A stretch of DNA of 64,000 nt, taken from NCBI GenBank assembly GCA_021776055.1, contig JAJFGP010000067.1, positions 1-64,000 on the forward strand. The letters are read 5' to 3'. This stretch comes from Kiloniellaceae bacterium (GTDB lineage Bacteria; Pseudomonadota; Alphaproteobacteria; Kiloniellales; J153). The notes under the pieces are model-generated. The model had not been told where the DNA came from and ran no database searches. It saw only the letters and a program-made list of their open reading frames with translations. Positions 1-64,000 of this stretch are shown one piece after another (position 1 is the stretch's first letter; each line of letters starts with the position of its first letter). Both the position numbers and the translations under genes were made by a program.

Positions 1-1067
1 CCCATGACCCGGTCGGTCTGGGTATCGTCCACCATGGCGCCGATCTGGGTCGCCGGGTCCAGCGGATCGCCCACGCGCATGGACTTGCCGACCTGCATGA
101 CCTTTTCCAGCAACCTGTCCTTCACCGACTCCTCGACCAACAGGCGCGAGCCGGCGTTACACACCTCGCCCTGGTTGAAGAAGATGCCCCAGGCCGCTGC
201 TTCAGCCGCCGCGTCCAGGTCCGGTGCATCGGCCATGATGATGTTCGGCGTCTTGCCGCCGCATTCCAGGCCGACCCGCTTCATGTTCGACTCGCCGGCA
301 TATTTGAGGAAGTACTTGCCGACCTCGGCCGACCCCGTGAAGGCGATGGCGTCCACGTCCATGTGGCGGCCGAGGGCCTGACCGGCGGTCTCGCCCATGC
401 CCGGCACCACACCGATAACGCCGTCGGGTATACCCGCCTCCGCGGCCAGCTCCGCAACGCGGATCATGGTCAGCGGTGATTGCTCCGCCGGCTTGACGAT
501 GATCGAGTTCCCGGTGGCCAACGCCGGGCCTATCTTCCAGGCCGCCATGAGCAGCGGGAAATTCCACGGCACCACGGCGCCGACAACGCCGACCGGTTCC
601 CGAGTGATGGTGACCACCGCGTTGTGCGGCGACGGGGCGACCTCGTCATAGACCTTATCGACGGCCTCGGCGTACCAGCGGATGCACTTGACCACCGCTG
701 GAATGTCGATGGCGGCGGAATCCCGGATCGGCTTGCCCATGTCCAGGGTTTCCAGCAGCGCCAGTTCGGTCGCGTGCCGCTCGATCAACTCAGCGAAACG
801 GAACAGCACCCGCTTGCGGCTGCTCGGCGCTTGGTGGCTCCAGCGCCCATCCTCGAAGGCGCGGCGGGCGGCCTTGACCGCGCGGTCGACGTCCTCCTTG
901 TCGCACGCGGCGACCTGGGCCAGGACCTTGCCGTTCACCGGGCTGACACAATCGAAGGTCTCGCCACTGGCGGCAGCCACGTACTTGCCGTCGATAAAGG
1001 CCTGACTGCGATAGGACAGGCCCTCGGCTTGGGATTTCACGGAATCGATAGACAGGGCTGCGGACAT
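1..1067 (-). CDS. Aldehyde dehydrogenase, PuuC-like (3' end outside window)
   Basis: NAD(P)-dependent aldehyde dehydrogenase. The first 355 codons are present and the C-terminus lies beyond base 1. I translated it by hand because the ORF track omits it. Visible family features are PWNF (Asn about residue 169), the nucleotide-site motif FTGSTEVG, the general-base Glu in LECGGK (about 268) and the nucleophile Cys in NQGEVCNAG (about 303). The NQGxVCxAG context resembles gamma-glutamyl-gamma-aminobutyraldehyde or other aminoaldehyde dehydrogenases such as PuuC. Such enzymes oxidise aminoaldehydes from polyamine or choline breakdown, which would fit the amine-catabolic content of the window, but the substrate is inferred. 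The ATG at 1067 starts MSAALSID, a normal family N-terminus. Confidence 0.85.
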   Translation of the reverse strand, partial: MSAALSIDSVKSQAEGLSYRSQAFIDGKYVAAASGETFDCVSPVNGKVLAQVAACDKEDVDRAVKAARRAFEDGRWSHQAPSSRKRVLFRFAELIERHATELALLETLDMGKPIRDSAAIDIPAVVKCIRWYAEAVDKVYDEVAPSPHNAVVTITREPVGVVGAVVPWNFPLLMAAWKIGPALATGNSIIVKPAEQSPLTMIRVAELAAEAGIPDGVIGVVPGMGETAGQALGRHMDVDAIAFTGSAEVGKYFLKYAGESNMKRVGLECGGKTPNIIMADAPDLDAAAEAAAWGIFFNQGEVCNAGSRLLVEESVKDRLLEKVMQVGKSMRVGDPLDPATQIGAMVDDTQTDRVM

Positions 1068-1232
1068 GGCGGATAGCTCCAATTTACGCTGGTGGGGCGG
1101 CCCATGGGGCCTTTCGCGAAGCTTAACTCCGCCCCCGCTACCCCGGCAAGCGTAGTAGGAAGGCCAATCTTCACCCATGACACAGCCGCTTTGGCGTATT
1201 ATGACAGGGCTTCGTGAGAGCCTAGTCGATGT

Positions 1233-1308
1233 GCCGGGTTAGCTCAGTTGGTAGAGCGCTGGTTTTGTAAACCAGATGTCGCGGGTTCGAATCCTGCACC
1301 CGGCACCA
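1233..1308 (+). tRNA. tRNA-Thr (anticodon TGT)
   Basis: A 76-nt cloverleaf including an encoded CCA end. The acceptor GCCGGGT pairs with ACCCGGC, the D arm is GCTC..GAGC, the anticodon stem CTGGT/ACCAG encloses TTTGTAA (anticodon TGT, reading ACA), and the T arm has the GGTTCGAATCC consensus. A strong hairpin follows 16 bases downstream. Confidence 0.97.
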
Positions 1309-1324
1309 CCTCCCTCCAAATACA

Positions 1325-1352
1325 AGAAGGCCCGCCGTTGGGCGGGCCTTCT
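1325..1352. terminator. Perfect 12-bp hairpin between tRNA-Thr and cold-shock gene
   Basis: AGAAGGCCCGCC, loop GTTG, GGCGGGCCTTCT. It lies between convergent transcripts (tRNA on +, csp on -) and could end both. There is no long T run on the + side, so the call rests on the stem and the position. Confidence 0.7.
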
Positions 1353-1389
1353 GTCGTGGTCGTTGGACCACGGTTTCCGTGGCGCAGCC

Positions 1390-1599
1390 TTATTCGGCGA
1401 GCGACAGGTTCTCGGCCGACGACTTGCCGTTTTGGCCATGCTGCAGTTCGTACTGCACCCGCTGGCCTTCGCGTAGGCCCGGCAGGCCGGCGCGCTCTAC
1501 AGCCGAAATGTGGACGAAGGCGTCAGCGGTGCCGTCCTCGGGCGTAATGAAGCCATAGCCCTTGACGGAGTTGAACCACTTAACGGTTCCTGTGATCAT
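1390..1599 (-). CDS. Cold-shock family protein (CspA-like)
   Basis: A 69-residue single cold-shock domain, the usual size for the family. It would bind single-stranded RNA or DNA and act as an RNA chaperone in the cytoplasm. RNP1 is visible as KGYGFI and RNP2 as DAFVHIS. The ORF track starts upstream at 1704, but the family N-terminus MITGTVKWF begins at 1599 and has an AGGA ribosome-binding site 7-8 bases before it. The untranslated stretch to 1700 could be the long 5' leader typical of csp mRNAs, though no specific leader structure was identified. It is monocistronic, with its 3' end facing the tRNA terminator. Confidence 0.95.
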   Translation of the reverse strand: MITGTVKWFNSVKGYGFITPEDGTADAFVHISAVERAGLPGLREGQRVQYELQHGQNGKSSAENLSLAE

Positions 1600-1818
1600 A
1601 GATTCGTTCCTAGTCAATGTTGTACGACCATGCGCGCCGCGTGCGTGCATGGGTCTCAGCTCGCCGAAATCCGAAGGAAGCTGTAGCCCGGTCGGCGAGA
1701 CCAAGCCCTAGTCGTCGGATCTTTGAGAAGTGACCCCGGAATTATAGGCAGCAGCCTGTCCGGCCGCAACGGGAATCACCCCGGTATTTGAGGGACTTTA
1801 AGGGCTTAGGAGGCGGTT

Positions 1819-3384
1819 TTACGCCGCCGCGGGCTTGGCCGTGCTGGTCTCGTAGAGCTTTTCGCCGGTGCCCTTATCCACGCCGGCCAGGACCACGTCA
1901 TAGCCCCACAGGCGGCGAACCTGGGCGATCACCCCGTCGCGGCCCTTCTCCGAAAGGTGGATACCGTCATGCACCTGGTGTTGCAGGTGCAAGCATCGGT
2001 CACCGCCCATGTCCACGGCCACGACCTGCACATCCGGCTCGATCAGGGCCAGATCGTAATTTCGCGCCAAGGCCGTGCGTACCAGCTTGTAGCCGCGCTC
2101 GTCATGGATGCTATCGACCATGACGTGTTGTTTCTCGGCCTCGTCGACGCAGAGGAAGAGCTTCAATTTGCGGATCAGATGCGGGCTCAAATACTGCTGA
2201 ATGAAGGATTCGTCGCGGTAGTTTGCCCAGGCGTCCTTGAGGGTCCCGCGCCAGTCGTCGTTGCCGGCGATCTCGGGGAACCACGTGCGGTCTTCCTCGG
2301 TCGGCTCGGTGCAGATCCGCTTGATATCTTCCATCATGGCAAGCCCTAGGGCATAGGGGTTGATGCCACTGTACCGCTTATCGTCGAAGCCGGGCTGAAA
2401 GACCACGTTGGAATGGCTGTGCAGGATCTCCAACATGGCCCCATCGGTTAGCAGGCCATCGTCATAGAGCCGGTTCATGATGTAGTAATGCACAAAAGTC
2501 GCGCAGCCTTCGTTCATCACCTTGGTCTGTTTCTGCGGATAAAAATACTGGGCGATGTTCCGCACGATTCGCAGAATCTCGCGTTGCCAGGTCTCCAGGA
2601 CCGGGCTATTTTTTTCCAAGAAATACAGCAGGTTCTCTTCCGGCAGCTTGAGCCGGCGGGCGCTTTCGGTTTCTTCCTCGATTTTTTCTTCCTCGGCAGT
2701 GTCACCGTCGCCGTTTTTTGTCGGTACGGTCCGCCAGATATCCTGAAAGTTCCGCTCTTCGTAGCGTATCCGCTCCTGTTCCCGCTCTGCTTGATCCCGC
2801 TTGCTGAGCCTTGCGGGGCGGTTGTAGCGAAACACCCCGTGGTCCATCAGGGCATGCGCGGCATCAAGGATCTCCTCGACCGCGGCGGGGCCACAGCGTT
2901 CCTCGCACTTGGCGATGTAGCTTTTCGCGAACTGCAGGTATTCGAGAATACCGTCCGCGTCGGTCCACTGGCGGAACAGGTAATTGTTGCGGAAAAAATG
3001 ATTGTGACCGAACGCGGCGTGCGCCATCACCAGGGCCTGAAGGGCCATGGTATTTTCTTCCATATTGTAGCTGATGCACGGGTTCGAGTTGATGACGATC
3101 TCGTAAGCCAGGCCGGTGAAGCCCTTGCGGTACATATTCTCTTCACGCAGGAAGTGCTTTCCGAACGACCAGTGCGGGTACATCAACGGCATGCCGATCG
3201 ACGAATAGGCATCGAGCATCTGTTCCGACGAAATGATCTCGATCTGATTGGTGTAGACCTCCAGGCCAAGATCGTTGAGCGCCACGTCTTCGATCGCGGC
3301 ATAGGCCTGACGCAGCTTTTCGAAGGTCCATTCGGACCCTTCGAACAGGGGCTCCACCTTTTTCTTCTTTGACTTGCGCGTCAC
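1819..3384 (-). CDS. spoVR: SpoVR family protein
   Basis: Third gene of the prkA-yeaH-spoVR operon. The 521-residue product matches the usual SpoVR/YcgB length. Its biochemical role is not settled. In non-sporulating bacteria it accompanies the PrkA kinase and the VWA protein YeaH in stationary-phase or nutrient-stress responses. The ORF track starts at 3516 inside yeaH. I chose the GTG at 3384 because it overlaps the yeaH stop as GTGA and begins the expected short basic N-terminus (TRKSKKKKVEPLF). The name reflects homology to a Bacillus spore-coat gene. Nothing here suggests sporulation. Confidence 0.92.
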   Translation of the reverse strand: MTRKSKKKKVEPLFEGSEWTFEKLRQAYAAIEDVALNDLGLEVYTNQIEIISSEQMLDAYSSIGMPLMYPHWSFGKHFLREENMYRKGFTGLAYEIVINSNPCISYNMEENTMALQALVMAHAAFGHNHFFRNNYLFRQWTDADGILEYLQFAKSYIAKCEERCGPAAVEEILDAAHALMDHGVFRYNRPARLSKRDQAEREQERIRYEERNFQDIWRTVPTKNGDGDTAEEEKIEEETESARRLKLPEENLLYFLEKNSPVLETWQREILRIVRNIAQYFYPQKQTKVMNEGCATFVHYYIMNRLYDDGLLTDGAMLEILHSHSNVVFQPGFDDKRYSGINPYALGLAMMEDIKRICTEPTEEDRTWFPEIAGNDDWRGTLKDAWANYRDESFIQQYLSPHLIRKLKLFLCVDEAEKQHVMVDSIHDERGYKLVRTALARNYDLALIEPDVQVVAVDMGGDRCLHLQHQVHDGIHLSEKGRDGVIAQVRRLWGYDVVLAGVDKGTGEKLYETSTAKPAAA

Positions 3385-4706
3385 GGCCGCACCGCCGTCT
3401 TGTCTGATTGCTTGGCGAATAGCTCGCGGAATACCGGATAGATGTCGCCAGGCTTGGCGATCCTCTTCATGGCGAAATTCGGCCAGGCCTCCGCCACTGT
3501 CCGGTAGGCCTGCCACAACGCGGCGCCGTTTTGCATGTTGCGGAATATTTCCGTCTCGCGCTCATCCAGGATCTCGACGTAGGCGTAGTACTGGCACAGC
3601 GGCATGACCTCCTGGGCCAGCATGGTGATGCACTTGTCCGTATCACCGGCATGGTTCTCGCCGTCCGAGGCCTGCGCCCCGTAGATGTTCCACTCGCTTG
3701 TTGGATACCGGTCGCGGATCACCTTCAGCATCTCGACCAACGCCGTGCTGACCACGGTGCCGCCGGTCTCCTGGCTATAGAAGAAAGTGTCTTCGTCCAC
3801 CTCTTGCGCCTCGTGAGTGTGGCGGATGAAAATCACGTCAATCTGCTTGTAGCGGCGGTTGAGAAACAGGTGCAGGAGAATGAAGAAACGCTTGGCCAAT
3901 TCCTTCTCGCGCTCGCCCATCGATCCCGACACATCCATGAGGCAGAGCATCACCGCCTTGGTGTTCGGTTCCGGCTTGGGCGCGTAGTTGTTGTAGCGGA
4001 TGTCGACCGGGTCGATGTAAGGCACCCAGCGCTTCCTGCGCAGCACATCCTTGAGAGATTCGCGCAAGACTTCGAGGCGGGCGAGTTCCTCGGCACTTGG
4101 TTTCGTCTTGTTGTCCAGCGCCGCGATCTCATCTTCCAGATCAGTGATCTCGGTCTGCTTCGGGCGCTTGAGTGCCAACCGGCGTCCCAGGCTTTTGCAC
4201 ATGGTGCGCAGGACGTTGAGGTTGGTAGGGGTGCCGGTGGCCGTATGGCCGGTCCGGCGCATCTTGTAGGTGATTACCTCGCGCAGATTGGTTTTCACCA
4301 AATCCGGCAGCTCGAGATCTTCGAAGAATAGGTCGAGGAATTCTTCCCGGGTCAGGGCAAAGCGGAATTCGTCCTCGCCCTCGCCGCTGTCCGAGCCTTT
4401 CTTACCGCCCTTGCCCTGGCCGCCCCCCTCCGGCTTTTCGATCTGGTCGCCGGGGCGAAATTCCTTGTTGCCGTTGAAGACCCGTTCGCGACGGCCACCG
4501 CTGCTGGCGTGGCGGAAGCGAGGCTCGTCGATACCCTTGGTCGGGATCGATATCTCTTCGCCGTTGGCTATATCGGAGAGCTTGCGCTCCTTGATCGACT
4601 TTTCGACGACCTCCTTGATGCGCGCCCGCGCCCGCCGCATGAAGCGCTGGCGGTTACCGAGGCTCTTGTCCTTCGGGTTCTGTCGGCGATCGATAAAATG
4701 GAACAC
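3381..4706 (-). CDS. yeaH: YeaH/YhbH family VWA-domain protein (DUF444)
   Basis: Middle gene of the stress operon, 441 residues, close to E. coli YeaH in length. The N-terminus FIDRR..NR.RF.RR is characteristic. A glycine/lysine-rich linker follows at about 94-112, then a C-terminal von Willebrand A-like domain with the metal-site motif DVSGS at about 258-262. It probably works with the PrkA kinase as a partner or substrate adaptor (inference from conserved linkage). The start is a GTG at 4706 in the track frame, 19 bases after the prkA stop. Its end overlaps the spoVR start by four bases. Confidence 0.93.
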   Translation of the reverse strand: MFHFIDRRQNPKDKSLGNRQRFMRRARARIKEVVEKSIKERKLSDIANGEEISIPTKGIDEPRFRHASSGGRRERVFNGNKEFRPGDQIEKPEGGGQGKGGKKGSDSGEGEDEFRFALTREEFLDLFFEDLELPDLVKTNLREVITYKMRRTGHTATGTPTNLNVLRTMCKSLGRRLALKRPKQTEITDLEDEIAALDNKTKPSAEELARLEVLRESLKDVLRRKRWVPYIDPVDIRYNNYAPKPEPNTKAVMLCLMDVSGSMGEREKELAKRFFILLHLFLNRRYKQIDVIFIRHTHEAQEVDEDTFFYSQETGGTVVSTALVEMLKVIRDRYPTSEWNIYGAQASDGENHAGDTDKCITMLAQEVMPLCQYYAYVEILDERETEIFRNMQNGAALWQAYRTVAEAWPNFAMKRIAKPGDIYPVFRELFAKQSDKTAVRP

Positions 4707-4725
4707 CGCAATCGCCTATGGTTTG

Positions 4726-6660
4726 CTATCCGGCTTTGTTGACACGCATGTACCACTCGACCAGCCGGCGGACCTGCCGCTCGGTATAGCCGCGATTGAC
4801 CATGCGGTTAACGAAATCGTCGTGCTTTTCTTCCGAATCCTTGTCCCGCTTGGTGCCGAAGCCGATGACCGGCAGCAGGTCCTCGACATGGCTGAACATG
4901 CGTTTTTCGATCACCTCGCGTAGCTTTTCGTAACTGGTCCACGATGGGTTGTGCCCGTCGTTCTGGGACCGCGCGCGCAGCGTGAACTTGACGACCTCGT
5001 TACGGAAGTCCTTCGGGTTGGCGATGCCGGCCGGCTTTTCGACCTTCGAAAGCTCGGCGTCCAGCACGGAACGGTCGAAGAGTTGGCCGGTGTCCGGGTC
5101 TTTGTAGTCCTGCTCCTCGATCCAGGCGTCCGCGTAGGCGATGTAGCGATCGAACAGGTTCTGCCCATATTCCGTATAGGATTCGAGATAGGCTTTTTGA
5201 ATCTCATGACCGATGAATTCGGCATAGCGCGGTGCCAGCTCGGACTTGATGAATTCCAGGTATTTGGCCTCGATGTCGTCGGCGTATTGCTCGCGCTTGA
5301 TGGCGTGCTCCAGCACGTACATCAGATGCACCGGATCGGCGGCAACCTCTTTGGTGTCGTGATTAAAGGTCTGCGACAGAACCTTGAAGGCGAAGCGCGT
5401 GCTCACCCCGTTCATGGCCTCGTCGACACCGGCGGTATCCCGGTATTCCTGCACCGACTTGGCCTTCGGATCGGTGTCTTTCAGATTCTCGCCGTCGTAG
5501 ACCCGCATTTTCGAGAACAAGGTGGAATTCTCGTGCTCGCGCAAACGCGTGAGGGTGCAGAAACGGCTGAGCATGGTCAACGTATCGGGGGCGCAGGGCG
5601 CCTCGCCCAAATCGCTCTCGCGCAACAGCTTCTGATAGATTTCCGCTTCCTCGGTGACGCGCAGGCAATACGGCACCTTGATGACGCAGATACGGTCGAG
5701 GAAGGCCTCGTTGTTCTTATTCGCCTTGAACTGCTGCCACTCCGCCTCGTTGGAGTGGGCCAGGACGACGCCCTGATACGGGAAGGCCCCGAAACTTTCC
5801 GTCCCCAGATAGTTCTCTTCCTGGGTGGCGGTCAGCAGCGGATGCAGCACCTTGATCGGCGCTTTGAACATCTCGACGAATTCGAGCATGCCCTGAGTCG
5901 TGCGGTTCAAACCGCCGGAGTGACTGTACGCATCCGGATCGTTCTGGCTGTAGTGTTCCAGTTTGCGGATGTCGACCTTGCCGACAAGGGCGGAGATGTC
6001 CTGGTTGTTCTCGTCGCCCGGCTCGGTCTTGGCAACGCCGATCTGGCGCAGCTTGGAGGGTCGTAGCTTGACCACCGAGAACTTGGAGATATCGCCACCG
6101 AACTCGTCCAGACGCTTGGCCGCCCAGGGCGAGATCATACCGGTCAGGCGCCGGCCGGCGATGCCGTATTTGTCTTCCAACACTTCGCCCATGCGCACGG
6201 GATCGAACAGGCCCAACGGTGACTCGAAGACCGGGCTGATCTGATCGCCGGCCTTGAGAACGTAGATCGGCTCCTTCTCCATGAGACGCTTCAGGCACTC
6301 CGCAATGGACGACTTGCCGCCACCGACCGGGCCAAGCAGGTAGAGAATCTGTTTACGCTCTTCCAACCCCTGCGCGGCGTACTGGAAGTAGCCGACGATG
6401 CGCTCGATGGTATCCTCCATTCCGTAGAAACCTTGGAACGACGGATAGCGCTTGATGGTGCGGTTGAGGAAGATGCGGCCGAGGCGTGGATCGTTGCTGG
6501 TATCGACCAATTCCGGCTCGCCGATAGCAGCGATCATGCGCTCGGCAGCGCTGGCGTAGAATTTGGGATCGTCGCGACAGCCGGAGAGATAATCGCGCAG
6601 CGTTATCTCCTCATGCTTCTCCTGGCTATAATTCTCCGAGAAGAGTTCCAAGACGTCCAT
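4726..6660 (-). CDS. prkA: PrkA/YeaG serine protein kinase
   Basis: 644 residues, the same size as E. coli YeaG. The N-terminal AAA-type domain carries the P-loop GPVGGGKS at about 110-117, and the C-terminal half is the PrkA kinase-like region. Members of this family phosphorylate proteins during starvation or stress. First gene of the operon with yeaH and spoVR, preceded by an AGGA site and the ATG at 6660. The 183-base upstream gap to the next same-strand gene holds a 6-bp hairpin (CCCGTT/AACGGG at 6785-6802) that may end the preceding transcript. I could not identify a sigma-specific promoter there. Confidence 0.95.
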   Translation of the reverse strand: MDVLELFSENYSQEKHEEITLRDYLSGCRDDPKFYASAAERMIAAIGEPELVDTSNDPRLGRIFLNRTIKRYPSFQGFYGMEDTIERIVGYFQYAAQGLEERKQILYLLGPVGGGKSSIAECLKRLMEKEPIYVLKAGDQISPVFESPLGLFDPVRMGEVLEDKYGIAGRRLTGMISPWAAKRLDEFGGDISKFSVVKLRPSKLRQIGVAKTEPGDENNQDISALVGKVDIRKLEHYSQNDPDAYSHSGGLNRTTQGMLEFVEMFKAPIKVLHPLLTATQEENYLGTESFGAFPYQGVVLAHSNEAEWQQFKANKNNEAFLDRICVIKVPYCLRVTEEAEIYQKLLRESDLGEAPCAPDTLTMLSRFCTLTRLREHENSTLFSKMRVYDGENLKDTDPKAKSVQEYRDTAGVDEAMNGVSTRFAFKVLSQTFNHDTKEVAADPVHLMYVLEHAIKREQYADDIEAKYLEFIKSELAPRYAEFIGHEIQKAYLESYTEYGQNLFDRYIAYADAWIEEQDYKDPDTGQLFDRSVLDAELSKVEKPAGIANPKDFRNEVVKFTLRARSQNDGHNPSWTSYEKLREVIEKRMFSHVEDLLPVIGFGTKRDKDSEEKHDDFVNRMVNRGYTERQVRRLVEWYMRVNKAG

Positions 6661-6843
6661 GGTCGATTCCTATCCCAGGTTCAGGGCAGTTGGTCGATTT
6701 CCACAACCACAGGCCACCATACGAGCACAGGGTTAACAGGTCCTTGACCATACTCACGGAAGGCCACCCAGGGCAGCCCACCGCCCCGTTGCAACTAACG
6801 GGCGTATATCTATAAGGACAACAGTCTTAGGGGCGGAGAGCCG

Positions 6844-7293
6844 TCAAACAACCAAAACCGAGCCCAAGTGCGCGGCTAGGTCATGGACCGGGACGTGGGT
6901 TAGGTCTTTGTTCAGCTCGCCTATCACTTTTGCGCGCGTGGCGTCTGTTAGCTCGGTCCGCAGATTGCCGAGGGCTTTCGGTGGCGCTACCACGACCAGA
7001 CGGTCGAATTCACCCCGCTTGGCGGCGCCATCCAGGTATGCCGCAAGCCGGTGATGAAAGGCCCGCTGCTCGTGCGCGTGCGGATCGGTGCGCGGCTCCA
7101 TGCTGTGCCGCCCCTGCCCCGCCGAATCAAAGGCACGGCCGGGTTTATCGCTGACGATCTCCCGGCTGGGCACGTTCACACCCTCGAATTCCTTATCCGG
7201 GCCGGGCTTTACGCCGCGCCCTGGTCCGTCGTTAAGCAGAATGCGCGCGCGGGCGCCGTCGGCGATTAAAATCCAAGTCTTGATGGGTTTCAT
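6844..7293 (-). CDS. Host attachment family protein (AtsE-like)
   Basis: 149 residues beginning MKPIKTWILIADGARARIL, the signature opening of the host-attachment protein family (PF10116). The conserved DPHAHEQRAFHHRLAAYLD and the C-terminal hydrophobic core RLVVVAPPKALGNLR follow. The family is named for a plant-attachment phenotype, but its fold resembles translation-termination-like RNA-associated proteins and its function is unclear. The ORF track begins at 7341. I moved the start to the ATG at 7293, which has a GGAGGGG ribosome-binding site. It is a single gene upstream of prkA on the same strand, with its own gap. Confidence 0.85.
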   Translation of the reverse strand: MKPIKTWILIADGARARILLNDGPGRGVKPGPDKEFEGVNVPSREIVSDKPGRAFDSAGQGRHSMEPRTDPHAHEQRAFHHRLAAYLDGAAKRGEFDRLVVVAPPKALGNLRTELTDATRAKVIGELNKDLTHVPVHDLAAHLGSVLVV

Positions 7294-7415
7294 GGCCCCT
7301 CCGTCGTTCCCGGAAAGGTGAACGGGTATCCCGAGTCTCATATAGGCATACCCGGCGCCGCCGTGCCTTTGACGTGCATCAATGCACTGCTCGGCAATGC
7401 TGCTACGATACGCTC

Positions 7416-9014
7416 ATGACTGTAGCCGGGCAAAGTGCGCAAACGCCCAGTGCAAACCTTTCGCACCTTGGTGGCGATGGGCAAAGCGAGGTAGCAGCGT
7501 TCCTGGCTGACCCGTCGGTCCACGGCGAAAAATGTGCGCGCGTGGAACGGATCGACACGCACGGCGCCATGGTCTTCCTCGCCGGCGACCGCGCCTACAA
7601 GGTCAAGCGCGCGGTTCGCTTTCCCTATATGGATTTTTCCACCTTGGAATTGCGGCGCTGGGCCTGCCGCCGCGAGGTCGAGTTCAACCGGCGCACCGCC
7701 CCCGAGCTGTACATCGGCGCCATGGCCATTACCCGCGAGGCCGATGGGGCGCTAGCCCTGGGCGGCTCCGGCGAAGCGGTCGAATGGGCGGTCGTCATGC
7801 GCCGGTTCCCACAAGAGGCACTGGGCGACCGCCTGGCGCAGGCGGGGCGATTGACGCTCGACCTGGCCCGCGCCCTAGCCGATGAAGTCGCCGCGTTTCA
7901 TGACCGCGCCGAGCCGAAACCCGCGGCGACCAGCGGCGGTGCGGCGGGCCTGCGGGCGGTCATGGACGAGAACTTTGCCGAGCTGCGCCAGCGGCCCGAC
8001 CTGTTCCCCGCCGCCGAAGTCGACGATCTTGCCACCGTGGCGGGCGAACACCTGGCGCGGGTCGCCGGGTTACTCGACGACCGGCTGGCCAAGGGCCTGG
8101 TACGCCACTGTCACGGCGACTTGCACTTGCGCAATATCTGCATCGTCAATGGCCGGCCCCGGATCTTCGATTGTATCGAGTTCAACGATGACATCGCCTG
8201 TATCGACGTGCTCTACGATTTGGCCTTCCTGCTCATGGATTTGGAGCATCGGGGCCTGCGGCCCCATGCCAACCTCATTCTCAACCGCTACCTGCAGCAC
8301 CGCGACGATGTGACTGGGCTGGCGGCATTACCCTTGTTCCTCTCGACCCGCGCCACCGTACGCGCCAAGGTCAGCGTCAGTGTCGCCGATAGCCAGACGG
8401 ATCCGGAGGTAGCCCGCCGTTTATGCGATGAAGCGACCGGCTATTTCCGCGCCGCCCACGCCTTGTTGCAGCCGGTGGCGCCATGCCTGGTGGCCATCGG
8501 TGGGCTATCGGGCACTGGAAAGACATGCCTGGCGCGGGAGCTGGCACCTGGCCTGGGTGCGCCGCCTGGCGCTCTGCACTTACGCAGTGATGTGTTACGC
8601 AAATCGTACCATGGCATCGATGAACTACACCGCCTGCCCCCGTCCGCCTATGGCGCCACACAGACAGCCGAGGTCTACGCCCGCCTCACCGACCACGCCA
8701 AAGCAGGACTAACCGCCGGGCGCGCGGTTATCGCCGATGCGGTCTATGCGTCTTCGGCGGAGCGTGCCGCCATCGAGGCGGTCGCCCGTGAGCTAGGTGT
8801 CCACTTTGTCGGGATCTGGCTGGAGGCGCCGGCCGAGCAAATCGTCGGCCGAGTCGCGGGTCGCCGGGGCGATGCCTCGGATGCCACCCCCGCCGTCGTG
8901 CGGCAGCAATTGACTTACGATCTTGGGCCGCTCACCTGGCGCCGGCTGGACGCTTCCGGTGCCCGCACGGCCATAGCCGCCGAGGCGGAGCACCTGATCA
9001 AAAACGCGAGCTAG
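7416..9014 (+). CDS. Fusion of aminoglycoside-phosphotransferase-like domain and P-loop kinase
   Basis: 532 residues with two recognisable halves. The N-terminal part (about 30-340) is kinase-like of the APH type, with HCHGDLHLRN at about 230 (catalytic loop) and IFDCIEFND (metal-binding Asp). The C-terminal part (about 355-530) is a nucleotide kinase with P-loop GLSGTGKT and a LRSDVLRK motif as in gluconate-kinase-like proteins. This fusion is a known family of unassigned function (COG2187/COG0645). Substrates cannot be inferred. The start is taken at MTVAGQ (7416) rather than the upstream track start. Its TAG stop lies inside the left terminal repeat of the palindromic element at 9012-9280. 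Confidence 0.82.
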   Translation: MTVAGQSAQTPSANLSHLGGDGQSEVAAFLADPSVHGEKCARVERIDTHGAMVFLAGDRAYKVKRAVRFPYMDFSTLELRRWACRREVEFNRRTAPELYIGAMAITREADGALALGGSGEAVEWAVVMRRFPQEALGDRLAQAGRLTLDLARALADEVAAFHDRAEPKPAATSGGAAGLRAVMDENFAELRQRPDLFPAAEVDDLATVAGEHLARVAGLLDDRLAKGLVRHCHGDLHLRNICIVNGRPRIFDCIEFNDDIACIDVLYDLAFLLMDLEHRGLRPHANLILNRYLQHRDDVTGLAALPLFLSTRATVRAKVSVSVADSQTDPEVARRLCDEATGYFRAAHALLQPVAPCLVAIGGLSGTGKTCLARELAPGLGAPPGALHLRSDVLRKSYHGIDELHRLPPSAYGATQTAEVYARLTDHAKAGLTAGRAVIADAVYASSAERAAIEAVARELGVHFVGIWLEAPAEQIVGRVAGRRGDASDATPAVVRQQLTYDLGPLTWRRLDASGARTAIAAEAEHLIKNAS

Positions 9015-9280
9015 TGTGGTGGAACGGAAATTCACCGCATCTAGGATCGCTTTTCCGGTCCTCTGGGTAGGAAGCGTCGCGCTGGCGATGCCAAAGCATC
9101 GGCGAGCGGCGGTGACGCCCTCCAGAGGGCCGGAAAAGCGACCCTTCGGGCGCCCTTGCGGGCCGCTCGGTCGTCGTTGCGCGGGCCTTGTGATGCGACA
9201 GCATCACGGCGACCCACGCGCCTAGCCGAGCAACCCGCAAGGGCGTCCCAGATACGGTGAATTTCCGTTCCACCACACTA
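9012..9280. repeat. Palindromic MITE-like element, copy 1
   Basis: 269 bases bounded by perfect 26-bp inverted repeats (9012-9037 and 9255-9280; they begin TAGTGTGGTGGAACGG). Inside is a second inverted pair, TCGCTTTTCCGG[T/C]CCTCTGG (9047-9066 against 9122-9141, 19 of 20 matching), with a small CGATGC/GCATCG hairpin between the arms. A further TGATGC/GCATCA hairpin lies near 9190-9206. No open reading frame of note. It sits between two convergent genes and its outermost TAG trinucleotides are the stop codons of both. The core resembles the element at 27524-27766. It may also act as a bidirectional terminator. Confidence 0.85.
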
Positions 9281-10084
9281 AGCCAAACGCGCGTATCCGT
9301 GCGCCTTGGCATCGTTTTCAATCTCGATAATCCGGTCGTAGGCGCCCTCCGGCAGCACCTCGGCGCCGGCAATTAGGAGCGTCTCGCGCGCCGCCGCCAG
9401 GTCGGGATCATCGACGGCCGCGAACAGGGCGGCGCGCAAGCGCTGGAGCAAATCGTCACTGGCATTGGCCCGCGTGACATAGGGCAGTCCCGGTGCATCC
9501 ACCGTCGTGCCCAGCACTCGCAAATTGGCCACCGCCGCAGGACGATGCCGGGACAACAGCGTGTGCGTCACGCAATCGACGGCGCAAGTGTCAGCCTTGC
9601 CCTCGGCGACCAGCGCCAGACTATTGGCGTGGCCACCGCTTATCACGACTTCGGAAAAGAAGCTGCCGGATCGGGCGAGCGGCGCGATCGTGCCACGCAA
9701 GGCGCTGTAGCCGGATTGAGAGTCGGGTCCGTTAGTCGCCGCAACCCGGCCACGCAGATCGTCAAGGGTGCCAGCCGTATCGTCCGCGCGCACGATCACA
9801 AGGCTGCAATACCGTGGACCTTCGCACCCAGGGCAATCGAAGCTGGGTGTCGCCACGACGCGTAATTTCCCCGCGAATTCATGCATCAACGGATAGCCGC
9901 ACGTCTGACTGAACAGCAGATCGGGCGCCAGCCAGGCCGGCTTGACGTCGTTGGCGCGGTGCAATCCGTCGGGCACATCCGCGATGCCCTCGCGCCGCAT
10001 CGCCTGGGCAAGCCCGGCCCACCAGGCATCGGTCGCCGCGGTCACGTCCGGCAGATCGTACATGGCGAGGCTGGCGACGCTCAT
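9278..10084 (-). CDS. PhnD-like phosphate/phosphonate-type solute-binding fold protein
   Basis: 268 residues with the type-2 periplasmic-binding fold of the PhnD/TauA group (MSVASLAMYDLPDV at the N-terminus; LLFSQTCGYPLM; SGYSALRGTIAPL; GGHANSLALVAEGKADTCAVDC). It has no signal peptide, so it is either cytoplasmic or uses another start. No permease or ATPase lies nearby, so a transport role is doubtful and a sensing or enzymatic role is possible. Its ATG overlaps the stop of the upstream GFA gene as ATGA, so the two are co-transcribed and probably follow the XRE gene. The last codon and stop fall in the right terminal repeat of the element at 9012-9280. Confidence 0.75.
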   Translation of the reverse strand: MSVASLAMYDLPDVTAATDAWWAGLAQAMRREGIADVPDGLHRANDVKPAWLAPDLLFSQTCGYPLMHEFAGKLRVVATPSFDCPGCEGPRYCSLVIVRADDTAGTLDDLRGRVAATNGPDSQSGYSALRGTIAPLARSGSFFSEVVISGGHANSLALVAEGKADTCAVDCVTHTLLSRHRPAAVANLRVLGTTVDAPGLPYVTRANASDDLLQRLRAALFAAVDDPDLAAARETLLIAGAEVLPEGAYDRIIEIENDAKAHGYARLA

Positions 10085-10488
10085 GAGGGGGCCTGGCCCT
10101 TAGGCAGTTTCTCCAGGCTATCTTCGATCTCGTAGTAGTCCCCTTTGTCGGCCACGAAGATATGTCGGATCGTTTTCAGGCCGGTCGGCTCATCGATGGT
10201 GCCGGCGGCGATTGAGACCATGTCATCACTGAGCCGGTCCCAGAACATGCTGGCCCCGCACTCCTGACAAAAGCCACGCCGCGCCTCGTCCGACGACTGG
10301 TGCCACTTGAGCCCACGCGACTCGGTCATCGTGAAATCTGCTTGGTAGACGCGGGAGTACGCGGCCGCATGGCTATGGGTTCGCAGACATTGCCGGCAAT
10401 GGCAGATCACGACATCGCGCATCGGACCATTCACCTGATAGGCGACGGCGCCGCACAGGCAACGCCCGGTAACACTTGATGCTGTTAT
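10081..10488 (-). CDS. GFA family zinc protein (apparent ATA start codon)
   Basis: 135 residues if started at 10488. Zinc-binding motifs of the glutathione-dependent formaldehyde-activating-like family are GRCLCGAV, CHCRQC and CQECGASMFW. The ORF track begins at an internal GTG (10434), which would remove the CxC ligands of GRCLCG. In frame upstream the only plausible initiator is ATA (reading ATA-ACA-GCA, giving MTASSVTGRCLCG). It stands 5 bases after a strong GGGAGG site and one base after the XRE stop (TAGAATA). An in-frame TAG closes the frame just before. Function: most family members are uncharacterised small-molecule-handling zinc proteins, and formaldehyde chemistry is not established. 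Confidence 0.8.
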   Translation of the reverse strand: MTASSVTGRCLCGAVAYQVNGPMRDVVICHCRQCLRTHSHAAAYSRVYQADFTMTESRGLKWHQSSDEARRGFCQECGASMFWDRLSDDMVSIAAGTIDEPTGLKTIRHIFVADKGDYYEIEDSLEKLPKGQAPS

Positions 10489-10489
10489 T

Positions 10490-11365
10490 CTATCCTCCCG
10501 CTACAAGCGCCGGGGCCGTCTCGAGATCCTTGGCCAGACGGCCGATGAAATCGAAGACGTCACGCGGTTGAACCATGGAAGCTCGAATCAGATCGTCGAA
10601 ATGCCGGGTCATGACGCGGATATGCTCCGTCGAATTGAACACCACGTACATGTTCCCAACATACAACGCCGCCCGCTTTGGGCCGAAGACGGTCAACGGC
10701 ATCGAATAGCGTTGCAGGCCATCGAACAAAAACCAGCGCAAGGTCGGATACAATTCGTCCAACAGCGTCTGCATCACATTCAATTGAGCCACACGGCTGG
10801 CTGCGGACAGGTTCTTCCAAATGCCGTGGCCAAGAGCGAACTCTTCCAACGACTGCAGGGAACTACACACCTCGATATCGGTCTCCGGCAGACGGCTATA
10901 GGCCAGCCGCTCCTCCGCCTGCTCAATGCGCGACAGCGGAACCTGTACGCCATACTCCTGATATTCGTAGCGAATGACCTCCTGGGTCTTCAGCAAATCC
11001 GGCAGCGTGGTTGGCACGTATCGAATCTTGTAGCCGGCCGCCTCGGCATGCCACAGCGCCAGCCGCGCGTCCGTCGGCGACGCGGCCCCTGGCTCGATCT
11101 GCAGAACGCCGGCCATGACGTCAGCGCGAAGCTGCCCCTCCTGGCTGAGTCCCAACAACCAATCGACGCTCACCTGTTCACGCTCGGCGATGGCAGCGAT
11201 GGTCTCGGCCCGGGGCAAGCGGTCATTTGATGGCGACAGGAGCTGCGACAAGGTCGAACGGTCCAAATCCGCCTTCTCGGCAAACGCCGTGCGGTTGAGG
11301 CCCGACCGCTCGATCACCTCGCTCAGACGCTCGCGGAATACCTCTACAGTCTTTCGACGATCCAT
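10490..11365 (-). CDS. XRE-type transcriptional regulator with large effector region
   Basis: 291 residues. An N-terminal lambda-repressor-like helix-turn-helix (about residues 8-65: RSGLNRTAFAEKADLDRSTLSQLL) is followed by a long C-terminal region of about 220 residues with no motif I recognise, presumably for ligand binding or dimerisation. It is divergent from a fatty acid desaturase across a 260-base AT-rich region containing two copies of TTGTGCACAT, which are its likely operators. The first gene of a probable operon with the GFA and PhnD-like genes. Target and inducer are unknown. Confidence 0.82.
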   Translation of the reverse strand: MDRRKTVEVFRERLSEVIERSGLNRTAFAEKADLDRSTLSQLLSPSNDRLPRAETIAAIAEREQVSVDWLLGLSQEGQLRADVMAGVLQIEPGAASPTDARLALWHAEAAGYKIRYVPTTLPDLLKTQEVIRYEYQEYGVQVPLSRIEQAEERLAYSRLPETDIEVCSSLQSLEEFALGHGIWKNLSAASRVAQLNVMQTLLDELYPTLRWFLFDGLQRYSMPLTVFGPKRAALYVGNMYVVFNSTEHIRVMTRHFDDLIRASMVQPRDVFDFIGRLAKDLETAPALVAGG

Positions 11366-11398
11366 ATCTTCCTCGCAAATATCGGCTTACGACCTACA

Positions 11399-11468
11399 TT
11401 GTGCACATTCGTTGTATATTGTCATCATATTATTATTTTGGTGACCATGTGCTATGTTTTGTGCACAT
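11399..11468. promoter_or_regulatory. Paired TTGTGCACAT sites in the XRE/desaturase divergent promoter
   Basis: Two identical 10-mers, TTGTGCACAT at 11399-11408 and 11459-11468, each containing the palindrome TGTGCACA, lie exactly 60 bases apart in a markedly AT-rich stretch between divergent genes. They are good candidate operators for the neighbouring XRE regulator. No binding data can be inferred from sequence. Confidence 0.55.
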
Positions 11469-11625
11469 CATCTCCTTGTCGTCACAGGTCTAGACTGATA
11501 TCAATATAGGTAGAATTTTCGCGGCCACGGCGGTCCAAAAAACGGGAGATTTCTCCCGATTTTCGCCACTAGGCTGCGCCGCCGGGAGCTCACGGGTCCG
11601 GTGCCAAAGGAATAATTGAGGAAAT

Positions 11626-12612
11626 ATGGCAACAATTTTAGATAACTCATTGTCATCAAAGGATATTAAAGGACGGATCGAATGGCCGACCCTGGCGGTC
11701 GCCGCGATCATCTATAGCGGCTACGGCCTGCTGACCTGGTTCTATCATGCGCTGCCCTGGTGGGTGGTGTTGCCCTTAGGGGCCTACTTGATTGCCTGGC
11801 ATGGCACCTTGCAGCACGAGGTGGTACACGGCCACCCGACACCCTGGCGATGGGTCAATGAGCTGCTGGTGTTCCCGTCCCTCTGGCTCTGGCAGCCCTA
11901 CGCGCTGTACCGGGAAAGCCACCTGAAACACCACCGGGATGAACACATCACCGATCCCAGCGAGGATCCGGAGTCCTTCTATGTGAGCGCGGAGACGTGG
12001 GCCGGTATGGGCCCGCTGAGCCGTGGCTTCTCCTGGTGTTTAAATACACTGAGCGGTCGACTGCTGCTCGGCCCCGCGCACTGCGTCGGTAAGTTTGTTA
12101 TCGGGGAGATCAGGCGTCTTGCGCGGGGAGATTTCAGCAATCTGGGCATTTTGGCTCTGCACAGCGTGGCCTGTGCCGTGGTCTTGTACTGGGCGCTCTG
12201 GGTCTGCCAGATCCCCTTTGTCGACTACGTGGTGTTCTTCGCCTACCCCGGATTGTCGCTTACCCTCCTGCGCTCCTTCCTGGAGCATCAGGCACGGGAG
12301 AACACCGGCCACCGCACCGCCGTGGTCGAGGCCGGGCCAATCATGTCATTGCTGTTCTTCCACAATAACCTGCACACCGTCCATCATGCCGAGCCGCGCC
12401 TGCCGTGGTACCGGATACCTGGTCGCTACCGAGCCGACCGGGAGGTCCAACTGGCAACCAACGGCGGCTATGTGTACCGCGGCGGTTACGCGGAGGTCTT
12501 TGCCCGCTACCTGCTGTGGCCAAAGGAGGGCCCGGTGCACCCCTTTGCCGGCCAGACGCCCCGTCACGCGGCGAAGCCGGTTAGCCGGCTCAGTGTGGAG
12601 CCGGTAATCTAA
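11626..12612 (+). CDS. Membrane fatty acid desaturase
   Basis: 328 residues with the three histidine clusters of integral-membrane di-iron desaturases: HEVVHGH (64-70), HLKHH (99-103) and NNLHTVHH (about 246-253). Several hydrophobic segments surround them (about 22-58, 172-215). It probably introduces a double bond into membrane acyl chains or hydroxylates a lipid-like substrate, taking electrons from an unidentified donor. Good ribosome-binding site (TTGAGG, ATG at 11626). Divergent from an XRE regulator, which probably controls it. The stop codon is embedded in a hairpin. Confidence 0.88.
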   Translation: MATILDNSLSSKDIKGRIEWPTLAVAAIIYSGYGLLTWFYHALPWWVVLPLGAYLIAWHGTLQHEVVHGHPTPWRWVNELLVFPSLWLWQPYALYRESHLKHHRDEHITDPSEDPESFYVSAETWAGMGPLSRGFSWCLNTLSGRLLLGPAHCVGKFVIGEIRRLARGDFSNLGILALHSVACAVVLYWALWVCQIPFVDYVVFFAYPGLSLTLLRSFLEHQARENTGHRTAVVEAGPIMSLLFFHNNLHTVHHAEPRLPWYRIPGRYRADREVQLATNGGYVYRGGYAEVFARYLLWPKEGPVHPFAGQTPRHAAKPVSRLSVEPVI

Positions 12613-12638
12613 TTACCGGGTCTCGCCAGGATGGCGAG
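12601..12638. terminator. Two tandem hairpins between convergent genes
   Basis: CCGGTAAT/ATTACCGG (12601-12619, loop CTA, overlapping the desaturase stop) and CTCGCCA/TGGCGAG (12622-12638). They lie between the desaturase and the oppositely directed lipoprotein gene. There is no T tract, so termination is likely but not certain. Confidence 0.5.
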
Positions 12639-12653
12639 CGGGCGCTTCCTACC

Positions 12654-13130
12654 TCAGCTACGGGCCAAGTGTTTGGCGAGTTCCGGCGTCGGTGTCGAAT
12701 CGACCAGCAGGCCATGGTCGCGTTGATACGCCGCTATCGCCGCCCGCGTCCGCGGGCCTGGCCGGCCATCGACCGGCCCTGGATTATAGCCTCGATCCAC
12801 CAGTGCCGACTGAATGCGGCGCACGGTCGCTGAGTCAGTCCACGCATAGGACCGTTGCGCCGACCCTTCAGTAGTCTGCTGAGACTCGCCGTGCTTCCAG
12901 ACCGGTTCACCCAAGTCGATGCTATCCTTATCGCTCAGAACGCCGGTCACACCGCCGATCGCCGCGCCGATCAGGGCACCATTCAACACGCTTAACCCCG
13001 TCACGGCGCCGATGATGGCGCCGCCCGCGGCACCGATCCCGGCGCCGCTGATGCCGCGATCCTCCGACGTGCTACCGCATCCGGCAGCTAGGACACCCAC
13101 GGCAACGAGCACAGAAACTGTGCGAATCAT
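12654..13130 (-). CDS. Lipoprotein with glycine-zipper and peptidoglycan-binding domain
   Basis: 158 residues from the ATG at 13130, which has a GGGGAG site (the track start at 13151 is less likely). A lipoprotein signal ends in LAAGC (Cys 18). Residues about 28-65 form a glycine-zipper (GAGIGAAGGAIIGAVTG..GALIGAAIGG), and the C-terminal 60 residues are a PG_binding_1 repeat (VRRIQSALVDRGYNPGPVDG..TRAAIAAYQRDHGL). It is probably anchored in the outer membrane and contacts peptidoglycan. A stand-alone gene. Confidence 0.85.
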   Translation of the reverse strand: MIRTVSVLVAVGVLAAGCGSTSEDRGISGAGIGAAGGAIIGAVTGLSVLNGALIGAAIGGVTGVLSDKDSIDLGEPVWKHGESQQTTEGSAQRSYAWTDSATVRRIQSALVDRGYNPGPVDGRPGPRTRAAIAAYQRDHGLLVDSTPTPELAKHLARS

Positions 13131-13263
13131 AGTTCGTCTCCCCTTCGACAATTCACCCCATTACACATAGGGCGGTACCCTTGGGAATTATACCACCACC
13201 CCCCAGGGGGCGCCTGTGACATCCGTTGGGCAAACGCTATGATTCCGGAGCGCCGAATAGAAA

Positions 13264-14265
13264 TCACGCGTACCGCAGCCGCTGCCCGATGCCCAGGCGC
13301 TGGGCCTTTTCCAGCATGGCGGCGCCAAGGGCGATGTCGGAGAGCGACAGGCCGCGATGCCAGAAGAGGATTGTTTCATCGTCGCTTTCCCGCCCCGGCC
13401 GGTCGCCGGCGATGATCTGGCCAAGCTCGCCGTGCAAGGTTTGCTCGCTCAGCTTACCGGCCTCCACATGGGCGCGCAGCGAGCCGAACTTGCCGCCCTT
13501 GCATTGACCCCAGTCGTCAACCACCACCTTGTCCATAACATCGGTGAGCGATAACTCCACCGCGCTCATGGTGCCATAGGGGATCACCAGATTGCCGGGG
13601 GCCACCCAGGCTGTCTTGAACAGCGGCGCCGGCGCCTCCAGGCGCGAGGCTTCCACCTGAATGTGAGCGCCGTTGAGGCACGCCTCCCAGGTATCAACGG
13701 CCCGCACCGGCTTACCCAGGTCATCGCTCAAGCGGGCGGCAAACGGATCGCGGCTTTCCGGTCGTCGCGAATGGATGCGAATCTCAGCGAAATCGAAGAG
13801 GTGATCGAGCAAGCGCACGTTCCAATAAGCCGTGCCGCGCGCGCCCACATGGCCGAGCACGCTGGCCCCCTTGCGCGCCAAATACTTGGCCCCAAGCGCG
13901 GTGATGGCACCCGTACGCATCTCGGTGATTGCCGTAGCATCGAGCAGCGCCAGCGGCATACCGGTGCGCGGATCGAAAAGTGTGAGCAGCGCCATCTCCG
14001 ACGGCAGGTCCTGTTGATAGTTGTCGAGGTAGTCGCCGACCACCTTGACCCCCGCCACACCCAACGGCGCCACATAGCCGCGCAACACATTGAAATGACC
14101 TCGAAACGCCGGATCGGGCTCCAGGTGGACGCGCGGTTCGATGACCGTCTCCCCCTGGCCCTGTGCACGCAGACCGGCCTCGACCGCATCGAGAATCTCG
14201 CTGTCGGTCATGGCCAAGGTCGCAATGTCTGGCCCGGAAAGATAGGTAAAATGGATTTCGCGCAT
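13264..14265 (-). CDS. Ornithine cyclodeaminase / mu-crystallin family protein
   Basis: 333 residues. NAD(P)-binding family signatures include MALLTLFDPRTGMPLALLDA, ITEMRTGAITALGAKYLA and a Rossmann segment ASVLGHVGARGTAYWNV. Family members deaminate or reduce amino and imino acids (ornithine cyclodeaminase, alanine dehydrogenase, ketimine reductase). The Rossmann motif GHVGARGTA departs from the usual GxGxQA. The start at 14265 (MREIHFTYLSG) is four bases after the hutF stop, so it is translated from the hutF message and probably belongs to the HutC regulon. A direct role in histidine breakdown is inferred only from the position. Confidence 0.8.
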   Translation of the reverse strand: MREIHFTYLSGPDIATLAMTDSEILDAVEAGLRAQGQGETVIEPRVHLEPDPAFRGHFNVLRGYVAPLGVAGVKVVGDYLDNYQQDLPSEMALLTLFDPRTGMPLALLDATAITEMRTGAITALGAKYLARKGASVLGHVGARGTAYWNVRLLDHLFDFAEIRIHSRRPESRDPFAARLSDDLGKPVRAVDTWEACLNGAHIQVEASRLEAPAPLFKTAWVAPGNLVIPYGTMSAVELSLTDVMDKVVVDDWGQCKGGKFGSLRAHVEAGKLSEQTLHGELGQIIAGDRPGRESDDETILFWHRGLSLSDIALGAAMLEKAQRLGIGQRLRYA

Positions 14266-14269
14266 GGAC

Positions 14270-15652
14270 CTAATCCAGCAGTTCGTCCATGGCCGCCTTG
14301 AAGGCGGCGAAGATCTTGTTCTCATGCGGATGGCGGCCGTTCTGCACGACCCAACGACCGCCGGCCATCACCGCGCGCACCGGGTTCGCGTTACCGGCAA
14401 AGATCAGGGAATCCAAGAGCACGTCATCATCCCGGCCATAGAGCGCCGGGCTGTCGTCATCGAGCACCAGGAGATCGGCCCGGCAGCCGGGCGCCAGCCG
14501 CCCGATGGGGCGAGCCAGGGCCTGGGCGCCACCGGCAAGAGCACGGCGGAATAGCAAAGCGCCCACCGACGGGGCCTCCTCTCCACCGGCCAGCAGGTTG
14601 CGCTGCTTGTGGGTCAACCGCTGGCCGTATTCCAGCCAGCGCAGTTCCTCGATCGGGCTGATTGAGATGTGACTGTCGGAGCCAATGCCAAACGCGCCAC
14701 CCTCCGCCAAATAGTCGGGCGCGGGAAACACGCCGTCACCCAGATTGGCCTCGGTGGTCGGACAGAGGCCGGCGACCGCACCGCTGGCGGCCAGACGCGC
14801 CGCCTCCTCATCGGTGATATGGGTGGCGTGCACCAGGCACCAGCGCGGATCGACCGGCGCGTTTTGCAACAGCCATTCGACCGGGCGGGCGCCGCGCCAT
14901 TCGATGCAGTCTTGGACTTCCTTGCCCTGCTCGGCGACGTGAATATGGATCGGCGCCTGATTATCCATAGCGTGCATCTCGGCAACCGCGGCTGCCAACG
15001 TATCGGCGGTCACCGCCCGCAGGCTATGCGGTGCTAGACCGACAGCAACCTGCGGATCGGCCGCCGTATCGGTGCGCACGGCCCGAATAATCGACAACAG
15101 ATGGTCCGGCTCGTTCAAAAAGCGGCGCTGCCCCTCGCCCGCCGGTTGGCCGCCAAAACCGCCGTAGCCATAGAGCACCGGCAGCAAGGTCATGCCGATG
15201 CCGGTATCTGTTGCCGCCGCCACCACGCGCCGGGCCATCTCGGCGGGATCGCTGTAGGGACGGCCATCCGGGTCGTGATGCAGGTAGTGAAACTCGCCCA
15301 CCGCCGTGTAGCCAGCCTTGAGCATCTCCACATAAAGCTGGGCGGCAATGGCCTGCACATGCTCGGGCCGCAGGCGGCGAACGAAGCCATACATCACCTC
15401 GCGCCAGGTCCAAAAGCTATCGCCCGTGGGACCGGCGCGTTCGGCCAAGCCCGCCATGGCCCGCTGGAAGGCGTGGCTGTGCAGGTTCGGCATGCCCGGT
15501 AGGACGGTGCCACCAGCGCGCTTGGCTTTACCAGGCGCCACGTTCGGCGTAACCGCCGTAAGCTCGCCAGTATCTGAAATGGCAAAGACAACGTCGCGCG
15601 CCCAGCCGTCAGGCAAAAGAGCACGTTTGGCAAACAGTCGGGTTTCTGGCAC
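14270..15652 (-). CDS. hutF: Formimidoylglutamate deiminase
   Basis: Converts N-formimino-L-glutamate to N-formyl-L-glutamate and ammonia, the first half of the two-step HutF/HutG branch of histidine degradation. 460 residues in the amidohydrolase fold. The metal-binding NLHSHAFQRA is at about 57-65, HIHVAEQ mid-protein, and GIGSDSHISISP supplies the last metal Asp. I place the start at the GTG at 15652 (VPETRLFAKRALLPDGWA), since the longer track start at 15796 would overlap the divergent hutI. The promoter shares an intergenic region with hutI containing a HutC-type box. Confidence 0.93.
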   Translation of the reverse strand: MPETRLFAKRALLPDGWARDVVFAISDTGELTAVTPNVAPGKAKRAGGTVLPGMPNLHSHAFQRAMAGLAERAGPTGDSFWTWREVMYGFVRRLRPEHVQAIAAQLYVEMLKAGYTAVGEFHYLHHDPDGRPYSDPAEMARRVVAAATDTGIGMTLLPVLYGYGGFGGQPAGEGQRRFLNEPDHLLSIIRAVRTDTAADPQVAVGLAPHSLRAVTADTLAAAVAEMHAMDNQAPIHIHVAEQGKEVQDCIEWRGARPVEWLLQNAPVDPRWCLVHATHITDEEAARLAASGAVAGLCPTTEANLGDGVFPAPDYLAEGGAFGIGSDSHISISPIEELRWLEYGQRLTHKQRNLLAGGEEAPSVGALLFRRALAGGAQALARPIGRLAPGCRADLLVLDDDSPALYGRDDDVLLDSLIFAGNANPVRAVMAGGRWVVQNGRHPHENKIFAAFKAAMDELLD

Positions 15653-15720
15653 GGGTTTCTGACTCGAGGAGCAGGCTCGGTTGCAGGTTTCAGATGGCGA
15701 GCTTATGACGTATGACTGGA

Positions 15721-15734
15721 CTTGTATAGGCAAC
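15721..15734. promoter_or_regulatory. HutC-type operator between hutF and hutI
   Basis: CTTGTATAGGCAAC, a slightly degenerate copy of the CTTGTATAGACAAG palindrome found perfect upstream of hutH and in inverted form upstream of hutC. It is centred between the two divergent hut genes. Confidence 0.75.
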
Positions 15735-15773
15735 TGCACACTGAAGACACAATCGTGTGGGAAGCGTTCTGGC

Positions 15774-16994
15774 ATGTGGGATGCGATCTGGCTCAACGGC
15801 CGCCTGGCGACGATGGTTGAGGGTAGTGTCCCTTACGGCGCTATCGACGATGCGGTTATCGCCACGGAGGATGGGCGTATCGCCTGGCTGGGCCGGCGCG
15901 GCGATTTAGCGGGTGAACCGCACACGCTAGCGCGGGACGTTCACGACCTGGCCGGTCGTTGGCTGACCCCCGGCCTCATCGACTGCCACACCCATCTTGT
16001 CTACGGCGGCGACCGGGCGCGCGAGTTCGCGCAGCGTCTGGAAGGCGCCAGCTATGCGGAGATTGCCCGTGCCGGCGGCGGCATCGTTTCCACCGTGGCG
16101 GCCACGCGGGCCGCGGATGAGGAGACGCTGTTCGCCGCGGCCCGCCGCCGCCTGTCGGCGCTGCTCGCCGAGGGTGTGACGACCGTCGAGGTCAAGTCGG
16201 GCTACGGCCTGAACCTGGAAGGCGAACTGAAGCAGCTTCGCGTCGCCCGGCGTCTTGGCACCGAGATGCCGGTGACCGTACGCACAACCTTTCTCGGCGC
16301 GCACGCCTTGCCCCCCGAATTCGCCGACCGCGCGGATGCCTACATCGACGCGGTGGTGGCCATGATACCAGAGGTGAAGGCTTCCGGCCTGGCCGATGCG
16401 GTCGATGCCTTTTGCGAAGGCATTGGCTTTACGCCCGAACAAACGGCGCGCGTCTTCGCGGCGGCCACCGAACAGGGTTTGCCGGTCAAGCTACACGCGG
16501 ATCAGTTGTCCGACTTGGGCGGGGCCGCCTTGGCGGCGGGGCACAGCGCCTTGTCCGCCGATCATCTGGAATACACCAGCAACGACGGTGTGGCCGCCAT
16601 GGCGGCCGCCGGCACAGTGGCGGTGCTTCTGCCCGGTGCCTTTTACTTCTTACGCGAGACCAAGCTGCCACCCATCGGCGCCTTGCGTGCCGCCGGTGTG
16701 CCCATGGCGATCGCCACCGATTGCAATCCGGGCAGCGCCCCGCTGACGTCGCTGTTGCTGGTCCTGAACATGGCCTGCACCCTGTTCCGCCTGACACCCG
16801 AAGAAGCGCTGACCGGCATCACCCGCCATGCGGCGCGGGCGCTGGGTTTGAGCGACCGGTGCGGCATGCTCGAGGTCGGCAAGGCGGCCGACTTCGCCAT
16901 CTGGGACATCGACGACCCGGCCGAGCTGGCCTATCGCATCGGCTTCAACCCCCTTGCATATGCGGTCAAGGGCGGCGCCATCCTATCCAGCTGA
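15774..16994 (+). CDS. hutI: Imidazolonepropionase
   Basis: Hydrolyses 4-imidazolone-5-propionate to N-formimino-glutamate, the third step of histidine degradation. 406 residues, the usual length. Metal ligands are in DCHTH (His 72 and 74), with the downstream [27 protein letters not shown] and [10 protein letters not shown] typical of HutI. The track starts at 15681, but the family start [11 protein letters not shown] at 15774 leaves room for the HutC box at 15721. It is followed after 28 bases by a cNMP-binding-domain gene on the same strand. Confidence 0.95.
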
Positions 16995-17022
16995 GTACAT
17001 GTAGAGATCAGGGGAAAACCTC

Positions 17023-17715
17023 ATGACCCCCATGCCACTTTTCGGCGGCGAACTGTTGACGCAGCTTCTGGTCCATGCCGGCTTCCTGCTTACGGCCGGG
17101 GCCTATCTGGTGCGCGAGATTTTGTGGCTGCGCGCCCTGGCCATTGCCGCCAACTTGAGCGTTGCCGCCGCCGCCTACCGCAGCGACCCGCTGGCGCATT
17201 GGGACATCATTGCCTGGACCGGTGCTTTCGTCGTCATCAATCTGGGACATAGTGCCTGGCTGCTTTACGAGCGACACCTGGCGCGGTTGACAGAAGACGA
17301 ACGCCGGCTCGCCGATACGACCTTTCGCGCCCTCGATTCGGTCATCGTGCGCCGGTTGCTGCGGCGCGGGACTTCACGCACATTCTCGGAAACCGACTGC
17401 ATCGTCCGCCAGGGTGTGCCGCTGGATCACCTACTCACCATCGTCGAGGGCGAAGCAGCCGTACTACTCGGCGGGCGCATCGTCGCCCGTCTCAAGACTG
17501 GCGATTTCATCGGCGAGATCGGCTTTCTCTCGGCGGATATGGCAACCGCCACCGTGATGGCGACCACCGCGGTCCGATGCCTGGCCTGGCCGGCCGACGA
17601 TTTGCGTCAGCGCCTGGAACGACACCCGGACCTGCAAACCATCGTCCACGCCGCCATCGGCCGCGACCTGGCAGCCAAGACCGCCGCGCACAACCTCACG
17701 CTCTCGCAGGTCTAA
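17023..17715 (+). CDS. Membrane protein with cyclic-nucleotide-binding domain (Popeye-like layout)
   Basis: 230 residues. Two or three hydrophobic helices occupy about residues 8-80 (LLVHAGFLLTAGAYL, ILWLRALAIAANLSVAAAA, AWTGAFVVINLGHSAWLL). A cNMP-binding beta-roll lies at about 110-215 (ETDCIVRQGVPLDHLLTIVEGEAAVLLGG..GDFIGEIGFLS). The membrane-plus-cNMP arrangement recalls Popeye-domain proteins. The usual phosphate-binding cassette (GE..(L)..R.A) is only partly recognisable, so ligand binding is uncertain. It is likely transcribed with hutI (28-base gap, GGGGAAAA upstream of the ATG). Its stop overlaps the stop of convergent hutG by three to four bases. Confidence 0.75.
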   Translation: MTPMPLFGGELLTQLLVHAGFLLTAGAYLVREILWLRALAIAANLSVAAAAYRSDPLAHWDIIAWTGAFVVINLGHSAWLLYERHLARLTEDERRLADTTFRALDSVIVRRLLRRGTSRTFSETDCIVRQGVPLDHLLTIVEGEAAVLLGGRIVARLKTGDFIGEIGFLSADMATATVMATTAVRCLAWPADDLRQRLERHPDLQTIVHAAIGRDLAAKTAAHNLTLSQV

Positions 17716-18509
17716 GAACGCCCGCCGATCCATTCGAGGGACGCGGCCAACAGGTCACGCAGCAGTGGCCGGATACCGTCTGCCAAGTCCTCGCGAAAAC
17801 CGTAGGGCGCGCCCTCGTCCATGTAGGTGATCTGGCTGAGCTCAAGTTGCACCGCATGCACACCCGCCGCCGGGTCGCCGTTGGCGCGGGTGATGTAGCC
17901 GCCCTTGAATCGGCCATCGACCACGTGCGTGTATTCGGGCGACTCCGCCGCGACGGCGCTGAGACGGCTGAGTAACTCCGGATCGGTGCTCGTACCGCCG
18001 CCACTGCCGAAATTCAGATCCGGCAGGCGACCCTCGAAGAAGCGCGGCACCCGGCTGCGGATCGAATGCGCGTCCCATAGCAGGGCCCGGCCGTGCTGCG
18101 ATTTCAGGGCCGCTAGCTCGGCACGCAGCCGCTCGTGATAAGGCTGCCAGATAGCTTCCCGCCGCGTCGCGATCTCGGCATGATCCGGCTCAGTGCCATC
18201 CAGGTAGATAGACGCTTCGTCGAAGGTGGTGGCCGGGCAAAGACCGGTGTTGTTGGCCCCCGGATAAAGCGATGCGCCATCCGGGGGCCGGTTCAAATCT
18301 ATGACATAACGCGAATGAGTGGCGGCAATCGTGCTGGCGCCAAGCTCACCAAGAAAATCGTAGAGCCGGTCCACATGCCAATCGGTATCCGGCAAAGCTT
18401 GCGCCGCCGGGCTCAACCGCGCGGCAACGTCCGGGGGCACGTAAGTGCCCACGTGCGGCATGGAAACCAGTAGCGGTGTATCGCCCGCATGAAAACGAAA
18501 TGGATCCAT
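17712..18509 (-). CDS. hutG: N-formylglutamate deformylase
   Basis: Hydrolyses N-formyl-L-glutamate to glutamate and formate, the last step after HutF. 265 residues, normal for the bacterial family. Signature segments are LLVSMPHVGTYVPP, DTDWHVDRLYDF, NRPPDGASLYPG, DAHSIRS and RFKGGYITR. The track start at 18737 is too long. The ATG at 18509 begins MDPFRFHAGDTPLLVS and overlaps the stop of the upstream small membrane protein as TAATG, indicating translational coupling. Confidence 0.93.
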   Translation of the reverse strand: MDPFRFHAGDTPLLVSMPHVGTYVPPDVAARLSPAAQALPDTDWHVDRLYDFLGELGASTIAATHSRYVIDLNRPPDGASLYPGANNTGLCPATTFDEASIYLDGTEPDHAEIATRREAIWQPYHERLRAELAALKSQHGRALLWDAHSIRSRVPRFFEGRLPDLNFGSGGGTSTDPELLSRLSAVAAESPEYTHVVDGRFKGGYITRANGDPAAGVHAVQLELSQITYMDEGAPYGFREDLADGIRPLLRDLLAASLEWIGGRS

Positions 18510-18856
18510 TAGCGCCAACCCGCCAACGTCGAGATTCCGAGACCGAGAAAGAAAATTCCCATCGCCGGCCATTGCAACCGCCGCCAGCCCGACATCTCTT
18601 TCTGGAGGCGGACGTTCAGTAGGCGGATTAGCGGGAGTCCCACATTGCCCGCCCCATCCTTGCTTGGACGCGATTCCGGCAGAAGCCCGACGATGAAGGA
18701 TAACAGACCAAGGGCGATTAAACCCCAGGCACCCCAACGGAACGCCTCAACGCATGGTTCGCCATCAACACACGCTGCCTCTTGCGCCCAGGCCGGTAGA
18801 GCAAACGCCGAGGACAACGCGGCCAACCATAATCTGTTCCGTAAGACGCAAAACAC
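18509..18856 (-). CDS. Small membrane protein of unknown function, coupled to hutG
   Basis: 115 residues. An N-terminal signal-like helix (LWLAALSSAFALPAWAQ, with a possible cleavage after AWA), then two hydrophobic segments (WGLIALGLLSFIVGLLP and MGIFFLGLGISTLAG). I do not recognise a family. It precedes hutG with a TAATG overlap, so it should be co-translated with it. Two cysteines follow the signal (ACVDGEPC) and might form a disulphide. The role is not inferable. Confidence 0.6.
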   Translation of the reverse strand: MFCVLRNRLWLAALSSAFALPAWAQEAACVDGEPCVEAFRWGAWGLIALGLLSFIVGLLPESRPSKDGAGNVGLPLIRLLNVRLQKEMSGWRRLQWPAMGIFFLGLGISTLAGWR

Positions 18857-18956
18857 GGGCGGGTTTTTCCTCTGTCAATCAACCAGCAGCCTAGGATACA
18901 GCGCTGGCGGGAGCAATCGCGCCCTCCTCCGCTAGCCGCTGGCCAGTGCTCGGGAA

Positions 18957-18970
18957 CTTGTCTATACAAG
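18957..18970. promoter_or_regulatory. HutC-type operator upstream of hutC
   Basis: CTTGTCTATACAAG is the exact reverse complement of CTTGTATAGACAAG found upstream of hutH. It lies 48 bases before the hutC ATG and in the divergent region facing the small membrane protein/hutG pair, so it could serve both directions, including autoregulation. Confidence 0.8.
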
Positions 18971-19018
18971 TGCAATTATCGCCCGCATGGGCGACCCTGC
19001 CAAGGGCACCGGACGATC

Positions 19019-19756
19019 ATGACACGGCGCATGGACCGCAGCGGCATACCGCTCTATAAGCAGGTGAAAGAGCACATCGCCACCCGCATCCTCGCTGGCG
19101 ACTGGCCTCAGGGACAGCGGTTGCCCTCGGAGAATCAGTTGACCGGCGATTTGGGCGTCAGCCGTATGACCGCGCATCGGGCCCTGCGCGAGCTGACCGG
19201 CGAGGGCTGGCTTACGCGGATACAAGGGGCCGGCACCTTCGTCGCTGAATCCAAGGCGCAATCGGCGCTCATGGAGATCCGCAACATTCGCGAGGAGATT
19301 GCCGAGCGCGGGCGTACCCATTCCTGCGAAGTCGTGTTGCTGACCCAGGAAAAGGCCAATGCCGAGGTAGCCCATGTCTTGGAACTCAACGCTGGCGCGG
19401 ATGTGTATCACTCCGTGCTTGTGCACAAGGAAAACAAACACCCGATCCAGGTCGAGGACCGGCACGTCAGCCCGACCTTTGCGCCCAACTACCTGAAGCA
19501 GGACTTCATGCGGACGACCGCCTTCGAGTACCTCGGCCAACTCGGCCCCCTGGACGCGGCCGAACATATTATCGAAGCTGTCCTGCCCAACGAGGTGAAC
19601 CGCCGCCTGCTCCGCTGCCAGGCCGACGAACCCTGTCTGCTGCTGACCCGGCGAACGTGGTCGAACGGCCAGGTGGTATCGCGTGTCCGGCAGATGTATC
19701 CGGGGTCGCGCTACCGACTGGCCGGCCGGCAAGAATACAACCGAGCCACGCACTGA
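19019..19756 (+). CDS. hutC: HutC, GntR-family repressor of histidine utilisation
   Basis: 245 residues. N-terminal winged helix-turn-helix (about 10-78, [20 protein letters not shown] and [25 protein letters not shown]) and a C-terminal UTRA effector domain (about 95-235) that binds urocanate in studied HutC proteins. It is followed after 11 bases by hutU. The palindrome upstream of its ATG, repeated before hutI/hutF and hutH, fits an autoregulated repressor whose regulon spans all three loci. Confidence 0.93.
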
Positions 19757-19767
19757 GGACCCCAACC

Positions 19768-21441
<1,674 letters not shown>

Positions 21442-21456
21442 TCCCAGAATCACCGA

Positions 21457-21484
21457 GGGCCGCGTCCTTTTCTGGACGCGGCCC
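21457..21484 (+). terminator. 11-bp hairpin after hutU
   Basis: GGGCCGCGTCC, loop TTTTCT, GGACGCGGCCC, 15 bases after the hutU stop and ahead of a convergent gene. Perfect pairing but no downstream T run. It may act in both directions. Confidence 0.65.
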
Positions 21485-21521
21485 CGATGCCGTCTCCCGT
21501 CTGTGAGCCTTGATGGCTCCG

Positions 21522-22055
21522 CTAGTTCTTCACCAGCGTGTACTTGAAGGTGCGGCCCGCCGTCACCTCAACCGGATGCTTGATACTCGAGTCAGCCATC
21601 TGCGCGTGCACCACGTACCAACCGGCCGGTAGGACCAACTCGGGTGTCGAGCCGGTGACCTGGGCAACCGTCGGCCGCGTCCCGGACGCGTCGCGACCAA
21701 AGGTCGTCACCCGCCAGCTAATCGCTTCGTCCACGGTGGCCCCACCGATCTCCGGAATTATCCGCAGACGGATGGTACCCTCGGGAAGCGCCGCCGTCTG
21801 TTCGCGCGCTACTTGTGCGACGCGGGTCTCGGCGACCTTTATGAAACCCGCCCGAAGATAGGTTCCGTGAAAAACGTCCGCCCGAATAAAATCACCCTGG
21901 AGGTAGTCTCCCAGGTAGACCTTCGCTGTAGTACTCGTTGCCGTTACCGGCGTGTTTGGAATCTTAGGAGTAGTAGCGGCAGCCTGCACCTCAACTGCCA
22001 AGAAAAGCCCTGCAAAAACAGCCGCTTGAGCGGCCCATTTGGCAAATCGCATCAT
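21522..22055 (-). CDS. Secreted beta-rich protein of unknown function
   Basis: 177 residues from the ATG at 22055 (track start 22193 rejected because MMRFAKWAAQAAVFAGLFLAV is a clear signal peptide, cleaved near VQAAA). The mature part has alternating hydrophobic strands and a C-terminal block (PELVLPAGWYVVHAQM..HPVEVTAGRTFKYTLVKN) like an immunoglobulin-fold or carboxypeptidase-regulatory-like domain. Threonine- and alanine-rich after the signal. A single gene; the 255 bases upstream are noticeably more AT-rich than the surroundings and contain no other gene I can support. Confidence 0.65.
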   Translation of the reverse strand: MMRFAKWAAQAAVFAGLFLAVEVQAAATTPKIPNTPVTATSTTAKVYLGDYLQGDFIRADVFHGTYLRAGFIKVAETRVAQVAREQTAALPEGTIRLRIIPEIGGATVDEAISWRVTTFGRDASGTRPTVAQVTGSTPELVLPAGWYVVHAQMADSSIKHPVEVTAGRTFKYTLVKN

Positions 22056-22310
22056 TCGCGAGCCCCCGCATTTTCTTGTTGATGACATTAATACTATGCA
22101 CGGGGGAGCATTTACAACCGGTGAATAATGCATTGCATTGCAGGAACTAAATCGAACCCCCGCTGGAACCAAAAAATCCAGCGTATTTGTCATAACTTAC
22201 CGAGAATTACTTAGGTTGTGTCAAAACAAAGGCACACCGCAATGCACAATAGACTTTGCAGGCTTCTTACGGGCTTCTCCGGCGACTCTGGTCGTACCGA
22301 GTCGTCCGAG

Positions 22311-23054
22311 TCACGTCGAATTTACCAACGCGCGCACGGCCTGTAGGCCAATAGGGGCGCCGCCGAACTCCGTCATGGCATCGCGCAAACACCCCCACAG
22401 GTACGCGGCGGACGCACTGTCGGCTAGCAAGTGGTAGGCCGGTAGCCGGCCTTTATCGTCACGGATGACGGTGCCGTTGAGACGGGCGATCGAGGTCTGC
22501 GCTATACACCCGGGCGCGAACTTGGCCGGGCGAAGATCGACGCCGCAAACCTTGGCGAACATGGCCGGGCTGTCCGCGCCCGTCAGCAGGAACCAGGCGT
22601 GAGTATCGGCGCGCGGTACCGGGAAGCCGCGTGGCGTCTTCGGCGGTATCGGCGCCTTGGCCCAAGCCGCAGCCAACCGTGCCGGCAAATCGTCCTCTCC
22701 GGCCAAGGCCCCCCCAGGAATAGCCCCAAGAATCAGCACCTCCCCCGGCGCCAGGCGCGCCGCCAGGGCACCGCCATCCTGTGTGACCGCTTGGTTGCTC
22801 TCCGGCGGCACCGCCACCTTCTGTTTCGCCAGCCATTCGGCCGTGCCCGCGCCTTTGAAACCAACCCGCGCCAACGGCGACAGATCGGCAAGACCGAGGC
22901 GCCGGGCCGCGGCCTCCTCTCCCGCCGGGTCGCCAAAGTGGGTGGCGATGGCCGCGCCGCCCTCGCCCTCAAAATGCGCGCCCGCCGACAGCAGTTCGCG
23001 GTAGACGAAGCTGCGGCGCAAATGATCGGTCGGTTGCGGAGCGCCGGTAGCCAC
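22311..23054 (-). CDS. soxG: Sarcosine oxidase gamma-type subunit (first set)
   Basis: 247 residues of the SoxG/GcvT-fold gamma subunit, last gene of the soxB-soxD-soxA-soxG operon. Characteristic segments are LADLSPLARVGFKGAGTAEWL, GFPVPRADTHAWFLLTG and RPAKFAPGCIAQTSIARLNGTVIRD. It starts at a GTG (23054) four bases after the soxA stop. In characterised heterotetramers gamma is structural. A possible weak terminator (CGACTC/GAGTCG) lies just downstream, near 22279-22300. Confidence 0.88.
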   Translation of the reverse strand: MATGAPQPTDHLRRSFVYRELLSAGAHFEGEGGAAIATHFGDPAGEEAAARRLGLADLSPLARVGFKGAGTAEWLAKQKVAVPPESNQAVTQDGGALAARLAPGEVLILGAIPGGALAGEDDLPARLAAAWAKAPIPPKTPRGFPVPRADTHAWFLLTGADSPAMFAKVCGVDLRPAKFAPGCIAQTSIARLNGTVIRDDKGRLPAYHLLADSASAAYLWGCLRDAMTEFGGAPIGLQAVRALVNST

Positions 23055-23057
23055 GAT

Positions 23058-25964
23058 CTACATCTCCTGCCGCTGATTATCGGGATCGTAGAACGGCAGC
23101 GGCACGACCTCGGCGCCAAGTTTGCGACCGCTGTCCAATTTGATTTCGATGGGCTTGCCGACCTCGGCATCGTCCGGATGCACGTAGGCCAGACCGATCA
23201 CCTTCTCCAGGTTTGGCGAGCGCACCACCGACGTTACGAAGCCGGCGATGGTATTCCCACGCAGTACCAAATTCGACTCTCCCGGCATCTCGCCCACCGG
23301 CCCCTCTATGGCGAAGCCGGCCAATTTGCGTGTCGTTGGCTGGCGCAGGCGCAACTCGATGGAGCGGCCGCCAACGAAGAATGGCTTTTTCTTGGCGATC
23401 GCCCAAGCCATGTCCACTTCGTGCGGGTGGCTCATGGCGTCGGTATCTTGGCCGATGATGATGTGCCCCTTCTCCAAACGCAGAACCCGCTGCGCCTCGA
23501 CACCGAAGGGACGGATACCCTGCGCGGCGCCGGCGTCCATCATCGCATCCCATAGCGCCTCGCCCTGGCTTGCCGGCACGTGCACCTCGTAACCCAGTTC
23601 ACCGACAAAGCCGACGCGAATGAAGCGGGCCGGAATTCCGGCGCAGAGCCCTTCGCGCACACCCATATACGGAAATGCCTCGGCTCCCAGGTCCACGCCC
23701 TCGGTCACCGCCGCCAGGGCGTCGCGCGACCGCGGTCCGGCAATGTTCACCCCGGCATAGGCAGCGGTCACGTTGGCCACATCCACGTCCAGGCGCCAAC
23801 GGGCATTCCACCACAGCATGCTTAGATAGATGCGGTCGACACCGCCGGTGGTCGCCGTCACATAGAAATGCTCGGGCCCCAAACGGCAAGCCACACCATC
23901 GTCGATGATCGTGCCGGCCTCGTTGGTCATCAGCACATACCGGGCGCGGCCGATGGGCTGCTTCTTGTAGGCGAATGTGTACATGCGCTCGAGGAACTCG
24001 GCCGCGTCCGGGCCGCGCACCTCCAGGCCACCCAGAGTCGACACATCGACAAGAGCCAGACCATTACGCACCGCCAGCGCCTCTTCCCGGATACAGGCTT
24101 CGCGCTGCGCCGGCGCGCCGTAGTAGGCCGGGCGCCACCACAGGCCGGCCGGCATCATCTTCGCCCCGGCTTCCAGGTGCCGGTGGTGCATGGCCGTATA
24201 GCGTTCCGGGTTGAAAGCGCGGCCGGCCAACACGCCCAACTTTTCGCCGGTGAACGGCGGGCGAGCGGTGGTCACGCCGGTCTGCGCCACCGTGCGGCCA
24301 CTAGCCTTGGCGATAAGGCGCGCGGTGCTCAACGCCGAGTGACGGCCCTGGCTCGGCCCCATGCCGACCGTGGAGAACCGCTTGACCAATTCGAGCTCAG
24401 AATATCCCTCGGCGGCGCTGCTTAGGATGTCGCGAACTTGCAGGTCTTCATCGAAATCGACGAAGTCCTTGCCCTTGGGGTGCGGGTAGATCGGCCAGGG
24501 AAAATTCGGGCTCTCGCCGGTTTCCGCCGGCACGCTTGGTTCAGCGCCAGCACCACCGGCAGCCCGCCACCCGGCACGACGGCCGTCCGCCAGCACCGCT
24601 TCCAGGTCGTGCCGGCCGTTGACCGACCCGGCCAGGTGCAGATGCTCCGGCAACCCATCGATGGAGAACATCGCCGCCGCATCGTCGTAACCCAAGCGGC
24701 CGCCCGCCTGCAGGGCCAACTGATAGGTCGGCGTATAGCCAACGCACATGGCGATGGTATCGCAAGCAACCCGCTCGCCCTGCCGCGCCACCTCGCCGGG
24801 GCCGACGATGCTGTCGATCACGGCGCCGACGGTGGATCGCTTGCCGGGACCCGCAACCGCCTGGCTCACCGTATGACCAGAGAGAACGCGCACGCCACGG
24901 GCGATCACCTCATCGATTGCCGGATCGGGCGGCGGTGCCTGCCGCTGATCGATGACCGCGGCAATCTCGACCCCCGCGTCCAGCAGATCCAGAGCCACCA
25001 GATATCCGTGATTGTTGCCGGCAAGCACGAGAGCGCTGCGGCCCGGACGCACGCCATACAGACGGATCAGGCGCTGCGCCGCCGAGCCCATCATCACGCC
25101 CGGCAGATCGTTGTTGCGGAAAATGGCCGGCTGCTCCAGCGCCCCGGCGGCAAGCACAACCTCGCCGGCACGCACCTTGTGCAGGCGGTTGCCGCGAATG
25201 ACCGGCAGCCAATTGTCGGCGAACCAGCCGTTGCAGACCGCATTGGTCATCACCGTGATGTTCGGCGCCGCCTCGACCGCCGCAACCAGCTCGGTACACT
25301 GCGCCGCCGCCTGTTCGCCCGCTGCGTCGAAGCGAGCGTAAGTCAACGCCCCGCCCAGAATCGGGAACTCCTCGACCAGCAACACCTCGGCGCCCGACTG
25401 TGCCGCCGATAGGGCCGCCGACAGTCCCGCCGGGCCACCGCCGATCACCGCCACGTCGTAGAAGCCGTATGCCTTGTCAAAATAACCGTGCGGCGCGTTG
25501 GTATCGACACGACCCAGGCCGGCCGAACGACGGACGATCGGCTCCCAGAAGCGTTGCCAAATCCCGCGCGGGCGATAGAACGCGCGGTAATAGAATCCGG
25601 CCGGCATGAAACGGCCGAGCCGGCCCATGAAGGCCGCGCGGTCGCGCTCCAGGCTGCCCGATACATTCTGCGGCACCACCGCCAGGCCATCGCTGATCGG
25701 CGCGCGATCGGCCAGAACGTTCGGCTCGGCGCCGATCTGCACCAATGTGTTCGCATCCTGTCCCGCCATGGTCAGGATGCCGCGCGGCCGATGGTATTTG
25801 AACGAACGCGAGAGCACGCGCACGCCATTCGCGGCCAGGGCACTGGCAATGGTATCGCCGGCGAAACCCTCATACCCCCGGCCTTCGAAGGTGAAGGCCA
25901 CGCGCTTAGACCGGTCGACCAAGGCCCCCGACGGCGCCGGCAGACGTAGGGTCTCGGCGCTCAC
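23058..25964 (-). CDS. soxA: Sarcosine oxidase alpha-type subunit (first set)
   Basis: 968 residues, the usual alpha-subunit size. Domains in order: an N-terminal ferredoxin-like domain without cluster cysteines (about 20-110, SFKYHRPRGILTMAGQDANT), an NAD-binding Rossmann domain (VIGGGPAGLSAALSAAQSG near 175), a middle region, and a C-terminal GcvT-like folate-binding domain (about 590-960). It transfers the methyl-derived one-carbon unit from an N-methyl amino acid to tetrahydrofolate. The start overlaps the soxD stop as ATGA. The substrate may differ from sarcosine, because the partner SoxD departs from the canonical zinc form. Confidence 0.92.
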   Translation of the reverse strand: MSAETLRLPAPSGALVDRSKRVAFTFEGRGYEGFAGDTIASALAANGVRVLSRSFKYHRPRGILTMAGQDANTLVQIGAEPNVLADRAPISDGLAVVPQNVSGSLERDRAAFMGRLGRFMPAGFYYRAFYRPRGIWQRFWEPIVRRSAGLGRVDTNAPHGYFDKAYGFYDVAVIGGGPAGLSAALSAAQSGAEVLLVEEFPILGGALTYARFDAAGEQAAAQCTELVAAVEAAPNITVMTNAVCNGWFADNWLPVIRGNRLHKVRAGEVVLAAGALEQPAIFRNNDLPGVMMGSAAQRLIRLYGVRPGRSALVLAGNNHGYLVALDLLDAGVEIAAVIDQRQAPPPDPAIDEVIARGVRVLSGHTVSQAVAGPGKRSTVGAVIDSIVGPGEVARQGERVACDTIAMCVGYTPTYQLALQAGGRLGYDDAAAMFSIDGLPEHLHLAGSVNGRHDLEAVLADGRRAGWRAAGGAGAEPSVPAETGESPNFPWPIYPHPKGKDFVDFDEDLQVRDILSSAAEGYSELELVKRFSTVGMGPSQGRHSALSTARLIAKASGRTVAQTGVTTARPPFTGEKLGVLAGRAFNPERYTAMHHRHLEAGAKMMPAGLWWRPAYYGAPAQREACIREEALAVRNGLALVDVSTLGGLEVRGPDAAEFLERMYTFAYKKQPIGRARYVLMTNEAGTIIDDGVACRLGPEHFYVTATTGGVDRIYLSMLWWNARWRLDVDVANVTAAYAGVNIAGPRSRDALAAVTEGVDLGAEAFPYMGVREGLCAGIPARFIRVGFVGELGYEVHVPASQGEALWDAMMDAGAAQGIRPFGVEAQRVLRLEKGHIIIGQDTDAMSHPHEVDMAWAIAKKKPFFVGGRSIELRLRQPTTRKLAGFAIEGPVGEMPGESNLVLRGNTIAGFVTSVVRSPNLEKVIGLAYVHPDDAEVGKPIEIKLDSGRKLGAEVVPLPFYDPDNQRQEM

Positions 25965-26257
25965 GCGGTCCCGTCCTTGGGCGCGAACTCTACCCGTTGG
26001 TTGTAGACCTCACTGGCCGGATAAGTGCGCAGAATTTCATCGGTAACCGTGTTGCGTTCGGCGATGAACCAGTAGCTGGTCGGCACATGGCACCACCATT
26101 CGCGCACCACACCGGCGGTGTTGTTGGCGTACCAGACATGCTCGGCCCAGGCGGCATCATCCGCCGTGGTCGGCTCGGGCATGTCGGCCACCTCGCCGAA
26201 ACAGGAGAACTCCGAGATGTTGCGCGGACCGTTCAGGGGGCAAGGCATGATCTTCAT
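25961..26257 (-). CDS. soxD: Sarcosine oxidase delta-type subunit lacking zinc ligands (first set)
   Basis: 98 residues from the ATG at 26257 (the longer track start is rejected). The N-terminus is MKIMPCPLNGPRNISEF. Canonical SoxD has CPxCG and a later HxHGC to bind zinc; here the second Cys is Asn and the later Cys is absent (WWCHVPTSYWF). The canonical paralogue at 51061 keeps all four ligands. The CPLNGPRNISEF type occurs as a recognised SoxD subfamily, so this is a subgroup trait rather than a fresh mutation (family knowledge, not checked). Overlaps soxA by ATGA and follows soxB by 10 bases. Confidence 0.88.
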   Translation of the reverse strand: MKIMPCPLNGPRNISEFSCFGEVADMPEPTTADDAAWAEHVWYANNTAGVVREWWCHVPTSYWFIAERNTVTDEILRTYPASEVYNQRVEFAPKDGTA

Positions 26258-26267
26258 CGCCGCACCT

Positions 26268-27500
26268 CTAGTGACTCGCCGCCGTGGCGCCCATTTCGTT
26301 CGCCAGATCGTAGGTGGCAAAACGATCCAGGCGGAAGGGCTTCAGGATGTCGGGCACGCGCCCGGTCGCCACGGTCTCGGCCATGTACTTGCCTGAGACC
26401 GGCGTCGCCTTGAAGCCCCAAGTGCCCCAGCCCGCGTCCAACCAGTAGTTTTGTAGCGGGCTTTCGCCCATGACCGGGCTGTAATCCGGCGTCATGTCGG
26501 TCAGGCCGGCCCACTGGCGCAACATCTTCACCTCGGCCAGGAAGGGGAACATCTCCAGGGTGTGGGCGATCAGGCTTTCTTTCAGTTCCAGGGTCGAGCG
26601 GGTCGAATAAAGCTCGTACGGATCGGAGCCGCCGCCGATCACCAACTCGCCGCGCGCCGTCTGCGATACATAGGCATGCAGCGCCGCCGAGCTGACCAGC
26701 GGATCGAGGAACGGCTTCAGCGGTTGTGTAACCATGGCTTGCAACGGGAAACTCCGAATCGGCAAGCGGAAGCCGGCCATGGCGGCTAGCTGCGAGCTCA
26801 TCCCCGCCACCGCCTGGACCACATGGCCGCAGGCGATGACCCCGCGCGTGGTCTCGACACCGACGGCCTTGCCTTTGTCGCGGCGGATGCCGGTCACCTC
26901 GGTGCGTTGGTGCAACTCGACGCCCATCTCGGCGGCGCGCGCCGCATAAGCCCAGGCCACGGCGTCGTGCCGGGCCGTCCCCCCGTCCCGGTGCCAGAGG
27001 CCGCCGAGAATGGGGTAACGCACGTCATCGTCCATATGTAGGCAGGGCACGATCTCGCGAATTTGCTTGCGGTCGACCATCTCGGAGCGAACGCCCAGAT
27101 GCTTGTTCACCTCGGCGCGCAGGCGAAAGGTGCGCAAGGAAGCATCCGAGTGGGCCAGGGTAAGCTGGCCACGCTGGGAATACATGATGTTGTAACCGAG
27201 GTCGTTCGAGAAGCGGGTGAACAGCTCCACCCCTTCTTTATAGAAACGCACCGATTCCGGGGTGATGTAGTTGGAGCGGATAACCGCCGTATTGCGCGCC
27301 GTATTGCCGCCGCCCAGATACCCCCGATCGAGCACACAGACATTGCGCACGCCCCAGTGCTTGGCCAAGTGGTAAGCCGTCGCCAGGCCATGCCCGCCGC
27401 CGCCGACGATGACCACATCGTAGGATGGCTTGAGCTCGCTGGGCGGCGGCAGATCGCGCCGGCCGCCCCTTACGGCGTGTCTGAGCAGTCCAATTGGCAT
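26268..27500 (-). CDS. soxB: Sarcosine oxidase beta-type subunit (first set)
   Basis: 410 residues. The FAD-binding [18 protein letters not shown] begins near residue 33, a flavin-site RSNYITPES follows, and TARHDAVAW contains the His that carries covalent FMN in studied SoxB proteins. It holds the amine-oxidising flavins of the heterotetramer. The start at the ATG 27500 (MPIGLLRHAV) is preferred to the upstream TTG. First gene of the operon; the palindromic element at 27524-27766 lies immediately upstream, so the promoter must sit within or beyond that element. Confidence 0.9.
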   Translation of the reverse strand: MPIGLLRHAVRGGRRDLPPPSELKPSYDVVIVGGGGHGLATAYHLAKHWGVRNVCVLDRGYLGGGNTARNTAVIRSNYITPESVRFYKEGVELFTRFSNDLGYNIMYSQRGQLTLAHSDASLRTFRLRAEVNKHLGVRSEMVDRKQIREIVPCLHMDDDVRYPILGGLWHRDGGTARHDAVAWAYAARAAEMGVELHQRTEVTGIRRDKGKAVGVETTRGVIACGHVVQAVAGMSSQLAAMAGFRLPIRSFPLQAMVTQPLKPFLDPLVSSAALHAYVSQTARGELVIGGGSDPYELYSTRSTLELKESLIAHTLEMFPFLAEVKMLRQWAGLTDMTPDYSPVMGESPLQNYWLDAGWGTWGFKATPVSGKYMAETVATGRVPDILKPFRLDRFATYDLANEMGATAASH

Positions 27501-27523
27501 GGCTTCGCACGTTAATACCAAAT

Positions 27524-27766
27524 CTCACTGATATGGACCCATTTCATGGGGCGTATTGGCCTTCCGGTTAGGCGCACGGCGCAGCGCGATGCGGGACATC
27601 GGGCAAGCCGTGCAACGCGGCCGGAAGGCCAATACGCCCCACCGAAGGCCGCCATCTTTTGTCCGTCGGCGTCGTTGCGGGCTGCTTGTGGTGCTCGCAA
27701 CACGGCGCAACCCGCGCCGATCCCACGGGCAAAAAATTGGCGGTGAAAAGGGTCCATATAAGTGAG
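27524..27766. repeat. Palindromic MITE-like element, copy 2
   Basis: 243 bases with terminal inverted repeats of about 23 bp (CTCACTGATATGGACCC against CTCACTTATATGGACCC, two mismatches over 23) and a perfect internal 21-bp inverted pair containing GCGTATTGGCCTTCCGG (27547-27567 and 27621-27641). The small hairpin CGATG/CATCG lies between the internal arms. The segment GTCGTTGCG..CTTGTGGTGC..ACACGGCG matches the corresponding part of the element at 9012-9280. No protein-coding capacity. It sits in the divergent region between soxB and the amino-acid transporter. Confidence 0.8.
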
Positions 27767-27995
27767 AAGGGGTTTTAGGGCGCGGTGGGCGGCGGCTGCC
27801 CGGCAATCGACACGTTCCCGCCAAAACACGCCAGAGCCCATGTTCCCGTCAATGCCGAGTCGCCGCAAGGGGCACATTCCTTAACGGATAGCCACTTGGC
27901 ACCAAAATGGGTATGTTGCCCCAGAGGCACGTGGCGCACGGCCCTGGGCCGTGCCAATGCACGCGAGCCGCCAACAAACGAGAGGGAGAGCATCA
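27767..27995. promoter_or_regulatory. Leader/promoter region of the amino-acid ABC transporter
   Basis: No gene. It contains a perfect 8-bp hairpin GCACGGCC-CTG-GGCCGTGC at 27936-27954, 42 bases before the transporter start. This is a possible mRNA leader structure. I do not recognise a riboswitch class, and the promoter itself could not be picked out. Confidence 0.35.
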
Positions 27996-28811
27996 ATGCT
28001 ACGCAAGATATTAGGTCTTACCGTCGCAGCCGGTTTCGCCGCCACACTGGCGGCCGCCCCGGCCTTGGCGGATTCCATCGACGACATCAAGGCACGCGGT
28101 ACGCTGATCGTTGGCGTAAAGGCCGACTATAAGCCGTACGGTTTCCGCGATCCGTCGGGCGCCATCATCGGCATCGAGCCGGAATTGGCTCAGGATGTGG
28201 CCGACAAGCTCGGCGTCAAGCTGGAAATGGTACCGGTCGTCTCCTCGAACCGGATGCAGTTCCTGGAGCAGGGCAAGGTCGATTTGATGATCGCCACCAT
28301 GACCGACCGCCCGGACCGGCGCAAAGTGGTGCAGATTGTCGATCCGAACTACTACTCCTCCGGCACCAACGTAATGTCCCAGAAGGCCGCCGGCCTCAAG
28401 AAGTGGGAAGATCTCAAGGGTAAGCCGGTCTGCGGCATCCAGGGCGCCTTCTACAATAAGAAGACGCAGGAGGAATTCGGCGCCAAGATCGTTGCTTTCA
28501 AGGGCACCGCCGAGGTTTACACGGCCCTGAAGCAAGGCAGCTGTGTCGGGTTCGTCTACGATGATTCAGCGCTTATCGCGCAACTTCAAGACACGGCACA
28601 GTGGGGCGACTATGAGATGGGCCTACCGACCATCGACGATGCCCCTTGGGGTTTGGCCGTGCGCTTGGGCGAGGCCAAGTTCGCCAAGCTCATGTCCGAC
28701 ATGATCGTCGGCTGGCACAAGAGCGGCCGCATTCTTGAGTTGGAGACGAAGAACGGCGTCGCCAACACGCCGTTCGCCAAGGCGATGCACGAAAAATACA
28801 AGAATATGTAA
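27996..28811 (+). CDS. Polar amino-acid ABC transporter, periplasmic binding protein
   Basis: 271 residues from the ATG at 27996 (GAGGGAGAG upstream). Sec signal peptide of about 25 residues (ILGLTVAAGFAATLAAAPALA). The mature protein is a family-3 solute-binding protein: ARGTLIVGVKADYKPYGFRDPSG, GIEPELAQDVADKLGV and DLMIATMTDRPDRR. It captures an amino acid or amino-acid-like compound. First gene of a four-gene transporter operon, separated from the permease by a strong hairpin that may favour its higher expression. The ligand is not inferable, but the flanking N-methyl-amino-acid oxidases make a methylated amino acid plausible. Confidence 0.92.
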   Translation: MLRKILGLTVAAGFAATLAAAPALADSIDDIKARGTLIVGVKADYKPYGFRDPSGAIIGIEPELAQDVADKLGVKLEMVPVVSSNRMQFLEQGKVDLMIATMTDRPDRRKVVQIVDPNYYSSGTNVMSQKAAGLKKWEDLKGKPVCGIQGAFYNKKTQEEFGAKIVAFKGTAEVYTALKQGSCVGFVYDDSALIAQLQDTAQWGDYEMGLPTIDDAPWGLAVRLGEAKFAKLMSDMIVGWHKSGRILELETKNGVANTPFAKAMHEKYKNM

Positions 28812-28819
28812 CGGCGGTT

Positions 28820-28859
28820 TTGGTGCGGTGCGAGGCTCGACTGCCTCGCGCCGCACCAA
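28820..28859 (+). other. 17-bp intercistronic hairpin after the binding-protein gene
   Basis: TTGGTGCGGTGCGAGGC, loop TCGACT, GCCTCGCGCCGCACCAA; one mismatch in 17 bp. It lies between the binding-protein and first permease genes. Such hairpins often stabilise the upstream mRNA or partly terminate transcription. Confidence 0.65.
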
Positions 28860-28886
28860 CCATTACTGCTGCGATGGGGGGCGGCC

Positions 28887-29633
28887 GTGGAGGCATTTTT
28901 TGTCTGGTTCCAATGGCTCTATGACGAAACCGGCGTAAACCTCACCTATTTCTACGACTCCTTCGATCGTGGGCGCATGATCGGCGGATTCTTCACGACC
29001 ATCTGGCTGTCCGTGGTCTGCCTGTTCTTCTCCACCATCATCGGGATCGTCGGCGCCTGGCTGCAGGGATCGCGCCTCGTCTGGACCCGGCGGATCGTCC
29101 AAGGCTACATCCAGTTCTTCCGCAACACCCCGCCGCTCGTGCAGATGTATTTCTTCTTCTTTGCCCTGGGCAACCTGCTGCCGCGGGTGAAGAACGAGTT
29201 CGGCTTCATGGAGCCAATGCTCGGCAATTTCACCTGGGCGGCGATCTCGCTGTCGTTCTTCGCCGGTGCCTTCAATGTGGAGATCTTTCGCTCGGGCATC
29301 GAGGCGGTACCTGAATCGACCCGCGAGGCGGCCGAAGCCCTCGGCTATAACCGGTTGCAATCGTACATGTATGTGGTGCTGCCGTTGGCCTTCCGGGTCT
29401 GCCTGCCGGCGCTCAACAACAACCTGGTGAATCTGGTCAAGACGACCACCCTGGCCTATGCCATCGCCGTGCCCGAGTTGCTGTATGTCTCCAACCAGAT
29501 CTGGTCCGACAGCGTCAATGTGCCGGAGATGATGGTCACGTTGCTGATCTTGTACGTCGCCCTGGTCGGCCTTCTCGTCTGGGCGATGCACCGCTGGGAG
29601 CGAGCCATTCGCGTGCCGGGATACGGCATATGA
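28887..29633 (+). CDS. Amino-acid ABC transporter permease 1
   Basis: 248 residues, HisM/GlnP-type inner-membrane permease with about five transmembrane segments. The conserved cytoplasmic loop EAVPESTREAAEALGYNRLQ contacts the ATPase. The start is a GTG at 28887 after a GGGGGG stretch. The end overlaps the next permease start as ATGA, so the two are translated together and probably form a heterodimer. Confidence 0.92.
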   Translation: MEAFFVWFQWLYDETGVNLTYFYDSFDRGRMIGGFFTTIWLSVVCLFFSTIIGIVGAWLQGSRLVWTRRIVQGYIQFFRNTPPLVQMYFFFFALGNLLPRVKNEFGFMEPMLGNFTWAAISLSFFAGAFNVEIFRSGIEAVPESTREAAEALGYNRLQSYMYVVLPLAFRVCLPALNNNLVNLVKTTTLAYAIAVPELLYVSNQIWSDSVNVPEMMVTLLILYVALVGLLVWAMHRWERAIRVPGYGI

Positions 29634-30493
29634 GCGGCACCGATCTCCCGGTTCTGTTGCCCGCCGCCCAGCGGCTTACCGAGCGCGCACGCCGGGAGCG
29701 CGAGGTCGGCGGGCCAATCCCGCGCCTACAGGCCCGGCATGGCGTATGGCTTGCGGTCATTCTGATTTTTTCAGCCGGCGCCGCCGGCGCTCAGGCCGGT
29801 GCCGAGCAAGAATCTGTCCTGTCCATCATGCTGAAATGGACACCGCTTCTGCTCAAGGGTTTCGTCTTCAATCTAGCGATCAGCTTTCTGGCCATGGTGG
29901 GCGGCACCATCGTCGGCGCCTTGCTGGGCATTTGGCAGATTTCGCTGCTGCCGCCGGTGCGTGCGGGGTCGTGGCTGGTCACCCAGTTCTTCCGCAATGC
30001 CCCATGGCTGGTGCTGTTGTTTTTCTGCATGTTCCTGTTGCCCTTCCAGGTGGAGGTCTTTGGGCTGGTCATCCCATTACCCGACTGGATCAAGGCCACG
30101 TTCGGCCTGGCCCTGCCGGTGATGGCCAATGTCTCGGAGATTGTCCGCGGCGCCATTCAATCGATCCCCTCGGGACAGTGGGAATCGTCGGAATCCCTTG
30201 CCTTCAACCGGCGGCAAACGCTGTGGCAGATTATCATGCCGCAGTGCATAAAGCGCATGTTGCCGCCGTGGATGAACCTGTATGCCATCCTGACCATGGC
30301 AACCGTCCTGGCCTCGGTGGTCGGCGTCTCCGAGGTGATGACGTTGACCGGCCAGGTGTTGAGCGCCGAGGGCGGGCGCACCGATCTCTTGGTGCCGTTC
30401 TACAGCTATATCCTGCTTTGGTTCTTCATCTACTGCTATCCGATCGCGCGATGGACGGTGCACCTCGAGCGCCACTTCGCGGTCAAGACATGA
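29630..30493 (+). CDS. Amino-acid ABC transporter permease 2
   Basis: 287 residues, HisQ/GlnP-type permease. An unusually long hydrophilic N-terminal extension of about 35 residues precedes the first hydrophobic segment ([20 protein letters not shown]). The ATPase-contact loop [20 protein letters not shown] is visible. The ATG overlaps the previous stop. It is followed after 22 bases by the ATP-binding gene. Confidence 0.92.
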
Positions 30494-30515
30494 AACCGGG
30501 GAGGCCCGCAACGCC

Positions 30516-31274
30516 ATGACCGCCACGCAAGCCTGGACCACCGATCAACCCATCGTCCGCATCGCGGACGTCTACAAAGCCTTTGGCGCGGTCGATGTGC
30601 TCAATGGCGTTTCCCTGAACGTCATGAAGGGCGAGGTCATTTGCATCATTGGTCCGTCGGGGTCGGGAAAATCGACCCTCTTGCGCTGCATCAACGCTCT
30701 TGTGCCCATCAACAAGGGCTCGATCCAGGTCGAAGGTCAGGAGGTGCACGACCCGAAACTGGATAAACTGGAGCTACGCAAAAAGGTCGGCATGGTCTTC
30801 CAGCAGTACAATCTGTTCCCGCACAAGACGGCCGTACAGAACGTGATGATGGCGCCGATCACCGTGCTGAAGCAGGACAAGACGGAAGTCGAAGCGCGCG
30901 CCTACGCGCTGCTCAAGAAAGTCCGCTTGGAAGGCAAAGAGCACAGCTACCCGGGCGAATTATCCGGCGGCCAGCAGCAGCGGGTAGCCATCGCCCGCTC
31001 CCTGGCCATGAACCCGGACGTGATGCTGTTCGACGAAGTCACCGCCGCCCTCGACCCGGAGACCGTCAAGGAAGTCCTGGTTACCATCCGCGAGCTAGCC
31101 GAGGAAGGCATGACCTGCCTTCTGGTCACCCACGAGATGGGCTTTGCCCGCGAGGTGGCCGATCACATGTACTTCACAGACCGGGGTGTCATCGTCGAGC
31201 AAGGACCCCCGAAAGAGTTCTTCGCCAACCCCAAGGACCCGCGCACCCAGGAATTCCTAGGGCAGATTCTTTAA
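30516..31274 (+). CDS. Amino-acid ABC transporter ATP-binding protein (GlnQ/HisP type)
   Basis: 252 residues. Walker [10 protein letters not shown] (46-54), Q-loop [16 protein letters not shown], signature LSGGQQQR (about 148), Walker [13 protein letters not shown] and the switch His in LVTHEMGFA. It energises the preceding two permeases. Its last 18 bases overlap the 3' end of the convergent AllA-like gene. Confidence 0.96.
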
Positions 31275-31919
31275 CGGTACGGAGAGGTACACACCGAATT
31301 CTTCGCCAATGTCACAGCTGATGCGACCATGAACCCTGCCCTGCCGGTCAAAGAACCTTTGCGTATCTTCCACCGGAAATATGCCCTCGTGCCAGATGTT
31401 GGGATGGATGTAGAGGCCTCTGGTGCCATCACACCAAAAGGCGATGACTTTCTCGAGCGTCAGATCATCGCCCGGCAGAGCCACCGGTACGACAAAAGGC
31501 TTCTTATCGATCGGATAAAATAACTGCCCGCCATCTGGATGGTAGTTCATGTGCCAGAGCAGAACCTGGTCGCGTGGCACGGTCTGTTGTTCGGACGAGG
31601 CCGTTTGCGGGTCTGCCGACCAGCCCAGCACATAGTGGCCATTGACGGCTTCGTTGGACCCATAAAGGACATCACCCTTCCATTCGCCGTGGAATATACC
31701 TTCGACCCACCCCGCCTCATCACCGGTTCCCTCGTCGAGCGCCCGCCAACCCTGTACCGGCCACCGCACGATTTCAATTTCGAATCCGTCCGGATCGTCG
31801 ACCAGACAACCGTAGCCGGTGACGGAGCCATCGGTGGCCTCAATAAGCGGTACGTCGAATAGATCGAGAGACGGTTTTTCTGAAGCCTCGAACATATAGA
31901 TTGGCGCTGGTTGATTCAC
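31257..31919 (-). CDS. Ureidoglycolate lyase (AllA) family protein
   Basis: 220 residues from the GTG at 31919, which has a GGAGG site. The track start at 32192 lies far inside the upstream gene and is rejected. The ureidoglycolate-lyase-like cupin fold is suggested by [36 protein letters not shown] and [12 protein letters not shown]. True AllA proteins are about 160-170 residues, so this is a longer relative and ureidoglycolate may not be the substrate. It lies 53 bases downstream of a DAO-family oxidase on the same strand, suggesting joint action on an oxidised amine or ureide. Confidence 0.7.
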
Positions 31920-31972
31920 GCGAGCACCTCCTCTTGATTGGGCCGCTTCATTCGCCCGTCCAATTCCCTGGC

Positions 31973-33160
31973 CTACGAAATCGAGCCGACGCCGTAAGCA
32001 CCGACGAGCAGCTTGCCCTCGGCGAAGCGGCCAAGACAGTACGGAGTTATATCCACATCGGCGGTATGTCCCAGCGCCGTTTGCGCCAGAACCAGGCCCA
32101 CCGCCGGGGCCAGCTTGAAGCCGTGGCCGGAGAATCCGAAGGCGAGATGCAGCCCCGCTACCTCCGGCACCGGCCCGAGCACCGGGTTCCAATCGGGCGT
32201 GATGTCATAGGCACCGACCCAGCTCGCCGTTAGGTCCGCAGCGGCAAAGGGCGCCATGCGGTGGCCGATCTGGCCGCCCTGCAGCAGCACGAAATCGTCA
32301 CTGACATTTTCGTCCATGGCATCCGCATCGCTGACTGGATCGCCGTGGTCGCCGGTTCCGACCAGAACGACACCACCGCTGGCCGGCCGGAAATACATCT
32401 TGTTGGCGGTGGTCAGGTCCTTGATGACAGGTAGCTCCCGTCCATACGGCTCGGTGGATTTGAACGTCAGCACCGTATGCCGTGAGACCTCCAACGGTAT
32501 GTCGAGACCAATGCCGTCGGTCAGCGCCCGCGTCCACGGCCCCACCGCCGACACGACCATAGGCGCCTGCAAATCTCCGTCCGCCGTGCGTACACCCGTG
32601 ACCCGTCCGCCAGCCGTGATCAGGGACTGCACCGGACAGTTCGTTTTGACCACGACCCCCTTGGCGCGGGCGGCCCTCAGGAAGCTGCTCGTCGTCAGAT
32701 ACGGATCGGCGTAGCCGGACTTGGGCTCGTAGGCGATGACCGCGACATCATTGAGATTGAGCAACGGGTGGCGTGCCAGCGCCTCCGCTGGCGAGACAAC
32801 GAATGTCTCCGCTCCGGCACCCGTTTGTAGGGCCAGATTGGCGCGCATACGATCGGCGAAATCGCCCTCGGGCGCCAAGATCAAATATCCGGACCGGACA
32901 AAGCCCGCATCCGCTTCGGCATCGTCCAGCCAATCCGGGAAGGCATCGAACATCGCCAGGCTGCGCACGGTCAGCGCCGTGTTGCTTGGCACCGAATAGT
33001 GCGTGCGCACGATGGCACAGGATTTCGCCGTGCCGCCGGTGCACACCTGGCCGCGGTCGACCACACACACCTTGAGGCCGCCCAGCTTGGCCAAATGAAA
33101 GGCCGTCGAGGCGCCGACCACGCCGGCCCCGATGACGATGGCATCGAAGGTTTCAGACAT
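31973..33160 (-). CDS. FAD-dependent oxidoreductase, DAO family (1)
   Basis: 395 residues. The FAD-binding dinucleotide motif VIGAGVVGASTAFHLAKLG lies at the N-terminus and the C-terminal GFSGHGFKLAPAVGLVLAQ is typical of the sarcosine-oxidase-beta/glycine-oxidase/DAO family. CTGGTAKSCAIVRTHYSVPSN marks the flavin site. It probably oxidises a secondary or N-methylated amino acid. The start is at the ATG 33160, and it is divergent from another DAO-type gene. Upstream partner of the AllA-like gene. Confidence 0.87.
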   Translation of the reverse strand: MSETFDAIVIGAGVVGASTAFHLAKLGGLKVCVVDRGQVCTGGTAKSCAIVRTHYSVPSNTALTVRSLAMFDAFPDWLDDAEADAGFVRSGYLILAPEGDFADRMRANLALQTGAGAETFVVSPAEALARHPLLNLNDVAVIAYEPKSGYADPYLTTSSFLRAARAKGVVVKTNCPVQSLITAGGRVTGVRTADGDLQAPMVVSAVGPWTRALTDGIGLDIPLEVSRHTVLTFKSTEPYGRELPVIKDLTTANKMYFRPASGGVVLVGTGDHGDPVSDADAMDENVSDDFVLLQGGQIGHRMAPFAAADLTASWVGAYDITPDWNPVLGPVPEVAGLHLAFGFSGHGFKLAPAVGLVLAQTALGHTADVDITPYCLGRFAEGKLLVGAYGVGSIS

Positions 33161-33325
33161 GGCAAAACCATAAGGCGGACCGCCGCGAGCCAGCAAGCGG
33201 CAATACCACCACATCACGCATTCAGTCGGATTGCCGCCAGCGGCGGTCGGTTGCGCGCTATGGTGGCGCGTGGCGCCCGCCTATCGTGCGGCGATTGTCA
33301 CCGGGATCGCGGGGAGATACGCGCC

Positions 33326-34669
33326 ATGGCTATGCCTACACAAGCCAAGTACGTCATCATCGGTGCCGGCATCCACGGCCTGTCCACCGCCTGGCACCTG
33401 GCGGAACGGTTGCGCGCCAGCGGCCGAGGCGACGGCACCGACATTTTGATCATCGACAAGGCCGGCATCGCCGCAGGCGCTAGCGGCATCGCCTGCGGCG
33501 TGGTTCGCAACAACTACTTCCAGCCGGCCATGCGCGAGCTGATGGCCCAATGTGTCGAGGTCTGGGAAAGCGACCCGAAAGCCTTCAGCTATCACCCGGT
33601 CGGCTACATGCAGATATCATCCGAGACCATGCGCGAAGACGTGGCCTCGATTCACGCTCAGCAGCAGGATATCGGCTACGAGTCCGTCTTCGTCGACGGG
33701 GCCGCAGAGTCGATGACCTACATGAAGGGCATCTTCGACGACTGGCAGGCCAAGGGCATTACCTCGGTTCTGCACGAGAAAAAAGGCGGCTATGCCAACA
33801 ACACCGCGTCCATGTACGGCCTGGCCAAGAAAGCCGAGGATTTGGGCGTGCGCATCCTCACCGGCGTCGAAGTCACCGGCTTCCGCGCCGATCACGGCTC
33901 CGCCGCCGTAGCCGCGGTGGAGACCACGCGTGGCACCATCGCCTGTGAGCAAGTGGTGATCGCCGTGGGCCCTTGGGTGAATACGCTGTGGACCAAGCTG
34001 GATCTGCCCAAAACCGTCTCCATCAAGGACTCGCAGGGGCGCCTGCACGACGATATTCCCATGTGGCGCTATTGGGCGCTGGAGGAAGGCACGTTGGGTG
34101 TCGATCCGAACCTACAGAAGACCAACGACGGCCAGATGCCGCCGGTCATCCACGTGGATACGGACGCGCCGTTGCACTCCGACGTGGACGATTCGCTGAT
34201 CACCGAGGAGATGTGGGGAATTTACTACAAGCCGGACTTCAATTTCGGCGGCATTCAGGGCGGTGCCATGCCGATCAAGGTGGAGACCCCGGTCGATCAG
34301 GTAGCCATCGACCCTTACGGCCCGGACTCGCCCGAATTCATCGTCGACGATAACTTCGCCCACATGTGGTGCTCGGCCCTGGCCTTCTGCCAGAAGCGCT
34401 TCGAGGGCCAGATCAAGCACTACAAGAAGGAGCCGTCGGGTGGTCTGGGCTGCTTTACGCCGGATTCATTCCCCGTCTTCGACCGCTTTCGCGACAACGT
34501 GACGGTGATCGCGGATTCGAACCACGGCTACAAGATGATCGGTGTCGGCAAGCTGGTCGCCGAAGAATTGCTGGGCGGCAAAAGCGCCCTGCTCGAACCG
34601 TTCCGCTTCGCCCGCTACGCCGAAGGCCGCCTACACCCAACGAGCAACAGCCCCTTCCCGTGGAGCTGA
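33326..34669 (+). CDS. FAD-dependent oxidoreductase, DAO family (2)
   Basis: 447 residues from the ATG at 33326 (GGGGAG upstream); a second in-frame ATG follows two codons later. FAD-binding motif VIIGAGIHGLSTAWHLAE, flavin-site GASGIACGVVRNNYFQPAMRE and C-terminal GYKMIGVGKLVAEEL. An insertion of about 60 residues in the middle (WRYWALEEGTLGVDPNLQKT onward) makes it longer than classical SoxB-like oxidases. The substrate is unknown, but amine oxidation is likely. Divergent from the preceding oxidase with a 165-base gap. Confidence 0.85.
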   Translation: MAMPTQAKYVIIGAGIHGLSTAWHLAERLRASGRGDGTDILIIDKAGIAAGASGIACGVVRNNYFQPAMRELMAQCVEVWESDPKAFSYHPVGYMQISSETMREDVASIHAQQQDIGYESVFVDGAAESMTYMKGIFDDWQAKGITSVLHEKKGGYANNTASMYGLAKKAEDLGVRILTGVEVTGFRADHGSAAVAAVETTRGTIACEQVVIAVGPWVNTLWTKLDLPKTVSIKDSQGRLHDDIPMWRYWALEEGTLGVDPNLQKTNDGQMPPVIHVDTDAPLHSDVDDSLITEEMWGIYYKPDFNFGGIQGGAMPIKVETPVDQVAIDPYGPDSPEFIVDDNFAHMWCSALAFCQKRFEGQIKHYKKEPSGGLGCFTPDSFPVFDRFRDNVTVIADSNHGYKMIGVGKLVAEELLGGKSALLEPFRFARYAEGRLHPTSNSPFPWS

Positions 34670-34678
34670 TACTTTAGA

Positions 34679-34767
34679 TTGTGGACTCATAATTTGGCCC
34701 CTCGTCATCCCGGACGGTAGGCTCGCTGCTGGACCATGGATCCGAGATGACGCCTTAATGAGTACAA
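34679..34767. repeat. Nested imperfect inverted repeat between convergent genes
   Basis: Outer arms TTGTGGACTCATAAT (34679-34693) and TTAATGAGTACAA (34755-34767), inner arms CGTCATCCCGGAC (34703-34715) and GATCCGAGATGACG (34739-34752). About 90 bases, non-coding, located between two convergent genes. It could be a degenerate small mobile repeat, a bidirectional terminator, or both. It does not share the core of the two larger elements. Confidence 0.5.
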
Positions 34768-34778
34768 GACCTGGTCAC

Positions 34779-35477
34779 TTAACCCACATTTTTCATCCAA
34801 CGATCGAGAAAACGATCGAGCCAATCGGATAGCGGCACGTCGTATTTTTCGGCGTCGGCGAGCTGGCGTTCGCGCGAGTGCGCATTGGGTTCCTCTAACA
34901 TATGCGCGGCCGTCTGCATCCACCGGGTCATACCCGCCACGGTGACCTCGGGATGAAACTGTAGGCCGTAGGTACTGCTGCCGTATCGGAAGGCCTGGTT
35001 CCGAAACACCGGCCCCTCGAAAAGCAACTCGGCTCCATCGGGCACCTCGAAGCCTTCGTTGTGCCAGTGATAGACGTGCGATAGCCCGGCGGCCAGACCA
35101 TCGGCGGCGGGGGTCGCTTGCACCGGCACATAGCCAATCTCGTGCAGCCCTTCGGGGTGCCGCGCGACCGGCGCGCCAAGCGCTCGCGCCAATAGCTGGG
35201 CGCCCAGGCAAAAACCGAGGAACGGTTTGCCTGTCTCCAGCCAGCCCTCGATCCAGTCTATTTCAGCCAGAACGTGTCCGTGGTTCGCACCGTCGTTGAC
35301 GCTTTCCGCACCGCCATAGACCACCACGGCGATGTGGTCGGCCGTCGGGTCCGGTAGTACTTCACCCTTGCCCGGACAGCACCACTCCACGGCATAGCCC
35401 ATCTCCATCAGGCGCACCGAGGCACGGTCGTCGCGTTTGCTGACCGGATGGTCGATCAGGAGGACCTTTTTCTTCAT
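34779..35477 (-). CDS. Class I glutamine amidotransferase domain protein
   Basis: 232 residues with the GATase1 triad: Cys 90 in GFCLGAQL, and His 175 and Glu 177 in QFHPEVT. No synthetase domain is attached, as in stand-alone GuaA-like or gamma-glutamyl-hydrolase-like (PuuD) relatives. It may hydrolyse a gamma-glutamyl bond or donate ammonia to a partner. The start overlaps the stop of the upstream ferredoxin-type gene as ATGA. Confidence 0.82.
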   Translation of the reverse strand: MKKKVLLIDHPVSKRDDRASVRLMEMGYAVEWCCPGKGEVLPDPTADHIAVVVYGGAESVNDGANHGHVLAEIDWIEGWLETGKPFLGFCLGAQLLARALGAPVARHPEGLHEIGYVPVQATPAADGLAAGLSHVYHWHNEGFEVPDGAELLFEGPVFRNQAFRYGSSTYGLQFHPEVTVAGMTRWMQTAAHMLEEPNAHSRERQLADAEKYDVPLSDWLDRFLDRWMKNVG

Positions 35478-36178
35478 TCTCTCCGTTCCGGTGGCGGATT
35501 AGCACGCAGAAAGGCGTGCATGTGGTGCTCGGCTTGCGCCGGAGCATACAAGAATTCCGGCCCGATGGGACAGGCCCGCCGCGCCCGGCAGCCTAACGTC
35601 AGGCAATCGCCTCCCGCCGGCGTCGCAATATGCCCCGCACAGGCCGGAACATCATAGCCGGGATTCGTAAATGCATTGACCGGGCAGGTGCTTAGGCAAG
35701 GTTTCTCTGCGCAGGTATCGCAGGGGCGCGGCCGCTCAATCCGTGCCGGCACGTCAATGGTCTCGGCGAAAACCAGGGCCCCGCGATAGGCATGCCATAA
35801 GCCATAGTCCGGGTGAATGAGGATGCCAAGAGGCGACTCGGCGACCGGCTCGGCCCGCTTGGCCCAGGCAACGAACGGCCGGTACGGCGGGCCACCGAAG
35901 GGAAACAACGCCTCGCCTCCCATCTCCGCCGCGACCGCACCGAGAATTCGCGCCGTCCATCGGTCGAGCGAGTCCGAACCCGTGGCAAATTCTGGCGAGG
36001 CGCTGAAGGCCCGCCACATCTCCGGCCCGACGTTGCCAACAAGCACCAGGCTTCGCACAGCCCGACCATCGGTGAGCGCCGGCACAGCATCCGCCTGTTC
36101 GGGATAAAACCCACCGCGAGCGATCAGGCCGTGCGCCTGCAATGCTGCATCGATCAAACCATAGTTGGAAGTCGTCAT
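35474..36178 (-). CDS. Ferredoxin-type iron-sulfur protein, QueG-like cysteine pattern
   Basis: 234 residues from the ATG at 36178 (MTTSNYGLIDAAL). The C-terminal third carries CDTCAEKPCLSTCP followed by CLTLGCRARRACP, enough ligands for two [4Fe-4S] clusters in an arrangement like that of epoxyqueuosine reductase and reductive-dehalogenase-like proteins. The N-terminal part is shorter than QueG and I cannot see a cobalamin motif. It lies between the GATase gene (ATGA overlap) and a monooxygenase-fold gene 11 bases upstream, a probable three-gene operon. Function unknown. Confidence 0.72.
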   Translation of the reverse strand: MTTSNYGLIDAALQAHGLIARGGFYPEQADAVPALTDGRAVRSLVLVGNVGPEMWRAFSASPEFATGSDSLDRWTARILGAVAAEMGGEALFPFGGPPYRPFVAWAKRAEPVAESPLGILIHPDYGLWHAYRGALVFAETIDVPARIERPRPCDTCAEKPCLSTCPVNAFTNPGYDVPACAGHIATPAGGDCLTLGCRARRACPIGPEFLYAPAQAEHHMHAFLRANPPPERRE

Positions 36179-36189
36179 ATAGCAGGCAA

Positions 36190-36510
36190 CTACACCGGCG
36201 GCCGGGCGGCGGCCATGTCGTAGTCGCGGAAGACCTCGGCAACACGGATGCGGTAGTCGCTGAAGACGCTTGCCCGCCCCTCCTCCTGGGCGGCGCGATG
36301 GGGCGGCCGCTGGTACCACGCCTCAACGGCGGCGCGGTCGCGCCAGAACGACAGCGAGACGTATCGGTTTGCCGTGGTCATGCTCTGAAACCGCTCGACC
36401 GAGAGGAAGCCGTCGATCCCCTGCAGCTCATCGCGCAAGCCCGCTGCCAAATCGAAATAACGTTGTCCCGACTTGGGATCGATTTCGACCTCGAAGATCA
36501 CCGCGATCAT
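36190..36510 (-). CDS. Antibiotic biosynthesis monooxygenase (ABM) domain protein
   Basis: 106 residues from the ATG at 36510 (GGAGGATGC site). A single dimeric alpha/beta-barrel domain: MIAVIFEVEIDPKSGQRYFDL, GFLSVERFQSMTTANRYVSLSFW and AAVEAWYQRPPHR. Small ABM proteins act as cofactor-free oxygenases, haem-handling proteins or uncharacterised dimers. Likely first gene of the operon with the iron-sulfur and GATase genes. Confidence 0.78.
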   Translation of the reverse strand: MIAVIFEVEIDPKSGQRYFDLAAGLRDELQGIDGFLSVERFQSMTTANRYVSLSFWRDRAAVEAWYQRPPHRAAQEEGRASVFSDYRIRVAEVFRDYDMAAARPPV

Positions 36511-36630
36511 GCTGCATCCTCCACAATATCGGCGCGGCGTTTGCCGCAGACGGCGGCAATATGCGCAGAAGTTTTCCAGGAATGCGACCCGCCGCGTGGC
36601 CAATAGGTGCAACCAGATCGCCCAGAGTGT

Positions 36631-36984
36631 TCAGACCTCCGGCCCTTGCGCGATCTGCCGACGATCTTGCCACGATTCGCCAGCCGCGACGATGCAGCTT
36701 TGTCCCCCAGGGACGGTCACGATGACGGTCCATGTGGCGCCGTCGTTGCTGGTGAAAAGCTCGACCAGGCCGCCGTTGGTGGCTAGACCCATGGCAATCG
36801 GTGTTTCGGCATATCGGCCGCCCAGTTGCTCGACCATACGGGTGCGCGTCGTGCATGGCGCGGACGATTGTGCGTGCGCCCCGGAAGCCATGTTGAGCAA
36901 CAAGGCCAGGGCGATCGCCACGGCACCGAACACTCTCAAGAAAGCCGATCTCGGCGTCTCGTTGGCGGTGAGGTTCGCGAACAT
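36631..36984 (-). CDS. Small secreted protein of unknown function
   Basis: 117 residues from the ATG at 36984 (AAAGGAG site). Signal peptide ending near ASGAHAQ. The mature part of about 70 residues has two cysteines (PCTTRTRM..GGQSCIVAAGESW) that could pair, and a TSNDGATWTVIVTVPGGQ strand region. I recognise it only as a short periplasmic protein seen in alphaproteobacteria. It stands alone, between the ABM gene and the hemerythrin gene. Confidence 0.65.
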   Translation of the reverse strand: MFANLTANETPRSAFLRVFGAVAIALALLLNMASGAHAQSSAPCTTRTRMVEQLGGRYAETPIAMGLATNGGLVELFTSNDGATWTVIVTVPGGQSCIVAAGESWQDRRQIAQGPEV

Positions 36985-37072
36985 GGCTTGCTCCTTTCGC
37001 TTTCGGCCAGATGGCCTCGGCCGACGGTTTCGCTTACCTCTAAGATGTTGGATGTGTAGATCGCTGGTGGCT

Positions 37073-37114
37073 GTGACGCGCGTCACTGATCACGCAAGCT
37101 TGACAGCGCGTGAT
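37073..37114 (-). terminator. Palindrome and hairpin downstream of the hemerythrin gene
   Basis: A perfect 14-bp palindrome GTGACGCGCGTCAC (37073-37086) and a 7-bp hairpin ATCACGC/GCGTGAT (37089-37114) lie just beyond the hemerythrin stop, before the next same-strand gene. They may form a terminator, or an operator for the small secreted protein. Confidence 0.4.
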
Positions 37115-37148
37115 GTCCGATCCAGCCGTCTGGGAGTCTCGCGGCGGA

Positions 37149-37721
37149 TCAGTCGGGTACTGCGATGCCCCGCCGTTCGGCCATGCGCCGGCCCAACTCG
37201 ACCCGGTCGGTGTCGGTCAGGCACTTGCGCGCGCGCATCAACACAACGGTGTTTTCCCAGGCCAGGTGACGACGCTGCGTCTCGGCAAAGGTAAAGGCGC
37301 TCATCAGAAAGCGCGCCGGATCGGCAAAGGCTTGACCGCCGACCAAGCGTTCGACATCGCTGCATAGGTCGTCGTTCAGGCGCCGATCTGTCTTGTGCTC
37401 CTGAAGCAACAGCTGGAACATTTGCTCGATGTCATCGCCGGCTGCGGCACGGCGCCGCATGAGCGGGAACAGGTCTTCCTCCTCGTCGGCGATATGCAGG
37501 GGCAAGTCTTGGCGAAGGTAGTCGCGCGCCGCCTCCAACTCTTCGGCGGTGGCGCCGTGGCGAGGATTGTGGAGTAGACGGTCGAGCACGTCGCACAGGG
37601 CCAACTGCTGAGCGTGATCGGATTCGATGACGGCAATGGGGTGCCGAAAAGCTTCCGGCGCGTGTGATGTGCGGGCGAACCGCGCCCCCGGTTCGTCTGT
37701 TGATGCCTTGAGTGCATACAT
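37149..37721 (-). CDS. Hemerythrin-like HHE domain protein
   Basis: 190 residues. Candidate di-iron ligands of a four-helix hemerythrin fold are H36 (SDHAQQL), H76 and E80 (HIADEEEDLF), H109 (QEHKTD) and H152 with E156 (RRHLAWEN). Bacterial members bind oxygen or respond to nitric oxide and redox stress. Start at the ATG 37721 with a GGAGAG site. A perfect FNR/FixK-type box is centred about 79 bases upstream, with CATAAT near the expected -10 position, so low-oxygen or NO-dependent expression is likely. Confidence 0.85.
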   Translation of the reverse strand: MYALKASTDEPGARFARTSHAPEAFRHPIAVIESDHAQQLALCDVLDRLLHNPRHGATAEELEAARDYLRQDLPLHIADEEEDLFPLMRRRAAAGDDIEQMFQLLLQEHKTDRRLNDDLCSDVERLVGGQAFADPARFLMSAFTFAETQRRHLAWENTVVLMRARKCLTDTDRVELGRRMAERRGIAVPD

Positions 37722-37793
37722 GGCGGTCTCTCCTTCCCGGCAGACGTTAGACTGCCGCAGAATTATGGTTAACGGACTTCCGGGCCAGCCGCA

Positions 37794-37807
37794 TTGATCC
37801 GGATCAA
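37794..37807 (-). promoter_or_regulatory. FNR/FixK/DNR-type box (TTGAT-N4-ATCAA)
   Basis: TTGATCCGGATCAA is a perfect match to the TTGAT-N4-ATCAA consensus, embedded in the 16-bp palindrome ATTGATCCGGATCAAT. On the minus strand CATAAT at 37767-37762 gives a start site roughly 45 bases from the box centre, close to the class II spacing of about 41.5. The hemerythrin gene follows. Confidence 0.75.
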
Positions 37808-37895
37808 TTGGCCGTGCAACTTGGTCGATCGTGGCGAGGCGGAATCCGCGAGGCCTTTTCCGCGGGCCGTGAACGGTGATAGACAGTTGCGTTCA

Positions 37896-37909
37896 CTTGT
37901 ATAGACAAG
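37896..37909 (+). promoter_or_regulatory. HutC-type operator upstream of hutH
   Basis: CTTGTATAGACAAG, 15 bases before the hutH ATG and the exact reverse complement of the box before hutC. It ties the distant hutH gene to the same regulon. Being so close to the start codon, it probably covers the promoter or transcription start. Confidence 0.82.
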
Positions 37910-37924
37910 CCAGGACTCGCCGCC

Positions 37925-39484
37925 ATGGCCCGACCCGAACCGTTCCAACTTTCCCCCGGCGCCCTAACGCTGGCCGACCTGCGCGCCCTGTGGGCCCAGT
38001 CGCGCCCGATCACTCTCGATCCGGCCTACATCGGGGCCATCGAGGCATCGGCGGAAACCGTGGCCGCTGTCCTGCGGGACGGCAAACGGGTTTACGGCGT
38101 CAACACCGGCTTCGGCAGCTTGGCGCGCAACACCATCGATGCCGATCAGCTGGGCGAATTGCAGCGCCGTCTGGTGCTTTCCCACAGTGCCGGCGTCGGC
38201 GCGCCGCTGAGCGAGCGGGTCGTGCGCCTAATCCTGATCCTCAAGATCAATGCTCTGGCGCGCGGCTACTCGGGCATTCGCCTTGAGGTCATCGAGACTT
38301 TGCTGGCACTGGTGAACGGCGACGCAATGCCGGTCATTCCGGCAAAGGGGTCGGTCGGCGCCTCGGGCGACCTGGCGCCGCTGGCGCATTTGTCCGGGGT
38401 GCTTCTCGGAGAGGGCGAGGTCGACTTGGCCGGTAAGCGCATGCCCGCCGCGACGGCCTTGAAGCGCCTAAAAATGCGTCCGATTGAGTTGGGCGCCAAG
38501 GAAGGCCTGGCACTGCTGAACGGCACCCAGGTGTCGACGGCGCTGGCCCTGGACGGCCTGTTCGCGGCCATCGACGTGTTTACTGCCGCGCTAACCGCTG
38601 GCGCGATGAGCGTGGACGCGGCGCTGGGCAGCGACACCCCTTTCGACCCACGCATCCACGAGGTGCGTGGCCAGCCGGGGCAGATCGCCGTTGCCCGGTT
38701 GCTTGGCGGCCTGCTTGCCGGCAGCGGCATTCGCACCTCGCACCTGGATTGCGATCGGGTGCAGGACCCCTACTCCCTGCGCTGCCAGCCACAGGTCATG
38801 GGCGCGGCACTTGACGTGATGGGATCCGCCGCCGCCATGCTGGAGCGGGAGGCGAACGCCGTCTCCGACAACCCACTGGTCTTTGCCGACACGGGCGAGA
38901 TCCTCTCCGGCGGCAACTTCCATGCCGAGCCCGTGGCCATGGCGGCGGATATGATCGCTATCGCCATCGCCGAGATCGGCGCCTTGTCGGAGCGGCGCAT
39001 CGCCCTGCTCACCGATGCGCACATGAGCGCCCTCCCCGCCTTCCTAGTGGCGGAGCCCGGCCTCAATTCCGGCTTCATGATCGCACATGTCACCGCCGCC
39101 GCCCTGGCCAGCGACAACAAGGCCCTAGCGCATCCCGCCAGCGTCGATAGCCTGCCCACTTCGGCGAACCAGGAGGATCACGTCTCCATGGCCACGAATG
39201 GCGCGCGGCGCTTGGGCGAGATGGCCTTCAACAGCAGCAACATCGTCGCCATCGAGTTGCTTGCCGCCGCGCAGGGTATCGACCTGCGCCAACCGCTTAC
39301 CACCAGCCCACCCTTGCAAAAGGCCCTCGCCGCGATCCGCGGCCGCGCGGCGTTCCTCGATCACGACCGGGCGATGGCTCCGGACATAACCGCCGTGCAT
39401 GGGTTAATCGCCGAAGGCTGGTTCAGCCGCGCTCTGGCCAACACCGACGGACTGTTGGGGCTCGCTACGCCTAAGCCTTTGTAG
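37925..39484 (+). CDS. hutH: Histidine ammonia-lyase
   Basis: Deaminates histidine to urocanate, the first step of the pathway. 519 residues, the usual size. The self-forming MIO cofactor triad Ala-Ser-Gly is at 146-148 in [25 protein letters not shown] at about 57 and SDNPLVF later are also family marks. It is a single-gene unit 16.5 kb from hutU, with its own HutC box. The last 14 bases overlap the end of convergent korB. Confidence 0.96.
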
Positions 39485-40532
39485 ACGTGTCCGAGTCTCG
39501 CCGGGGTGCGCCCACGGTCCAGGTATAGCCACTGCGTAGCAGGGCGTTCAGATCGGGGGTCTTGCCCGTCCCCGTGGCCTTCGCAACTTGGTCTCCGACC
39601 TGCCGCTCGTAGCTGGGTGCCGGATCGCAATAGATGACACCCAGGGCAACCGGCATCGTGGGCGGCGTCATTCGGGCGAGCAGGCCGGCCAGTGTCCGAT
39701 TGGATTCGTCGTGCATCAGTAGATCGGCCTCTGTCACCCCGTCCTCACCAATCCGCACCACCTCAAGCTCGAGAGTGCCGGCGCGGATACGCAAACCTTT
39801 TTCGCCGTCGGCGCCAAAGCGCATTGGCTTGCCGTGTTCCACATGAATCTGCCGATCCGCGGCAACGTCGCGCTCGGTGAATTCTGCAAAGACGCCGTCG
39901 TTGTAGACAATGCAGTTCTGCAGAATCTCGACCAGGGACGCTCCCTTGTGCGCGTACGCCCGTGCTAAGACGCCCGGCAGGTGCTTCTGCTGGGTATCCA
40001 CGGCGCGGGCGACGAACCGGGCGCTGGTGCCAAGGGCAAAGACGGCGGCGGAAACCGGCGCCTCGATCGAGCCTTCCGGTGTGGACGGTGTGCGCGTGCC
40101 GGCCCGCGATGTGGGCGAGTACTGACCCTTGGTCAGGCCGTATATTTCATTATTGAAAAGAAGAATTTGCACGTCGACGTTACGACGCAGGATGTGCAAA
40201 AGATGATTGCCGCCGATTGACAGCGAGTCGCCGTCGCCGGTCGCAATCCAGACGTCTAGTTCCGGATTAGCCAGCTTGATACCCGTGGCGATCGCCGGGG
40301 CGCGGCCGTGGATGGTATGGAAGCCATACGTCGACAGATAGTACGGAAAGCGCGCCGCGCAGCCGATGCCGGAGACAAAGACGGTCTGCTCCGGTCGGGC
40401 GCCGACGTCGGACAAGGTCCGCTGCACGGCCTTCAGGATGGCGTAATCGCCACAGCCAGGGCACCAGCGCACCTCTTGGTCCGAGGCATATTCCTTCGGC
40501 AATCGTTTCTCGACGGGGGCGACAACGTTCAT
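39471..40532 (-). CDS. korB: 2-oxoacid:ferredoxin oxidoreductase, beta subunit
   Basis: 353 residues from the ATG at 40532 ([15 protein letters not shown]). Thiamine-diphosphate-binding subunit: [13 protein letters not shown] (cluster cysteines 24 and 27), [13 protein letters not shown] (metal/TPP motif) and [17 protein letters not shown]. With KorA it decarboxylates 2-oxoglutarate, or another 2-oxoacid, to the acyl-CoA and reduces ferredoxin. One base separates it from the korA stop. The length and fused KorA match the two-subunit type found in aerobes. Confidence 0.92.
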
Positions 40533-40533
40533 G

Positions 40534-42402
<1,869 letters not shown>

Positions 42403-42577
42403 CAACGAACTCTCCTTCGGCTGGCCGAACCAGGGTCTTGTCCCGCGCAGGTATAGGCCAACCTGACGGTCCTAGAAAGTGCCAACCGGCAGACCATCCC
42501 AACTCGTCGCATGCCCGCGGGTTCTTGTGCTCATTGGAGCGTTCCAGGTTTTCCGGGCCAGGGCGCGTCACGTCGCG

Positions 42578-43906
42578 TCACGATTCGGTGACTTTGACCT
42601 CAGAATCCTCCAAAACAGCCAGCATATCTTTGATCCGGATCAGTTTCCGCCGGGGCGCGCCGGCCGGGGCCGCGGCACCTTCGGCCGCCTCGATCCGCTG
42701 CCAGTCGGCAAATGAGACCGGGCGCACGCCACGCTCCACCAGAAGAGCCTCCAGGGCCGGACTGCCGGGCCGGGCGCCTTCGGCGATGTCCTCGCCAATC
42801 TGCCGGGCCGCCGTATCGCCGTCGGCCTTGTTGGTGCCGATGACACCCACCGGGCCGCGCTTGGCCCAGCCGACCGCATAAAGCCCCGGCGCCACGCGGC
42901 CATCGCGATTGGTCACCACGCCTTTGGCCTCGTCCACGGGAACATCGGCCAACGGCGGCATACGATAGCCGATAGCCGATATGACAGCGCCGCACGGAAT
43001 CTCGAAGAACTCTCCCGTACCCACGGCGCGCCCACTGTCCACGCGCGTCCGCTCCAGGCGCAGCCCGCTTACCCGGCCGTCACCGAGCACCTCCACCGGT
43101 TTGGCGCAGAATAGAAAATGCACACGCTTGGGCTTTTCGCCCGGCGGGCGCTCCGCAAAACCACGCAAGGTCGCCAGGTTCTTTTCCCGTAGGCGGCGGT
43201 CGCGGTCCGACATCTCATCGTCGACTTGTGCCGGAATCTGGGCCGGGTCGACCATCGGCGCGCAGGCCGCCAGATCGCCCATCTCGGTCAATTCCTTGTT
43301 GGTGAACTTGGCCTCTGCTGGACCGCGTCGACCGATAAGATAGACGTCCTCGATGGGGGCTTGGTGGATTGCCTTGGCCGCATGGTCCGCCAAGTCGGTA
43401 GCGGCCATCTCGGCCGGCGTCTTGACCAGAACCCGCGCCACGTCGATGGCCACGTTGCCATTGCCGATCACGGCGACCGCGGACGTGTTTAGGTCCGGGT
43501 TGAGATCGCAAAAATCCGGGTGGCCGTTGTACCAGCCGACGAAAGCCGCCGCACCGTAAACGCCGGTTGCATCCGATCCGGGTATGCCCAAAGGCCGGTC
43601 GAGCGGCGCCCCCGTTGCCAGCACCACCGCATCATAAAAACCGCGTAGCTCGTCCAAACTTACATCGCGGCCGAGAACCACGTTGCCATAGTAGCCAACG
43701 CGGGGCTCCTGGGCGGTGCGCGCAAAAGCACGAGAGACGCCCTTGGTGCTCTGATGGTCGGGGGCCACGCCGCCACGGATCAGGCCAAATGGGGTGGGCA
43801 GTGCCTCGATGAAATCGACGTGGCAAGCCGCGTCCGCCCGCAACAGGGCGGCAGCGGCGTAGAAACCGCTCGGCCCGGCACCGACGATGGCTACCTGCAC
43901 GGGCAT
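42578..43906 (-). CDS. Adrenodoxin-reductase-type ferredoxin-NADP+ reductase
   Basis: 442 residues from the ATG at 43906 (GAGG site; the track TTG is rejected). FAD motif VAIVGAGPSGFYAAAALLRA, TPFGLIRGGVAPDHQSTKG and the NADP-site VIGNGNVAIDVARVLVK are the marks of FdxR/FprA enzymes. It moves electrons between ferredoxin and NADP(H). It lies upstream of korAB and divergent from the corrinoid/RACo operon, so it may help set the reduced-ferredoxin pool used by either (inference). Confidence 0.92.
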   Translation of the reverse strand: MPVQVAIVGAGPSGFYAAAALLRADAACHVDFIEALPTPFGLIRGGVAPDHQSTKGVSRAFARTAQEPRVGYYGNVVLGRDVSLDELRGFYDAVVLATGAPLDRPLGIPGSDATGVYGAAAFVGWYNGHPDFCDLNPDLNTSAVAVIGNGNVAIDVARVLVKTPAEMAATDLADHAAKAIHQAPIEDVYLIGRRGPAEAKFTNKELTEMGDLAACAPMVDPAQIPAQVDDEMSDRDRRLREKNLATLRGFAERPPGEKPKRVHFLFCAKPVEVLGDGRVSGLRLERTRVDSGRAVGTGEFFEIPCGAVISAIGYRMPPLADVPVDEAKGVVTNRDGRVAPGLYAVGWAKRGPVGVIGTNKADGDTAARQIGEDIAEGARPGSPALEALLVERGVRPVSFADWQRIEAAEGAAAPAGAPRRKLIRIKDMLAVLEDSEVKVTES

Positions 43907-44202
43907 AGCCAGCCTCAAATCTCCTAAGCCAGTGCTCCAGGACGCTCAGGAATGGCCAGCGCTTCGGCGCACTCCCCCTCACCCGCAGGCAATGTCTTAA
44001 CGCAAGGTTGCGAAGGTCGCAACGCGGCTTGGAATCGTTACCAGAGTCTTACCACAACCCATTGCTTTATCGCGCTTTGTCGCGATTCAGACAGCTTCAG
44101 TCGCGACTGACGTAGCCGCCTAGGAGGGCATGCGGTCCAGAATACATCCAGCACAGGTGCCCTGGGGCACCCGTGAAGGGAGGCTTTTACGAGGACGTTA
44201 AG
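43907..44202. promoter_or_regulatory. Divergent promoter region of the ferredoxin reductase and corrinoid operon
   Basis: 296 bases without a gene. It contains GTTGCGA-AGG-TCGCAAC (44007-44023), the longer-spaced GTCGCGA..TCGCGAC pair (44079-44085 with 44101-44107), and a GGTGCC-CTGG-GGCACC hairpin (44156-44171) 31 bases before the corrinoid start. These are candidate operators or leader structures. I looked for a cobalamin riboswitch and found no convincing B12 box. Confidence 0.45.
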
Positions 44203-44919
<717 letters not shown>

Positions 44920-44931
44920 GGGAACTCACGT

Positions 44932-45834
44932 ATGACCCACACCGTCGTCAGTTCCCGAAGTCGCGAAGTTGTCATCGGCTTCGACCGTCCGTTCTGTGTG
45001 ATCGGCGAGCGGATCAATCCCACCGGCCGCAAGCGCCTGGCCGCCGAGATGGCCGCCGGCGACTATAGCTCGGTGCAGGCGGATGCCATCGCTCAGGTGG
45101 AAGCCGGAGCGCACATGCTGGACGTCAACGCCGGCATCCCGCTGGCGGATGAGCCGGCAATCCTAGCCGAATCCATCAAGCTGGTGCAGTCGCTGGTGGA
45201 CGTGCCTCTGTCCATCGACTCGTCGATCGTCGAGGCGCTGGAGGCCGGCCTGTCGGTGTACCAGGGCAAGGCCCTGGTCAACTCGGTCACGGGCGAGGAA
45301 GAGCGCTTGGAGGTCGTGCTACCGCTAATCAAGAAATACGACGCCGCGGTGGTCGCCATCTCCAATGACGAGACCGGCATCTCCGAGGATCCGGACGTCC
45401 GCTTCGAGGTAGCCAAGCGCATTGTCCAGCATGCCGCCGACTACGGCATTCCGGCCGCCGATGTGGTGGTCGATCCGTTGGTTATGCCGGTCGGTGCCTT
45501 GGGCCAAGCGGGCGTCTCGGCCTTTCGTCTGATCCGCCGGCTGCGTGAGGAGTTAGGCGTCAACACCACCTGCGGCGCTTCGAACATCAGCTTTGGTCTG
45601 CCGAACCGGCACGCATTGAATGCGACGTACCTGGCCATGGCCGCCGGGGCCGGCATGACCTCGGCGATCATGAATCCCTTGCACCCCGAGGAAATGGCCG
45701 GCGTTAAAGCAGCGGACGTGCTTCTGGGCGTCGATCCCAACTGCGCCCGCTGGCTGCGCCGCTACCGCGATCCGGCGGCGCAGAGCAGCGATGCCGACCG
45801 CAACAGCCGCGAACGCCGGCGCCGCCGGGTCTAG
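44932..45834 (+). CDS. Pterin-binding methyltransferase (MtvA/MtgA-like, methyl-corrinoid:THF)
   Basis: 300 residues with the dihydropteroate-synthase/MetH-type TIM barrel: VIGERINPTGRKRLAAEM, AHMLDVNAGIPLADE, LSIDSSIVEALEAGL, LVNSVTGEEERL and TTCGASNISFGLPNR. It probably transfers the methyl group from the corrinoid protein to tetrahydrofolate. It starts 12 bases after the corrinoid gene. The C-terminal RRRRR tail may be linker-like. A role in methionine synthesis is less likely because of the neighbours. Confidence 0.9.
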   Translation: MTHTVVSSRSREVVIGFDRPFCVIGERINPTGRKRLAAEMAAGDYSSVQADAIAQVEAGAHMLDVNAGIPLADEPAILAESIKLVQSLVDVPLSIDSSIVEALEAGLSVYQGKALVNSVTGEEERLEVVLPLIKKYDAAVVAISNDETGISEDPDVRFEVAKRIVQHAADYGIPAADVVVDPLVMPVGALGQAGVSAFRLIRRLREELGVNTTCGASNISFGLPNRHALNATYLAMAAGAGMTSAIMNPLHPEEMAGVKAADVLLGVDPNCARWLRRYRDPAAQSSDADRNSRERRRRRV

Positions 45835-45844
45835 CGCCAGCGTC

Positions 45845-47851
45845 ATGGCCGAGCAGCCGCGCGTCGTCTTCACACCGTCAGGCCGCCGCGGTCGCTTCGC
45901 ACCCGGCACGCCCATCCTCGATGCGGCGCGCAGCTTAGGCGTCGATATCGATTCGGTCTGTGGCGGCCGCGGCCTGTGCGGCCGCTGCCAGGTGGACCAG
46001 AGCACAGGCACCTTCTCCAAACACGACATCGACAGCCGCCCGGAAAACCTATCCCCCGGAAACGCGATCGAGGCCCGCTATGCCAAGAAGAAGGGCATGC
46101 AGGTTGGCCGCCGGTTGTCTTGCCAGGCGCTGTTGCAGGGCGACGTCGTCATCGACGTGCCGCCCGAGAGCCAGGTTCATAAACAGGTCGTGCGCAAACG
46201 CGCCGAGGCACGCGATTTCGAAATCGATCCGGCCATCCGTCTGCACTATCTGGAGGTGCGCGAGCCGGACATGGCCAGCCCCTCCGGTGATCTGGAACGG
46301 GTGCTCGAAGCCCTCAAGGAGCAATGGGGGATCGAGGATCTTGAATGCGACCTTCGTGTCCTTCAAGGACTGCAAAAGGCGCTGCGCCAGGGCGACTGGA
46401 AGATCACCGTCGCTGTGCATCGCGGCCAGGTGCTGACCACCGCCTGGCCCGGCTTTCACGACCGCGCCTATGGAGTCGCGGTCGACGTGGGCTCGACCAC
46501 CATTGCCGTGCATCTGTGCAACCTGTCCAGCGGCGAGATTCTGGCTTCGGCCGGGCGCATGAACCCGCAGATTCGCTTTGGCGAAGATCTGATGAGCCGG
46601 GTTTCCTATGTCATGATGCATCCGGGCGGCGATGAGGAAATGACCGTCGCCGTGCGTGGAGCCATCGATGCCTTGTTCGCCGAGGTCGCCGGGGAAGCCG
46701 GGATTGACCCGGATGACATCCTGAACGCGGTCTTTGTCGGCAACCCGGTGATGCACCACCTGTTGCTCGGTATCGACCCGACCGAGTTGGGTGGCGCCCC
46801 CTTCGCCCTGGCCGCCAATTCCGCCATGACCCTATGGGCGACGGAGTTGGGTCTGAGCAAAATCAACCGCAACGCCCGCGCCTATGTGCTGCCGTGCATC
46901 GCCGGCCACGTAGGAGCCGACACCGCGGGCGTCATCCTGTCGGAAAACCCACATCTTTCGAGCGAGATCATGCTGGTGGTCGATGTTGGCACCAACGCCG
47001 AGATCGTACTTGGCAACAAGGACCGTTTGCTCGCCTGTTCGTCGCCCACCGGCCCGGCGTTCGAAGGGGCGCAGATCACCAGCGGCCAGCGCGCCGCGCC
47101 CGGCGCTATCGAGCGCGTGCGCATCGACCCGGCCACCCTGGAGCCGCGCTTCAAGGTGATCGGCTCCGATCTATGGTCGGACGACCCCAATTTCGCATCG
47201 GAGACTCAGAAGACAGGCGTGACCGGCATCTGCGGCTCGGGCATCGTCGAGGCTCTCGCCGAAATGTACCTGGCCGGCATTCTCAAGGCGGATGGCAGCG
47301 TCGACGGCGCCATGGCGACACGCAGCCCGCGCGTGCGTGAGGATGGCCGGACCTTCGCCTATCACCTGCACGATGGTCCGCCGGAAATCTTCATCACCCA
47401 GACGGATGTGCGCGCCATTCAACTCGCCAAGGCGGCGCTCTATGCCGGGGCCCGCCTGCTCATGGACCGCCTCGGCATTGAGACGCTCGACCGCATTGTC
47501 CTGGCCGGCGCCTTTGGCAGCCATATCGATGTGAAGCACGCGATGGTCCTGGGCATGATTCCGGACTGCGATTTGCAGAAGGTTAGTTCGGCCGGCAACG
47601 CCGCCGGCTCCGGGGCCCTCATCGCCCTGCTCAATCAGAAGGCGCGTGATGACATCGAAGCCGTGGTCCGCCGCGTGGAGAAAATCGAGACCGCGGTGGA
47701 GCCACGCTTCCAGGAACATTTCGTCGGCGCCATGGGCATCCCGCACAAGAGTGCCCCCTTCCCGCACCTGAGCGCCGCCGTTGCCCTGCCACCGCGCGGC
47801 GGCGTAGCATCGGGCGAGTCCGGCCGGCGACGGCGGCGCAACCGGGTGTAA
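45845..47851 (+). CDS. RACo/RamA-like reductive activator of corrinoid proteins
   Basis: 668 residues from the ATG at 45845; the track ATG at 45791 would overlap the previous gene by 44 bases. An N-terminal [2Fe-2S] domain (Cys 39, 45, 48 in CGGRGLCGRC, and Cys 93) is followed by a middle domain and a C-terminal ASKHA-type ATPase (DUF4445: GVAVDVGSTTIAVHL, VVDVGTNAEIVLG, GAFGSHID). Such proteins use ATP and low-potential electrons to rescue inactive cob(II)alamin to cob(I)alamin. It completes a corrinoid methyl-transfer module. Confidence 0.92.
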   Translation: MAEQPRVVFTPSGRRGRFAPGTPILDAARSLGVDIDSVCGGRGLCGRCQVDQSTGTFSKHDIDSRPENLSPGNAIEARYAKKKGMQVGRRLSCQALLQGDVVIDVPPESQVHKQVVRKRAEARDFEIDPAIRLHYLEVREPDMASPSGDLERVLEALKEQWGIEDLECDLRVLQGLQKALRQGDWKITVAVHRGQVLTTAWPGFHDRAYGVAVDVGSTTIAVHLCNLSSGEILASAGRMNPQIRFGEDLMSRVSYVMMHPGGDEEMTVAVRGAIDALFAEVAGEAGIDPDDILNAVFVGNPVMHHLLLGIDPTELGGAPFALAANSAMTLWATELGLSKINRNARAYVLPCIAGHVGADTAGVILSENPHLSSEIMLVVDVGTNAEIVLGNKDRLLACSSPTGPAFEGAQITSGQRAAPGAIERVRIDPATLEPRFKVIGSDLWSDDPNFASETQKTGVTGICGSGIVEALAEMYLAGILKADGSVDGAMATRSPRVREDGRTFAYHLHDGPPEIFITQTDVRAIQLAKAALYAGARLLMDRLGIETLDRIVLAGAFGSHIDVKHAMVLGMIPDCDLQKVSSAGNAAGSGALIALLNQKARDDIEAVVRRVEKIETAVEPRFQEHFVGAMGIPHKSAPFPHLSAAVALPPRGGVASGESGRRRRRNRV

Positions 47852-47872
47852 GCAGCGGGGAGCGCGTATGCC

Positions 47873-48547
47873 ATGGGCGAGACCATCGAGCTAAAGGCGG
47901 CGGACGCCCACACCCTGGGCGCCTACATCGCGCGGCCGTCCGCCACGCCACGGGGCGGCGTGGTGGTGGTGCAGGAGATCTTCGGCGTCAATAGCCACAT
48001 TCGCTCCGTCTGCGATCGCTTCGCCGAGACCGGATATCTGGCGGTTGCGCCGGCCATCTATGATCGGATCGAGCGGGACGTGCAACTCGGCTATACGCCC
48101 GAGGACATCGCCAGTGGCCGCGAGATTCGCGGCAAGTGCGCTATGGACCAGGTATTGCTGGACGTGGCCGCCGCCGCCGATGTGGCCGCGGAGGCAGGCA
48201 AAGTGGGCATCGTCGGCTACTGTTGGGGCGGCCAGATTGTTTATCTCGCGGCCTGCCGTCTAGGAGACAAAATATCCTGTGGCGCAGGCTATTACGGTGG
48301 TGGCATCGTCTCCCACCTGAACGAAAAACCGACCATCCCGTTGACCCTGCATTTCGGCACTTTGGATGCTTCGATCCCGGCCGCCGAAATCGATCAGATT
48401 CGCGCCACCCACCCGGACGTGCGTGTGCATGTCTACGAGGGCGCTGACCACGGATTCAATTGCGACCAGCGTCGGCAATTCAACGCCGATGCCGCGCAGG
48501 TTGCCAAGCGGCGCACGCTCAATCTCTTCGCCACACATTTGGCGTAG
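47873..48547 (+). CDS. Dienelactone hydrolase family protein
   Basis: 224 residues, alpha/beta-hydrolase. GGVVVVQEIFGVNSHIR near the N-terminus (oxyanion region with Glu), nucleophile Cys in GYCWGGQ (about 118), and Asp and His in HFGTLDASIP and GADHGFNC. It would hydrolyse an ester or lactone. It follows the activase by 21 bases and may be part of that operon. Its end is 7 bases from the convergent regulator gene. Confidence 0.85.
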   Translation: MGETIELKAADAHTLGAYIARPSATPRGGVVVVQEIFGVNSHIRSVCDRFAETGYLAVAPAIYDRIERDVQLGYTPEDIASGREIRGKCAMDQVLLDVAAAADVAAEAGKVGIVGYCWGGQIVYLAACRLGDKISCGAGYYGGGIVSHLNEKPTIPLTLHFGTLDASIPAAEIDQIRATHPDVRVHVYEGADHGFNCDQRRQFNADAAQVAKRRTLNLFATHLA

Positions 48548-48554
48548 TCAGACT

Positions 48555-49559
48555 CTAGCTGCTGGCGGAGGCGATTGGCGCCGCATCCATTTCGGCGGGC
48601 AGGCCGCGTTCCTTGCGTGGCGTGCGGCCGAAGTAGTCGCGATAGCACTTCGAGAAATGCGAGGCGGACACGAAGCCGCAAGCCAGCGCCACGTCGATGA
48701 TCGACATGTTGGTCTGCACCAGCAGCAAGCGCGCCTTGTTCAGGCGCAACTCCAAATAATAACGCGCCGGCGAGCGATTCAGGTACTTGCGGAACAGGCG
48801 TTCGAGCTGCCGCGTGGACAGGGCCGCATCCCGCGCCAGTCCGATACGGCTTAGCGGTTCCTCCAAGTTTTTCTCCATCACCTCGATGACGGAGAGCAGC
48901 TTGGGATGGCGGACCCCGAGGCGCGCGGGCAGCGACGTGCGCTGATGGTCGTGCTGGTCGCGAATTCGTTCGTGCATGCACTGGTCGGCGACCGCGGCGG
49001 CCAATTCGTGCCCATGCTGGCGGGCGATGACGTTGAGCATCAAGTCGATGGCCGCCGTGCCGCCCGCACAGGTGAACCGACTACGGTCGATCTCGAACAG
49101 CTCCGAGGTGACCTCGATCTCGGGAAAGTCTTCCGCGAAGCTGGCTAGATTTTCCCAATGGATGGTACAGCGATACCCGTCGAGCAAACCAGCGCGGGCG
49201 AGGATCTGGCTGCCCGTACACAGCGCCCCCACTTCCGCGCCCTTGCGCGTCATGTGGCGCAGCCAGGAAAACGCCGCCTTGTGCACGAACTTCTGCACAT
49301 CGACGCCGCTGCAAACGACGACGACGGGAAAATCGTTGGCTTTCTCCAAGTCGCCCTCGGGATGCAAGGCGATGCCGTTGGAAGCGGTCACCGGCTGTCC
49401 ATTCACGGAGAACAGGTGCCATTCGTACAAGCTTTGGCCACTGGCCCGGTTAGCCAGACGCAGAGGCTCCACCGCCGATGTGAAGGCGTTCATCGAGAAA
49501 TTCGGAATCAGGATAAACCCGATCCGTAGCGGCAACTCCCTCGGCGTGTTCCCTAGCAT
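48555..49559 (-). CDS. GlxA/GbdR-like AraC-family transcriptional regulator
   Basis: 334 residues. An N-terminal DJ-1/PfpI-like amidotransferase-fold domain (about 10-190, IGFILIPNFSMNAFTSAVEPLRLA, GALCTGSQILARAGLLDGYRC) and a C-terminal AraC helix-turn-helix pair (about 220-325). This is the architecture of GbdR, which activates glycine-betaine and dimethylglycine catabolic genes in Pseudomonas. Divergent from the second soxBDAG operon, with 231 bases between. Together with the neighbours, a GbdR-like role is likely but not proven. Confidence 0.88.
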   Translation of the reverse strand: MLGNTPRELPLRIGFILIPNFSMNAFTSAVEPLRLANRASGQSLYEWHLFSVNGQPVTASNGIALHPEGDLEKANDFPVVVVCSGVDVQKFVHKAAFSWLRHMTRKGAEVGALCTGSQILARAGLLDGYRCTIHWENLASFAEDFPEIEVTSELFEIDRSRFTCAGGTAAIDLMLNVIARQHGHELAAAVADQCMHERIRDQHDHQRTSLPARLGVRHPKLLSVIEVMEKNLEEPLSRIGLARDAALSTRQLERLFRKYLNRSPARYYLELRLNKARLLLVQTNMSIIDVALACGFVSASHFSKCYRDYFGRTPRKERGLPAEMDAAPIASASS

Positions 49560-49790
49560 GCGTGGCCCTTGTTGACCCTTCGTTCTTTACGGCCCGACTT
49601 TGGCATAAGTCCCCGCATGTCGCGAACAGAAAAATCGGTGCCGTGAACCCGCGAGCCGGAGGGGCGGTCCATGCCGCCTTCTGCCTCGATAAGGCCCCGG
49701 ATTTCCCAAGGGTTTCCAGGGGCTTTCGCCGAGTCTCCATTTGCAAAGTCGGGGATTCCAGATAGGCTCGGATCAGGGGGCTTCCAGAGC

Positions 49791-51044
49791 ATGAGCGCGC
49801 GTTACTCGATCTTCAGTCTGATCCGCAATGCCCTCGCCTATCACGAGGACTGGCCGGCGGCTTGGCGCAGCCCCGAGCCGAAGCCGGCCTACGACGTGGT
49901 CATCGTCGGTGGCGGCGGACACGGCCTGGCAACCGCCTACTATCTGGCCAAGGAGTTGGGTGTGCGCAACGTCGCCCTGATCGAGCGTGGCTGGCTGGGC
50001 GGCGGCAACACCGGCCGCAACACCACCATCGTACGCTCCAACTACCTGTGGGACGAAAGCGCGGCGCTCTACGAGCATTCGATGAAGCTTTGGGAAGGGT
50101 TGTCGCAAGACCTGAACTACAACGTCATGTTCAGTCAGCGCGGCGTCCTTAGCCTGGCCCACAACCAGCACGATCTGCGGGCGCAGTCGCGCCAATCCAA
50201 TGCCAACCGGCTTGGCGGCATCGATTCGGAACTGCTGACCCCGGCGCAAATAAAGGCCTTTGTTCCGATCATGGACCTGCGCGCCGGCGGGCGCTATCCG
50301 GTGCTCGGCGGGGCGCTGCAGCGGCGCGGCGGCACCGCCCGGCACGATGCGGTGGCCTGGGGATACGCGCGCGCCGCCGATGCGCTGGGCGTCGACATCA
50401 TTCAGGAATCCCCGGTCACCGGCTTCCGTATCGACAACGGGCGCGTCCAAGGCGTCGAGACGGCCAAGGGCTTCATCCAGGCCGACAAGGTCGGCATCGT
50501 GGTCGCCGGGCACTCCGGTGTCATGGCCGACCTGGCCGGTTTCCGCCTGCCGGTCACCAGCCAGCCGCTACAGGCCCTTGTCTCGGAGCCGATCAAACCG
50601 GTCCTCGACACGGTCATTATGTCCGGCGCCGTGCATGCCTACATCAGCCAGTCGGATAAGGGCGAACTGGTCATCGGTGCCGGCGCCGATCGTTACGTCG
50701 GCTATGGGCAGCGCGGCAGCATGCAGGTTTCGGAAGATACCTTGGGAGCGATTTGCGAGTTGTTCCCGTCCTTCCGCCGCTTGCGCATGATGCGGCAATG
50801 GGGCGGCATCGTGGATATCTGCCCGGACGCCAGCCCGATCATTGGCAAGACACCGGTGGAGGGGATGTTTATCAACTGCGGCTGGGGCACCGGCGGCTTC
50901 AAGGCCACACCGGGTTCCGGTTGGGTCTTCGCCCAGACCATCGCGCACGACCGGCCGCACGACCTGAATGCCGCCTTCTCCCTAGACCGATTCCGCACCG
51001 GCTACATCATCGATGAGCATGGCGCGGCCGGGGTGGCCCACTGA
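49791..51044 (+). CDS. soxB: Sarcosine oxidase beta subunit (second set)
   Basis: 417 residues from the ATG at 49791 ([15 protein letters not shown]), the usual SoxB start; the track start at 49671 is rejected. FAD motif [32 protein letters not shown], and the covalent-FMN His context [16 protein letters not shown]-terminal [20 protein letters not shown]. First gene of soxBDAG, preceded by a region shared with the GbdR-like regulator. Oxidises sarcosine, or a close N-methyl glycine, with one-carbon transfer to THF. Confidence 0.93.
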
Positions 51045-51060
51045 CGATGGAGGCGCATCC

Positions 51061-51354
51061 ATGCTTCTGATCCCCTGCCCCTATTGCGGCGAGCGTGCCG
51101 AGAGCGAGTTCTCTTACGGCGGCGAAGCGCACATCGCCCGACCGGCCGACCCGGAAAAGACGAGCGACGCGGACTGGGCCGACTATCTGTACACACGGAC
51201 CAACACCAAGGGCGTTTATTTCGAGCGCTGGATGCATGCGCACGGCTGCCGTCGCTGGTTCAACATCGCCCGGCATACGGTGAGCTACGACATCTTGGCC
51301 GTCTACGAAACGGGCGCGCCACCGCCCAAGTTCGACACGAAGAGTGAGGTCTGA
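51061..51354 (+). CDS. soxD: Sarcosine oxidase delta subunit (second set, zinc ligands intact)
   Basis: 97 residues from the ATG at 51061. All four zinc ligands of the characterised family are in place: C6 and C9 in CPYCG, H59 and C63 in WMHAHGCRRWF. Start 16 bases after soxB. Compare the zinc-less paralogue at 25961-26257. Confidence 0.92.
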   Translation: MLLIPCPYCGERAESEFSYGGEAHIARPADPEKTSDADWADYLYTRTNTKGVYFERWMHAHGCRRWFNIARHTVSYDILAVYETGAPPPKFDTKSEV

Positions 51355-51361
51355 CGCGGTC

Positions 51362-54300
51362 ATGTCGCAAAGATATCGCTTGCCCGATGGCGGCCGCATC
51401 GACCGCACCGCGCCGCTGAACTTCCGCTTCAACGGCACCGCTTTGCGCGGCTATGTGGGCGATACCCTGGCATCGGCACTGCTGTCCAACGGCATCCACC
51501 TGGTCGGACGCAGCTTTAAGTATCACCGTCCGCGTGGCATCTTCTCCGCCGGCGCGGAGGAGCCGAACGCCCTGGTCCAGCTCGGCACCGGTGCGCGCAG
51601 CGACCCGAACATGCACGCCACCCAGGTGGAACTGATCGAGGGGCTAAAGGCGCGCTCGCAGAACTGCTGGCCCAGCGTCGACTTCGACATTAGCGCCATC
51701 AACGATCGCCTGTCGCGGTTCATGCCCTCGGGCTTCTACTACAAGACGTTCATGTGGCCAGCCGCGTTCTGGATGCGCTACGAATATATCATCCGCCACG
51801 CCGCCGGCCTGGGCACGGCGCCCACGGGGCGCGACCCGGATTACAACGATAAGACCTTTGCCCACTGCGACGTACTGGTGGTCGGCGCCGGACCGGCGGG
51901 TCTGGCCGCCGCCCTTTCCGCCGCCCGCACCGGCGCCCGTGTGATCCTTGTCGAGCAGGACGCGGAGGTTGGTGGGGCCCTGCTCGGCCTGGCCGGCGAG
52001 AAAATCGGCGGCAAGCCAGCCCTCGACTGGGTTGCGGCAGCGCGCGCCGAGCTGGTGGAGAGCGCCGATGTGCGCATCCTCACCCGCACCACGGCATACG
52101 GATATTTCGATCACAACTTCGTCGGCCTGCTAGAGCGCCTGACCGATCACATAGTCGATCCGCCAGCACACCTGCCACGCCACCGCCTGTGGAAGGTACG
52201 TGCCAAGCAGGTAGTGCTGGCAACCGGCGCCATCGAACGGCCGCTGGTCTTTCGCGATAACGACCGGCCGGGAATCATGCTCGCCGGCGCCTGCCAGACA
52301 TATTTGAACCGATATGCCGTCAAGGCCGGCCAGAAGGCGGTGCTCTTCGCCAACAACGATGGCGCCTATGCGACCGCCAACGACCTGGCCGCCGCCGGCG
52401 TGAAGATCGCCGCCATCGTCGATACCCGGCCCAATCCCGAAGGACCGCACAGCGAGCGCGCCGAGTCCGCCGGCCTACCCGTCCTTGCCGGTCACGCCAT
52501 TGTCGGCACCACCGGCGACAAGCGCGTGCGCCAGGTGCGCATCGCCCGCCTAAACGATGACGGCAGCGCCATAACCGGCGAGGCGCAGGAGGTCGATTGC
52601 GATCTGCTTGCGGTGTCCGGCGGCTGGAACCCGGCGGTGCATCTGCTCAGTCAGGCGCGCGGCAAAATTCGCTTCGACGAGGAACGCGGGACCTTCGTAC
52701 CGATGCAGACTGAGCAAGCAACCCATGTGGCCGGCGCCTGCAACGGCAGCTTCGGCCTCGCCTCCTGCCTGACCGAGGGGTTTGCCACCGGTGAGACGGC
52801 TGCCAAGGCCGCCGGGCTCTCTAGCAAAAGCCGGCGCAAGAAGACACCGGCAGCCAGCAACGAGACATTCCTGCCGGCGCGCTGGACGTGGCTGGTGCCG
52901 TCGGAGACACCACTGGGGCGCGGCGGCAAGCATTTCGTGGACCTGCAGTCCGATGTGACCGCCGCCGATTTGAAGCTGGCCATACGTGAAGGCTATCGCT
53001 CCATCGAGCACGTGAAACGCTACACCACTACCGGCATGGGCACCGATCAGGGCAAGACCGGCAACGTTAATGCCATCGGCATCATCGCCGACACCCTAGA
53101 CCGGCCGATTGCCGAGGTGGGGGTAACCACCTTCCGCCCGCCGTATACACCGGTGACATTCGGGGCCTTTGCCGGGCGCGACGTGGACGATCTGCTCGAT
53201 CCCATACGCAAGACACCCATGCACGGCTGGCACGAGCGCGCAGGCGCTTTGTTCGAGGATGTGGGCCAGTGGCGCCGCCCTTGGTATTACCCGCGTGCCG
53301 GCGAGGACCTGCACAAGGCGGTCGCCCGTGAGGTGGCGGCGGTGCGCACCTCGCTCGGCGTCGTCGATGCCTCGACCCTGGGCAAGATCGACATTCGGGG
53401 AAAAGACGCGGCCACCTTCCTGAACCGGATCTACACCAACGCCTGGAGCAAGCTGGAGATCGGCAAATGCCGCTATGGCCTGATGCTGGGCGAAAACGGC
53501 ATGGTCATGGACGACGGTGTGACCGCGCGTTTGGGCGAGTACCAATTCCTGATGACCACGACCACCGGCAACGCCGCCGCGGTGCTGCAGCACATGGAAG
53601 AGTTCCTGCAGACCGAGTGGACCGACCTGGACGTCCAGCTCACCAGCGTGACTGAGCAGTTCGCCACCATCTCTCTCGCCGGGCCGAACGCCCGCCGCCT
53701 TCTATCCGAGATGACCCACGATATCGAGCTGTCGCCCAACGCGCTGCCGCACATGGCCTTTACCGAGGGCACTGTCGCCAGTGTGCCGGCGCGGGTTTTC
53801 CGCATCTCCTTTACCGGCGAGATGAGTTACGAGATCAACGTCCCGGCCAGCTATGGCATGGCTGTGTGGCAGGCGGTGCTCACCGCCGGGGAAAGATACG
53901 ACATCACCCCCTATGGCACCGAGGCAATGCACGTGCTGCGCGCCGAAAAGGGCTACATCATCGTCGGCCAGGAAACCGATGGCTCGGTCACGCCCGTCGA
54001 TTTGGGCATGGACTGGGTCGTTTCCAAGAAAAAGGATTTTGTCGGCCGCCGCTCCCTGGCCCGACCCGATATGCTCAAGCCCGACCGTAAACAATTGGTC
54101 GGCCTACTCACGGACGACCCGCAGGTGGTCTTGCCCGAAGGCGCGCAACTGGTCGAACGCGCCTTGCCGAACCCGCCGATGCCGATGATCGGCTATGTCA
54201 CGTCCAGCTACGGCAGCCCGAACTTGGGCCGCTCCATCGCCTTGGCCCTGGTCAAGGGCGGCCTGGCCCGCAAGGGCGAGACGATCTTCGCGCCGTTGGC

Positions 54301-54376
54301 CGATGGCCGCGTCGTGCCCTGCACCATGACCGACCCGGTGTTCCTCGATCCGGAGGGAGAGCGGCTGCGTGGTTGA
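51362..54376 (+). CDS. soxA: Sarcosine oxidase alpha subunit (second set)
   Basis: 1004 residues from the ATG at 51362. Domains: N-terminal ferredoxin-like (SFKYHRPRGIFSAGAEEPNA), NAD-binding VVGAGPAGLAAALSAARTG, and a C-terminal GcvT-fold folate-binding region (about 620-1000; NAWSKLEIGKCRYGLMLGENG, ITPYGTEAMHVLRAEKGYII). It binds THF and channels the methylene group. The soxG start lies inside its last codons (8-base overlap). It is 36 residues longer than the first-set paralogue. Confidence 0.94.
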   Translation: MSQRYRLPDGGRIDRTAPLNFRFNGTALRGYVGDTLASALLSNGIHLVGRSFKYHRPRGIFSAGAEEPNALVQLGTGARSDPNMHATQVELIEGLKARSQNCWPSVDFDISAINDRLSRFMPSGFYYKTFMWPAAFWMRYEYIIRHAAGLGTAPTGRDPDYNDKTFAHCDVLVVGAGPAGLAAALSAARTGARVILVEQDAEVGGALLGLAGEKIGGKPALDWVAAARAELVESADVRILTRTTAYGYFDHNFVGLLERLTDHIVDPPAHLPRHRLWKVRAKQVVLATGAIERPLVFRDNDRPGIMLAGACQTYLNRYAVKAGQKAVLFANNDGAYATANDLAAAGVKIAAIVDTRPNPEGPHSERAESAGLPVLAGHAIVGTTGDKRVRQVRIARLNDDGSAITGEAQEVDCDLLAVSGGWNPAVHLLSQARGKIRFDEERGTFVPMQTEQATHVAGACNGSFGLASCLTEGFATGETAAKAAGLSSKSRRKKTPAASNETFLPARWTWLVPSETPLGRGGKHFVDLQSDVTAADLKLAIREGYRSIEHVKRYTTTGMGTDQGKTGNVNAIGIIADTLDRPIAEVGVTTFRPPYTPVTFGAFAGRDVDDLLDPIRKTPMHGWHERAGALFEDVGQWRRPWYYPRAGEDLHKAVAREVAAVRTSLGVVDASTLGKIDIRGKDAATFLNRIYTNAWSKLEIGKCRYGLMLGENGMVMDDGVTARLGEYQFLMTTTTGNAAAVLQHMEEFLQTEWTDLDVQLTSVTEQFATISLAGPNARRLLSEMTHDIELSPNALPHMAFTEGTVASVPARVFRISFTGEMSYEINVPASYGMAVWQAVLTAGERYDITPYGTEAMHVLRAEKGYIIVGQETDGSVTPVDLGMDWVVSKKKDFVGRRSLARPDMLKPDRKQLVGLLTDDPQVVLPEGAQLVERALPNPPMPMIGYVTSSYGSPNLGRSIALALVKGGLARKGETIFAPLADGRVVPCTMTDPVFLDPEGERLRG

Positions 54377-54992
54377 GCGTTACCTAAGACAAAGCCCCCT
54401 CGCCCACCTGGGCCTCGATGGCCGTGCCCAAGCGGTGCGTGGCGAGTCCGGTGTGGCCATGAGCGAGCAGCCCTTCCGTGGCATCGTCAATCTGCGCGTC
54501 CAGCCCGACGACAGCGAGGCCATGGCGGCTCTCGAATCGGCGCTTGGCTTTGCCTTGCCGGTTGAGCCGAATACCACGGCGGCCTCCGCCACCGCCCTGG
54601 CCTTCTGGCTTGGCCCCGACGAATGGTGGATCGTCACCCCTGGCCCGGAGCCCGAGAGTGGGCCAAATATGGCAGTGACCTTGCGCACGGCCCTCACGGA
54701 CCGGCGCGGCGCCGTCACCGATGTAAGCGATAGCCGCACCTGCATACGCATCAGCGGCCCGCGGGCCCGCGACCTGCTGTGCAAGGGCATGCCGCTGGAT
54801 TTGCATCCACGCGTCTTCCCCTCTGGCTGCTGCGCGCAAAGCCATCTGGCCAAGACCGGCGTCGTTTTGCACCTAATCGCCGAAGATGGTCCGACCTTCG
54901 AGCTTTACGTCTTGCGCAGCTTCGCGGAGTACCTCTGGCTATGGCTGGAGGACGCGGCGCGGGAATATGGGCTAACGATCACATCCTCGTGA
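54369..54992 (+). CDS. soxG: Sarcosine oxidase gamma subunit (second set)
   Basis: 207 residues from the GTG at 54369. Gamma-type GcvT fold: FRGIVNLRVQPDD, TALAFWLGPDEWWIVTPG, VSDSRTCIRISGPRARDLLCKGMPLDLHP and CAQSHLAKTGVVLHLI. Translationally coupled to soxA by an 8-base overlap. Ends the second sox operon. Confidence 0.92.
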   Translation: MVERYLRQSPLAHLGLDGRAQAVRGESGVAMSEQPFRGIVNLRVQPDDSEAMAALESALGFALPVEPNTTAASATALAFWLGPDEWWIVTPGPEPESGPNMAVTLRTALTDRRGAVTDVSDSRTCIRISGPRARDLLCKGMPLDLHPRVFPSGCCAQSHLAKTGVVLHLIAEDGPTFELYVLRSFAEYLWLWLEDAAREYGLTITSS

Positions 54993-55300
54993 TCGGCGCC
55001 GGTGGCGCCCAGCGCATCGCGGCCCGCCCGGCGCCATGGGGCACGACCCAATGTTCAGGTACGAAAATCCGTCCGGTCGAAATTGAAAATAGCGCTGTTC
55101 CAGCCATTCCATCTTTCGGCGCGGACGTGCCGTTGTTGCGGTGCAGCAATCTGAACGAGGGTCGCCACGTTCAGATTCGAACTTAATTCGTGCTTCCCCG
55201 GCTAGCTTGTCATAAAATTGTCATATATCATGTCGCACGGATGTAAGACTTCACCAACAACCTGCCGCACGACAACCGGCATTCGTTTGGAGCAACAGGG
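54993..55300. promoter_or_regulatory. Intergenic region: terminator hairpin and AT-rich leader of the PotD-like gene
   Basis: 308 bases without a gene. A perfect 10-bp hairpin AATCTGAACG/CGTTCAGATT (55148-55177, loop AGGGTCGCCA) probably ends the sox operon. Further on, an AT-rich stretch holds a direct repeat of TTGTCAT (55207-55213 and 55218-55224) that may include the transporter promoter. The exact -35/-10 pair is not clear. Confidence 0.5.
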
Positions 55301-56473
55301 ATGAGCAAGAAAACCATGGATCGATCAAGTTTGAAGACTCAGCGCGCCGCGCGCACCTTTACGCGCCGCACGTTGTTGCAGACCGCTGCCGCTACCGGCG
55401 CCATCGCCGCTGCCGGCCCCTTCGTTATCAACAGCAAGGCCCTCTCGTCGTCTGGCGAGGTCAAGGTCTTCGCCTGGGCCGGTTATTTCTCCGATACGAT
55501 GATGGCGGACTTCGAGAAGAAGACCGGCATCAAGGGAACCCGCGTCGAGTTCGGCAGCAACGAAGAGCAGATGAACACGGTCAAGGCCAATCAGGGCAAA
55601 GGTTTCGACCTAATCATGCCGACCATCGACCGTGTCCCACAGTACGTTGAGGAAGGCCTGCTACAGCCGCTCGACGATTCGAAGGTCAACTTCGATAACG
55701 TCATCGGCGGTAACCTGAGCGGCTCGGACGGGGGCGGCGGCAAGGTCGGTGGTAAGCGCTATGTGGCGCCGACCGACTGGGGCACCGAGGCTCTCACCTA
55801 CAACATGGAGAAGGCCCCGCTGACTTACGGGACCGCCAGCTACGGTGACATGTGGAACCCGGATTATGCCGGCAAGGTCACCTGCCGCGGCCATTCCGGC
55901 CTGGTGGGCATCGGCCTCTATCTGCAGGACGCCGGCAAACTGCCGCACACCATGCGGGAAGCCTTTGCCGACGAGAAGAAGATGGTCGCCAACTACGACA
56001 TCATCTTGGCGTTCGCCACGAAGGCCAAGCCGTCGATCGCTCAGTTCTGGAGCAATGAGAACGAAGCTCAGGGTGCTTTCCGCACCAACGGCGTCGTCAT
56101 CGGCCAGACTTGGGATTCCACCGGCGCCCGCCTGTGGGACGAAGGTTTGCCCATCCGCTACGTCGCGCCGAAGGAAGGCGCGTTGGCCTGGATCGAAGGT
56201 TTCGGCATGCTCTCGGGCGCCGAGAACATCGAGGAGGCGAATGCCTTCATCAACTGGTACTACACGCCGGAAGTCGGCGCCATGTACGCCAGCGAGACGA
56301 AGATCAACTCAACGGTTAAAGGTGCCGACGCACTTCTACCCGAGTTCAACAAGAAGTTCTTTGCCGCCGCCTATCCGGGCGACGCGTTGGACAAGCTGTG
56401 GTCGTGGCCAATCCAGGACGCTTGGTTCATCTCCAAGCGCAATGAGTACGCGGAAAAATTCCTGGCCGCATAA
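55301..56473 (+). CDS. PotD/PotF-like polyamine-type ABC binding protein
   Basis: 390 residues. Twin-arginine-like signal FTRRTLLQTAAATGAIAAAG, so probably exported folded by Tat. The mature protein is a type-2 binding protein of the spermidine/putrescine group: VKVFAWAGYFSDTMMADFEKKTG, DLIMPTIDRVPQYVEEGLLQPLD and WGTEALTYNMEKAP. The ligand might be a polyamine, or, given the MttB and DMGDH genes, a quaternary amine (inference). First gene of binding protein-permease-permease; no ATPase follows. Confidence 0.9.
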   Translation: MSKKTMDRSSLKTQRAARTFTRRTLLQTAAATGAIAAAGPFVINSKALSSSGEVKVFAWAGYFSDTMMADFEKKTGIKGTRVEFGSNEEQMNTVKANQGKGFDLIMPTIDRVPQYVEEGLLQPLDDSKVNFDNVIGGNLSGSDGGGGKVGGKRYVAPTDWGTEALTYNMEKAPLTYGTASYGDMWNPDYAGKVTCRGHSGLVGIGLYLQDAGKLPHTMREAFADEKKMVANYDIILAFATKAKPSIAQFWSNENEAQGAFRTNGVVIGQTWDSTGARLWDEGLPIRYVAPKEGALAWIEGFGMLSGAENIEEANAFINWYYTPEVGAMYASETKINSTVKGADALLPEFNKKFFAAAYPGDALDKLWSWPIQDAWFISKRNEYAEKFLAA

Positions 56474-56498
56474 ATCGGTTGGGATTTCGTCGGTTTGT

Positions 56499-56522
56499 GG
56501 ACCGGGGCAGCCGCCCCGGTCC
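56499..56522 (+). other. Intercistronic hairpin after the PotD-like gene
   Basis: GGACCGGGGC, loop AGCC, GCCCCGGTCC: a perfect 10-bp stem between the binding-protein gene and the first permease. It mirrors the hairpin at 28820-28859 in the other transporter operon. Confidence 0.65.
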
Positions 56523-56561
56523 CGGCCACCGCCCTCCGCGACCACGCTTGGAGCGTAATCC

Positions 56562-57446
56562 ATGTCGGTTCTGCTGCAGCGCTACGGCTGGGCACTGACC
56601 TCGATAATTGTCGGACTGACCGTCCTGTGGGTGGTGGTCCTCGTGGTCTTGCCGCAGATCACCATGATCGACTATTCGCTGCGGCCCAACCTGCCACTGC
56701 CCCAGCGCGACGGGCCAAACGATGTGCTCACGTGGGCCAACTACACGACCCTGGCAGGCAACGAAATTCACAGAACCATCTTCGTCAAAACCATCTGGGC
56801 CAGCGCCCTGGTGACCTTCCTGACGTTTCTGGTTTGCTACCCCATCGCCTATCACCTAGCGCAGGTCGCGACCGGTCCGCGCGCCGCCTTGCTGGTGCTG
56901 CTGCTGATCATCCCATTCTGGATCAACGAGATCCTGCGCACCTTCGCCTGGTGGATCATTCTGGCCTACAGCGGGCCGCTCAATATTGCCCTGATGGCAC
57001 TGGGCTTTATTGACGAACCGATACGCTATTTGTCGGGTAATAGTGGTGTGATTATAGGCATGGTCTATGCCTATATTCTGTTCATGGTGTTCCCGCTTTA
57101 CAACGCCATGGAGTCCCTCGACCGCAATCAGATCGAGGCCGCGCGGGATCTGGGCGCGCCGGTATGGCGCATCCATTGGCGGATCATAGCGCCGCACGCA
57201 AAGCCAGGCATTGCAACAGGTTGCATCATGACCTTCATGCTTGCCGCGGGCTCTTACGCGGTCCCGGCCCTGCTCGGCTCGCCCGGCAGCCGCTGGTTTA
57301 CCGAGATCATCTACAATTGGTTCTTCGAGGGCGGCAACTGGAACCAGGGTGCGGCGTATGCCTTCATCCTGCTGATCCTGTGCATCGTCTTCATCTTCGC
57401 CATGATGCGCGTGTTCCGCGTTGGCCTGGGAGACATCGCGAAATGA
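56562..57446 (+). CDS. PotB/PotH-like ABC permease
   Basis: 294 residues, about six transmembrane helices (from LTSIIVGLTVLWVVVLVVLP). The ATPase-contact loop near residue 190 reads NQIEAARDLGAPVWRIHWRI. Inner-membrane partner of the following PotC-like protein. The stop overlaps the next start as ATGA. Confidence 0.92.
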   Translation: MSVLLQRYGWALTSIIVGLTVLWVVVLVVLPQITMIDYSLRPNLPLPQRDGPNDVLTWANYTTLAGNEIHRTIFVKTIWASALVTFLTFLVCYPIAYHLAQVATGPRAALLVLLLIIPFWINEILRTFAWWIILAYSGPLNIALMALGFIDEPIRYLSGNSGVIIGMVYAYILFMVFPLYNAMESLDRNQIEAARDLGAPVWRIHWRIIAPHAKPGIATGCIMTFMLAAGSYAVPALLGSPGSRWFTEIIYNWFFEGGNWNQGAAYAFILLILCIVFIFAMMRVFRVGLGDIAK

Positions 57447-58306
57447 GCGCCCAGCGCATTGCCGATGTGTTCACGCGCGCCTATCTCGGCGTCTTCTTTC
57501 TGTACCTGTTCCTCCCGCTCATCGTCATGGGCGTGGCGACTTTTAACTCCAGCCGCTTCCCGACCGTAACGCCGTGGCAGGAAACGACCCTAAAATGGTT
57601 CTCGGCCCTGGCTGCCGACAACCAGATGTGGGACGCGCTGTGGACCAGCTTCGCCGTCGGCCTCGGCGTGATCCTGGTCGCGGTCCCCATCGGCGTTGCC
57701 GCGGCCTTATTCCTCAGCGACCTGCAAACTCGCGCCAAGCCATTTATCTATGGCGTCATGGTCTCGCCCTTGCTGACACCGGGTGTCATCATCGGCATCT
57801 CCACTCTTATCTTTTGGCGCCCATACGGTATTACCGGTGGGTACCTGCTGATGGTCCTGGCACAAAGCTCGTTCATCGCCGCCTATGTCATGCTGATGGT
57901 GATGGCGCGCATGCAGCGTTTCGACCGCACGCTGGAGGAAGCGGCCCTCGATCTCGGTGCGACCCATCTGCAAACCTTCCGCCGCGTCACGTTGCCGTAT
58001 TTGCGGCCGTCGATGCTGGCCGCCTGCCTGATCGCCTTTCTGCAATCGTTCGAGAACTACAACACGACCATTTTCGTGCGCGGCATCGACACCACATTGA
58101 CGGTCTATATCGCCTCCAAGGTCCGCACCGGCGTGACCCCGGCGGTCAATGCCTTGGGCCTGATCCTAATTAGCGTGACCATCCTCGCCGCCATCGTCTA
58201 TGAAATCCGCCGGCGGCGTGAATTGGCCGCAACCGCGGCCGCCGCGGCGCGCGCCCGAGCCGACGAGAAGGCCGAAATCGCCGCCGCCGTGCCTGCCACC
58301 GCATAG
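57443..58306 (+). CDS. PotC/PotI-like ABC permease
   Basis: 287 residues from the ATG at 57443; the track start at 57164 lies inside potB. Six predicted membrane helices, and the ATPase-contact loop RTLEEAALDLGATHLQTFRR. The C-terminal tail is alanine- and arginine-rich. An ATP-binding subunit is missing from the operon, so these permeases must borrow one encoded elsewhere. Confidence 0.91.
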   Translation: MSAQRIADVFTRAYLGVFFLYLFLPLIVMGVATFNSSRFPTVTPWQETTLKWFSALAADNQMWDALWTSFAVGLGVILVAVPIGVAAALFLSDLQTRAKPFIYGVMVSPLLTPGVIIGISTLIFWRPYGITGGYLLMVLAQSSFIAAYVMLMVMARMQRFDRTLEEAALDLGATHLQTFRRVTLPYLRPSMLAACLIAFLQSFENYNTTIFVRGIDTTLTVYIASKVRTGVTPAVNALGLILISVTILAAIVYEIRRRRELAATAAAAARARADEKAEIAAAVPATA

Positions 58307-58368
58307 GTTAGCGGCCACGCGGCACCAAATCCTGGATTGTTGGTGTTCTGCGAACCAAGGAGGAAACA

Positions 58369-58752
58369 ATGAAGCAGGCCCTAAGGTCCATCGCTGTCTT
58401 CGCCATCGCCTTCGGCCTTGCCGGCCCCGCCGGCGCGGAGGAGCGCAAACTGAGCGCCGCCGAGATCGAGCAAGCCCTGTCCGGTAACACGGTGGATGGC
58501 GATTGGAAGGGAACGGCGTTCAAGCAGTATTTCGCCCCCGATGGCGGTACCACCTACGTCGCCGCGGGATCGCCGCCGTCGATCGGTAAGTGGAAGGTCG
58601 ACGCCGAGAAAGATCAGTATTGCTCTTGGTGGCAGGGCACCGGCTGGGATTGCTACAACATCCTGTCAGGCGGGAAAGACAGCATCATCTGGGAAGTGCC
58701 CAGTGACGGCTATCGAGCCAACTCGACCGTCCTTTCCGGTAAAAAATTGTAG
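58369..58752 (+). CDS. Secreted small protein, DUF995-like
   Basis: 127 residues (AAGGAGG site). Signal peptide MKQALRSIAVFAIAFGLAG ending near AGA. The mature part has LSAAEIEQALSGNTVDG, aromatic strands GKWKVDAEKDQYCSWW and GWDCYNILSG with two cysteines. It resembles small DUF995-type periplasmic proteins of alphaproteobacteria. 62 bases after the transporter permease and convergent with the MttB-family gene. Function unknown. Confidence 0.65.
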   Translation: MKQALRSIAVFAIAFGLAGPAGAEERKLSAAEIEQALSGNTVDGDWKGTAFKQYFAPDGGTTYVAAGSPPSIGKWKVDAEKDQYCSWWQGTGWDCYNILSGGKDSIIWEVPSDGYRANSTVLSGKKL

Positions 58753-58785
58753 TCCAGCGTAAGGTCTCGGCAGGGCGGTGGCGGC

Positions 58786-60378
58786 TCACGCAAAGGCGTC
58801 GGGCATCGACGCCTTTTTCTCTCGCATGAAATCCTGCAACGCCTCGTCGATGGCTGGGTCCAGGGGTGGTGCCTGGTAGTCTGCCAGGATTTTGTGGCAC
58901 CGGACGTTGGCCCGTTGGGTGGTATCCTGGGCGCCTTCCGCCTCCCACTGCTCGAAGCTGTTGTTGTCGGCAATCGGCGAGCGATAAAAGGCTGTCTCGA
59001 AGTTGGCCTGAGTGTGGGCACAGCCTAGGAAGTGACTGCCGGGCCCGACCTCGCGCATGGCATCCAGCGCCTGGGCGTTTTCCGAAAGATCGAAACCCTC
59101 GCACAAGACCTGCATCATGCCGAGTTGGTCCGCATCCATGATGAACTTCTCGTAGGACGAGACTAGGCCGCCCTCCAGCCAACCCGCCGCATGCAGCACG
59201 AAATTGGTGCCCGCCAGCACCGTCGGCAGCAGGGTATGGGCGCTTTCGAACGCCGACTGCGCGTCCGGGATTTTGCCCCCGCACAGGGAGCCCCCGGAGC
59301 GAAACGGCACCCCCAATCGCCGTGCCAGCGCGGCGGCACCGTAGAGCACCAGCGCCGGCTCCGGCGTGCCGAAGGTGGGCGCCCCCGATTGCATGGAGAT
59401 CGAACTGGCGAACGAGCCGAAGACCACGGGCGCCCCGGGCCGCACCAGTTGCGCAAAGGCCATGCCGGCCATGGCCTCGGCCAGGATTTGGGTCAGGGTG
59501 CCAGCAGGAGTCACCGATGACATGGCCCCGGCCAGGATGAACGGAGTCACGATCACCGCCTGATTGTGCCGGGCATAGACCTTCAGGGCACCTAGCATGG
59601 TGGCGTCGTAGGTCATCGGCGAGTTGGCGTTGATCAGGCTGATCATCACCGTGTTGTCCTCGACGAATTGGTCGCCGAAGACCAACTTGGCCATGGCCAC
59701 CGAATCCTCGGCCCGTTCCGGCGCCGTCACCGAGCCCATGAACGGCTTGTCGGAATAGCGGATGTGGCTGTAGACCATGTCCAGATGGCGCTTGTTGACC
59801 GGCACGTCCACCGGTTCGCAGACCGTCCCACCCGAGTGATGGATGGATGGCATGGCATAGGCCAGCTTCACCAGATTGACGAAATCCTCGATGGTGGCGT
59901 AACGCCGGCCTTTCTCCAGATCGCGGATGAACGGTGGTCCGTAAACCGGTGCAAAGACTGTATTCTTGCCGCCGATCTCGACGGTACGCTCCGGGTTACG
60001 CGCATACTGCGTGAAGGTGGCCGGGGCGGTCTTGAGCAACTCGCGGCAGAGCCCGCGGGGAAAGCGCACGCGCTCGCCCTGCACGTCGGCACCGGCATCT
60101 CGCCAGAGTTTCAAGGCTTCCTCGTCATCGCGGAACTCGATGCCGATATCGGCCAGGACTGTATCGGCATTGGCTTCGATCAGCGCCAAGCCCTCTTCGT
60201 CCATGATCTCGTAGGTCGGTATCTTGCGCGTGATATAGCGAAGTTGCTTCGCACCGCTATCGCGCCGTGCCGCCCGCCGGGCTCCTGCCCCGCCTTGCGC
60301 CCGCCGGCCCCGGCCCGGGCTCTCGCCCGCAACCACGTCGTCTGCCGTATCACCCATGTCCGTCACCCCGGCCGTCAT
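58786..60378 (-). CDS. MttB-family (non-pyrrolysine) methylamine:corrinoid methyltransferase
   Basis: 530 residues from the ATG at 60378, or 523 from the ATG at 60357. Trimethylamine-methyltransferase superfamily TIM barrel, ending in an ordinary stop with no internal TAG, so it contains no pyrrolysine, like the glycine-betaine methyltransferase MtgB and related enzymes. Motifs: HHSGGTVCEPVDVPVNKRHL, MISLINANSPMTYDATM and GGSLCGGKIPDAQSAFESAH. It demethylates a quaternary amine onto the corrinoid protein. The N-terminal 45 residues are Gly/Arg-rich. Divergent from the DMGDH-like gene. Confidence 0.9.
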   Translation of the reverse strand: MTAGVTDMGDTADDVVAGESPGRGRRAQGGAGARRAARRDSGAKQLRYITRKIPTYEIMDEEGLALIEANADTVLADIGIEFRDDEEALKLWRDAGADVQGERVRFPRGLCRELLKTAPATFTQYARNPERTVEIGGKNTVFAPVYGPPFIRDLEKGRRYATIEDFVNLVKLAYAMPSIHHSGGTVCEPVDVPVNKRHLDMVYSHIRYSDKPFMGSVTAPERAEDSVAMAKLVFGDQFVEDNTVMISLINANSPMTYDATMLGALKVYARHNQAVIVTPFILAGAMSSVTPAGTLTQILAEAMAGMAFAQLVRPGAPVVFGSFASSISMQSGAPTFGTPEPALVLYGAAALARRLGVPFRSGGSLCGGKIPDAQSAFESAHTLLPTVLAGTNFVLHAAGWLEGGLVSSYEKFIMDADQLGMMQVLCEGFDLSENAQALDAMREVGPGSHFLGCAHTQANFETAFYRSPIADNNSFEQWEAEGAQDTTQRANVRCHKILADYQAPPLDPAIDEALQDFMREKKASMPDAFA

Positions 60379-60542
60379 TGCCTGCCGAATTATCCCAATT
60401 GCGCCGACCGCCCCCTGTCGTTTTCGCGACCGGGAACGGTGAAAAAGCGGCGTGTCGGAATTGCGCCGGGCCGTGTCGCTATCGGTCTGGAAGGGCGCTA
60501 TCCTATGGGTGAATGTGCGCGCAAAGGTTTGGGAGGCATGTC

Positions 60543-62981
60543 ATGAAGACACAAGCGCGGGTAGTGGTCATCGGCGGCGGGGTGGTTGGGGTCGGCACGC
60601 TATACCACCTGGCCAAGAAGGGTTGGACCGATGTGGTCCTTTGCGAGCGGACGGAGCTGACCGCCGGCTCCACCTGGCATGCCGCCGGCCTGCTGCCGCT
60701 GTTCAACATGAGCTACAGCGTCGGCCAGATTCACAAGCATTCGGTCGCCCTATACGACACCCTGGAGGAGGAGACCGGCCAACCGGTCGGCTTCGCCAAG
60801 GTGGGCAACCTGCGCCTGGCCACCAACCGCGCGCGCATGGACGAGTACCACCACTACGCCGGCACCGCGCGCACCATCGGCGTCAACGTGGAGTTTCTCA
60901 CGCCGAGTGAGATCAAGGACCTGGTTCCCTACTGCAACATCGAGGGCCTGGTGGGTGGCATCCTGCATCCGGACGACGGTTATATTCAGCCGGCGGACGT
61001 GACCATGGCCATGGCCAAGGGCGCCCGCGACAGGGGTGCCGAGATCTATCAGCACACACCGGTCACCGCCATCGAGCGGACGGACAGCGGCGAATGGCGG
61101 GTCAAGACCACCAAAGGCGATATCGTCTGCGAACACGTGGTCTGCGCCACCGGTAACTACGCCCGCGAGACCGGGCGCCTGGTCGGTCTCGACATCCCCT
61201 CGATTCCGGTGGAGCACCAATACCTGATCACCGAGCCGCACCCCCTGCTGGTCGAGCGCAGAAAGAATGGCGAGCGCGAAATGCCGATCCTGCGCGAGTC
61301 GGACGCCTCGTACTACATGCGCGAGGAACGCCAGGGCATTATCCTGGGCCCGTACGAGGCAGGCGCTCCCGCCTGCTTCGTCGATGGCGTGCCGTCGACC
61401 TTCGAGAAGGACCTGTTCCCCGGCGATCTCGACCGCATCGAGACGCACATCGAGGCCGCCATCAACCGCGTCCCCATCTTCGGCGAGGTCGGCGTCAAGG
61501 AGGTCATCAACGGCCCCATCGCCTACACCCCGGATGGCAGTCCGTTAGTCGGGCCGGCCTGGGGCGTGCGCAATTTCTGGATCAACGAGGGACATAGCTT
61601 CGGTGTCACCGCCGCCGGCGGCGCCGGCTGGCAGTTGGCTGAATGGATCGTCGAGGGCCAGCCCTCCATCGACATGCTGGGTGTCGATCCGCGCCGTTTC
61701 GGCGACTACGCCGGCAAGGCCTATCTGCGGACGAAGAACGAGGAAGCCTATGCCAGCGTCTTCGTCATCCACTACCATGACGAGGAACGGCCGGCCGCCC
61801 GCCCCCTAAAGACAACGCCATGCTACGATCGGATGAAGGCCCTGGGCGCCGTCTTCGGGCAAAAGTTCGGTTGGGAGCGGCCCAACTGGTTCGCCCCCGA
61901 GGGCGTCGAGGCGCGCGACGAGTGGTCCTTCCGCCGGTCCAACTATTTCGAGCCCGTGGGCGCCGAATGCCGCAACGTCCATGAGAACGTGGGCCTGCAG
62001 GACATGAGCGCCTTCTCCAAGTTCCTGGTCTCTGGCCCCGGCGCCGAGGCGTATCTCGACCGTCTGGTGGCCAACCGCATCCCCAAGCGCGAGGGCCGCG
62101 TCGGCCTGTGCCATGCGCTCAACGCGCAAGGCGGCGTACGCTCCGAGTTCACCATCATGCGTGATGGGCCGGAGAGCTTCTATCTGGTCTCAGCCGGGGC
62201 GATGGAGCGTTTCGACTGGGACTACCTGTGCAAACAAGCGCCGGAAGACGGCAGCGTACGCCTGGATAAGATCACCACCCAGCACGGCGTACTGGTGGTC
62301 GCCGGGCCGAAGTCGCGCGAATTGATGAGCCGGGTCACCGATACCGATCTGTCGAACGAAGCCTTCCCCTGGCTGACCGGCCGCTTCACCGACGTGGGGC
62401 TGGCGCCATGCCGCCTCATGCGCCTCAATTTTGTCGGCGAACTGGGTTGGGAAATTCATCACCCCTTGGAGATGCAAAACCACATCTTCGACGCGCTGAT
62501 GAACGCCGGCCGTGACCTGGGTCTCAAACCCTTCGGCATTCGCGCCATGGATTCCTTGCGCGTCGAGAAATCCTACCGCCTGGTGGGTACCGAGCTTTCC
62601 ATCGAATATGCCGCCTTTGAATCCGGCTTGCACCGTTTCGTGCACCCGAACAAAGGCGACTTCATCGGCCGCGATGCCCTGGTCGCCTGGCAACAGCGCG
62701 GTTTCCAAAACGCCTTCGTCACCTTCGAGGTCGGTGACATCGACGACGCCGACGCCATCGGCAACGAGCCCATCTTCCACAACGGCAAACTAATCGGCCG
62801 CGCCACAGCCGGCGGCTACGGCTGGCGCGTCGGCAAGAGCCTGGGCCTAGGCTTCGTCCACCCCGACCACGCCGAACCGGGCACGACCCTGGAAATAGAT
62901 ATCCTGGGCACGCGCAAGCCCATCACCATCATCCCCGAAAGCCCTTACGACCCGGAGAACGCGCGCCTAAGGGACAGGTAG
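60543..62981 (+). CDS. Dimethylglycine-dehydrogenase-like protein (FAD plus GcvT domains)
   Basis: 812 residues from the ATG at 60543 (GGGAGG site). N-terminal DAO/FAD domain (VVVIGGGVVGVGTLYHLAKK); GSTWHAAGLLP contains His 46, equivalent to the covalent-FAD His of dimethylglycine and sarcosine dehydrogenases. An FAO_M-type middle follows, then C-terminal GcvT folate-binding domains (about 430-810). It would oxidise an N-methyl amino acid and pass the methylene unit to THF. The substrate is inferred to be dimethylglycine or the product of the divergent MttB enzyme. Confidence 0.9.
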   Translation: MKTQARVVVIGGGVVGVGTLYHLAKKGWTDVVLCERTELTAGSTWHAAGLLPLFNMSYSVGQIHKHSVALYDTLEEETGQPVGFAKVGNLRLATNRARMDEYHHYAGTARTIGVNVEFLTPSEIKDLVPYCNIEGLVGGILHPDDGYIQPADVTMAMAKGARDRGAEIYQHTPVTAIERTDSGEWRVKTTKGDIVCEHVVCATGNYARETGRLVGLDIPSIPVEHQYLITEPHPLLVERRKNGEREMPILRESDASYYMREERQGIILGPYEAGAPACFVDGVPSTFEKDLFPGDLDRIETHIEAAINRVPIFGEVGVKEVINGPIAYTPDGSPLVGPAWGVRNFWINEGHSFGVTAAGGAGWQLAEWIVEGQPSIDMLGVDPRRFGDYAGKAYLRTKNEEAYASVFVIHYHDEERPAARPLKTTPCYDRMKALGAVFGQKFGWERPNWFAPEGVEARDEWSFRRSNYFEPVGAECRNVHENVGLQDMSAFSKFLVSGPGAEAYLDRLVANRIPKREGRVGLCHALNAQGGVRSEFTIMRDGPESFYLVSAGAMERFDWDYLCKQAPEDGSVRLDKITTQHGVLVVAGPKSRELMSRVTDTDLSNEAFPWLTGRFTDVGLAPCRLMRLNFVGELGWEIHHPLEMQNHIFDALMNAGRDLGLKPFGIRAMDSLRVEKSYRLVGTELSIEYAAFESGLHRFVHPNKGDFIGRDALVAWQQRGFQNAFVTFEVGDIDDADAIGNEPIFHNGKLIGRATAGGYGWRVGKSLGLGFVHPDHAEPGTTLEIDILGTRKPITIIPESPYDPENARLRDR

Positions 62982-62987
62982 CTCCGC

Positions 62988-64000
62988 CTATTGAATACCG
63001 GCCGCCACTTGCAGCGCGCGGATGTAGGCGATGATCTGGCCGATCTCTTCATCTGACATGCCCTCGATCGGAGGCATGTTTCCGAACGGCCAGTGATGGC
63101 TTTGTGCGCCTTGCTGGACGGCCCGATAGATCGCGGCGTCGGCATGATGGCTTGGCTCGTATATCTTGTGGACCAGGGGCGGGCCTTTGTCGGTGCCTGC
63201 CGCGTTCTGCCCATGGCAGCGAACACAGTTTTTCGCGAACAGGGTTGCTCCCCGTCCCGCGTCCACCGACAAGACGGGCGCCGCGGAATCGATTGCCGGG
63301 TTAGCAGCCGCGGAATGAAATTTCTCGATCGATACCTTGTGGTCTTGGTACTCGCGCTTTCCCGTCTTCATCTCGGCGTCGTAGGCCGCGGCGAAGGCAG
63401 CTTTTGCGCTTGCCGCGGCGTTTCGATCGCCTGACTGCTCGGCGACCGTATGCTCGAGGAGAAGTCCGAGAAGATGATCGGGGGCGACTTGCTTGAGGAT
63501 GCCGATCTGTTTGCGGGCATTCTCCATATTGCCTGCCGTTATGGAGATGCGTCCTATATGGTAATGCGCATCGGCGTCCAACTCAGCGACGCGGTCGTAT
63601 GCCATTAGCGCCATCGGCGCGAACCGCAGCGCTTCCTCCGTGTTGCCTTGCTCGGTGGCCATCATGACCCGATTGAACAGCCGGTCGGCGGCCTCGCGCG
63701 GGGTCATACTGGCCAGATCGACCGCTTGTCCCGGCATAGTGGGTGAGCCGTCGAACGAAGACGGCGGCAGCATCTCGGCTGAACGATCGAGCGAAGACGG
63801 CAGCGGCGCCGCGACCTTGGACGGGTTGAGGAGGACCACCGCCACGACCGCCACGGCGGCAACACTCGCCGCAGCCGCCAAAAGCAAAGCGACCATCTTC
63901 TTGTCTAGTTGTTTACCGCCGGACTGACCGTGCACCGGGGCGCCACAGCCATGGCAAAAGCGGGCATCCGGTTGTATCGCGATCTGGCAGGACGGACAGG
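62988..64000 (-). CDS. Zinc-ribbon, TPR and cytochrome c protein (5' end outside window)
   Basis: The track shows 315 residues from an internal GTG, but the frame stays open to base 64000. The extra 21 residues read CPSC..CHGCGAP, a zinc ribbon. Order: zinc ribbon, membrane helix (VALLLAAAASVAAVAVVAVVLL), TPR-like helices (MALMAYDRVAELDADAHYHIG), then a class I cytochrome c with haem motif CVRCH and distal PFGNMPPIEGMS. It is probably anchored in the inner membrane with the haem domain in the periplasm. Convergent with the DMGDH gene, 6 bases apart. Confidence 0.85.
   Translation of the reverse strand, partial: CPSCQIAIQPDARFCHGCGAPVHGQSGGKQLDKKMVALLLAAAASVAAVAVVAVVLLNPSKVAAPLPSSLDRSAEMLPPSSFDGSPTMPGQAVDLASMTPREAADRLFNRVMMATEQGNTEEALRFAPMALMAYDRVAELDADAHYHIGRISITAGNMENARKQIGILKQVAPDHLLGLLLEHTVAEQSGDRNAAASAKAAFAAAYDAEMKTGKREYQDHKVSIEKFHSAAANPAIDSAAPVLSVDAGRGATLFAKNCVRCHGQNAAGTDKGPPLVHKIYEPSHHADAAIYRAVQQGAQSHHWPFGNMPPIEGMSDEEIGQIIAYIRALQVAAGIQ

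Follow-up and report, generated by a model that had tools for sequence, protein, structure and literature searches.

The SoxBDAG sarcosine oxidase, represented by the structures PDB 2gag and 1vrq, contains a SoxD-type delta subunit with a zinc-ribbon fold (PMC5906684). A second enzyme, N-methylglutamate dehydrogenase, is encoded by mgdABCD in Methyloversatilis universalis and other methylotrophs, and its predicted products are methylene-tetrahydrofolate (methylene-H4F) and glutamate (PMC5023235). Studies in SAR11 have described two paralogous soxBDAG operons, one of which was proposed to encode N-methylglutamate dehydrogenase, and according to the authors it is unclear which of the two specifies that enzyme and which the sarcosine oxidase (PMC3160333). 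The window analyzed here, a stretch of 64,000 nucleotides from the alphaproteobacterium Kiloniellaceae bacterium (assembly GCA_021776055.1, contig JAJFGP010000067.1), resembles SAR11 in that the source genome possesses two paralogous sets, designated set 1 and set 2 (Table 1).

Comparison with these systems reveals both likenesses and differences. Set 1 and the methylotroph MgdABCD share four subunits, an identical gene order, the flavin His and a folate-transfer domain, and the clade of set 1 resembles the methylotroph systems in its gene linkage to, and genome co-occurrence with, gmaS-mgsABC; set 1 itself, however, is unlinked to gmaS-mgsABC within the window. With SoxBDAG sarcosine oxidase, including set 2, set 1 shares its architecture, operon order and delta fold, but it differs in the absence of the delta zinc quartet, a Gly to Trp change in the beta subunit, placement in a separate clade and scores below the family cut-offs. 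The named Mgd sets of P. aminophilus and Aminobacter fall into another clade, marked by GWCYGGFK and a mostly retained quartet (HLHD in P. aminophilus), and small genomes resembling SAR11 (L209-L217) differ from the source genome in carrying two zinc-containing sets, the Mgs-linked one of which lies in this second N-methylglutamate (NMG) clade. The best reading of these comparisons is that set 1 belongs to a known kind of enzyme and is closest to the N-methylglutamate dehydrogenases. More specifically, set 1 is probably an N-methylglutamate dehydrogenase of the MgdABCD type from a clade lacking the zinc site, with substrate, folate chemistry and absence of metal all deduced from sequence comparison.

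Table 1. Positions of the two SoxBDAG-like sets and of neighboring genes in the window.
Feature	Position	Strand	Remarks
hutF, hutI, hutG, hutC, hutU (left flank)	13264..21441		hutU by family search; others by sequence reading and homology
soxG1 / mgdD-like gamma subunit, divergent	22311..23054	minus	TIGR01375 22 bits, cut-off 144
soxA1 / mgdC-like alpha subunit, 968 aa	23058..25964	minus	TIGR01372 873 bits, cut-off 1164
soxD1 / mgdB-like delta subunit	25961..26257	minus	C6-N9-H57-T60 replacing the Cys-Cys-His-Cys quartet
soxB1 / mgdA-like beta subunit	26268..27521	minus	GGTARHD flavin-attachment His (H185) retained; motif GWGTWGFK
ABC transporter for polar amino acids (ATPase, two permeases and a binding protein at 27951-28811)	27951..31274	plus	divergent from set 1; orthologues adjoin several related SoxBDAG sets
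DAO-family FAD oxidoreductase	33323..34669	plus	orthologues adjoin second GmaS/MgsABC-like cluster and set-1-type complex in L140, L144, L152, L154
hutH (right flank)	37925..39484	plus	
soxB2, canonical beta subunit (GWGTGGFK)	49671..51044	plus	TIGR01373 703 bits, cut-off 529
soxD2, canonical delta subunit, four zinc ligands	51061..51354 (about)	plus	end taken from open frame
soxA2, canonical alpha subunit	51344..54376	plus	TIGR01372 1504 bits, cut-off 1164
Probable soxG2, 207 aa	54369..54992	plus	assigned by position

The set 1 and set 2 operons

Set 1 has the features expected of the family, namely a SoxBDAG-like operon of four genes and the flavin-attachment His. The operon is compact and ordered soxB1-soxD1-soxA1-soxG1, such that soxD1 is the second gene, and its stop codon shares bases with the GTG at which soxA1 begins; translation of soxB1 possibly begins at an internal Met. 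All four subunits score below the NCBIfam cut-offs of TIGR01372-01375, reaching 873 of 1164, 496 of 529, 60 of 117 and 22 of 144 bits. The alpha and beta subunits of set 2, on the other hand, exceed the corresponding cut-offs for SoxA and SoxB. The first start of soxA2 overlaps soxD2, and the true start is probably an internal ATG approximately 18 bases further in. The neighbors of set 2 include glycine-betaine-type corrinoid methyltransferases, a setting in keeping with sarcosine as its substrate. A search with PF04267 identified only these two SoxD genes in the source genome.

Between soxB1 and the ABC transporter lies an element of about 260 bases (27515-27780) resembling a MITE. Its terminal inverted repeats span 41 bases and are imperfect, whereas another inverted repeat inside it, of 21 bases, is perfect. 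The element recurs elsewhere in the genome as five nearly complete copies (86-94% identity), a further one with 78% identity and a number of fragments.

Zinc-ligand positions of the set 1 delta subunit

SoxD1, the 98-residue minus-strand translation of 25961-26257 (MKIMPCPLNGPRNISEFSCFGEV...EWWCHVPTSYWFIAERNT...), is recognized by the SoxD family model PF04267 above its cut-off (E 3.8e-25) and matches chain D of 2gag (E 3e-12). Its predicted model (mean pLDDT 86) matches 2gag D and 1vrq D, with no other significant match, and superimposes on 2gag D with TM values of 0.65/0.69. The zinc quartet of the 2gag delta subunit is what we take to be C6, C9, H59 and C63. In the alignment to 2gag D, C6 is retained and N9 occupies the position of C9, while H57 corresponds to H59 and is retained, and T60 corresponds to C63 beside a deletion of one residue. 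Two of the four zinc ligands are thus lost in SoxD1. The initial annotation, which had noted CPLNG in place of CPxCG and the disappearance of the later Cys in SoxD1, and the presence of C6, C9, H59 and C63 in the set 2 protein, is borne out on both counts by the 2gag D alignment, the recurrence of the pattern in SoxD1 orthologues and the four ligands of SoxD2. The retention of H57 and the near-invariance of N9 and of S/T60 are additional observations.

Chance and sequencing error can be dismissed as sources of this pattern, since CP[LVMI]N...H..[T/S] is seen again in SoxD1 orthologues from dozens of genomes. Among 89 sequences of the zinc-less group, C6 is conserved in 88, N9 in 85, and H57 and S/T60 in all; the single exception at position 6 is an Ala (locus L154). 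Whether such proteins bind zinc or another metal by way of C6, H57 and replacement ligands is a question compatible with any reading of the substrate. The retention of C6 and H57, the almost invariant N9 and S/T60, and the presence of a full quartet in Acidithiobacillus caldus, inside the clade, would all be in keeping with such binding. However, no new invariant Cys or His appears in the 89 sequences, C9 and C63 are never lost singly among the 190 distinct SoxD proteins sampled, and position 6 is Ala in L154. The further Cys residues of SoxD1, C19 and C56, were considered as replacement ligands and rejected, being conserved in just 40 and 47 of the 89 sequences. Metal binding through other residues, a possibility raised in the initial annotation, accordingly appears unlikely. 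Rather, a fixed polar quartet apparently stands in for the zinc knuckles in the SoxD1 clade: the Cys-Asn-His-Ser/Thr residues would probably maintain the delta fold by hydrogen bonds in a metal-free state, and we infer that SoxD1 is metal-free. No relevant paper on an MgdB or SoxD lacking zinc emerged from a search of the literature library, and the loss of the delta zinc site throughout the clade, along with the beta motif characteristic of it, appears to be undescribed.

Three clades of SoxBDAG-like sets

The beta-subunit tree (189 sets), the alpha-subunit tree and the tree of both subunits concatenated, all built without the genetically studied MgdABCD of M. universalis, each resolve three groups. 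Group A, the sarcosine oxidase clade, comprises 80 sets including set 2, all 80 with the zinc quartet, and has the beta motif GWGTGGFK. Group B comprises 21 sets, including MgdABCD of P. aminophilus pAMI6 and that of Aminobacter, in which the quartet is mostly present and the motif is GWCYGGFK. Group C comprises 87 sets, including set 1, and is distributed among alpha-, beta- and gammaproteobacteria and one cyanobacterium; the quartet is absent in 86 of the 87, and the motif is GWGT[W/Y]GFK, with the Gly to Trp/Tyr change in every set. The group C beta subunits share the further fixed residues H177, R290 and D362, and the flavin-attachment His is invariant across all groups (87/87 in group C). 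In the concatenated tree, the group C node (75 sets plus the outlier L040) has a support of 0.957 and a branch of 0.77.

The same partition is evident in the delta subunit. Searching 385 alphaproteobacterial genomes with SoxD1 yielded two peaks: about 30 orthologues, the majority of them 52-70% identical, and, below about 48%, canonical proteins. SoxB1, used as a query against public genomes, retrieved 44 related loci, and every SoxD recovered from them by way of SoxD1 had CP[LVM]NG and no second pair. Altogether, 190 distinct SoxD proteins divide into 98 with C-C-H-C, 85 with C-N-H-T/S and 7 with other losses. Zinc loss is thus a trait of the whole clade and not a peculiarity of the set 1 and set 2 pair.

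Two MgdB variants merit separate mention. The A. caldus protein (L079, 12001-12258) is alone among the sampled sets of the zinc-less clade in having all four zinc ligands. The spacing between its His and Cys (HLPC) falls one residue short of that in sarcosine oxidase, with the loop as in group C, and its quartet may have been either regained or kept from an ancestor. In MgdB of the P. aminophilus type (L298, 30220-30513; L078, 27784-28068) the quartet has been lost independently and reads H, L, H, D (HPLL...HEQGD). Zinc loss was considered as a marker of N-methylglutamate dehydrogenase and rejected: the NMG-linked group B sets (P. aminophilus, Aminobacter and the small genomes) mostly keep the quartet, and the A. 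caldus quartet inside the zinc-less clade contradicts such use as well.

Set 1 neither groups with the canonical sets nor carries GWGTGGFK; it groups instead with sets linked to gmaS-mgsABC, and in both the beta and the alpha tree the two sets of the window branch within separate deep clades; their beta active-site motifs differ as well. The complexes are therefore not recent duplicates, a point on which the phylogeny called for in the initial annotation gives the same answer with beta, alpha and concatenated sequences. The suggestion made there was that the two sets probably differ in assembly or substrate, set 1 using, for example, some N-methyl amino acid in place of sarcosine. As regards a likely non-sarcosine substrate it is strengthened by these separate clades and motifs, and our preference within it is for N-methylglutamate. 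On this evidence set 1 would not be a sarcosine oxidase in the strict sense. That it might yet be a second sarcosine oxidase, with a delta subunit that has shed a dispensable zinc site, finds some encouragement in the shared operon order, flavin-attachment His and folate-domain architecture, and in the P. aminophilus type, where the site was lost too. This proposal is very improbable, however, given the separate deep clade and its GWGTWGFK motif, the sub-threshold scores of all four subunits and the presence of set 2, which already fills the sarcosine role beside the genes for corrinoid glycine-betaine demethylation. As concerns the favored N-methylglutamate dehydrogenase reading, the fact that set 1 does not group with the named MgdABCD of P. 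aminophilus pAMI6, placed in the second NMG-linked clade, counts against it, and no experimental work on a member of group C was found.

Links to N-methylglutamate synthesis and other candidate substrates

Several lines of evidence connect group C with N-methylglutamate. Firstly, gmaS or mgs genes lie within 15 kb of 27 of 83 group C loci and of none of 33 group A loci. Secondly, an A. caldus plasmid carries a complete purU-mgdABC-gmaS-mgsABC-folD cluster, with the entire pathway contiguous, and almost every group C member that genome searches retrieved from beta- and gammaproteobacteria is linked to gmaS-mgsABC. Additionally, an MgsC homologue is present in 30 of 31 alphaproteobacterial genomes with a group C set versus 49 of the 354 without (385 genomes; Fisher p 3e-22, shared ancestry ignored). 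Within the source genome's own order this association is gone (9/15 versus 26/48), and a tie between the set-1-type complex and MgsC was rejected at that level; the relatives L010, L011, L017 and L044 possess the complex and lack MgsC.

The source genome encodes mgsA-mgsB-mgsC-gmaS on contig C92, with no SoxBDAG genes beside them. Because there are just two SoxD genes, the C92 cluster is without SoxBDAG and set 2 fits sarcosine, set 1 is left as the sole free mgd candidate of this genome; and because the clade is tied to gmaS-mgsABC and the genome has those genes, N-methyl-L-glutamate is the best-supported substrate. In the pathway proposed, GmaS and MgsABC from contig C92 would convert methylamine and glutamate to N-methyl-L-glutamate, the flavin site of the set 1 beta subunit would oxidize the N-methyl group, and the alpha subunit, by chemistry extrapolated from the family, would pass the methyl-derived unit to tetrahydrofolate, giving glutamate and methylene-tetrahydrofolate.

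Two GmaS/MgsABC-like clusters are in fact present in the source genome: that on C92 (L162; MgsC 72% identical to A. caldus) is close to known N-methylglutamate synthase, and that on C46 (L163; 55%) is of a more distant type, accompanied in other genomes by an orthologue of the window's DAO-family oxidoreductase. On Acinetobacter plasmids (L076) a group C set lies next to the trigonelline genes tgnABC, with 20 plasmid records containing a SoxD1-type gene and 20 containing MgsC, and on an Aquabacterium plasmid (L301) tgn-like genes are coupled to gmaS-mgsABC, suggesting that trigonelline-derived methylamine is used via the N-methylglutamate pathway on these plasmids. In rhizobial and Ruegeria/Shimia loci (L077, L028, L030-L032, L035, L036, L038, L023, L026) the set-1-type complex is found inside ectoine-uptake clusters composed of ehuABCD together with peptidase, amidase, AspDH and threonine dehydratase genes. 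Ectoine breakdown requires no N-demethylase.

The immediate surroundings of set 1 bring another N-methyl amino acid into consideration (for example N-methylated histidine, or a betaine after partial demethylation), which would be imported by the adjacent ABC transporter and its product passed to the hut pathway or to central metabolism. The transporter, already reported beside set 1 in the initial annotation, recurs beside the sets of several relatives (L003, L010, L044, Paracoccus and Neorhizobium loci). Set 1 sits between hutU, which is convergent with soxG1 across a small hypothetical gene, and hutH, and gene maps of relatives, drawn by tblastn and GC3-weighted gene calling, place hut genes beside the complex in L009, L011, L015, L016 and L197. 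In L010 and L044, whose genomes lack MgsC, the complex is accompanied by the transporter and by a DMGDH-like enzyme, and further members of the clade occur in the ehu clusters or with mttB/DMGDH. Several sox neighbors in the hut-linked relatives, however, are unrelated genes (fasciclin, ion channel, GDSL lipase, FecR, ShlB), so the hut linkage is perhaps merely a shared neighborhood; no paper on degradation of histidine betaine by such enzymes was found, and the source genome has gmaS-mgsABC and no second mgd candidate. A functional hut operon acting on histidine betaine or N-methylhistidine was accordingly kept only as a rival, and a substrate of this kind is possible but clearly the less probable choice. 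A broader version, held equally tentatively, is that the zinc-less clade consists of folate-linked N-methyl-amino-acid demethylases that began as N-methylglutamate dehydrogenases and were re-used, in company with hut genes in the window's order, ehu genes in rhizobia and mttB/DMGDH elsewhere; set 1 would then act on some imported N-methyl amino acid so far unrecognized as a substrate.

Genomes with at least two soxBDAG sets are routinely annotated as encoding several sarcosine oxidases. Taken together, the delta quartet and one beta motif suffice to assign the sampled sets to three clades by sequence (GWGTGGFK plus zinc; GWCYGGFK, with zinc in most; GWGT[W/Y]GFK, no zinc), a sorting that makes the question of substrate directly testable. 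Finally, the clade-wide loss of a zinc site within a solved fold provides a natural test of the role of zinc.
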